35,632 nucleotides of DNA from Magnetococcales bacterium. GTDB taxonomy: Bacteria > Pseudomonadota > Magnetococcia > Magnetococcales > DC0425bin3. The number at the start of each line of letters is the position of its first letter. Positions within the stretch are counted from its first letter, which is position 1. Both the position numbers and the translations under genes were made by a program. Below, piece by piece: positions 1-35,632 of this stretch. Where the stretch lies: contig JADGCO010000044.1 in NCBI GenBank assembly GCA_015228935.1, positions 1 to 35,632 of the forward strand, written 5' to 3'. The notes below the pieces were generated by a model that saw only the letters and a program-made list of their open reading frames with translations, was not told where the DNA came from and searched no databases.

Positions 1-119
1 CGCTACCTGTTGAGACAGGACGATTCTGGAATTCATGTGTGATGGCCATGTGAATCCGGAAAAGCGCTACCTGTTGAGACAGGACGATTCTGGAATTCAT
101 GTGTGATGGCCATGTGAAT
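1..119. repeat. Two copies of a 55-bp direct repeat, period 64 bp
   Basis: Positions 1-55 and 65-119 are identical, separated by 9 bp. The first copy touches the window edge, so the array may continue to the left. A short piece of the unit (TGTGATGGCCAT) recurs once more directly after the second copy at about 120-131. There is no open frame across it that resembles a protein. The units are too long and the spacer too short for a CRISPR array. It may be a tandem duplication or a fragment of a longer repeat. Confidence 0.8.
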
Positions 120-182
120 TGTGATGGCCATTATATGGGTGGAAGCAGATAGGGAGCGTCTTTGTTCATGGAAGGCAATTTT

Positions 183-474
183 TCAGCACAGCGTGCGCAG
201 ATCCGACAAGACCTGTTCCGCGTGGCCTTTCGTTTTGACTTTTGGATAGATTTTGCGAATTGTGCCCTGGGCGTCGGTGATGAAGGTGGTGCGGACAATG
301 CCCATGGCCACCTTGCCATAATTTATTTTCTCCTGCCAGACTCCGAAAGCTTCGCATAAGAGGCCTTCCTGGTCGCTCAACAGGGTGAAGGTGATGGAGT
401 TCATGCAGTTTCCGGTGATTGCCCAGTTGGTCAGGGGCTGTCAAATCCGGAATGGTGTCACCGATTTGCAACAT
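183..474 (-). pseudogene. bcp: Peroxiredoxin Bcp (thioredoxin-dependent thiol peroxidase), internal deletion plus frameshift
   Basis: Bcp-type peroxiredoxins reduce peroxides in the cytoplasm through a peroxidatic Cys in a TPGCT motif. The reading frame opening at 474 begins MLQIGDTIPDLTAPDQLGN, a normal Bcp N-terminus, with GGGAGG about 12 nt upstream. It then leaves the family. In another frame a good Bcp C-terminus follows (SITFTLLSDQEG, AFGVWQEK, MGIVRTTF, KVKTKGHAEQVL) and stops at 183. The stretch between them, normally about 60 residues and including the peroxidatic Cys, is absent. The coding span is 292 nt, against roughly 460 nt for a typical family member. The gene lies 9 bp after moaA on the same strand and was probably co-transcribed with it. 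It cannot make an active peroxidase. Confidence 0.8.
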
Positions 475-483
475 GACGGGTTT

Positions 484-1506
484 CTAACCTCCCAGGGTTG
501 CCATGACATGAGGATGTGGTGTTTGGGGTGTGGCGTGTTTCTGGAAAGCATGTCCCAGGGGTTTGCGGCGAATGGCCTGGAGAATCCACTCGCGGAGAGT
601 GGCATCATCGGCACCGGAGCGGAGGGGTTCACGCAGATTGACCCGATCTTCCCGTCCCAGACAGAGGATCAGATCCCCCCAGGAGGTCAACCGGATGCGA
701 TTGCAGGTATCGCAGAAATGTTGGGAAAGGGCGGAGATGATGCCGATATCGACCCCCAGGCCGGTGAGATGGAAATAGTTGGCCGGGCCATTGCCGACCG
801 GTCGTTCCACCGGGATCAAATCGCTGCCGCAGGAGGCCAGAATGCGGGAGCGGATTTCATCCGCTGACATATACTGTCCCATGATCGCGGCCCCGGCGGC
901 CCCGACCGGCATGGTTTCGATGAGGCGCAGCAGGACCTTTTTTTCCCGGGCAAAGGCGATCATGGCGGGTATCTCCCTGTCATTGATTCCGCCCATCACG
1001 ACCATGTTGATTTTGACCGGCGACAATCCGGCGGCCAGGGCTGCGTCGATGCCGGCCAGGACCGGCTGGAGATCACCGCCACGAGTGATTTGCAGGAAAG
1101 TTTCCGGGTTCAGGGAGTCCAGGGATATGTTGACGCGCCGCAAGCCCAGTTTTTTCAGGTCCTGGGCCATTTCTGCCAGTAAAAAGGCATTGGTGGAGAG
1201 GGAGACTTCGTCCACGCCGGGCAAGGCCACCATGTGGGTCAAGAGGTCACGAATATCCCGGCGCAACAAAGGTTCACCACCGGTCAGTCGGAAGCGCCCC
1301 ACACCCAGTTGTGCAAACAGGCCTGCCAGACGCAAAATTTCCGCACTGGTCAGGGATTCATGGCGGGCCTCTTCGCCTTCACCGGCCGGAAGCCGGCAAT
1401 AGTGGCAGCGAAAGTTGCAGCGTTCCGTGACCGACAACCGCAGGTAACGAATCATGCGCCCATGCAGGTCCTGCAACACGTGGGGCGTCTGGATAGGGTC
1501 GGTCAC
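484..1506 (-). CDS. moaA: GTP 3',8-cyclase MoaA (molybdenum cofactor biosynthesis)
   Basis: MoaA is a radical-SAM enzyme that converts GTP to 3',8-cyclo-GTP, the first step of molybdopterin synthesis in the cytoplasm. The 340-residue product has the expected family length. It carries the radical-SAM motif CNFRCHYC near residue 31, a GGEPLLRRD segment, the C-terminal second-cluster motif CDTC...C (CX2CX13C), and ends in GG, the C-terminal pair needed by MoaA proteins. The start is GTG at 1506, overlapping the moaC stop as GTGA, so the two genes are translationally coupled. MoaC acts on the product of MoaA, so the pair forms one functional unit. The bcp remnant follows directly. No molybdoenzyme gene is present in the window. 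Confidence 0.96.
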
Positions 1507-2003
1507 GCACTGGCCTCATTGGGTCGGACAAAATGGCCGCTCCGACCACCCGATTTTTCCAAAAGACGAATCGCGTTGATCACCATGGCCCGGTCCACAC
1601 TTTTGCACATGTCGTAGATGGTCAGTCCGGTGACGGCGACGGCGGTCAGGGCTTCCATTTCAACGCCGGTGCGTCCGGTGCAGGTGACCCGGGCGGTAAT
1701 GTCCACCCGACTGTGTGCTTGGTCGGGTACAAAATCAACCGTAACCGAGGTGAGGGCCAGTTGGTGGCACAGGGGAATGAGCATATCGACCCGTTTGGCG
1801 GCCATGATGCCGGCAATCCGGGCCACTTCCAGGACATCCCCCTTGGCGGCTCCCTTGTCCAGGATCATGGCCAGGGTTTCCGGTTGCATGGTGACGGAGC
1901 CAGCCGCCACAGCCACCCGTATGGTTTCCGCTTTGGCAGCCACATCCACCATGCGGGAGGCTCCCTGGGCATCGAAATGGGTCAAAGGGGGATCATGTGT
2001 CAT
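1503..2003 (-). CDS. moaC: Cyclic pyranopterin monophosphate synthase MoaC
   Basis: MoaC turns 3',8-cyclo-GTP into cyclic pyranopterin monophosphate. The 166-residue protein is full length and shows family hallmarks: [16 protein letters not shown] near the N-terminus, [29 protein letters not shown], and the C-terminal block [22 protein letters not shown] followed by KSVDRAM. The ATG at 2003 has an AGGATG-like ribosome site about 11 nt upstream. It is the first gene of the moaC-moaA(-bcp remnant) unit. The upstream region up to the yoeB remnant is dense with inverted repeats, and no Moco riboswitch was recognised there. Confidence 0.96.
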
Positions 2004-2078
2004 GGTGATTCAAACATCCTTTCATCGTACATTATAGCCTTGATCATCTTCGGCCATAGGCAGGAACCTATCGAAAAC

Positions 2079-2148
2079 GGGGTCCAGGGGGCTGGCTCCC
2101 TGGCAGGTCCAGGACAGAGTCCTGGCGGGGTATGGGGCGGAGCCCCAT
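2079..2148. repeat. Dispersed palindromic repeat (three adjacent hairpins)
   Basis: Three small hairpins follow each other: a CCAGGG/CCCTGG stem, a CCAGGA/TCCTGG stem, and ATGGGGC/GCCCCAT at 2132-2148. The order and the GGGGC-GGA-GCCCC end match the repeat cores at about 17170-17250 and 25490-25573, so this is a diverged member of the same family. It lies in the moaC upstream region. Confidence 0.65.
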
Positions 2149-2160
2149 GCTGTTTTTCTA

Positions 2161-2216
2161 CGCCCCCCTTTTCCCAGGCTTTTTTTGCGCCGTTTGCAAA
2201 AAAAGCCCAGGGGGCG
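2161..2216. repeat. Long imperfect inverted repeat
   Basis: An outer stem (CGCCCCC at 2161-2167 with GGGGGCG at 2210-2216) encloses an inner stem of 12 bp (GGCTTTTTTTGC at 2177-2188 with its complement at 2196-2207). It sits between the dispersed repeat and the next palindrome, and could terminate transcription in either direction. Confidence 0.6.
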
Positions 2217-2225
2217 GGCCATGGT

Positions 2226-2261
2226 CTGACTCTTGGCGCGTTGTTCAGCGCCAAGAGTCAG
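2226..2261. repeat. Perfect 14-bp palindrome at the end of truncated yoeB
   Basis: CTGACTCTTGGCGC at 2226-2239 is perfectly complementary to 2248-2261, with an 8-nt loop. The stop codon of the truncated toxin (2245-2247) lies in the loop, and its last residues are encoded by the right arm. The palindrome therefore marks the breakpoint side of the toxin gene. Confidence 0.75.
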
Positions 2262-2427
2262 ATGTATTGCAGGTTTTCCGAAAAAAGCAATCATCGTGGC
2301 CGAATAGATGATCATGGCCTCGCAGTATATCTTCAATGACACGGTTGATTCTTCTCAATAAAGCGCGATCATTCGTTTGGCACCAAAGGTAGTCATGCCA
2401 TGCGTCTTTTGTCCACGCCAGGATCAC
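2245..2427 (-). pseudogene. yoeB: YoeB/Txe-family mRNA interferase toxin, C-terminally truncated
   Basis: YoeB is a ribosome-dependent RNase toxin of about 84 residues. This frame starts GTG at 2427, overlapping the yefM stop as GTGA. It matches the family through about residue 38 (MILAWTKDAWHDYL, then RRINRVIEDILR). The remaining 22 residues are unrelated and run into a palindrome. The catalytic residues of the family (Glu46, Arg65, His83 and Tyr84 in the E. coli protein) all lie in the missing part, so the product should be non-toxic. The antitoxin gene upstream is intact. A frame-shifted relic of the GKPE region may survive near 2285, but this is not secure. Confidence 0.75.
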
Positions 2428-2684
2428 GCGATCAAATCCTGTTGGATTATTTCTCCTGCACGGTATTGTTCAATGGATTTGGCCAAATGCTGTCGATTGG
2501 CTTCTGTCCCGAGCAAGTGCAACGTATCCATAAGACCATCATAATCTGCTTTGGACATGACCACAACGTCAGCCCCATCACGACGGGTTATGACAGCCGC
2601 GTCGGCATCATCCACAACCCGGTCCAGTATGGACTTTAAATTTTTGCGGGCAACCGCATATGAAACGATATGCATGATGGGCAT
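2424..2684 (-). CDS. yefM: YefM/Phd-family antitoxin
   Basis: YefM antitoxins bind and neutralise YoeB and repress their own promoter. The 86-residue protein has the family pattern: an N-terminal segment HIVSYAVARKNLKSILDRV, then DDADAAVITRRDGADVVVMS with the conserved RRDG turn, and a C-terminal toxin-binding tail with SIEQYRAGE. The start is ATG at 2684 or, nine nt inside, ATG at 2675 (MHIVSYA). The toxin partner downstream is truncated, so this is effectively an orphan antitoxin. A good promoter lies just upstream at 2708-2738. Confidence 0.88.
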   Translation of the reverse strand: MPIMHIVSYAVARKNLKSILDRVVDDADAAVITRRDGADVVVMSKADYDGLMDTLHLLGTEANRQHLAKSIEQYRAGEIIQQDLIA

Positions 2685-2707
2685 TCCAGCCGTTCAGGAG
2701 ATATGGC

Positions 2708-2738
2708 TTATAAAGTTCCGATGTGGAAAGATTGTCAA
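2708..2738 (-). promoter_or_regulatory. Predicted sigma-70 promoter of yefM
   Basis: On the minus strand a perfect TTGACA (-35, 2733-2738) is followed after 18 bp by TTTATA (-10, 2709-2714). The start would fall about 15-25 nt before the yefM start codon, a sensible leader length. The -35 box lies 8 bp from the stop of the upstream gene at 2746, so the antitoxin has its own promoter. Confidence 0.55.
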
Positions 2739-2745
2739 GAGCGTT

Positions 2746-3849
2746 TCAGCTTTTTGCATCATCCAGGAGATTTTTAACAATTTGTCCCTTGGATTGATAC
2801 AAATTTTTCATTTCTCTGGGTGCGCAGGAATCCATGACATATTGCGTGACAAGAGGGGCATAGACGGTGCAATCTCCATAGCACACGATTGTTCCTGGTA
2901 ATTTATTGGGATCAATTTTTCCCCAACTGACGGCTTCTGAGGGCGTTGCGCCACTCAGGCCACCTGTATCGGGCCTGGCGTCGGTAAACTGGATAAAATA
3001 ATCATGTCCGACATCTTTGATACCAAGGACTTCGTTGATAAACGGCTCGGTTTGCAGAAGAAAATTTTTGGGGCTGCCGCCTCCCAGAATGACGACTGCC
3101 GAGGATCCACCCTCTTTTTTGGCATTATGGACATAAGACGCAGTTTCCAGAACATCATAATTTTGATCGATGGAAAAAAAGACATTCTCTTTGATAAGCG
3201 CAGCAAGGTTCATTCCGATACCCGAATCTGCCGGGGCCGAGCAATGGATGGGAATTTGATACTTGGCACCTGCCGCCAGGACGCTGTATTCATCTGCGCC
3301 ATCGTCCATTTCCAGCATGTATGCACCCAGTTGATAATGCAAATCCGAAGAGGATTGACCGTTTTTGAGAGACTTTCTGCCAATAAGCTTCTTGATGGAT
3401 TCCCTGATGAATTTATCCGTGTCATAAAGGGCCTGTGATTCCAGGTACAGATCATAGATTCTGACAATTCCATCCTTGTGGAGGAGAGAGTCATCGGAAA
3501 CATGATTGCCCCGATACATTTCGTGGCCAAGAAAGTGATGCATATCGTGATAAAGATTGGCCCCTGTTGAAACAATCCAGTCAACGAAGCCATGTTTCAT
3601 GAGCGGAATGATGCTGCTGTAGCCAACCCCGGCAGGGATGAGGGCACCGGAGATGCTGAGGCCAACCGTAATGTTTCTGTCGTTTGCAATTCTGCTCACA
3701 AGCTTGCAGGCATCCGCCAATTGTCTGGCATTGTAGGCGATAAAGTGATTGTCGATCAAATTTTTTATAGACAATCCGGCTGATTGGTTTTTCGGAGAAA
3801 AGCAGTTATAAGAAGAGATTGCGCCACTTTTTTTGCATTTGTTTTGCAT
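2746..3849 (-). CDS. Deoxyhypusine synthase-family enzyme (likely a polyamine synthase)
   Basis: Deoxyhypusine synthases use NAD to transfer an aminobutyl group from spermidine to a lysine of eIF5A. Bacteria lack eIF5A, and bacterial homologues are thought to make polyamines such as homospermidine or guanidino analogues. The 367-residue protein has the family length. It shows SGALIPAGVGYSSIIP, a VDWIVSTGANLYHD segment, ILGGGSPKNF, and the active-site motif SEAVSWGKI with the catalytic Lys near residue 311. The ATG at 3849 has GAGGA about 6 nt upstream. It lies 51 bp after the last gene of the Ehr-type operon on the same strand. The DNA is visibly more AT-rich than its neighbours, suggesting a different history. 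The exact substrate cannot be read from sequence. Confidence 0.88.
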   Translation of the reverse strand: MQNKCKKSGAISSYNCFSPKNQSAGLSIKNLIDNHFIAYNARQLADACKLVSRIANDRNITVGLSISGALIPAGVGYSSIIPLMKHGFVDWIVSTGANLYHDMHHFLGHEMYRGNHVSDDSLLHKDGIVRIYDLYLESQALYDTDKFIRESIKKLIGRKSLKNGQSSSDLHYQLGAYMLEMDDGADEYSVLAAGAKYQIPIHCSAPADSGIGMNLAALIKENVFFSIDQNYDVLETASYVHNAKKEGGSSAVVILGGGSPKNFLLQTEPFINEVLGIKDVGHDYFIQFTDARPDTGGLSGATPSEAVSWGKIDPNKLPGTIVCYGDCTVYAPLVTQYVMDSCAPREMKNLYQSKGQIVKNLLDDAKS

Positions 3850-3900
3850 TGTTGTTCCTCAAAAAATTTGTTTTTATGATCAAGGCCCATGAAGCGGCTT

Positions 3901-4437
3901 TTATTTTCGCACGGGCGGATTGTTTTCGATTGCCTTGAGGAGGGCCAGGAACCCTTTGAGCAGGTCGGTCGGGGCAGGGGGGCAGCCGGGAATGTGGACA
4001 TCGACCGGGACCACCTCTTTGACCGGGCCGACACAGGCATAACTGCCTTTGAAAACACCGCCGGTGCAGGCACAATCGCCGACGGCCACGACCCATTTGG
4101 GGGCGGGGGTGGCGGCGTAGGTGCGTTCCAGGCCCTGACGCATGTTGCAGGCGGTCGGGCCGGTGACCAGGAGGAGGTCGGCATGCCGGGGCGAGGCCAC
4201 AAAATGCATACCGAAACGTTCGATATCGTAGAAGGGATTGTTCAGGGCGTGAACTTCGAGTTCGCAGCCGTTGCAGGAACCGGCATCCACTTCGCGAATG
4301 GCCATGGTGCGACCGATCATTTGCCTGGGGCGATCCTGCAAGGCCTGGGTGGCTTCTGCCAGGGCAGCACCATCCGGCTCCGGGGCTGGCCGGGTTACGG
4401 GGGAGGTCAGGATTGCTTGGCCAAGCAGGTTGAACAT
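3901..4437 (-). CDS. HyfI/NuoB-like small subunit of an Ehr-type complex
   Basis: This is the 20-kDa, N2-cluster-binding subunit of the complex I / group 4 hydrogenase superfamily, located on the cytoplasmic arm. The 178-residue protein carries the [4Fe-4S] ligand pattern: CNGCELE near residue 54, an ACTGG segment, and IPGCPPAP near the C-terminus. It follows the large subunit with a 9-bp gap and has GAGGTAAG just before its ATG. It is the last Ehr gene in the operon. No two-cluster ferredoxin (HyfH/NuoI-like) or HyfA-like protein is encoded nearby, so this cluster may be the only Fe-S centre encoded in the operon. Confidence 0.9.
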   Translation of the reverse strand: MFNLLGQAILTSPVTRPAPEPDGAALAEATQALQDRPRQMIGRTMAIREVDAGSCNGCELEVHALNNPFYDIERFGMHFVASPRHADLLLVTGPTACNMRQGLERTYAATPAPKWVVAVGDCACTGGVFKGSYACVGPVKEVVPVDVHIPGCPPAPTDLLKGFLALLKAIENNPPVRK

Positions 4438-4446
4438 GGTCTTACC

Positions 4447-5994
4447 TCAAAGGTCATGGCCGGAGTAGGAGCAGTTGAAGGATTTGTTGCACAAGGGAAA
4501 ATCTGCCACAATGTTTCCTTCGATGCAGGCTTCCAGGAGCGGCCACTGAAACCAGGATGGATCCCGGGGGTGACAACGCATGATTTTGCCATCGGCCCCA
4601 ATGCGCAACCAGATGAACACATCTCCCCGGAACGCCTCGGCGACGCCACACCCTTCCCGTATATTCAGGATGTGACCACCTTCCTGGCTCTCAAAGGCAA
4701 CGGGAACCGTCAGGGGTCCCTTGCCGGGATTGGCCAGGATTTGGCGGATGAGGCCGGCACTCTGTCTGACTTCGTCGGCCCGGTTCAGGAGTCGGGCATG
4801 GACATCCCCTTCTTCCCGGATGGGGAGTGCAAATTGCAGGGAATCGTAGGGAGGGTAGGGGAGATGACGCCGGGCATCGAAACGTCTGCCGGAGGCACGA
4901 CCGATGAAGCCACCGGGAGCAAACTGCCGGGCCAATTCCGTTGTCAAGATACCAGTGGCCCGGGTCCGATCCAGCAGGGAGGGAACGGAATCATACACGG
5001 TCATCAAATGTTCGAACCGTTTTTCGAACTTGTCCAGAAAACGGGTTAAATGCTGAGTTCCGTCCGGGGGGAGATCGACCGTGACCCCTCCGGGAACGAC
5101 GCGATCCATCATGAGCCGGTGTCCAAAACAGTGCTGGGCCGACTGGAGAATTTCTTCTCTCAGGATGGAAAAATTGGCCTGGAGAATGGAAAAGGCGGCA
5201 TCGTTGCAGATGAAGCCGATATCCCCGCAATGATTGGCCATGCGTTCCAGTTCGGCCATGAGGGCGCGCAGGTGATGGGCGCGGCTGGAGGGGGTGATGT
5301 GCAAGGCGGCCTCGACGGCGCGGGCATAGGCGATGGCATAGGCCACGGTGCTGTCACCGGAGATGCGACCACAAATGCGACTCCCTTCAGCCAGATCCTT
5401 TCCTTCCAGAAGCTGTTCCACCCCTTTGTGGACGTAGCCCAGGCGCTCTTCCAGACGTACCACGGCCTCCCCATTGGCGGTAAAGCGAAAATGTCCGGGT
5501 TCGATAATGCCGGCATGGACCGGACCAACGGGAATCTGGTGCAGGGATTCACCTTCGATGGGAAGGAATGGATAGGCTGTGGGTGCAGACAAACGACAAG
5601 GTGGGGCCTCGGGACGGGGGGGACGCAGCCACACGCCATGGTTCAGCCATGGCCGGTCATCGAGCAGACCAAACGGAACATGACCGTGCATGTCGCGGAT
5701 GGTGCGTTCCAAACGCAGGGCCGGCAGATGGTCGGGGGTCAGGGCCGGATATCCGCCATCCTGAACGCGCACCGAAAGAATTGTAACTGCATCGGGCAGG
5801 CCGAGGATGGCCGCATGAACTTCCTGGGCGTCGGCCCACAAGGCCAGCAACCGACACTTTCCTTCCCCCAGTGTCTTGCCCAGCAGAATCCAGGTGGCAT
5901 GATCGACCTGGATGCGTGGCCAGGGGCGATGTTCCGGGACCGGTTTGCCATCTGCCAGAATTTTGTGACCAATTTCATGAAACGGGGTTTGCAT
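4447..5994 (-). CDS. HyfG/NuoCD-like large subunit lacking NiFe ligands (Ehr type)
   Basis: The protein fuses a NuoC-like N-terminal part (about residues 1-150, ending LERTIRDMHGHVPFG and RPWLNHG) to a NuoD/hydrogenase large-subunit part. In hydrogenases four Cys in two CxxC pairs hold the NiFe site. Here the first motif reads RICGRISGDS (one Cys near 218, second Cys replaced by Ile). The C-terminal motif reads DFPLCNKSFNCSYSG, with two Cys six residues apart and no DPCxxC. A NiFe centre is therefore not expected. The ATG at 5994 has AAAGGTG 7 nt upstream and was preferred over an in-frame GTG at 6018. It sits 33-57 bp after the HyfF-like gene. Related complexes have been called Ehr; their substrate is unknown. 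Confidence 0.9.
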   Translation of the reverse strand: MQTPFHEIGHKILADGKPVPEHRPWPRIQVDHATWILLGKTLGEGKCRLLALWADAQEVHAAILGLPDAVTILSVRVQDGGYPALTPDHLPALRLERTIRDMHGHVPFGLLDDRPWLNHGVWLRPPRPEAPPCRLSAPTAYPFLPIEGESLHQIPVGPVHAGIIEPGHFRFTANGEAVVRLEERLGYVHKGVEQLLEGKDLAEGSRICGRISGDSTVAYAIAYARAVEAALHITPSSRAHHLRALMAELERMANHCGDIGFICNDAAFSILQANFSILREEILQSAQHCFGHRLMMDRVVPGGVTVDLPPDGTQHLTRFLDKFEKRFEHLMTVYDSVPSLLDRTRATGILTTELARQFAPGGFIGRASGRRFDARRHLPYPPYDSLQFALPIREEGDVHARLLNRADEVRQSAGLIRQILANPGKGPLTVPVAFESQEGGHILNIREGCGVAEAFRGDVFIWLRIGADGKIMRCHPRDPSWFQWPLLEACIEGNIVADFPLCNKSFNCSYSGHDL

Positions 5995-6051
5995 GCTGGC
6001 ACCTTTATCCGATCTCACGTAACGGAGTTTGCATCGTGGTCCCTCGATCCC

Positions 6052-7518
6052 TTATCCGAGAAGGTCGGCCACGCGGGCGAACCAGATGCCCAGGTTTTCG
6101 GGAAGATGCAAACCTGCCCACAAAATCAAGGCCAGATGCACGAACAGCGGCATGAGTGAGGCTTCCAGAGGCCTGGAGGTCCCATCGGGTTCGCCGAACA
6201 GGAGTTCCTGGAGCCTGAGCAGCAGGGCACCAAAGGCGACGAGAAGACCCACAACCAGGATGACGGCCAGGAGCGGTTCACGGGCAAAGGTGGTTGTGAC
6301 GAGGATGAACTCACTGGCGAAGATGCCGAAGGGGGGGAGACCGGCGATGGCGATGACGCCCAGGGCAAGACCCCAGGCGAGGGCCGGATGGCTTTCGCTG
6401 AGGCCGTGAATGGCGTCCATGTCTTTGGTCCCCTTGGCCTGGGTCACATGACCCACGGCAAAGAAGATGGCGGATTTGGTCAGGCTGTGCATGGTCATGT
6501 GCAGCAGGCCGGCAAAATTGGCCAGGGCACCCCCCATGCCAAAGGCAAAGGTGATGATTCCCATGTGTTCGATGGAGGAGTAGGCAAAGAGGCGCTTGAT
6601 ATCCTTGCGTTGATAGAGCATGAATCCGGCGAAGAGAAGAGAGAGGAGTCCCATGAACATCAGGATGGGGCCGGGTGACAGGGATTCCGGATTGCCGGCC
6701 AGGATCATCTTGAAGCGCAGGATTGCATAGAGAGCGACATTCAGCAGCAGTCCGGAAAGGACGGCGGAGATGGGGGTCGGACCCTCGGCATGGGCATCCG
6801 GCAACCAGGCATGCAGGGGGGCAAGACCCACCTTGGTCCCGAAGCCGACCAGCAGGAAGACAAAGGCCAGACTCAACAGTTTGGGATCCATGTTGCCAGA
6901 GTCTGCCACCAGTCTGGTCCAGGTCATGGCGGCCATGCCTTCGCCCACCACGGGTTGGGCGACCAGATAAATGAGAATCGTGCCAAAAAATGCCAGGGCA
7001 ATGCCGACACTGCCGAGAATGAAATATTTCCAGGCGGCTTCCACGGCTTCCGGGGTCCGGTAGATGCCCACCATGACCACGGTCGTGACGGTGGCCATCT
7101 CCAGGCCGACCCACATCAGGCCGATGTTGTTGCTGGAGAGGGCCAGGTTCATGGCAAAGAGCAGGGCCTGATACATGGCGTGATAGAAACGGAGGTGTTT
7201 GGGGGTCAGATGTCCCCTTTCCAGCTCGTGGGCGATATAGGTGGCGCTGAAAATACTGGTGGTCATGCCGACGAAGGTGTTGAGGGCGATCAGGTAGACA
7301 TTGAAGGCGTCCACGAACAGCAGACCGGCAATGAAATGGGGGGTGAAAAACAGATACAGACCCATCATGAAGGTCAGGGCGGTGGCCAGGACGTTGAGCC
7401 AGGCTCCCAGACGAAAGCTGGGGATCAACAAAAGGAGAATCGCCGCAATCCCGGGAATGATCAGGAGGGATTGCAGGGCCATGGCCGGTGTGATCAGAGC
7501 GGTTTCAGGCAGGATCAT
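6052..7518 (-). CDS. HyfF/NuoN-like antiporter-type membrane subunit
   Basis: A 488-residue polytopic inner-membrane protein of the Mrp/NuoL-M-N family, hydrophobic over most of its length with about 13-14 predicted helices. The ion-translocation residues of the family are visible: Glu in MWVGLEMATVTT, Lys in GTKVGLAPLHAWLPDAHAE, Lys in HMTMHSLTKSAIFF, and the GLPPFGIFASEF loop near the C-terminus. These suggest that the complex still couples its reaction to H+ or Na+ movement. Its start overlaps the stop of the HyfE-like gene by four bases (ATGA), so the two are translationally coupled. Confidence 0.92.
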   Translation of the reverse strand: MILPETALITPAMALQSLLIIPGIAAILLLLIPSFRLGAWLNVLATALTFMMGLYLFFTPHFIAGLLFVDAFNVYLIALNTFVGMTTSIFSATYIAHELERGHLTPKHLRFYHAMYQALLFAMNLALSSNNIGLMWVGLEMATVTTVVMVGIYRTPEAVEAAWKYFILGSVGIALAFFGTILIYLVAQPVVGEGMAAMTWTRLVADSGNMDPKLLSLAFVFLLVGFGTKVGLAPLHAWLPDAHAEGPTPISAVLSGLLLNVALYAILRFKMILAGNPESLSPGPILMFMGLLSLLFAGFMLYQRKDIKRLFAYSSIEHMGIITFAFGMGGALANFAGLLHMTMHSLTKSAIFFAVGHVTQAKGTKDMDAIHGLSESHPALAWGLALGVIAIAGLPPFGIFASEFILVTTTFAREPLLAVILVVGLLVAFGALLLRLQELLFGEPDGTSRPLEASLMPLFVHLALILWAGLHLPENLGIWFARVADLLG

Positions 7519-8252
7519 GTGGGTTCTCTCCGGACCGGATCCATGGCGGGAATGACGGGTTGTATCAGACTCTCTCCATGACTGTAGCGACCTTCCAGGC
7601 GTTCTTTGCGGAACCGCTCCAGGGCGGTGATGTCCACGGAATCAAAACGTTCGCGAATCCGGAACAAGAAGATTCCGAATACCAGGAAGGCGATGAGGAC
7701 GGAAAAAGCGACACTGATCTCCACCACGAGCGGCATGCCCTTGGCTCCGGTGGCGGCCAGGATCAGGCCATTTTCCAGGGACATGAAACCGACGATCTGG
7801 CTGATGGCGTTGTGGCGGGTGATCATCATGAGGATGCCCAGGAGAATGACGGCCAGGGCAAAGGCCAGATCCTGCCGGGTGGCAGCGGCGTGGGCCGAGG
7901 TCATGGGCACGACGATCAGAATGGCCAACATGGTCAGAAACACGGCGACAAGCAACGTGGTGCCGATACCGACCACGGTTTCGATATTGCGTTGAATGCC
8001 GAGTTTGCGAATGATGATGCGCAGGACCCAGGGAATCACGCCGGCCTTGACCGTCAGGGCCAGGAAGGCCGTGACCATGAGATGGGGGGCATGCTGGACC
8101 CGGGATTGCCAGGCGACGGCCATGGCCAGGATGACGGCCTGCATGGCAAAGGCGTTGAGGATGCCATACATGCGGGTCTGGTAGAGCAGGACAAAGCTCA
8201 CCATCAGCGTGGAACCGGCCAGCAAATGGGTTACATCCAGATTGTAATCCAC
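7515..8252 (-). CDS. HyfE-like membrane subunit
   Basis: A 245-residue hydrophobic protein matching hydrogenase-4 component E, an inner-membrane subunit with a NuoK-like core. It has several predicted helices from residue 10 to about 200 (for example HLLAGSTLMVSFVLLYQTRM and LAFALAVILLGILMMI). The conserved MSLENGLILAATG segment carries the membrane Glu of NuoK-type proteins. The hydrophilic tail (from about residue 205) is likely cytoplasmic. It lies 2 bp after the HyfC-like gene and overlaps the HyfF-like gene by 4 bp. Confidence 0.9.
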   Translation of the reverse strand: MDYNLDVTHLLAGSTLMVSFVLLYQTRMYGILNAFAMQAVILAMAVAWQSRVQHAPHLMVTAFLALTVKAGVIPWVLRIIIRKLGIQRNIETVVGIGTTLLVAVFLTMLAILIVVPMTSAHAAATRQDLAFALAVILLGILMMITRHNAISQIVGFMSLENGLILAATGAKGMPLVVEISVAFSVLIAFLVFGIFLFRIRERFDSVDITALERFRKERLEGRYSHGESLIQPVIPAMDPVRREPT

Positions 8253-8254
8253 TT

Positions 8255-9211
8255 TTACATCCCTATGGAGACGAACAGGAGGACCATGGCCAGGATACCC
8301 AGGACCAGGGCGATGGTCAAAAACTCCGCCACGCGAAACACCCGCATTTTGGCCACGATGGTTTCGCCGACGGCCAACAGGACGGCGCTGCCGAACAGTT
8401 TGCCCAGGTAGGTGAGCAGACCAAGGCCCATGTCCAGAATGGTCCCTCCGGGAAGGGCCATGCCATAGGGGAAAAACAGGCAGGCGATCATGGAGAGAAA
8501 CAGGACCAGTTTCAGGGCGGATGCGGCTTCGATCATGGCCAGATGCCGACCGGAGTATTCCAGGACCATGGCTTCATGGACCATGGTCAATTCCAGATGG
8601 GTGGCCGGGTTGTCTACCGGGATACGGCCATTTTCGGCGATGGCGACGATGATCAGGGCCATCAGGGCGAGTCCCAGGGAGACGCGCAGTCCGACCTGTT
8701 CGGTGATCAGGAAATGGGCGATTTGCGACAGTTGCGTGGTGCCGGCGAGGATGGCAACGGTAAAGACCACCATCAGCATGGCCGGTTCGGCCAGGGAGGA
8801 GATCATCATTTCCCGCGATGAGCCGATGCCGCCGAAGCTGGTCCCCACATCCATGCCGGCCAGGGCCAGAAAAAAGCGCCCGGTGGCCAGAAGTGCGACA
8901 ATGGCGACCAGGTCCGCAGCCCAACCAAATGTCAGGTTGGTCGTATAGGTCGGGATCAGGGCCGCCGCAACCCAGGTGACGCCAAAGAGAATGTAGGGTA
9001 CGGTCCGGTAGATCCAGGAGGTGTTTTCCGCCATCAAGGCATCCTTGGACAGAAGACGGATCAGGTCGCGATAGGGTTGCAGGAAGGGGGGACCTTGACG
9101 ACGCTGGAGGCGGGCCTTGACCTTGCGCACCACCCCGATCACCAGGGGGGAGACCAGGAGTACCAGAAAAATCTGGACACCCTGGGAAAGGAATTCAACG
9201 ATCATCGCCAT
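8255..9211 (-). CDS. HyfC/NuoH-like membrane subunit
   Basis: This is the NuoH-like subunit that joins the peripheral arm to the membrane arm. It shows RRQGPPFLQPYRDLIRLLSK early on, and the highly conserved ENGRIPVDNPATHLELTM loop plus MVHEAMVLEYSG, both rich in acidic residues linked to ion coupling. About eight helices are predicted. The open frame reaches back to 9352, but the upstream part is hydrophilic, unlike the family, and lies inside the HyfB-like gene. The start is ATG at 9211 or ATG at 9205, the latter giving an ATGA overlap with the previous stop. Confidence 0.9.
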   Translation of the reverse strand: MAMIVEFLSQGVQIFLVLLVSPLVIGVVRKVKARLQRRQGPPFLQPYRDLIRLLSKDALMAENTSWIYRTVPYILFGVTWVAAALIPTYTTNLTFGWAADLVAIVALLATGRFFLALAGMDVGTSFGGIGSSREMMISSLAEPAMLMVVFTVAILAGTTQLSQIAHFLITEQVGLRVSLGLALMALIIVAIAENGRIPVDNPATHLELTMVHEAMVLEYSGRHLAMIEAASALKLVLFLSMIACLFFPYGMALPGGTILDMGLGLLTYLGKLFGSAVLLAVGETIVAKMRVFRVAEFLTIALVLGILAMVLLFVSIGM

Positions 9212-11223
9212 ACGGCAACCACCAGGAGCAGAAGAATCAAGGCTATGAAGCTGATCGTCAAAAATTGACGAATGGTAAGAAAGTGCATGGCGTCGGCGCG
9301 CACCGAGGTGCGGGTCACGAAGCGTCCCAGGGGTGCGAAGATGGATTCCCATACCGGATCGAACATGGAGACAGTCAACCGGGCGGGCCTGGGGTCACCT
9401 GGGGGTGGCATGAAAACGGTTTCGCGGGCCCGGAACCAGACGGTGGCGAAGACGCGCCGGATGGGCTGACTGAAACTGCTGCCGGTATATTGGGTCATGG
9501 GTGACGGATCGGGGAATCCGCAATCCCATGGGGACCCTTTTTGCACAATGTTGGAGGCACGATGATGGATGAACAGGGCGGCCAGGCTGGCTGAGATACC
9601 CACAAAAATAAGAATTGCCAGACTGTTGTAGGAACTTTGGGATATGCCGAACGGCACCAGGAACATCCAGCCAAATCTTGATCCTTCTGTGCCGGTGGCG
9701 ATGGTGGCTCCGAGCAGTTGACCGGGGACGGGCAGGATGATGTCCATGACCAGGGTCGGCAGGATGCCGAACAGCAGGCAGAGACCGGCCAGAATGGACA
9801 TGGCGGAGAGGGAGAAGGGATCGGTTTCGTGGGCATTTTTGGCCATGTCCGAGCGGGGACGGCCCAGAAAAACGACGCCGAAGACCTTGACAAAGCCGGT
9901 GGCCACCAGGGATGCGGTCAGGGCAAGAACGGCCCCGACCAGGGGGACCAGAAATTTCAGGAGCGGTTGGGGAAATTCCGGGCTGGCCAGGATGGCCTGG
10001 AAGGTCAGCCATTCCGACACAAAACCGTTCAGGGGTGGCAGAGCCGAGATGGATGCCGCTCCGACCAGGAACAGAAAAGCGGTGCGGGGCATGCGGTGGA
10101 TCAATCCTCCCAATTGTTCGATATCTCGCTGTCCCGTGGCGTGCAACACGGCTCCGGCTCCCATGAAGAGCAGATTTTTGAACAGGGAGTGGTTCAAGGT
10201 GTGGAACAGGGCGGCGGTGAGGGCGACGGTGGCCCCTTCGGCGTGACCGTTGGCCTGGAAGGCCATTGCCAGACCGATGCCGACAAAGATGATGCCGATG
10301 TTTTCCACGGTGCTGTAGGCCAGGAACCGTTTGATGTCGCGCTGCATGACGGCGTAGAGAATGCCGAGAAAGGCGGTGATGCCGCCGGTGAGCATGATCG
10401 GGACCGACCACCACCACGGATTGGGGCCGGACAGGTCAAAGAGAATGCGGATGGCTGCGTAGACGGCCACCTTGGTCATGACGCCGCTCATCAGGGCCGA
10501 GACGTGGCTTGGGGCTGCCGGATGGGCCAGCGGCAGCCAGACATGCAACGGGACCAGACCGGCCTTCGATCCAGCCCCCATGAGGGTCAGGATCAGGACC
10601 ACGGCGACCCCCCACTCGGGCAGCGTGTTGCCGCGCATGGCGTCGAAGGCATAATCGCCCCTGTCGCCGGCCATGATGCCAAAGGCGAACAACAGCATCA
10701 TGGTGCCGAAACTGGCCATGAGCAGATAGGTGAAGGCTGCGTGGCGGTTGGCCTGGATTCGATGTTCGACGAGGACCAGGCTCCAGGAACTCAGGGACAT
10801 GAACTCCCAGGCGACCAGGAATGAAAAGGCATCATCGGCGATGACGACGAGGTTCATGGCGGCCAGAAAGGCGGGATACATGGGGAGAATGCGCAGGGGG
10901 CGTTCGGCGTGGGCACCGTAGCCGATGCCAAACAGGCTGGCCAGGGTACCGCCCAGGTTGATCACCAGCAGGAAAAATGCCGCCAGGGCATCCAGTCGGT
11001 ATTGAAAGCCGATCCAGGGCAACCCCATATGGAATCCGGTTTTCAGGGGTACCGGATTGACCAGGAGAATGATCAGGCTGATGATCACGGCCAAGCCGCT
11101 CAAGATGGCCGCGCCGCCATACACCAGCCGGAACCAGAAGGGATCTTTTTTGGCTCCAAAGGCCACAAACCCCAGTCCTACAAGCCCACAGCAGATGGCC
11201 AACTCAACATCGAGGGCATTCAT
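9202..11223 (-). CDS. HyfB/NuoL-like antiporter-type membrane subunit
   Basis: A 673-residue polytopic membrane protein, the first gene of the six-gene Ehr-type operon. Key residues of the NuoL/Mrp family are present: Glu in LVAWEFMSLSSW, Lys in GAGSKAGLVPLHVWLPLAHP, the PSHVSALMSGVMTK segment, Lys in NHSLFKNLLF, and SALPPLNGFVSEW. The C-terminal 130 residues include a long hydrophilic stretch and a last helix (FLTISFIALILLLLVVAVW), as in HyfB. The presence of two antiporter-like subunits (this and HyfF) predicts two separate ion channels. Confidence 0.93.
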   Translation of the reverse strand: MNALDVELAICCGLVGLGFVAFGAKKDPFWFRLVYGGAAILSGLAVIISLIILLVNPVPLKTGFHMGLPWIGFQYRLDALAAFFLLVINLGGTLASLFGIGYGAHAERPLRILPMYPAFLAAMNLVVIADDAFSFLVAWEFMSLSSWSLVLVEHRIQANRHAAFTYLLMASFGTMMLLFAFGIMAGDRGDYAFDAMRGNTLPEWGVAVVLILTLMGAGSKAGLVPLHVWLPLAHPAAPSHVSALMSGVMTKVAVYAAIRILFDLSGPNPWWWSVPIMLTGGITAFLGILYAVMQRDIKRFLAYSTVENIGIIFVGIGLAMAFQANGHAEGATVALTAALFHTLNHSLFKNLLFMGAGAVLHATGQRDIEQLGGLIHRMPRTAFLFLVGAASISALPPLNGFVSEWLTFQAILASPEFPQPLLKFLVPLVGAVLALTASLVATGFVKVFGVVFLGRPRSDMAKNAHETDPFSLSAMSILAGLCLLFGILPTLVMDIILPVPGQLLGATIATGTEGSRFGWMFLVPFGISQSSYNSLAILIFVGISASLAALFIHHRASNIVQKGSPWDCGFPDPSPMTQYTGSSFSQPIRRVFATVWFRARETVFMPPPGDPRPARLTVSMFDPVWESIFAPLGRFVTRTSVRADAMHFLTIRQFLTISFIALILLLLVVAVWR

Positions 11224-11458
11224 GGCATGATCGCTTTCCGACGTGTTCCTGCTTCTTCGTCCATCACCCGCTTTGTCTGGTTGCTTGCCGACGCATTTTT
11301 GACTTTTTTGTTCATCGCCAGCTTTCGGTTTTCAACCTGTCCTGTTCACATCGTGGCATCCAGACTGCAACTCCTGCAACCTCCAGCCTGCAACCCCCAG
11401 GCTGACCAATGATCACACGATACCGACATTCCGGCTGAAGCAACAGCCAAAAAAAGGA
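11224..11458. other. Intergenic region upstream of the Ehr operon
   Basis: A 235-bp gap between the HyfB-like gene and the FGE-fold gene, both on the minus strand. It must hold the operon promoter, but no convincing -35/-10 pair was seen. Around 11362-11402 it has a low-complexity tract of repeated CTGCAAC/CTCC units on the + strand. Confidence 0.5.
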
Positions 11459-12361
11459 TCAAAACACCATTTTGTTGATGCCGACGGGTGGTTTGGTTTC
11501 CGGTGGGCGGATCACGCTCACGAGACGCAGTCCGACATCGGAGCGTTTGGTGGAGAAGAGTTCAAAGCCGCGGTTGGTGCAGCGCAGGGTGTTGGCGTTG
11601 CCTTGCCAGCCACCGCCACGGATGACCCGATAAGGCGTGGCATTTTCCACTTTCGGGTTGTTGCGTGGGTGGTGGGCATAGGCATCTTTTTGATATGAGT
11701 CCCGGGTCCACTCCCAGACGTTGCCGCTCATATCCCAGATACCCAGGCGATTGGGTTCCCGGGAACCGGTGCGTTGGGTGTTCTGGTTGCTGTTGTCCTG
11801 ATACCAGGCGACCCGGTCCGGATCTCCGCCGCCGGAATAGCGCACATTCTGGCCGCGATTGCGGCAGGTGTATTCCCATTCGGCTTCGGATGGCAGGCGG
11901 AACAGGATGCGGTTGGTATAGATCTGGTTCAGTTTTTCCACAAACCCTTCAATGTCGTCCCAGGCAACCTGTTCCACCGGATAGTCGTCGCCTTTGCGGA
12001 AGTGGGCCGGATTGTTGCGCATGATCTGTCGCCATTGTCCCTGGGTGATTTCGCGCCGGGAAATCCAGAAACCGTCGAGACAGGCTTCATGAACGGGTCC
12101 TTCATCCACCTCTCGACCTTCGGTCTCCGGGTGGCTGCCCATTTTGTAACAGCCGGAGGCGATCCAGGTGAATTCGATGCCACTGACCGGCTCCAGCCAC
12201 GCCTCGCCGGGGGTGATTTGTTCGGCGGGCAGGCGTCCGGTGGCACCAATGTTGATGGCTTCCCATTCATTGATGAGGAATGCCGCAGCGGTCATGGGCA
12301 GCAGCAGGATCAGTAGAAGGAGCGGCATGAAAAAGGGCGGCATGAACCGGAAGCGTACCAT
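11459..12361 (-). CDS. Exported FGE-sulfatase-fold (SUMF1-like) protein
   Basis: The 300-residue product begins with a basic, strongly hydrophobic signal peptide or membrane anchor (FMPPFFMPLLLLILLLPMTAAA). An FGE-sulfatase domain follows from about residue 60: FTWIASGCYKMGS, ISRREITQGQWRQIM, LPSEAEWEYTCR, GIWDMSGNVWEWTRD and RVIRGGGWQGN. The Cys pair used by true formylglycine-generating enzymes near the C-terminus is not evident; only one Cys (LRCTNRGF) is there. It is therefore more likely a binding or structural member of the fold than a sulfatase activator. The ATG overlaps the caspase stop by one base (TAATG) with GGAGGAG upstream, so the two proteins are made together, probably in the periplasm or at the inner membrane. 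Confidence 0.88.
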   Translation of the reverse strand: MVRFRFMPPFFMPLLLLILLLPMTAAAFLINEWEAINIGATGRLPAEQITPGEAWLEPVSGIEFTWIASGCYKMGSHPETEGREVDEGPVHEACLDGFWISRREITQGQWRQIMRNNPAHFRKGDDYPVEQVAWDDIEGFVEKLNQIYTNRILFRLPSEAEWEYTCRNRGQNVRYSGGGDPDRVAWYQDNSNQNTQRTGSREPNRLGIWDMSGNVWEWTRDSYQKDAYAHHPRNNPKVENATPYRVIRGGGWQGNANTLRCTNRGFELFSTKRSDVGLRLVSVIRPPETKPPVGINKMVF

Positions 12362-13953
12362 TATTTTTCTCCTCCGGTCCGGACCAGACGTATGCGGGCG
12401 GGAGTGGAAAGAAAGGGGTCTGCGGTCGGCGCGTCGATACGCAATTGTTCCTGGGCATGGCTGAAGGCTTCCAGGAGATCAACCCACCCGTCACGGGCTT
12501 CCTTTTCCCTGCCATCGGCGAGACCGAGCATGCCCTTCAGGAGGTGGTAGGTGAAGGCTCTCTGTCGGCCAGGTCCATAAATATCGGCATCACCGGTGAC
12601 GGCAGCCACGGCCCAGGCCTTGCGGCTGGCAAAAAGATCGGGGGGAGGTGATGGTCCATCAAAGGGCTGTTGCATGGAACACACTTCCGAGCCGTTGAAG
12701 CAGGCATCGATCAGGACCATGATTTCCGGATTGGGAAGTTTTTCCAGGGTTTCTTTCAAGGTCACCAGGGAGATCGCCTGTTCCGGGGAGATGTCGCCGC
12801 CCGAGGTTTCAACCGGAACCAGAAGGGCATCGGTAACCTGGGTGCGGTCGGCATTGTAGCCGGGGGTACCGTGGCCGGAATAATAAAACACGAGCATCGC
12901 ATTGGGATTGAGACGGCCTTGACCGATCAGCCATTCGAGATCGCGGCGGAGAACGGGCAGGGTGGCTTCTTCGTTGGTGCGCAGGCGCAGATGGTCAGCA
13001 TCGTTTTGCAACAGGCCGCGCCGGGTCAGCAGGGTACGCATGTTGCTCGCATCCCGGTCTGCAAAGTGGCGACCGCGCACCTTTTTGTATTGGCTGATGC
13101 CGACGAACAATCCGTAGGCATCAACCCGTTTTTGCCACTTTTCCAGATTGGGCAGGGCGTTGATGAATTCATCGAGGACATGGCGCTGATCGTCCACATC
13201 CCCTTTTTTGGCCCAGGCTTCATGGGGCAGGGCGATGGAGAAGGGGACTTCGGCATCCGGATCCAGTTCGGCGGCCACGAGCCGGTCTTTGGCTTCGACG
13301 AAGGCGGCTTCGCCGGGATACTCCTTGACAATCTGGCTGACCGCTTCCCGGACGGCATCCATTCCCTCGCCCCGTCGAAATTTCCGCCACAGGGTTTCGA
13401 CCACGTAACGCACGGCCTGGTCTCGCCAGGTTTGTGCCCGGATCCCTTCCAGGTGGGCACGGTACAACCAGTCATAGGCCTCTTTATAGCGTCCCATGCG
13501 AAAGAGGGAGTAGGTTTTGGTGTGGGCCAGGGAGAGGTTGCCCTTGTTGAGCGCCAGTCCCCGGAAAGCCTCGATGTGGGCGCTTTCGTCATCGCCCAGA
13601 TCAAAATAGGTCCAGGCCAGATTGGCATGGGTCTTGACGTGATCGGGATGCAGGTCGTGGGCCTTTTTCCAGACATCACGGGCCTCTTCCTTGCGCCCGC
13701 TCAGGTAATACCCCAGGCCCAGATTGTAGGCCACGGCCAGATCGTTCGGGCATTCGGCATAAGCCCGTTCCAGTCCCTGCAAACCTTTTTCCGGTTGGTT
13801 GGCGAACAGATCGATGCTTTTGCTCGCCAACTCTCTGGCTACGGGGCAGGAAGAGAGTTCGGCGGCACGGCTGTCGTGTTCTGTGGTCAGGATGCCGACT
13901 GCCAACAGGAATCCTGCCAGCCAACGCAACCGGAGCATGCGCAACCGGAGCAT
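12361..13953 (-). CDS. Exported TPR-caspase (peptidase C14 / orthocaspase-like)
   Basis: The protein has an N-terminal signal-like segment (LRWLAGFLLAVGIL), then TPR-type helical repeats (about residues 40-180), a linker, and a C-terminal caspase domain from about residue 285 (AYGLFVGISQYKK). The catalytic dyad is present: His in FYYSGHGTPG (about residue 361) and Cys in VLIDACFNGS (about residue 418). It should be an active cysteine protease acting outside the cytoplasm, with unknown target. The start is uncertain: ATG at 13953 is taken; ATG at 13938 and GTG at 13974 are also possible. The sequence around the start is a tandem 15-bp duplication giving MLRLRMLRLR. It lies just after fba and is coupled to the FGE-fold gene. 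Confidence 0.88.
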   Translation of the reverse strand: MLRLRMLRLRWLAGFLLAVGILTTEHDSRAAELSSCPVARELASKSIDLFANQPEKGLQGLERAYAECPNDLAVAYNLGLGYYLSGRKEEARDVWKKAHDLHPDHVKTHANLAWTYFDLGDDESAHIEAFRGLALNKGNLSLAHTKTYSLFRMGRYKEAYDWLYRAHLEGIRAQTWRDQAVRYVVETLWRKFRRGEGMDAVREAVSQIVKEYPGEAAFVEAKDRLVAAELDPDAEVPFSIALPHEAWAKKGDVDDQRHVLDEFINALPNLEKWQKRVDAYGLFVGISQYKKVRGRHFADRDASNMRTLLTRRGLLQNDADHLRLRTNEEATLPVLRRDLEWLIGQGRLNPNAMLVFYYSGHGTPGYNADRTQVTDALLVPVETSGGDISPEQAISLVTLKETLEKLPNPEIMVLIDACFNGSEVCSMQQPFDGPSPPPDLFASRKAWAVAAVTGDADIYGPGRQRAFTYHLLKGMLGLADGREKEARDGWVDLLEAFSHAQEQLRIDAPTADPFLSTPARIRLVRTGGEK

Positions 13954-13963
13954 GGGAATGCTG

Positions 13964-15028
13964 TCAGGCCACACGGGGATTCAGAGTGCCGGCGGCATAG
14001 CGTTCGGCCATTCTTTCCAGGGAGATCACTTTGATTCTCGATCCCCTGCCAGCGGCTCCAAAGGCCTCATAGCGGGATTTGCAGAGGGCATAGGCTGCAT
14101 CTTCTGCCGGACGCATGTATTTGCGGGGGTCGAATTCCCGGGGATTGACTTTCAGATGGCGGCGGATCGCCCCGGTCATGGCCAGACGCAGGTCGGTATC
14201 GATGTTGATCTTGCGCACGCCGTATTTGATGCTGACGATCAGCTCTTCGATGGGAGTTCCGTAGGTTTCAGGGATGGTGCCGCCGGCTTCGTTGATGACG
14301 GCGAGCAGATCCTGGGATACGGAGGAACCACCATGCAATACCAGATGGGTGTCCGGTATCCGGGCGGCAATATCCTTGACGCGGCTGATGGCCAATTCGT
14401 CATTGGTGGGTTTGGATTTGAATTTGTAGGCACCATGCGAGGTACCGATGGCGATGGCCAGGGCATCCACATGTGTGGCTTTGACGAAGGCTGCTGCCTC
14501 TTCCGGATCGGTCAGCATGTTTTGGCGGATGGTTTTTTCATTCGCATCGGCAGACGTTTTTCCGCCGGTGGGGCCATCCTGCAAGGGTCCCATCACGCCG
14601 AGTTCCCCTTCCACCGAGATACCGACGGCATGGGCAAACTCCACCACTTTCCGGGTGACTTCCACGTTATAGTCGTAGGTGGACGGGGTTTTGCCGTCTG
14701 GCAGGAGGGATCCATCCATCATGACGCTGGAAAATCCGCTCCGGATTGCTGCCTGGCAGACTGCCGGGGTTTGTCCGTGATCCTGATGGACTGCAACCGG
14801 CATGTGGGGATAGAGTTCCAGGACCGCCAGGATCTGGTGGCGCAGAAACCCTTCACCGGCATAGGCTCTCGCTCCGGTCGTTCCCTGGAGAATGACCGGA
14901 CTGTCCGTGTCATGGGCAGCCCGGATGATGGCCCGTGCCTGTTCCATATTGTTGACATTGAAGGCCGGGAGTCCGTAGTCGTGTTCCGCTGCGTGGTCCA
15001 ACAGTTGCCGCATCGATACCAATGGCAT
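13964..15028 (-). CDS. fba: Class II fructose-bisphosphate aldolase
   Basis: This zinc enzyme interconverts fructose 1,6-bisphosphate with two triose phosphates in glycolysis, gluconeogenesis and the Calvin cycle. The 354-residue protein starts [27 protein letters not shown]-like and shows VAVHQDHGQ (metal and catalytic region), [35 protein letters not shown] and KINIDTDLR. Its length is that of the longer class IIB form often found with Calvin-cycle genes, but no Calvin-cycle gene is visible here. ATG 15028 was chosen because GAGGAGGG lies 8 nt upstream. The caspase gene starts 10 bp after its stop, so the three genes may form one transcript. Confidence 0.95.
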
Positions 15029-15098
15029 GGATTCCCTCCTCAAAATTTTGAAGTGTGTCCGCTGACAGATTGACTGTGTCTTTGCTTCACTACGGGTG

Positions 15099-15125
15099 AG
15101 TATAAAGAATACCAGACAATATCAA
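15099..15125 (-). promoter_or_regulatory. Candidate sigma-70 promoter of fba
   Basis: On the minus strand TTGATA (15120-15125) precedes TATACT (15099-15104) with a 15-bp spacer, short for sigma-70. It lies about 70 bp before the fba start and after the HD-GYP terminator. Confidence 0.4.
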
Positions 15126-15128
15126 CAG

Positions 15129-15162
15129 AAAAAACCTGTCAGGCTTCCATCCGGATGAGCCT
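15129..15162 (-). terminator. Predicted intrinsic terminator of the HD-GYP gene
   Basis: On the minus strand a stem AGGCT/AGCCT with an inner CATCC/GGATG pair (15141-15162) starts within the HD-GYP stop codon. After GACAGG it is followed by six T. It separates the HD-GYP gene from fba. Confidence 0.5.
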
Positions 15163-17089
15163 ACGAATCCTCATGGGCATCCTTGATGGCGACGATCTCT
15201 GGCAAGACTTCAAAAAAAACCTTGACCAGATGCGGGTCGAAGGCGGTTCCGGCACCTTTGCGGATTTCCTCGGCGCTCTCTGCCACGCTCCAGGCCTTTT
15301 TGTAGGGGCGGTCACTGGTCAGGGCGTCAAACACATCGGCAATGGCGCAAATGCGTCCTTCGATGGGGATTTCTTCTCCCGGGACGCCGATGGGATACCC
15401 TTTGCCATCCCATCTTTCGTGGTGGGTCAGGGCAATGATGTGAGCGGTATTCATGGGTTCCGCATCGTAGCCATGGAGCATCATGGAACCGATCAGGGGA
15501 TGTTTTTTCATGATTTCCCACTCATGGTCATCCAGGCGTTCGGGTTTCAGGAGAATGTGATCCGGGATGCCGATTTTGCCCACATCGTGCATGGGGGCGG
15601 CATGGATCAGGATGTCGCATGTCTCCTCCGGCAATCCGGCTCCCCGGGCGAGAATGGCCGCATATTTGCTCATCCGCACCACATGCTGCCCCGTATCCTG
15701 ATCCCGATATTCGGCGGCCATGCCCAGACGGTGGATGACATCGAGTCGGGTGCGGCGCAGTTCGTCGTGTTTTTCCTGCAAGGCCAACTCCATGCGGCGA
15801 CGTTCGATGATGCCGGCCATGGTCCCGGCAATCGTGGAGAAAAAGGCCTCTTCATCCCGGGAAATCTGCTCCGTTTTCAATTGCATGTGCATGACACCGA
15901 CCGGTCCATGTGCCCCGGGAATGGGAAAACAATAATTTCCATGTCCATGCGGGTTTTGCAGACAGACGACATGGCCGGGATCGTCCTGGGGAAACTGAAG
16001 AACATTGCGCCAATTTTCCTCTTTTTGGCACAGACAACGGGAGAGGGGAACCTTGCGAACCTGCCGCAGCTCTTCGGCGCTCAAATCACTCTGTGCCACC
16101 AGGTGCATCTGTCCTGTATTCTGTTCGGTCATGAACAGGGCACCTCTGCCGGTCAATCCGACCCAGGGCGTGGTACTCACGATTTGAATGGCCGTGCGCA
16201 GTTGTTCTTCCATGGTCAATGGCACGAGGGCTGTTTCCAGCAGGGCGCTCAGGGTGATCCGGGATTGGTGGGCGCGTTCATTGCGGGCGTCGGCTTCCCG
16301 TCGGTTGACAATGGCCTGGGCAAAGAACCAGCAACCAATGGCCGCCAGTCCAACCAGCAGGGATTGAAAAATCAGCAACCGTTTGCGCAATTGGGGCAAT
16401 CCGGCGTCCGGTTTTTCGGGTGGGAACGGAAAGAGTAACCCGGCCAATGACTCTTCTCCAGAAGACTCAAACCACTGGATCTCCTCGTTCTCGATGTAGG
16501 TTTCCCAGGAGCGGGCTTCCCGATGATGAAGGGCCTCGGTCACCAGGGAAAAGAGCAAGGCGAGTGGCAGAAACAGCATTAAAAACTGTCGCCGCACATG
16601 GCGCAGTTTATGGGTATCCGAAAGAATGAAGATACGATTGGGATCCAGGACCAGGAGAACAAACACGAGGGGAGATGCCACAAGACTTAAAAAGCCGGCA
16701 TCAAACAATGCCAGAAGAGAAAATTTTTCAGAAAATTCGTCCATGGGCAGAAGAAGCATGATGCCGCATTCGACCGAGAACACGACGGAAAAAATGGCGA
16801 TGCCAATGTTGAGGACGACAAAACCAAAGGAAATGTCACGCGCTTCCGACCACTTGGCCAGGAATGAATTTCGCAAAGACCATTTCATGATCAAAGGGGT
16901 GGAAATGACGGCCAGGAAAAAAGCATCTTCCAGGGTGGCAAACCAGGTTTCAATACCACTCCTGTCGGTCAACTGGGCCAGAATGAGCATGATGGCCAGT
17001 TCAACGACAAACAGAACAAGCCCGATCCGCAGCACGGTTACAAGCGACGGTTTCCACCCTTGTCTGGACAAGGCTTCGGCATAAATCAT
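15161..17089 (-). CDS. Membrane GAF-HD-GYP protein (predicted c-di-GMP phosphodiesterase)
   Basis: The 642-residue protein has about five N-terminal membrane helices (residues 15-180), a large loop and a sixth helix near 235-255. A GAF-like sensor region follows (about 280-430, Cys-containing: RCLCQKEENW), then an HD-GYP domain. The latter has the HD pair near 501 in HDVGKIGIPDHIL, HHERWDGKGYP near 557 and CAIADVFDALTSDRPYK. All standard metal ligands and the GYP motif are visible, so hydrolysis of cyclic di-GMP is expected. The ligand of the sensor part is unknown. A mobile repeat lies immediately upstream, within 30 bp of its start, and may carry or block its promoter. Confidence 0.92.
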   Translation of the reverse strand: MIYAEALSRQGWKPSLVTVLRIGLVLFVVELAIMLILAQLTDRSGIETWFATLEDAFFLAVISTPLIMKWSLRNSFLAKWSEARDISFGFVVLNIGIAIFSVVFSVECGIMLLLPMDEFSEKFSLLALFDAGFLSLVASPLVFVLLVLDPNRIFILSDTHKLRHVRRQFLMLFLPLALLFSLVTEALHHREARSWETYIENEEIQWFESSGEESLAGLLFPFPPEKPDAGLPQLRKRLLIFQSLLVGLAAIGCWFFAQAIVNRREADARNERAHQSRITLSALLETALVPLTMEEQLRTAIQIVSTTPWVGLTGRGALFMTEQNTGQMHLVAQSDLSAEELRQVRKVPLSRCLCQKEENWRNVLQFPQDDPGHVVCLQNPHGHGNYCFPIPGAHGPVGVMHMQLKTEQISRDEEAFFSTIAGTMAGIIERRRMELALQEKHDELRRTRLDVIHRLGMAAEYRDQDTGQHVVRMSKYAAILARGAGLPEETCDILIHAAPMHDVGKIGIPDHILLKPERLDDHEWEIMKKHPLIGSMMLHGYDAEPMNTAHIIALTHHERWDGKGYPIGVPGEEIPIEGRICAIADVFDALTSDRPYKKAWSVAESAEEIRKGAGTAFDPHLVKVFFEVLPEIVAIKDAHEDS

Positions 17090-17113
17090 GGACTGGTTTC
17101 CGTGGAGCCAATA

Positions 17114-17300
17114 AAATATTGTCTAAGAGGCTGTCTAATAACATGTTAATTTAAAAAAAAAACGAATGAAAAACTGGGATGGAGGTCCAGGAGGAAGGGC
17201 TGTGCCCTTCCTCCTGGAGGGGTTTGGGGCGTAGCCCCAATAAAATCTTCCTTTTCCAATTTTTTTTATCCGAAAGTTAATAGACAGCCTCTAAATATTG
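17114..17300. mobile_element. MITE-like element, copy A, with terminal inverted repeats and 8-bp flanking duplication
   Basis: AGAGGCTGTCTA at 17126-17137 is inverted as TAGACAGCCTCT at 17281-17292. The element is flanked by the same 8 bp, AAATATTG, at 17114-17121 and 17293-17300, as expected for a target-site duplication. The inside carries two hairpins: CCAGGAGGAAGGGC with its complement, and TTGGGGC/GCCCCAA. No transposase is encoded, so it is a non-autonomous element. A shorter inverted copy lies at 21902-22017. Confidence 0.75.
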
Positions 17301-17383
17301 TTCAAATAACGAAGAAAACAGACTGTACATCGGGGCTGGTTTGGTGGAACGTTAACCATGTACGGACATGTGTATCGGAGGGA

Positions 17384-17773
17384 TCACGGGTGTGGGTGAG
17401 GAACGAACATCGACCAGGCCAGCCAAAGCCAACCACTGATGAAACACAGGCCTCCAAAGGGGGTGAGGATACCCAGAGGGCGCAAACCGGTGAGGACCAA
17501 GGCATAGAGTGATCCCGAGAAAATCAGGATACCTGCCAGCAGAAGCCAACCCGCGATGGCACTCCTGTCGGGTCGCACCGAGCGTTCCTGCAGCACGCCG
17601 ATCAGGACCAATCCCACAGCATGGACGAGGTGATAGTAAGCCCCTGTTCGCCAGGTTTCCAGTAATTTTTCAGAAATGATGGGTGCCAGCGCGTGTTTAC
17701 CAAAGGCTCCCAGCATCACGGCCAGTGCAGCATTGGTGGCACCCAGAAAGATGAATTTTGCACTGGTGTTCAT
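17384..17773 (-). CDS. DUF423 family inner-membrane protein (YgdD-like)
   Basis: A 129-residue protein with four predicted helices (about 7-27, 47-62, 73-93 and 100-122). It has the family signature ALAVMLGAFGKHAL near residue 17 and GLRPLGILTPFGG near the C-terminus. Members are widespread small membrane proteins without an established function. The start at 17773 has a GAGAAA-like site upstream. It stands alone between a mobile element and a toxin-antitoxin pair. Confidence 0.88.
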   Translation of the reverse strand: MNTSAKFIFLGATNAALAVMLGAFGKHALAPIISEKLLETWRTGAYYHLVHAVGLVLIGVLQERSVRPDRSAIAGWLLLAGILIFSGSLYALVLTGLRPLGILTPFGGLCFISGWLWLAWSMFVPHPHP

Positions 17774-17867
17774 GGTGTATTTCTCGTCAATGTCCGTCTC
17801 GATCTTGTGAGCTGGTTGGCTTGAGATGTTTCAGAAAATTACAGCACGTCAAGTCAGCACGGCAGGC

Positions 17868-18473
17868 TCATGACGGCTTCGGATCAAAACCTCGATGTGT
17901 TTTTTCCAATAAGGAACGCACGGCATGCCGAATTTCAGGGTCATGTTGGTGCCACAGGTCGGCCATGGGTGGATTTCTCCCGGCCTTGTGTACCAGTTCC
18001 ATGACGGCATTGGCTGATTCGATGCGCCGGGCTTCCTCAAGCTGATTCAAATAATCCCATGTTGTCAATAGGATGAGCTTCTGGGCGTCGATGATGAGAT
18101 AGCGATCAATGTCACGGTCATCCACCAGCAATATTGCCCGTTCCGTGGCTTTCAACGGGAAATTGCGCACAATCTCCATGGCGGCGCGCTCACCGGTGTC
18201 TCTGGATAATCGACCGCCTTTGGTTGGTGCTAAAATAATGGCATCTTTGAAAATTTCTGTTGGTTCAATTCGCACCATGTCCATATGGCGGTGATACCAA
18301 TCCATGATTTCCTGTGCGCCGAGTTTGCCACTTGCATGGGTTGCCTCGTAAAACACGGCATCTGGAATAACAACGGGCAGCGCAGAATAAAGAAGATAAT
18401 CGAGACACTGTACCGCTGCGAGTGTGATGAGCGGTGACGTGTCAGTCACGATGATTGTGACATCAATATCCAT
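17868..18473 (-). CDS. PIN-domain protein, probable VapC-like toxin
   Basis: PIN domains are metal-dependent RNases, often toxins. The 201-residue product starts MDIDVTIIVTDTSPLITL with the first acidic residue in TDTSPL. It has VVIPDAVFYEATHASG (acidic pair), GERAAMEI and ILLVDDRDIDRY, together giving the usual four acidic positions. The C-terminal 50 residues are extra compared with a short VapC. ATG 18473 was chosen because it overlaps the stop of the small upstream gene by 11 bp, a typical antitoxin-toxin arrangement. An in-frame GTG at 18506 is possible. Its target is unknown. Confidence 0.78.
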   Translation of the reverse strand: MDIDVTIIVTDTSPLITLAAVQCLDYLLYSALPVVIPDAVFYEATHASGKLGAQEIMDWYHRHMDMVRIEPTEIFKDAIILAPTKGGRLSRDTGERAAMEIVRNFPLKATERAILLVDDRDIDRYLIIDAQKLILLTTWDYLNQLEEARRIESANAVMELVHKAGRNPPMADLWHQHDPEIRHAVRSLLEKTHRGFDPKPS

Positions 18474-18699
18474 GACGCAAGAGAGGTTGAAGAATTTCTC
18501 GCGCACGGGCGAGATTGGCCTGACGTTGCGGTGTGTTGAGAGGTTTTGGCAATCTCAGATCGTGCCGAGTCATGGCCATCATAAGGTCGGCATAATCGTC
18601 CAAACCTGCTTGCTCGATGGCTTGGTGTGTACCAAGAAGGCCTGCCGCATAGTGGTGGAGGGTGGTCATTTGTGTTGATGCATTCGGGGCTTGTTCCAT
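18463..18699 (-). CDS. Small protein upstream of the PIN toxin, probable antitoxin
   Basis: A 78-residue soluble protein (start MEQAPNAST) with helical, charged sequence and no recognised DNA-binding motif. Its stop overlaps the PIN gene start by 11 bp, so the two are translationally coupled, which is the main reason to call it an antitoxin. ATG 18699 has AGGACA about 6 nt upstream; an in-frame ATG at 18747 would add 16 residues. A nested inverted repeat lies directly upstream and could be part of its control region. Confidence 0.55.
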   Translation of the reverse strand: MEQAPNASTQMTTLHHYAAGLLGTHQAIEQAGLDDYADLMMAMTRHDLRLPKPLNTPQRQANLARAREILQPLLRHGY

Positions 18700-18765
18700 G
18701 TTGTGTCCTGCCGTATCTGCCGACGAGAAAGAGTAAACTGATTCCATGCGCTTGCAGGTCAGTCT

Positions 18766-18904
18766 GGATACCCTGCCTCCATCTTAGGAGGGATGTGACA
18801 GGCGCGTCAATCCATATCAAAACGGTTTGCTGGTGTCCGGCTTTTTCATCACCCGCCGGGAGCGGAGGAGAAAAAGCCGGACACCTGACAGGCAGGGTGT
18901 ATCC
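18766..18904. repeat. Nested inverted repeat between the EAL gene and the toxin-antitoxin pair
   Basis: An inner 16-bp perfect stem (18832-18847 with 18870-18885; arm GGTGTCCGGCTTTTTC) with a 22-nt loop is enclosed by an outer imperfect stem, GGATACCCTGCCT at 18766-18778 with 18890-18904. The right outer arm touches the stop codon of the EAL gene. It may terminate the EAL transcript, or be a small mobile palindromic element. Confidence 0.7.
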
Positions 18905-20304
18905 TATATTTGGAACGTTATGGGAGCCAAGGCAGGGAAGGTGGATTTGCACCTTTCCGTTTTGGCAAACTTTGGCAAACAGGGGGCAGTGGAACCGCTG
19001 GCGATATTGGCCGGTCCATCCCAGGCCAGGTCCGCGCACACCACGCGGATTGTTCCATCCAGCCACCGCAAGGTCAGGGAGAGGGTGACACACATGCGGG
19101 CATCCGGCAGCGACAGATAGGAATCGGTCACTTGAACCTCTCCAGGTCTGGCCATGGCCCGGCGGAAGTATTGCCGCCGCGACCAGTCGGCACCATGGGT
19201 TCCGGCCATGATGTGGTATTTATCCGCCTCTGTTCCGACGGGGGCTTTCGGGACCATGTTGTCACCAATCTGGTGACCCAAACCGTCGAGAATATAACAG
19301 CGGATCACACCCGACATGTGCAGGAATCGTTCGCAGGCGGCAATGAGGGAGGCATCGTCGTCACTTTTCCGGACAAATTCGAGGAATGGTTCCATGAACC
19401 AGGCCAGATCCTTCATTTGGCGGATGCCATCCATGGTTGACAACTCCCTGAATTCACGGGTCAAAAAATCCACCCGTTTCTCTCCTGCCCCCTCGAGAAG
19501 ATCCAGATCGCATTCCGGGGTGGAAAAAAAATAACCTTGGACCAGATCCGCTTCCGAATCGATGGCGATCATGGCCTCATCCCGGGTTTCAATGCCCTCG
19601 ATCAGGGAGAGACATCCGGCTTCGTGAATGAGAGAGACGAGGCTGGGCAGCATTCTGCGCGCCTTGGGATTGTGAACCGAATTGACAATGATGGATCGGT
19701 CCAGCTTGACGATTTCGGGTTGCAGACGCCAGATACGATCAAAATTGGACTCCCCGGCTCCAAAATCATCCAGGGCAATCATGCATCCTTCGCCGCGGTA
19801 GTGTGCCATGGCTTCCATCAAGATTCCCTCGTCACCAATCTCCTTTTCAAGGATTTCAATGACCACGCGATGTCTTGGAATCTCCAGTCGTTTGAGCAGG
19901 GAGGTGATCATGAAGGCTCCCGATCCTTGCTCCTCCAGGACCATGCGCGGATTCAGATTGAGAAACAACCATTTCCGATCCGGAGAAAAAAGATGGAAGT
20001 TCAGAATGTGCAACATTTGACAGAGCCGATCCAGCTCAATCGCGGTCCCTTCATGTTCGGAATGCTCGAACAGTTCCTTGGGAGAGACTTTCCCCGCAGA
20101 GGCGCGGTCTTTGGCACGAATGAGACCTTCATATCCAGCCGGCTCTTGATGGGATAGACTGAATATGGGCTGAAAGGCACTTTTCAATTGGAACGGGCCG
20201 TAATCACTGATGTTCCATATCCCATCGGATTGGATGTGAGTTGTCAGCAAATCATCCAGGTGTGCATTGCCCATGATGGATGTCAGCCATTCCCGTTTGA
20301 CCAT
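18904..20304 (-). CDS. EAL-domain protein with C-terminal sensor-like domain
   Basis: EAL domains hydrolyse cyclic di-GMP. In this 466-residue cytoplasmic protein the signature Glu lies in YEGLIRAKD (EGL in place of EAL, conserving Glu). The other catalytic positions are visible: LFLNLNP (Asn), VIEILEKE (Glu), ALDDFGAGESN (DDFG), VKLDRSII (Lys), IEGIET (Glu) and QGYFF. It is therefore probably active. Residues from about 290 to 430 resemble the YkuI C-terminal / PAS-Cache-like sensor fold (DKYHIMAGTHGADWSRRQYF). ATG 20304 has AAGGAG upstream. It is divergent from the bacteriohemerythrin gene, suggesting shared oxygen-related control. Confidence 0.9.
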   Translation of the reverse strand: MVKREWLTSIMGNAHLDDLLTTHIQSDGIWNISDYGPFQLKSAFQPIFSLSHQEPAGYEGLIRAKDRASAGKVSPKELFEHSEHEGTAIELDRLCQMLHILNFHLFSPDRKWLFLNLNPRMVLEEQGSGAFMITSLLKRLEIPRHRVVIEILEKEIGDEGILMEAMAHYRGEGCMIALDDFGAGESNFDRIWRLQPEIVKLDRSIIVNSVHNPKARRMLPSLVSLIHEAGCLSLIEGIETRDEAMIAIDSEADLVQGYFFSTPECDLDLLEGAGEKRVDFLTREFRELSTMDGIRQMKDLAWFMEPFLEFVRKSDDDASLIAACERFLHMSGVIRCYILDGLGHQIGDNMVPKAPVGTEADKYHIMAGTHGADWSRRQYFRRAMARPGEVQVTDSYLSLPDARMCVTLSLTLRWLDGTIRVVCADLAWDGPANIASGSTAPCLPKFAKTERCKSTFPALAPITFQI

Positions 20305-20695
20305 GATCCTGCTCCTTTTTTTGCAGAAATCTTCATTTGCGGCCAGTCAGCCTTCTTTTTCTGGTCGTTCTTTGGATTTCAGTCCGAAGAGCGTTCCCAT
20401 AGGTGATCCAGTATGACTAACACAAATCGTGCCAATTTATTATATTTATTAATATCAATATGTTGCAATAAACTGCCAGCAACGTGAACCCGTCCCTTGC
20501 CCAATTAATCATCCGAAGTGATCAAAAACAGGGCATTCAAGAAGCCATGTGTTAATAAAAAATCAATCAATTAATTAATAAAATTATAAACAAAAATGGC
20601 CATGATTTATCGGGTCATTGCATCTATACTCGGTGCGCTGTGCCCTCGATGAACCGTTCATGAAATCGTTTGATGATCAGGGAGAAGAATCCGCC
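20305..20695. promoter_or_regulatory. AT-rich divergent promoter region (EAL gene and bacteriohemerythrin)
   Basis: A 391-bp gap with no gene. It has AT-only stretches at 20433-20460 and about 20550-20590, where DNA bending is likely. On the + strand TATACT at 20625-20630 could be a -10 box for the hemerythrin gene, without a clear -35. On the minus strand TTGGCACG followed by a GT at -12 spacing (about 20434 to 20420, GG-N10-GT) is a near match to a sigma-54 site for the EAL gene, but lacks the usual GC. Confidence 0.35.
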
Positions 20696-21721
20696 ATGGC
20701 AAGGAACCAATCCACAAATTCTTCAGATGGTTTTCTCCGGGTGTTCAGTCTGGAGGACTTTCGCAGGACCATGTATCTTCGCCTGAGAGATGTCGGTGTA
20801 GCCAGGATGCATGAACAGCACCAAGGATTGGTGGAAATCATGGTCTCTCTGTATGGCGAGGTGAGAAAGCTGCAAAAAGGGGTGCCCAGCGAGAAGCAGC
20901 CTGCATCTCTGCGTGCGACTGTCGATGAGCTGAAAAGGTATGCAACCAATCATTTCAGGGAAGAAGAAGCGTTCATGAAACAGACCGGGTTTCCTGATCT
21001 GCCGGGTCACATCGTGTCGCATGAGGCTTTTGTCAAATCATTACTGGAAGTTGAACATCGCATGTGGAATGAATCCATTTCTTATGTGATTGAACTGCAA
21101 CATTTGATCGTCGGGTGGCTTTTTGAACACATCAACCTGATGGACATGGCTTACGCCCGTTTTTCACGGGGAGAGACACTTGTTACAATTCCCCTGGTCA
21201 AAACTTCCCCGGTAGCGGTCAAGACCTCTCCCGCATCTTCCCGGACAGAATCGGCAGATGCCGCCAAGAGTTCTCAAGAAGCGTTCAGAAAGTCGTTGCG
21301 CAGTCGCCTGCGCATGACGGGCATTACGAAAATTGACCGGGAACATCAGCAATTGCTGGAAAACATTATCAATCTGAATCTGCTCGTCGAGGAGCTTTCC
21401 AAACGCAAGCCGATGACCAGGGATTGGCAGAAAATCGATCAGGCAATTGATTTTCTTCTGTCTTATGGTCGTGATCACTTCAAGGGTGAGGAAGCCTGGA
21501 TGAAGGGTATCGGTTATCCTCAACTGGCCATTCACGCCGATGAACACAATCGACTTCTGGACCGATTACAGAAATTGGTGCCCAAACTGGCCAAGGATCG
21601 CCAGGTATTGTACGTCGTGGACATGAATTTTTTTCTGGTGGAATGGTTGCTGACCCACACCAACCGGACCGACATTCTCTATGTTGAGTATGCCAAGACA
21701 AGCAACATTTCATTGTCTTGA
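20696..21721 (+). CDS. Tandem bacteriohemerythrin (two hemerythrin domains)
   Basis: Hemerythrins bind O2 at a di-iron site in a four-helix bundle. The 341-residue soluble protein holds two complete copies. Copy 1 (about residues 25-175) has MHEQHQGLVEI, NHFREEEAFM, HIVSHEAFV and FEHINLMDMAY. Copy 2 (about 205-340) has REHQQLLENI, DHFKGEEAWM, HADEHNRLL and THTNRTDILY. All His, Glu and Asp ligands are present in both. A Ser/Ala-rich linker joins them. ATG 20696 is chosen because GGGAGAAG precedes it; ATG at 20660 and TTG at 20618 lack a ribosome site. An oxygen storage, delivery or sensing role is plausible. Confidence 0.92.
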   Translation: MARNQSTNSSDGFLRVFSLEDFRRTMYLRLRDVGVARMHEQHQGLVEIMVSLYGEVRKLQKGVPSEKQPASLRATVDELKRYATNHFREEEAFMKQTGFPDLPGHIVSHEAFVKSLLEVEHRMWNESISYVIELQHLIVGWLFEHINLMDMAYARFSRGETLVTIPLVKTSPVAVKTSPASSRTESADAAKSSQEAFRKSLRSRLRMTGITKIDREHQQLLENIINLNLLVEELSKRKPMTRDWQKIDQAIDFLLSYGRDHFKGEEAWMKGIGYPQLAIHADEHNRLLDRLQKLVPKLAKDRQVLYVVDMNFFLVEWLLTHTNRTDILYVEYAKTSNISLS

Positions 21722-21754
21722 TGCATGGTGCAGCATGGCCGCAACCCGATTTCT

Positions 21755-21789
21755 CCCGGAAATCTCCGTGGATTACGCAGATTTCCGGG
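21755..21789. terminator. Inverted repeat downstream of the hemerythrin gene
   Basis: CCCGGAAATCT at 21755-21765 pairs perfectly with 21779-21789 across a 13-nt loop, and outer TGCATGG/CCATGCA arms flank it. It lies 33 bp after the stop. There is no T tract, so a terminator role is only likely from position. Confidence 0.45.
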
Positions 21790-21901
21790 GTTCGTGGTGC
21801 CATGCAGGGGGGCATCCTGGGGAGTTGGTTTCGTCCCGTAGAGGGTGGCTCTCCCGCGTGGGATGTGAAGCCACATCCTGTTCTTGGGATGGCTGCGCGT
21901 C

Positions 21902-22017
21902 AGAGGCTGTCCATTAACCCTCGGATAAAAAAAAATTGGAAAGAAAGATTTTATTGGGGCTCCATCCCAGTTTTTCATTCGTTCTTTTTGAAATTAACAA
22001 GTCATTAGACAGCCTCT
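21902..22017. mobile_element. MITE-like element, copy B, internally deleted and inverted relative to copy A
   Basis: AGAGGCTGTCCA at 21902-21913 and TAGACAGCCTCT at 22006-22017 are the terminal repeats. Read on this strand, the sequence matches the reverse complement of the element at 17126-17292 at both ends, but lacks about 51 bp from the middle, including the whole GGAAGGGC hairpin. It ends 12 bp from the stop of the CMD-Rieske gene. No clear target duplication is seen. Confidence 0.72.
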
Positions 22018-22029
22018 CAGGCATGCTCC

Positions 22030-22671
22030 TCAGGTGGTTAATATCACATGACCGTTCTGCACCGTTGCGGCCACGCTCTTCAATCCTGCCTTGCCGTCCG
22101 GGTCCGGACCCAGACAAGCTCCTGAAGCCAGATCGAATTGCCAGTTATGAACCCGGCATTCCACCGTGGTTCCATGGTCCACGCCCTTGCACAGGGATGC
22201 CTTGGAGTGCGGACAGCGGTTGGAGTAGACCCGAACCGATGCCGGTCCGGTACGATAGACGATCAGGTCACCGCTGCGACGGTTGACACATTGCATCCGG
22301 TGTTCCGGAAAATCACTCAAAGGTCCAAGGTCTGGACTTTCCGGGGGAGGAACCGGTTCGGCGTCGGGCAGGGGCGGCAGCAGATCCAGGTCTTTCAAAA
22401 CATCGATGGCATCGAGCATCTTGTTCAAGCCAGAGGCCGGAAAAGCCATCATGACGGCATCCAGAATTTCTTCCCGGGAGGCCCCGGCCTTGAGGGCCTT
22501 GGGGGCATACTGGCGCAGACCGCGCTCGGTTCCCACCACCACCTTGGTGACGATTTGAATCAAATGCCGGGTTTTGTCGTCCAGAGCCAGGACGCTGTGC
22601 TTGTAAAAACCCATCAGGTTCTGGGCAGCCTCGGGACGTACTCCGGCCAGATAACGCAATGCCTTGGACAT
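22030..22671 (-). CDS. CMD (AhpD-like) domain fused to a Rieske [2Fe-2S] domain
   Basis: The N-terminal half (residues 1-95) matches the carboxymuconolactone decarboxylase/AhpD fold (DDKTRHLIQIVTKVV, then KALKAGASREEILDAVMMAF). It lacks the CxxC and His that make AhpD a peroxidase. After a Pro-rich linker, the C-terminal part (about 125-213) is a Rieske domain with CPHSKASLCKG and CRVHNWQFDLASG, the full Cys-His/Cys-His ligand set, similar to the small ferredoxin-type Rieske proteins. An electron-transfer role is likely. ATG 22671 has AGAGAGG about 10 nt upstream; an in-frame ATG at 22716 has no clear ribosome site. Partner enzyme unknown. Confidence 0.82.
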   Translation of the reverse strand: MSKALRYLAGVRPEAAQNLMGFYKHSVLALDDKTRHLIQIVTKVVVGTERGLRQYAPKALKAGASREEILDAVMMAFPASGLNKMLDAIDVLKDLDLLPPLPDAEPVPPPESPDLGPLSDFPEHRMQCVNRRSGDLIVYRTGPASVRVYSNRCPHSKASLCKGVDHGTTVECRVHNWQFDLASGACLGPDPDGKAGLKSVAATVQNGHVILTT

Positions 22672-22970
22672 GGAAGCGGAATCCTCTCTCAAGAGTGGTT
22701 GAACCCATACAGTCATTCAGCTTGAATTTTTCAAAGTAATGGATATACCAGCATTATATTTTTTTATTCAAGGATTATTTTTTTACCACACAGTTATCCT
22801 TTTCGCATCATTTGGCCCGCGTATTGCCACTACTGGTCTTAACGGCATGCTTTTAGAAGTTAAACAGGCAGATTTTGCTGGCACAGTCATCCATATGCCT
22901 TAAAAGCAGGCAGAATCTGATCAAAATTATATCATGTACACCTTTGTACCGTTCACTCTGCGAGGCCAAC
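22672..22970. promoter_or_regulatory. AT-rich divergent region upstream of the peptide-ligase cluster
   Basis: A 299-bp gap between the divergent CMD-Rieske and ATP-grasp genes, with T-rich tracts around 22755-22800. It should carry promoters for both, but no hexamer pair was convincing. A short palindrome, GTACACCTTTGTAC, lies at about 22936-22949, some 20 nt before the ATP-grasp start. Confidence 0.4.
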
Positions 22971-24440
22971 ATGAATGCATATGCGCTGCCACAAACAGAA
23001 ACGCCTTTTTACAAGGCTCCTGGTGTCTTTGACGAGTTGGTCATGCAGGCCAGGGGGTCGGCGAGCCATCTGAAACCCCTCATGCCATTCATTGAAAATC
23101 TGGGCATGGAGGAGCTGCATCGTCGGCAGAGTGCCGCCGAGGTTGCCATCCGCAATCTGGGAATCACCTTCACGGTGTATTCGGAAGGGGAAAACATTGA
23201 TCGATCCTGGCCGTTCGACATCATTCCCCGATGCATTGATGCCCGGGAGTGGGAACGTCTGGAACGGGGACTGGTCCAGCGGGCACAGGCGCTGAACGCC
23301 TTTATCGACGATCTGTACAATGAGAAAAAAATCATCAAGGACAAACAATTTCCTGAGGAGGTGTTGGCGGATTCGGTGAATTATCTGCTGCCACTGATGG
23401 GAACGCGCCCCAAATACGGCATCTGGGCACATCTGTGCGGGAGTGACCTGTTGCGTGACCGGGATGGCACCATGTACGTGCTGGAAGACAATCTGCGTGT
23501 GCCTTCCGGGGTCTCCTACATGCTGGAAAACCGTTTGTTGACCAAGCGGGTCTTTCCGGAACTGTTTCGGGACCATGCGATTCGTCCGGTGGATGATTAT
23601 CCCTGCCAGCTCTATGAGTTGCTGGCCTCTCTCACGCCACGACCGGATGAAAAGGCCAATGTGGTGGTGTTGACGCCGGGCATCTACAACTCGGCTTACT
23701 TCGAACATGCCTACCTGGCGCAACAGATGGGCGTGCCTCTGGTCGAAGCGCGTGATCTGTCGGTAGGCGAGGATGATGTCGTGTTCATGAAGACGATTCA
23801 CGGTCTGGAGCAGGTGGACGTGATCTATCGCCGCATCGATGATCAATATCTGGATCCGCTGGTGTTTCGGGCGGATTCCACCCTGGGCATTCCGGGGATC
23901 ATCAAGGCCTGGCGGCGTGGACGGGTGGCCCTGGCCAATGCGCCCGGAACCGGCGTGGCGGATGACAAGGTGGTGTACTCCTACATGCCGGAGATCATCC
24001 GCTACTATCTGGCCGAGGATCCCCTCATTCCCAACGTACCGACCTGGCGGTGTCACATTCCTCAGGAGCGCAAACATGTGCTGGCCAATCTGGACAAGCT
24101 TGTGGTCAAACCCGCCAATGAATCCGGTGGATATGGCATGCTCATGGGGCCGCATGCGACTTCCGGGGAGCGGGCCATTTTTGCCGCCCGGATCCAGGCC
24201 AATCCCCGGAACTACATCGGCCAGCAAACCCTGACCCCCTCCACGGCACCGACCCTGGTTGAAAACCGGTTGGAGCCGCGTCACATGGATTTGCGACCCT
24301 TTATTCTCAGCGGTCGGAAATCCTATGTCACGCCGGGTGGCTTGACCCGGGTGGCGTTGCGGCGGGGTTCATTTGTGGTCAACTCCTCCCAGGGTGGTGG
24401 CAGCAAGGATACCTGGGTACTGGATGCAGGGAGGTCATAA
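22971..24440 (+). CDS. Circularly permuted ATP-grasp protein (DUF404/DUF407), predicted peptide ligase
   Basis: ATP-grasp amidoligases join a carboxylate to an amine through an acyl-phosphate; this permuted family is predicted to act in peptide synthesis or tagging. The 489-residue protein has the family blocks: RSWPFDIIPRCIDAREW, YGIWAHLCGSDLLRD, VLEDNLRVPSGVSYM, VVVLTPGIYNSAYFEH, and the nucleotide-binding VVKPANESGGYGM with Lys near residue 380. STAPTL and RPF/VTPGGLTRVA lie near the C-terminus. All key residues look intact. ATG 22971 is preferred (GCGAGG upstream) over an earlier frame opening at 22875. Its stop overlaps the alpha-E gene by one base (TAATG), so ligase and helical partner are made together. 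Confidence 0.93.
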   Translation: MNAYALPQTETPFYKAPGVFDELVMQARGSASHLKPLMPFIENLGMEELHRRQSAAEVAIRNLGITFTVYSEGENIDRSWPFDIIPRCIDAREWERLERGLVQRAQALNAFIDDLYNEKKIIKDKQFPEEVLADSVNYLLPLMGTRPKYGIWAHLCGSDLLRDRDGTMYVLEDNLRVPSGVSYMLENRLLTKRVFPELFRDHAIRPVDDYPCQLYELLASLTPRPDEKANVVVLTPGIYNSAYFEHAYLAQQMGVPLVEARDLSVGEDDVVFMKTIHGLEQVDVIYRRIDDQYLDPLVFRADSTLGIPGIIKAWRRGRVALANAPGTGVADDKVVYSYMPEIIRYYLAEDPLIPNVPTWRCHIPQERKHVLANLDKLVVKPANESGGYGMLMGPHATSGERAIFAARIQANPRNYIGQQTLTPSTAPTLVENRLEPRHMDLRPFILSGRKSYVTPGGLTRVALRRGSFVVNSSQGGGSKDTWVLDAGRS

Positions 24441-25438
24441 TGCTCTCCAGGGTCGCAGAAAACATTTATTGGATGGCCCGCTATCTGGAACGGGTGGAAG
24501 GTTCTGCCCGGCTCGTGATTGCCACCAACCAGACAATGCTTGACATTGCGCCCATCAGTCACGTCCGTCCCCTGAACTGGTTTCAGTTGATCGCCATCAC
24601 CGGCAGTCGGGAGTGTTATGCCCAGCACCATGCAGCCATCGATGAGGCCAATGTCGTCCGGTTTTTGATCGCTGACACGGCAAACCCCAGCTCCATTCTC
24701 TCGTCACTGCGGCTGGCGCGGGAAAACATGCGCAGCACCCGGGAGGTTTTTCCACGGGAAGCCTGGGAAAGCCTCAATGGCTTCACCATGCGCACCCAGG
24801 AGCTGTTGCACAAGGAGGTCCCGGCGGCAGAACGTCATGAATTCCTGGAAGGAATCATCAATGCCTGCCTGAAACTGACCGGTCTGTTGGACAGCACCAT
24901 GTGCCGGGATGAGGCTTTCCACACGTTCCGGTTGGGTCGTTACCTGGAGCGGGCCGACATGACGACACGCATCCTGGATGTACGCGGGGCGGGCATGCTG
25001 GAAAGCTGGGAGCGCATGGAACTCCCCCTGCGCAACGCCGTATGGCTGACGGTGCTGCGTTCCCTGTCCGGGGACCAGATGTATCGGCGGCGGGTGGAGC
25101 CTCGTATCCGTGGACCGGAAGTATTGGCCTTTCTCCTCAAGGATCGACTGTTTCCGCGCACGTTTCGATATTGCATCGAGGGAGTGGGGGGCAGTCTGAA
25201 AAAACTGCACCGTGATTCGGGTGCCCAACAAGTCATCAAGGCCATTGAGGAGGATCTGTACCTCGCCGATGTGAAGGGATTGGCGGAAGGAGGGAAGCTG
25301 CATGAATTCCTGGACAAACTGCAAATCCATCTGGGCCATCTCCATGAAAAAATCGGGACGATTTATTTCAATCCGCCCCCGTCCCGGCGCGAGGTTGCCC
25401 ATGCCCATGATCAGTCTCAATTTCTGGTGCAAACCTGA
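24440..25438 (+). CDS. Alpha-E domain protein (DUF403)
   Basis: Alpha-E proteins are all-helical and almost always occur next to, or fused with, permuted ATP-grasp enzymes. The 332-residue protein starts with the signature MLSRVAENIYWMARYLERVEG and has FHTFRLGRYLERADMTTRIL in the middle, the typical second E-rich block. No enzyme motif is known; a scaffold or substrate-holding role is inferred. It is coupled to the ATP-grasp gene by a 1-bp overlap, with GGGAGG before its ATG. The same pair is fused in one gene at 26601-29123. Confidence 0.92.
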   Translation: MLSRVAENIYWMARYLERVEGSARLVIATNQTMLDIAPISHVRPLNWFQLIAITGSRECYAQHHAAIDEANVVRFLIADTANPSSILSSLRLARENMRSTREVFPREAWESLNGFTMRTQELLHKEVPAAERHEFLEGIINACLKLTGLLDSTMCRDEAFHTFRLGRYLERADMTTRILDVRGAGMLESWERMELPLRNAVWLTVLRSLSGDQMYRRRVEPRIRGPEVLAFLLKDRLFPRTFRYCIEGVGGSLKKLHRDSGAQQVIKAIEEDLYLADVKGLAEGGKLHEFLDKLQIHLGHLHEKIGTIYFNPPPSRREVAHAHDQSQFLVQT

Positions 25439-25489
25439 AGCCGGCGTCCGGGCGTGGTCCGCCGACGATCCCGGCGCAAGGAACGTTTG

Positions 25490-25573
25490 AAAAACTGGGA
25501 AGGAGGTCCAGGAGGAAGGGCTGTGCCCTTCCTCTTGGCGGGGTTTGGGGCGGAGCCCCAACAAAGTCTTCCA
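25490..25573. repeat. Dispersed palindromic repeat core (no terminal repeats seen)
   Basis: Nearly identical to the inner part of the element at 17126-17292: AAAACTGGGA, the CCAGGAGGAAGGGC hairpin (here with one mismatch in the right arm), GGGGTTTGGGGC and GAGCCCCAA, ending in TCTTCC. The AGAGGCTGTC ends are missing. It lies between the convergent alpha-E and transglutaminase genes, where it can fold as a two-way terminator. Confidence 0.75.
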
Positions 25574-25615
25574 TGTCAAATCCTTTTAATGAAGGGGTTC
25601 TGAATGGTTACGAAT

Positions 25616-25720
25616 CCGGCAGGTTGGCAAGTTGGAGGGTCAGCCGGCAATGATCCCGGAGCAGGAATGGAACGGAAGCGTTTTCGATGAAGCCGGCAGG
25701 TTGGCAAGTTGGAGGGTCAG
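25616..25720. repeat. 28-bp direct repeat, 77 bp apart
   Basis: Positions 25616-25643 and 25693-25720 are identical (starting CCGGCAGGTTGGCAAG). The second copy covers the stop codon of the transglutaminase gene (25717-25719). Confidence 0.8.
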
Positions 25721-26601
25721 ACTGTTGCGGGCGGGATGCGCAGGACATCGACCGCCACGCGCAGCACATGATGACGACCGCCCAGCACCACACCCTTCAC
25801 CGGGGGAATGTCCGTATAATCCCGACCGACGGCCACCGTGATATGGCGTTCAGCCGGCATGATGCCGTTGGTGGGGTCGAAATCCACCCAGCCCATATGC
25901 GGAACATAAAGGGAAAACCATGCGTGGGACGCATCCGCCCCTTCCAGGCGTGTCATGCCTGGAGGGGGATCGGTTTCGAGATAACCGCTGACATAACGGG
26001 CGCAAAGTCCCAGAGAGCGCAAGGCCCCCACGGCCAGATGGGCAAAATCCTGGCAGACACCATGCCGTTGCTCCAAAACCTGTTCGATGGGTGTTGCCAC
26101 GGTGGTGCTGCCGGGTTGGTATCTGAAATTTTGATGGATGCGTTGGGTAAAGGCCAGCGCCGCCTCGACCAGCGGGCGTCCGGGTGAAAAATCCGGACGG
26201 GCAAAATCCGCCAATTGGGAACTGCACGGTGCCATGGGTGATTCCAGGACAAAAAAGGCCTGTCGGCGCATGTCGGCCTGGGTTTCCGGTTGCCCCTGAC
26301 AGCCGCTTTCCCAGGGTGGGGTGGCCGAGGGATCAATAGGTGTCAGGGCAAGGCGCGTGACCTGACTGGTACTCCTGACTTCCAGCTCCTGATGCGGTTC
26401 CAGAATTTCGAAGTAGTGGGCCACATTGCCAAAAAAATCCTCGAATTCATGGAGGATCGCCGGTTCCGGATGCACGGTCAGATCGAAGCGGTGACACGGT
26501 TGCCAGGGAAGATTGCGGGGTTTGAGGTGAATGCGGTTGTGGCAGATCGTGACCGGTTCACCGTAACTGTAGTGGGTGCTGTGAACGATACGGTAGTTCA
26601 T
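25717..26601 (-). CDS. Transglutaminase-like protein (Bact_transglu_N plus core domain)
   Basis: The 294-residue cytoplasmic protein has the N-terminal transglutaminase-associated domain (MNYRIVHSTHYSYGEPV, then HNRIHLKPR) and a papain-like core. Catalytic residues are visible: Cys in RHGVCQDFAH (about 183), His in ASHAWFSLYV (about 226) and Asp in VDFDPTNG (about 242). In such clusters it probably acts as a peptidase or amidase. Its start (ATG 26601) shares one base with the stop of the ATP-grasp/alpha-E gene (TGATG), so it is coupled to it; a GTG at 26604 is the alternative. This gene pair is on the opposite strand to the rest of the cluster. Confidence 0.92.
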   Translation of the reverse strand: MNYRIVHSTHYSYGEPVTICHNRIHLKPRNLPWQPCHRFDLTVHPEPAILHEFEDFFGNVAHYFEILEPHQELEVRSTSQVTRLALTPIDPSATPPWESGCQGQPETQADMRRQAFFVLESPMAPCSSQLADFARPDFSPGRPLVEAALAFTQRIHQNFRYQPGSTTVATPIEQVLEQRHGVCQDFAHLAVGALRSLGLCARYVSGYLETDPPPGMTRLEGADASHAWFSLYVPHMGWVDFDPTNGIMPAERHITVAVGRDYTDIPPVKGVVLGGRHHVLRVAVDVLRIPPATV

Positions 26602-29123
26602 CACCGGGGATTCCTGCTGGTTCTGAAGAGATGATGAGGAGGTTCGGCATGCCGGAAATAACTGTTGGCAGCCGTCTCGGAAAACAATGGCAACAGTTGG
26701 CGGATGCGACCGGTCAGTTCGACGAGTTGTTCGCGTTTGCCGCCTGGCGCGGTGATCCGGACAAGTCGTTCCGGATCAGCCAGGCGCACGGCAGCCAGGG
26801 TTTCAAACACCACCCGGCCCAAATGGGTACGGTAAAGGTTCTGGTCCGGTCCGCGTGGAATTGCTGCGGCATGGCTCTCCATCAAGGTCAATTGAAACAC
26901 CAGGGAACGGGGATCGGTGTCGTCCTGCAACAATTTTTCCAGGACCAGGGGGAGTTCCATGGTGGTCCGGAACTGCATGCGAAAGGCGGTGAGGCTGTCG
27001 TTGATGTTGAGCAACCGCTCCAGAACGGACATTTCGTCCTGTTCTTCAACCGGTTCCGTCAGGGTGGTTTCCAGGATTTGCGCCAGGAACATGCTGCGTT
27101 CCAACCGGCGTCCCAGGTCAAGAAACCGCCATCCCAGGTCCCGGTTCATGTTTTCCCAGGTCAAGCCGGCAAAGGCCGTCAATCCCTGGAGCAGAGGGCC
27201 TGTCTCCCAGAACAACCCTCCGAGATTCTTGGGAATGCGTCCCTGCAAGGTGTCCAGGGAGTGGGAGATGCCGTCCAGGAGTTCCCAGGTATCGGTCGAG
27301 AGTCGATCCCGGACCGAAACAGCCGCCTGCATCAACGAACGCAGAGAATAGGCCAGGGTTCCGACTCGTTCGGAATTCAGGATCATCGAGTACAACTCGG
27401 TGAACGGCTCCGAGAGGGCATACTCGCCTTCCTTGCCGGTGAATCCGGGATAGGTGGCTGTCACATGGGTCAACGTGATCAAAAGAAGACGCCGGCACAG
27501 GAGACGTTGTTGCCAGGTGAGCATGTTTTCTTCCGTATCCAGGGCCATGAATTCCCGGAACAGGCGAATGATCCCTTCGGCCCGTTCGGCATAACGACCG
27601 ATCCAGAACAGATTTTCCGCCACCCGGCTGGGAACCCCCACCAGGGGGGCAGGATCCAGGATGGGCGTACTCACCAGGGTATCCCGATGGTCGAACGGTT
27701 GATCACCGATGATCCAGATGTCTTTGGCAAGTCCGCCCTGATTGGGGGAAAAGGCCAGACATTGTCCGGTTACCGAAGCAACCCGGGCCAGACCACCGGG
27801 CATGACCCGGGCATGTTGGCCATCGCTCGTGAGGTAGGTTCGCATCAGGATGGCATGGTGGCCTGTCTGACCGTCGCGAACGCAGGGTGCCCGGGAGGGG
27901 ACGAAGGGTTCGCGTGCCACATAACGCTGCGGGGCAGCCAGAACCTGTTCCCGGGTCAAGGGTCCGTTGGTCACGTTGCCGGTGATGGGATAGGAGGGAT
28001 CGCAGACCAGGGGCAAAAAGGTCAATTCGGGCCAGCGGGCCATGGCTTCGGTGCGGTGCTGCGGATCCCCCAGCCACCAGGTCCGGGGATTTTTCAACAG
28101 CAACTCTTCATGAAGAAAATAGTCGGCAAGGCCAGGCAGGTAGGCATGCAGGGCGAGGGTTTCCAGGATGCCACTGCCGAGCATGTTGGCCATGGTCAGG
28201 TGTCCGGATCGGGCTGCCTGGGCCAGGCCCACCACCCCCAGCATGGAATCCTCACGCAGTTCAAGGGGATCGCACCATGCCTCATCCACCCGACGCAACA
28301 CCACCTCGACGGGCATCAAACCATTCAGGGTTTTCAGCCACAAGCGACCGTTGCGCACGGCGAGATCATCACCCTGCGCCAGCGTCAAACCCAGAAAGTG
28401 GGCCAACAGGGTGTGTTCGTAGTGCGTTTCATAGCCGGGTCCCGGGGTCAGGAGGACCACATGGGCTTCTCGTTTGGAGAAAGGGGTCAGAGAGACCAGG
28501 TCCGAACGCATGTTGCGAAAAAACGGCAGCAGGGCCGGAATATGGGCCAACTGTCCGGTATTGGCATACAGTCGTCCCATGACGCGCCTGTTTTGCAGGA
28601 CATATCCGTGGCCCGATGGGGCCTGGGTGCGATCCGAAAGCACCAGAAAACGTCCCGTCGGATCCCGCCCCACATCGGCGGCATAAAGTGGCAGCAGGTT
28701 TGCCCGGTCAATGGCCCGACCATGGTTGGCCAGCATGAAGCCGGACCAGGCGTCCACCACCGCCAGTGGCAATATGCCCTCATGCAGACAGAAACGGGGA
28801 CCATACACATCCTGCAACAGCAGGGTCAGCAGCCGATGGCGCTGGATCAGGCCGCGAGAGATTGTCTCCCAGGTGTCGGCATCCAGCATCAGGGGGATTG
28901 GATCCAGGGGCCAGAAATGACGCCGACTGACATCTCCTGTCTGAATATTGTAGGTGGCTCCGGATTCTCGCAGCAAACGCCGGGCATCTTCTTCCAACCT
29001 TTTGGGCAGTTCGGGTCCGCCTGCATAGAGAAAATCAAAATATTTTCGCCAATGCGGTTGCAGTCCGCCATCGCTTCCAAAAGCCTCCCGGTATCCTGGT
29101 TCCCAGTCTTCTTTCACAGGCAA
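26601..29123 (-). CDS. Permuted ATP-grasp fused to alpha-E domain
   Basis: An 840-residue fusion: ATP-grasp-like part about 1-475 (HFWPLDPIPLMLDADTW, LYAADVGRDPTGRF, VLSDRTQAPSGHGYVLQNRR, VVLLTPGPGYETHYEH, VMPGGLARVAS) and alpha-E part from about 498 (VPSRVAENLFWIGRYAERAEG, then RDLGWRFLDLGRRLERSMF). Where relatives carry a basic residue in the VIRPAF/VVKPAN nucleotide-binding strand, this protein reads LTFLPLVCDPSYP (about 367-379). ATP binding by this copy is therefore doubtful. The frame opens with TTG at 29123; GTG at 29117 is also possible, neither with a strong ribosome site. It is divergent from the Anbu gene with only 22 bp between. Confidence 0.9.
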   Translation of the reverse strand: MPVKEDWEPGYREAFGSDGGLQPHWRKYFDFLYAGGPELPKRLEEDARRLLRESGATYNIQTGDVSRRHFWPLDPIPLMLDADTWETISRGLIQRHRLLTLLLQDVYGPRFCLHEGILPLAVVDAWSGFMLANHGRAIDRANLLPLYAADVGRDPTGRFLVLSDRTQAPSGHGYVLQNRRVMGRLYANTGQLAHIPALLPFFRNMRSDLVSLTPFSKREAHVVLLTPGPGYETHYEHTLLAHFLGLTLAQGDDLAVRNGRLWLKTLNGLMPVEVVLRRVDEAWCDPLELREDSMLGVVGLAQAARSGHLTMANMLGSGILETLALHAYLPGLADYFLHEELLLKNPRTWWLGDPQHRTEAMARWPELTFLPLVCDPSYPITGNVTNGPLTREQVLAAPQRYVAREPFVPSRAPCVRDGQTGHHAILMRTYLTSDGQHARVMPGGLARVASVTGQCLAFSPNQGGLAKDIWIIGDQPFDHRDTLVSTPILDPAPLVGVPSRVAENLFWIGRYAERAEGIIRLFREFMALDTEENMLTWQQRLLCRRLLLITLTHVTATYPGFTGKEGEYALSEPFTELYSMILNSERVGTLAYSLRSLMQAAVSVRDRLSTDTWELLDGISHSLDTLQGRIPKNLGGLFWETGPLLQGLTAFAGLTWENMNRDLGWRFLDLGRRLERSMFLAQILETTLTEPVEEQDEMSVLERLLNINDSLTAFRMQFRTTMELPLVLEKLLQDDTDPRSLVFQLTLMESHAAAIPRGPDQNLYRTHLGRVVFETLAAVRLADPERLVRITAPGGKREQLVELTGRIRQLLPLFSETAANSYFRHAEPPHHLFRTSRNPR

Positions 29124-29145
29124 CTTTCTGTATTTTAGAGGAATT

Positions 29146-29892
29146 ATGACATACTGCGTCGGAATTCAACTGCATGAAGGAATGATACTCGCCTCCGATT
29201 CACGGACCAATGCCGGTGTGGATCAGGTGGGTTCCTATCCCAAAATGTTCAACTTTGTCTGGAAAGGGGAGCGACAGTTTGTGCTGCTCTCTTCGGGAAA
29301 TCTGGCCACCACGCAAGGGGTGGTGCATCGGCTTTTCCTGGACAGCGAAAGTTCCGAGTGCCAGACCAGTCTCCGCACGGTGGTGGACATGCATGCGGCG
29401 GCGGACTATGTCGGCTCGGTCAACCTCGACGTGCAAAAGCGTTTCGAAAACCGGCAAGACCCACAGGTTCGTTTTGAAGCCACGTTCATTCTGGCGGGGC
29501 AAATCGGTTCGGCCCGTCACGCCATGTTTTTGATCTATCCCGAAGGCAATCATATTGCCCCTTCTCCCTACCACCCTTTTCTCCAGATTGGCGAAACCAA
29601 ATACGGCAAACCTATTTTGGATCGCATCGTTCATGCCGAAATGTCCATGGATGATGCTTCGCGTTGCGTGCTTGTATCCCTGGATTCGACCATGCGTTCC
29701 AACCTGACGGTCGGTCCGCCCATTGACCTGCTCAAACTGCGCACGGGTGAACTTGATGGAGGCGTGCAGGTTCGCCTGGGACAGGACAATCCCTATCTTC
29801 TCTCCCTGTGCAGGCATTGGCACAGAGGTCTCGAACGCATTTTTCACGGTCTCCCCCCACTCAATTGGGAAAGACTCAAGGATCAACACTAG
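29146..29892 (+). CDS. Anbu, proteasome-type NTN-hydrolase
   Basis: Anbu is a bacterial relative of the proteasome beta subunit and HslV. The 248-residue protein starts MTYCVGIQLHEGMILASDSRTNAGVD; after removal of Met the N-terminal Thr is the nucleophile. The Asp in ASDSRTN (position 17) and the Lys in YPKMFNF (position 32) complete the NTN catalytic set. No propeptide is present, as usual for Anbu. AGAGGA stands just before the ATG. The transglutaminase-DUF2126 gene follows after 22 bp on the same strand. The setting points to hydrolysis of the peptide or conjugate made by the cluster's ligases. Physiological substrate unknown. Confidence 0.95.
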   Translation: MTYCVGIQLHEGMILASDSRTNAGVDQVGSYPKMFNFVWKGERQFVLLSSGNLATTQGVVHRLFLDSESSECQTSLRTVVDMHAAADYVGSVNLDVQKRFENRQDPQVRFEATFILAGQIGSARHAMFLIYPEGNHIAPSPYHPFLQIGETKYGKPILDRIVHAEMSMDDASRCVLVSLDSTMRSNLTVGPPIDLLKLRTGELDGGVQVRLGQDNPYLLSLCRHWHRGLERIFHGLPPLNWERLKDQH

Positions 29893-29914
29893 AGCTTTCG
29901 CGAGGGTCTTCTCC

Positions 29915-32900
29915 ATGACCATCCGTCTTGCCATCCGGCACCAGACCGTCTATCGCTATGACCGGCTTGTGGCACTTTCGCCGCATGTATTCCGGTTGCG
30001 TCCGGCTCCCCACTGTCGCACGCCGATTGAATCGTACACCTTGAAAATTCAACCCGAAAACCACTTCATCAACTGGCAACAGGATCCGTTTGGCAACCAT
30101 CTGGCCCGGGTCGTCTTTCCGGAACGGAGCCGGGAACTGCTCATGGATGTCGAACTGGTGGCGCGCATGGTCACCATCAACCCGTTTGACTTTTTCCTTG
30201 AAGAGGCGGTACGCACGTTTCCTTTTTCCTATGCCAAGGAAGTTGAGAGGGAGCTTCTTCCCTATCTCGAAATCAAGGAAGAGAGTCCGCTTTTGGAGGA
30301 GTGGCTGCAAGGTTTGCACCAGAAAACTTCCGGTACGGTCGATTTTCTGGCGGCGCTCAATCAACGTCTCTGTCGCGACATTGGCTACACCATTCGCATG
30401 GAACCCGGGGTTCAAAAGTGTGAAGAGACCTTGCGCAAGGGGACGGGGTCCTGTCGTGACACGGGATGGTTGCTGGTGCAGGCGTTGCGACGCCTGGGAC
30501 TTGCGGCCCGTTTTGTTTCGGGGTATCTGATCCAACTGGTCGCGGATGTCAAAGCCCTGGATGGACCGTCCGGTCCGCTGGCTGATTTTACCGATTTGCA
30601 TGCCTGGTGTGAGGTCTATCTGCCAGGGGCCGGTTGGATCGGTCTGGATCCCACTTCCGGTCTTTTTGCCGGGGAGGGGCATATTCCTCTGGCCTGTACG
30701 CCCGATTTTCGCAGTGCCGCCCCGGTGACGGGGAGTACCGATCCCTGCCAGGTCGAATTTCATCACCAGAACTCCTTGACCCGTTTGCATGAAGACCCAC
30801 GGGTCACCAGGCCCTACTCCGATGTGCAATGGCAGGAAATCCAGGCGTTGGGCGAGCAGGTGGATGCCGGGTTGCAGGCCGGTCAGGTGCATCTGACCAT
30901 GGGGGGGGAACCCACTTTCGTTGCCATCGACGACATGGATGGACCCGAGTGGACGACGGCTGCCGATGGCCCCAACAAACGGGAACGTGCCCTGGATTTA
31001 TTGCAGCGTCTGGCCGGTCATTTTGCGCCGGGGGGCATGCTCCATTTTGGCCAGGGCAAATGGTATCCGGGCGAAGAGTTGCCCCGTTGGCGCTATTCCT
31101 GTTACTGGCGAGTCGATGGGGTACCGCTTTGGCACACCCCCACACTCCAGGGCAATCCCACCCGTGCAGATGGTGTGGATGGCAAAACGGCCCACCGTTT
31201 TGCCCAGAATCTCGCCGCGCGTCTGGGGCCGATTTCCGAGGCTTTGTTGCCAGTCTATGAAGATCCCATTTACCACATCTGGCAGGAGTATGCCCTGCCG
31301 GTGGGTGTGGATCCGTTGCAGGCCTCGTTGACGGACCCTTTGGAACGCCAGCGGCTGGCGCACATTCTGGGTCAAGGATTGCACCAGCCGGTTGGTTTTG
31401 TGCTGCCATTGGCCTGGGAACCTTCGGCTTCGACCTGGCAAAGTTGTCATTGGAAAACCCGGCAGGGACATTTGTTTCTGGTTCCCGGCGATTCGCCCAT
31501 GGGTTTGCGCCTGCCTTTGCGGAGTCTGCATGCCGTGCCACCGGAAAAACGTCCGCTTCCCCCTGAACGCTGTTCTTTTGAACCCCGCGAGGCTTTGGCG
31601 GAAAAGCAGCCTGTCCATGCCGCTTGTCTGGATGAGTTTGTCGGCACGGCTCTGTGCGTGGAACCCAGGGGAGGGCGGTTGTATTTGTTTCTTCCCCCCA
31701 TCACCCACCTTGAGGGCTTCATTGCCCTGGTCGAGGCCATCGAAGCCACGGCCAGGGAGCTGGATATTCCCGTGTTGATGGAGGGCTATCCACCACCAGA
31801 GGATTGGCGTCTCAAAAAATTCCATGTGACTCCAGATCCCGGGGTGATTGAAGTCAACATTCAGCCGGCCCACAGTTGGCAGGAGCTGGTGACCCTCACC
31901 ACCATCCTGTACGAGGAAGCCCGGCAGGCCCGTCTTGGCACGGAAAAATTTCTTCTGGATGGTCGCCATACCGGTACCGGCGGGGGCAACCATGTGACTC
32001 TGGGTGGTCCCACTCCGGCGGAAAGCCCCTTGTTGCGACGTCCGGATCTGCTGGCCAGTCTCGTTACCTATTGGCAGCACCATCCCGGTCTTTCCTATCT
32101 TTTTTCCGGTCTTTTTATTGGTCCCACCAGCCAGGCTCCCCGGGTGGATGAAGGACGGGATGAAACCCTTCATGAGTTGGAGATTGCCCTCAGCCAGATA
32201 CCGGACGGCGAGGTCGATCAGCCCTGGCTGGTTGACCGGCTGCTCCGCCATTTGCTGGCGGATATTTCCGGCAACACGCATCGGACGGAGTTTTGCATCG
32301 ACAAGCTTTATGCGCCCGATTCACCCACCGGACGCCTGGGCTTGTTGGAGTTGCGGGCTTTCGAAATGCCGCCTCATGCACGCATGAGTCTGGTGCAGAT
32401 GGTGCTGTTGCGTTCCTTGATTGCCCTTTTCTGGCAAAAGCCTTACCGGCATTCCCTGGTGCGTTGGGGGACTGCCTTGCATGATCGTTTCATGTTGCCG
32501 TTTCATGTGACCCGGGATGTGACCGAGGTGGCCGCCGAGCTGCGTGCCAACGGCTTTGCCTTCCAGGATGCCTGGCTGGATCCCTTCGTCGAGTTTCGTT
32601 TTCCGATTCTGGGTGAAATCCAGGTTCAGGGTATTCACCTGGAAGTGCGTCATGCCCTGGAACCCTGGAATGTCCTGGGAGAGGAGGTCACCCGCCAGGG
32701 AACGACGCGCTTTGTGGACTCTTCCGTGGAACGACTCCAGGTTCGCCTGACCAATCTGCCTCCCGACCGTTACTGGCTGACCTGCAATGGCCGGAAAGTT
32801 CCTCTGCACAATACCGGTACCGTTGGTGATTATGTCTCTGGGGTTCGGTTCAAGGCCTGGCAGCCGTCTTCCGCCTTGCATCCTCTCATACCGGTGCATT

Positions 32901-33211
32901 CTCCACTGGTGTTCGACATTGTGGACACCTGGAACAAGCGGGCCATCGGCGGGTGTACCTATCACGTTGTGCATCCGGGAGGACGCCATTACGACACCTT
33001 CCCCGTCAACACCTGTGAGGCGGAAGCTCGCCGTGGCAGCCGGTTCTGGGAGTGGGGGCATACTCCGGGACCTTTTCCCAACTCTCCGCCGCCATCACCG
33101 CCGGTCGGTGGCCGGTTTGTGCCCCAGGGCAGTGGTGCCGAATCGGTACCACTTCTCACGCCTGCCATCAATCCGGAGTATCCCAACACATTGGATCTAA
33201 GACGTTTGTGA
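29915..33211 (+). CDS. Transglutaminase-like domain fused to DUF2126 (predicted GS-like amidoligase)
   Basis: A 1098-residue protein. The N-terminal transglutaminase-like part (1-290) has Bact_transglu_N (MTIRLAIRHQTVYRYDR) and a core with Cys about 180 (GTGSCRDTGWLL), His about 229 (TDLHAWCEVYL) and Asp about 245 (IGLDPTSG). The rest is DUF2126, predicted to be a circularly permuted glutamine-synthetase-like COOH-NH2 ligase: HLTMGGEPTFVAIDDMDG near 330, FGQGKWYPGEELPRW, GVIEVNIQPAHSW and GTGGGNHVTLGG. ATG 29915 has GAGGGT about 10 nt upstream; the longer frame from 29723 lies inside the Anbu gene and is rejected. Length is normal for the fusion family. It completes the second ligase type of the cluster. 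Confidence 0.93.
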   Translation: MTIRLAIRHQTVYRYDRLVALSPHVFRLRPAPHCRTPIESYTLKIQPENHFINWQQDPFGNHLARVVFPERSRELLMDVELVARMVTINPFDFFLEEAVRTFPFSYAKEVERELLPYLEIKEESPLLEEWLQGLHQKTSGTVDFLAALNQRLCRDIGYTIRMEPGVQKCEETLRKGTGSCRDTGWLLVQALRRLGLAARFVSGYLIQLVADVKALDGPSGPLADFTDLHAWCEVYLPGAGWIGLDPTSGLFAGEGHIPLACTPDFRSAAPVTGSTDPCQVEFHHQNSLTRLHEDPRVTRPYSDVQWQEIQALGEQVDAGLQAGQVHLTMGGEPTFVAIDDMDGPEWTTAADGPNKRERALDLLQRLAGHFAPGGMLHFGQGKWYPGEELPRWRYSCYWRVDGVPLWHTPTLQGNPTRADGVDGKTAHRFAQNLAARLGPISEALLPVYEDPIYHIWQEYALPVGVDPLQASLTDPLERQRLAHILGQGLHQPVGFVLPLAWEPSASTWQSCHWKTRQGHLFLVPGDSPMGLRLPLRSLHAVPPEKRPLPPERCSFEPREALAEKQPVHAACLDEFVGTALCVEPRGGRLYLFLPPITHLEGFIALVEAIEATARELDIPVLMEGYPPPEDWRLKKFHVTPDPGVIEVNIQPAHSWQELVTLTTILYEEARQARLGTEKFLLDGRHTGTGGGNHVTLGGPTPAESPLLRRPDLLASLVTYWQHHPGLSYLFSGLFIGPTSQAPRVDEGRDETLHELEIALSQIPDGEVDQPWLVDRLLRHLLADISGNTHRTEFCIDKLYAPDSPTGRLGLLELRAFEMPPHARMSLVQMVLLRSLIALFWQKPYRHSLVRWGTALHDRFMLPFHVTRDVTEVAAELRANGFAFQDAWLDPFVEFRFPILGEIQVQGIHLEVRHALEPWNVLGEEVTRQGTTRFVDSSVERLQVRLTNLPPDRYWLTCNGRKVPLHNTGTVGDYVSGVRFKAWQPSSALHPLIPVHSPLVFDIVDTWNKRAIGGCTYHVVHPGGRHYDTFPVNTCEAEARRGSRFWEWGHTPGPFPNSPPPSPPVGGRFVPQGSGAESVPLLTPAINPEYPNTLDLRRL

Positions 33212-33247
33212 CCAAGACTTGCCTTCCCCGTATTTCTGGGGCAGAAT

Positions 33248-33277
33248 GTGACCCGTGCGTCGCCGGGTCACGTTTTG
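33248..33277 (+). terminator. Predicted intrinsic terminator after the transglutaminase-DUF2126 gene
   Basis: GTGACCCG at 33248-33255 pairs with CGGGTCAC at 33264-33271 across an 8-nt loop, followed by GTTTTGTTG. It lies 37 bp after the stop at 33211 and ends the peptide-ligase cluster. Confidence 0.6.
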
Positions 33278-33308
33278 TTGTAAAACATGGATTTTGTCAG
33301 GAATCGAC

Positions 33309-33863
33309 ATGCCTACCCCGTTTGGCCATGCCATGGCCGCCGTTGCCGGAGGAATGATTTTTGCCCGTCGGGAACAGATGACCCGGCGTTTCTGGATTCT
33401 CTCCCTGATATGTGCCGAGCTTCCCGATCTGGACATCGTGGCTTTTGTGTTGCGCATCCCCTATGCACATTTTTTCGGGCACCGGGGGTTTTTTCATTCG
33501 CTGTTTTTTGCCGGTGTCATGAGTCTGGTATTCACTTCTATCTATTTTTCTGATTCAAAAACAGTATTACGCGAAAAAGGACCGTTCATCGTCTATTTTT
33601 TCCTGCTCGGAGCCAGTCACGGTATTCTGGATACATTCACCAATGGCGGCCTGGGGATTGCGCTCTTTTCTCCTTTCGATACCACCCGATACTTTTTTCC
33701 CTGGCGTCCCATCCTGGTATCGCCCATCGGGTTGCGTCCATTTCTGACCATGCAGGGGTGGCTGGTTCTGTTGAGCGAAATTCAATGGATTCTGTTGCCG
33801 AGTGCCGGCCTGGTGATCTTGACCCGCCTGCCGACAAAATATCTCAGAAAAAACGTTTACTGA
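33309..33863 (+). CDS. YdjM/DUF457-like membrane protein (PF04307 type)
   Basis: A 184-residue membrane protein. It starts MPTPFGHAMAAVAGGMIF, then AELPDLDIVAF, FFGHRGFFHSLFF and GASHGILDTFTNGG. The conserved His and Asp in these motifs are the family's putative metal site. About four helices are predicted. Members are often labelled 'metal-dependent hydrolase' on weak grounds. ATG 33309 follows CAGGAA. It has its own position after the terminator and converges with the TPR gene. Confidence 0.85.
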   Translation: MPTPFGHAMAAVAGGMIFARREQMTRRFWILSLICAELPDLDIVAFVLRIPYAHFFGHRGFFHSLFFAGVMSLVFTSIYFSDSKTVLREKGPFIVYFFLLGASHGILDTFTNGGLGIALFSPFDTTRYFFPWRPILVSPIGLRPFLTMQGWLVLLSEIQWILLPSAGLVILTRLPTKYLRKNVY

Positions 33864-33887
33864 ATTGATCCTGCTGCCCGTCACTGT

Positions 33888-35072
33888 TTACTGAATCGGT
33901 CTTGGTGCGGGCAGGGGGGGGATGCTTCGCAGGCGGTCAATCTCGGCCAGGCGCTCCACAACCATGGCCAACTCAACGGTGTGGGGTACAGTGGAGGTTT
34001 CGAGAAGTGCCCGAAGGCCACGGAGAATCTGCAAAGCCTGATCCTCCTCAAATCCGGCAAGCAGATAATCGGCCATCATGATGGATGCACGCATGGTGCG
34101 AGGATGCTCAATTCCCCAGGTGGTCCGGGTGATGGTCAACAATCTGGCCACGACAGGTTGCCCCAGACGAACCTTGTTTTGATCAAGATGGTTTCTGGCC
34201 AGGCTTTCCAGAATGGGTACGACAGCCGGGTGATCGGTTCCCCACATGTTTTCCGTGATGGCCAGGGCGCTTTTCAGCAACTCGGCAGCCGGTTCCAGCA
34301 TGTTCCTGGCCCGGTTGAGTTCGGCCAATTTCAGCAAAAGCTCTACCCGTTTCGCATGAAACGGGCCGGGATTTTTCATGAAAATTTGCAGAGCCTGTGC
34401 ATAATTCCGGAAGGCTTCATCATTTTGTCCCGCCTCCCTGGCCTCGTCACCGGCCCAAAGCAGCCCCTCACCTTTTCCCGGCAGAGGGGCATCGAAGCGG
34501 CTGATATGAATGGTTGCAGCCTGTTTTCGCAATTCGGCTGGCAACGGGGTGTCAGACAGGTGATTGGACACAGTTTGGTTTGGCACAGTTCTGGTGGCAG
34601 GCGACGTTTCAACCTGGTTCCTTGGGGGCGACGATTTGGCCGGATTCCCGGGCGGCGACGCTTCGGTCAGATTCCCGGGCGGCGATGCCTCAGCCAGATT
34701 CTGAAGAATCTCCGCCATGATCAGGGAATCAGGCTTGAACTGTTTTTCAGCCAGATTTTTTGCCAGCAAAAATTTTTCCCGGGCAGCAGGATACTGTTTT
34801 CGGTACAGATCAATACGCCCCAAACGTAAAATCACGGCCAGAAAAAGCGTATGTTGGGGGCCAACGGTTTTTTCCAGGTGACCCTGGGCTTTTTGTAAAA
34901 GAGAGACAGCCTGATCCCAGGCATCACGACGTTCAAAATCCGCAGCCCTGTCCATCAAATCCCAGGCCAGCCGGAAAGAATCCGTTGCGGCCATGGTGGC
35001 ATTCGTGGCGGCGGCCAGTGCCCATGAAGGTGCCAGAACAAGCCATATGATCATGAGCGGCAAACGCATCAT
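33888..35072 (-). CDS. Exported TPR-repeat protein with a Pro-Ser-rich repeat insert
   Basis: A 394-residue protein starting at tandem ATGs (35072 or 35069), with a clear signal peptide (MMRLPLMIIWLVLAPSWALAAA). TPR-like helical pairs lie before and after a low-complexity insert made of four 9-residue units, NLAEASPPG-like (DNA 34593-34700). The C-terminal part (WGTDHPAVVPILESLARNHL, WGIEHPRTMRASIMMADYLL) resembles TPR_10/12-type (kinesin light-chain-like) repeats. A protein-binding role in the periplasm is inferred. The open frame extends upstream to 35156, but that part is charged and lacks the signal-peptide context. No partner gene is adjacent. Confidence 0.85.
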   Translation of the reverse strand: MMRLPLMIIWLVLAPSWALAAATNATMAATDSFRLAWDLMDRAADFERRDAWDQAVSLLQKAQGHLEKTVGPQHTLFLAVILRLGRIDLYRKQYPAAREKFLLAKNLAEKQFKPDSLIMAEILQNLAEASPPGNLTEASPPGNPAKSSPPRNQVETSPATRTVPNQTVSNHLSDTPLPAELRKQAATIHISRFDAPLPGKGEGLLWAGDEAREAGQNDEAFRNYAQALQIFMKNPGPFHAKRVELLLKLAELNRARNMLEPAAELLKSALAITENMWGTDHPAVVPILESLARNHLDQNKVRLGQPVVARLLTITRTTWGIEHPRTMRASIMMADYLLAGFEEDQALQILRGLRALLETSTVPHTVELAMVVERLAEIDRLRSIPPLPAPRPIQ

Positions 35073-35324
35073 CTTCCGTTCTCTCCGTTTGATGTGACCT
35101 TTCAAAGCATCACCACTATACCGCAAAGGGCACATCCCTTCCTCCCTTTCTGCCATATCCGGTCAAAAATTCTGGCGTGCAGAGGGTCGTGCAATTTTCT
35201 CAAGTAACAGAAAATTCATGCGCACGAAAAAAAAGATTATGACAGTCTGGGATGCAAGCCGGGAAGTCAATCGTTTCAATGAACAAATATGGATTGACGG
35301 CCATTCATATTCCCGGGACAATAA

Positions 35325-35492
35325 ATCTGCGAGGTCACACTCTTGACACGCCAATTGCAACGCCGTTTTGGTGAATTGCCAAAGTGGGCCAGTGAAAAAC
35401 TTGCCGAGGCCGACCCGTCAACCATTGAGGAGTGGGGGGTGCGGATTTTGGACGCCCCCACCCTGGAAAGCGTGTTTGCGGACAAGGCTTGA
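35325..35492 (+). pseudogene. DUF4351 C-terminal fragment
   Basis: The frame from 35325 encodes LTRQLQRRFGELPKWASEKL, then EADPSTIEEWGVRILDAPTLESVF and stops at 35492. This is the DUF4351 domain usually found at the C-terminus of Rpn/YhgA-type PD-(D/E)XK nuclease-transposase relatives. The N-terminal nuclease part is missing; an in-frame stop lies at 35322. A TTG at 35343 could start a 49-residue peptide, but no ribosome site supports it. It is best read as a remnant of a mobile-type gene. The flanks (35157-35324 and 35493-35632) show no gene. Confidence 0.65.
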
Positions 35493-35632
35493 CAAAAGTT
35501 ATGGAGGTATTGCACGATGATCTGACCGGATTGCCGGGAACAAACGCTATAGGTTGGAGTGCCAATCCTGGAAATGACTTGGTGGCCTGACAGTCATCCA
35601 GTTTTGAATATCTGGAACCTCAGCAATCCTTC

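Follow-up and report, generated by a model that had tools for sequence, protein, structure and literature searches.

A TPR–caspase-fold protein and its FGE-fold partner: a candidate two-protein envelope module specific to Magnetococcales

In the Magnetococcales, a caspase homologue of the exported type belongs to the vertically inherited gene core of the order; it mostly lacks the catalytic His and is nevertheless strongly constrained, together with a partner gene encoding an FGE-fold protein. On balance, with a confidence somewhat above even, we propose that the two gene products constitute a Magnetococcales-specific envelope module, i.e. an exported TPR-pseudocaspase and an FGE-fold partner that would form a periplasmic complex and act by binding rather than by cutting. 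Rather than a protease, the pair would thus probably be a part of the cell envelope with a structural or sensing role. Discussions of prokaryotic caspase homologues usually treat them as cell-death or defence proteases. The window, i.e. the whole stretch of DNA analysed here, comprises 35,632 nucleotides of a Magnetococcales bacterium (assembly GCA_015228935.1, contig JADGCO010000044.1), and GTDB places its relatives in the Magnetococcales.

Results

The block of three genes lies on the minus strand. Its upstream gene, fba (13964..15028, minus strand), encodes a class II fructose-bisphosphate aldolase of subfamily B (PF01116; TIGR01521 with 530 bits, exceeding the cutoff of 496). The fba stop is at 13964, and the caspase gene (12361..13953, minus strand), which encodes an exported-type TPR-(pseudo)caspase of 530 amino acids, starts 10 bp beyond with an ATG at 13953. 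Alternative starts are an ATG at 13938 and an in-frame GTG at 13974, with the latter running into fba. The beginning of the gene (13924-13953, minus strand) carries a 15-nt tandem duplication with 14 of 15 bases identical, ATGCTCCGGTTGCGC ATGCTCCGGTTGCGT, which results in the two in-frame ATG starts. At its other end, the TAA stop has exactly one base in common with the ATG of the third gene (12361, TAATG), as the initial annotation had already read it, and this third gene encodes an exported-type FGE-fold protein of 300 amino acids (11459..12361, minus strand). Just 5' of this start, within the last caspase codons (Gly-Gly-Glu), there is a Shine–Dalgarno-like sequence, GGAGGAG (12369..12375, minus strand). 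Because such motifs recur ahead of the FGE-fold start in 24 of 30 related loci, translation of the two genes is probably coupled. The embedded Shine–Dalgarno sequence also accounts for the Gly-Gly-Glu being kept at the caspase C-terminus, so this conservation was set aside as an argument at the protein level. Scans for promoters and terminators gave results no better than those for shuffled sequences.

Among 40 distinct orthologous loci, there is not a single one in which the FGE-fold gene is not directly 3' of the caspase gene (39 of these adjacencies were found via tblastn; the fortieth, L030/L058, is a partial match at a contig end), and in most loci the gap between the two genes is -4, -1 or 0. 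Thus, the co-occurrence of separate, exported and co-translated caspase-fold and FGE-fold proteins, the absence of which in relatives would have spoken against the initial annotation, holds throughout. By contrast, the placement behind fba, which had been regarded as unexpected, turned out to be no peculiarity of this genome, since fba is directly upstream of the caspase gene in 31 of the 40 loci. Where it does not adjoin the pair, fba is located elsewhere in the genome (G027), and in G003, G021 and G025 (loci L140, L137 and L138) only a 43–45% identical homologue is present, again elsewhere in the genome, which suggests replacement of the aldolase. Neighbourhood clustering found no gene besides fba, caspase and FGE that is common to more than nine neighbourhoods. 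With the caspase/FGE pair never split and fba sometimes absent, the pair is an inseparable unit, whereas fba is a conserved but optional companion, whose link to the pair may reflect conserved co-transcription rather than a metabolic role.

Two other groups of genes in the window deserve mention. Directly downstream of the pair (6052-11223, minus strand), there are genes for Complex I/hydrogenase-4-like membrane subunits (two Proton_antipo_M, one NADHdh); of the loci examined, L029 from the nearest relative is the only other one in which the first of these genes adjoins the pair. At 22875-33211, genes for a circularly permuted ATP-grasp protein, an Alpha-E protein and a transglutaminase/DUF2126 amidoligase are clustered in what looks like a peptide-modification type cluster.

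Full-length caspase orthologs (44–77% identical) are spread across the Magnetococcales and occur in all 27 good-quality genomes (completeness of 90% or more, contamination of 5% or less), and a search of about 350 genomes sampled elsewhere in the phylum yielded no full-length relative. The gene is therefore as universal as those for LptD and TolB, which are present in 27 and 26, respectively, of the same 27 genomes. Its absence from G006 and G030 looks like an assembly gap, because contigs break at the locus (ending inside fba in the former and starting inside the FGE gene in the latter), and the other apparent absences concern genomes that are just 57–78% complete (G001, G033, G047). Moreover, pairwise distances between caspases correlate with those of LptD (r 0.96) and TolB (r 0.91), which argues for vertical descent. 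The caspase/FGE pair is more than a chance arrangement; it marks the Magnetococcales as a whole and has been inherited vertically.

Does this unbroken pairing imply a complex? Rate co-variation was dropped as a proof of interaction: although the partial correlation between caspase and FGE reaches 0.84 against fba, before controls with TolB and LptD, the caspase–FGE values (r 0.85–0.90) are no higher than that for caspase and LptD (0.96) and thus show vertical descent only. It is unlikely, but deserves to be weighed, that these are simply two envelope proteins encoded in one operon, which do not form a complex and have a non-catalytic job each. This would agree with a co-variation that does not exceed that of either protein with LptD or TolB, and co-translation alone can preserve adjacency. 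Yet the pairing is unbroken in 40 loci even though linkage to fba is missing in nine, and fusions of caspase and FGE domains, which are frequent elsewhere (PMC3501461) and of which this very genome has one (L002/L026), support a functional coupling of the two.

This fusion (G000:C43:29046-30647) is a 569-amino-acid frame that combines a signal-peptide-like start, a caspase domain with intact AGHG/DAC motifs and an FGE domain. The same genome contains an unusually high number of FGE-sulfatase domain matches (27 in 4.7 Mb; loci L008–L027), many of them in long multi-domain frames. A second caspase-domain protein of about 820–900 amino acids, distinct from the paired family, recurs across the order (G002:C96, G013:C1:4339264-4339722, G034:C88, G040:C103 and others).

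Both members of the pair seem to be exported, as had been annotated. Using a home-made heuristic based on hydropathy, charge and AxA motifs rather than SignalP, we assigned putative signal peptides to residues 1–30 of the caspase-fold protein (13864..13953, minus strand; SRA|AE) and to residues 1–27 of the FGE-fold protein (12281..12361, minus strand; AAA|FLINEW). By this measure, both N-termini look Sec-type, with net charges of +4 and +2 and peak hydropathies of 2.57 and 3.14, respectively, and throughout the 30 loci examined both were assigned signal-peptide-like N-termini, leaving no indication of a cytoplasmic location for either. In these 30 loci, the predicted cleavage of the FGE-fold protein falls just ahead of a conserved F/Y-L-x-N-E-W motif. 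The caspase was modelled by AlphaFold with residues 1–33 as the sole segment under a pLDDT of 50.

Overall, this model is of good quality (mean pLDDT 87 for the whole chain, pTM 0.71). Its helices, together with Pfam TPR matches (TPR_2, 2e-8), delimit a TPR/helical-repeat region at residues 36–232 (13258..13848, minus strand), the first helix pair of which is flanked by Cys36 and Cys68, both invariant in all 40 orthologs. A p20 caspase fold follows at about residues 276–505 (12439..13128, minus strand), as seen from the match to Peptidase_C14 (PF00656, 6e-13, above cutoff) as well as from Foldseek, which matched the model to MALT1 and metacaspases (E 8e-8, TMt 0.70).

The His–Cys dyad noted in the initial annotation is indeed present in the window protein, with His361 in YYSGHG (codon 12871..12873, minus strand) and Cys418 in DACFN (codon 12700..12702, minus strand). 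As a sign of a working caspase family, however, it finds no support. While the Cys is invariant, the His column of the 40 orthologs contains Leu in 25, His in 9, Trp in 3, and Phe, Arg and Asn in one each, with Phe in the nearest relative, which is 77% identical. Thus, the family-wide His and Cys of active orthocaspases is not found here, and the dyad substitution of pseudo-orthocaspases is seen in 31 of the 40, although not in the window copy. The surrounding motif (Y-x-S/A-G-x-G) is still conserved where the His is replaced. In a tree calculated with the His column left out, the His-bearing rows cluster in one group, which also includes three rows with other residues, and at least four changes are required for the His, with the root not inferred. 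For seven close pairs, including His-less ones, dN/dS of the caspase gene is 0.09–0.20, i.e. purifying selection acts on the His-less copies as well.

Furthermore, the conserved Cys is accompanied by a second one seven residues on (Cys425; codon 12679..12681, minus strand), which is invariant in all 40 orthologs, the His-bearing ones included, and which the intact caspases examined lack: six of six paralogs from the same genome (with SGHG or AGHG plus DxC) and six of six relatives from outside the Magnetococcales (with [SA]GHG plus DxC) have kept the dyad and do not have this residue. In 39 of 40 orthologs, the Cys add up to an even number (four in 32, six in seven). This pattern suggests that Cys418 and Cys425 form a disulfide, and the family most likely consists of pseudocaspases, the former nucleophile of which would sit in this bond.

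Since both dyad residues are kept in the window copy and eight other orthologs, these could still have protease activity, and the pair might then be an active exported caspase with a partner serving as its substrate, inhibitor or targeting factor. The invariance of the Cys and the clustering of the nine dyad-bearing orthologs in the tree would fit such a role, which we nevertheless consider quite unlikely, because the His is lost in 31 orthologs, even in the nearest relative, under normal purifying selection, and because the second invariant Cys could sequester the nucleophile. Being invariant and located at the active-site position, the two Cys could also act as a redox sensor, with the Cys418–Cys425 bond opening and closing with the periplasmic redox state and thereby altering binding by the TPRs or of the partner and, in the His-bearing species, even unlocking a protease; a disulfide with a purely structural role, however, accounts for the data just as well, and we regard this sensor as very improbable.

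The partner has the FGE fold (PF03781, 3.7e-42), with its FGE-sulfatase domain at 11519..12169 (minus strand) and four invariant Cys (71, 94, 166, 261); exactly four Cys are present in 38 of 39 partners. In FGE, the catalytic Cys pair binds copper and follows an RGG motif. The partner does not have this pair, as stated in the initial annotation: the aligned region reads RGGGWQG..L where the enzyme has GGSxxC....C, i.e. in RGGGWQGNANTLRC the two positions that we take to be those of the catalytic Cys are occupied by Gly and Leu, with the four invariant Cys lying elsewhere. In a tree with the 18 FGE-fold paralogs of the genome, partner orthologs group apart from these as one clade (100% SH-aLRT). 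Of the solved relatives of the partner, Treponema TvpA, PorK/GldK and PvdO are closest, with true FGEs coming only after these; a structure model of the partner itself was poor (pLDDT 63). In 32 of 38 complete orthologs, the protein ends with -Pro-Phe behind an unconserved linker (Val-Phe in the window protein; 11462..11467, minus strand), an ending seen in none of the 18 paralogs. Judged from these sequences, this is a pattern typical of a short docking motif, for which the TPR groove would be an obvious candidate site and a PDZ domain another.

Discussion

An important question is how a TPR-pseudocaspase and an FGE-fold protein could act together in the envelope. In the module that we favour, the two proteins would be co-translated, leave the cytoplasm via Sec and probably assemble into a periplasmic complex. 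Disulfides between Cys418 and Cys425 and between Cys36 and Cys68 may lock the caspase fold, with the TPR/caspase protein as a scaffold and the FGE-fold partner supplying a ligand-binding or structural surface and perhaps docking through its conserved C-terminal -Pro-Phe tail. As a whole, the pair would serve a constitutive function in the cell envelope. A defence or abortive-infection system, as formed by other bacterial caspase effectors, is extremely improbable, since matches to the generic 'caspase' model of PADLOC (3e-10) and to NF047832 (EACC1-type caspase; 45.6 bits, under the cutoff of 140) are set against a pair that is exported, vertically inherited and evenly distributed as a core feature, in most loci has no shared neighbours beyond fba, caspase and FGE, and in most copies has lost the dyad.

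In its most far-reaching form, which we put forward as a long shot, our proposal would be that of a lineage-defining envelope machine of the Magnetococcales, in which the caspase fold, once that of a protease, now serves as a disulfide-controlled, redox-responsive scaffold that grips the -Pro-Phe tail of the FGE-fold partner and is as indispensable as LptD or TolB. In any case, the natural series of His, Phe, Leu, Trp, Arg and Asn at a single site raises the question of what a caspase fold can do without catalysis, and the pair is a marker and possible envelope component of magnetotactic cocci.

With bacterial orthocaspases (MEROPS C14B p20; GSU0716, PDB 3bij; by fold also MALT1 and metacaspases), the active forms of which cut after basic residues, the Magnetococcales protein shares the caspase/haemoglobinase fold, the SGHG and DxC positions and TPRs, which are a common extra domain in this group. 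In contrast to these, it is of the exported type with N-terminal TPRs, has mostly lost the His, contains an invariant second Cys and comes with a separate FGE-fold gene. Pseudo-orthocaspases have been described chiefly from Rhizobiales and Cyanobacteria, with dyads that are chiefly YS, YA, FS, QC and HA (Klemencic et al. 2019, PMC6426788), and they too are clade-wide conserved proteins with a substituted dyad, some of them with TPRs or export-like N-termini; in the Magnetococcales copies, however, Leu-Cys prevails, and the Cys, which has been retained, forms a pair with a second one. A survey of prokaryotic metacaspases found FGE-sulfatase domains in 4.9% of them (Asplund-Samuelsson et al. 2012, PMC3501461). 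Such fusions, including that in this genome, combine the same two folds, whereas here they are distributed over two genes, TPRs have been added and the dyad is mostly lost, although the fused paralog keeps it. The FGE-fold envelope proteins PorK/GldK, PvdO and TvpA have the same FGE/C-type-lectin-like fold as the partner and are likewise exported or at the surface, but have different partner genes, and the Magnetococcales protein scores far under the equivalog cutoffs (GldK, TIGR03525, 100 versus 350 bits; PvdO, 79 versus 500 bits). In the open-access literature searched, we found no paper that names a Magnetococcales pseudocaspase family, which is not proof of absence. Overall, caspase-fold pseudoenzymes and caspase–FGE fusions are already known, and it is as a variant of these that the Magnetococcales pair is new.
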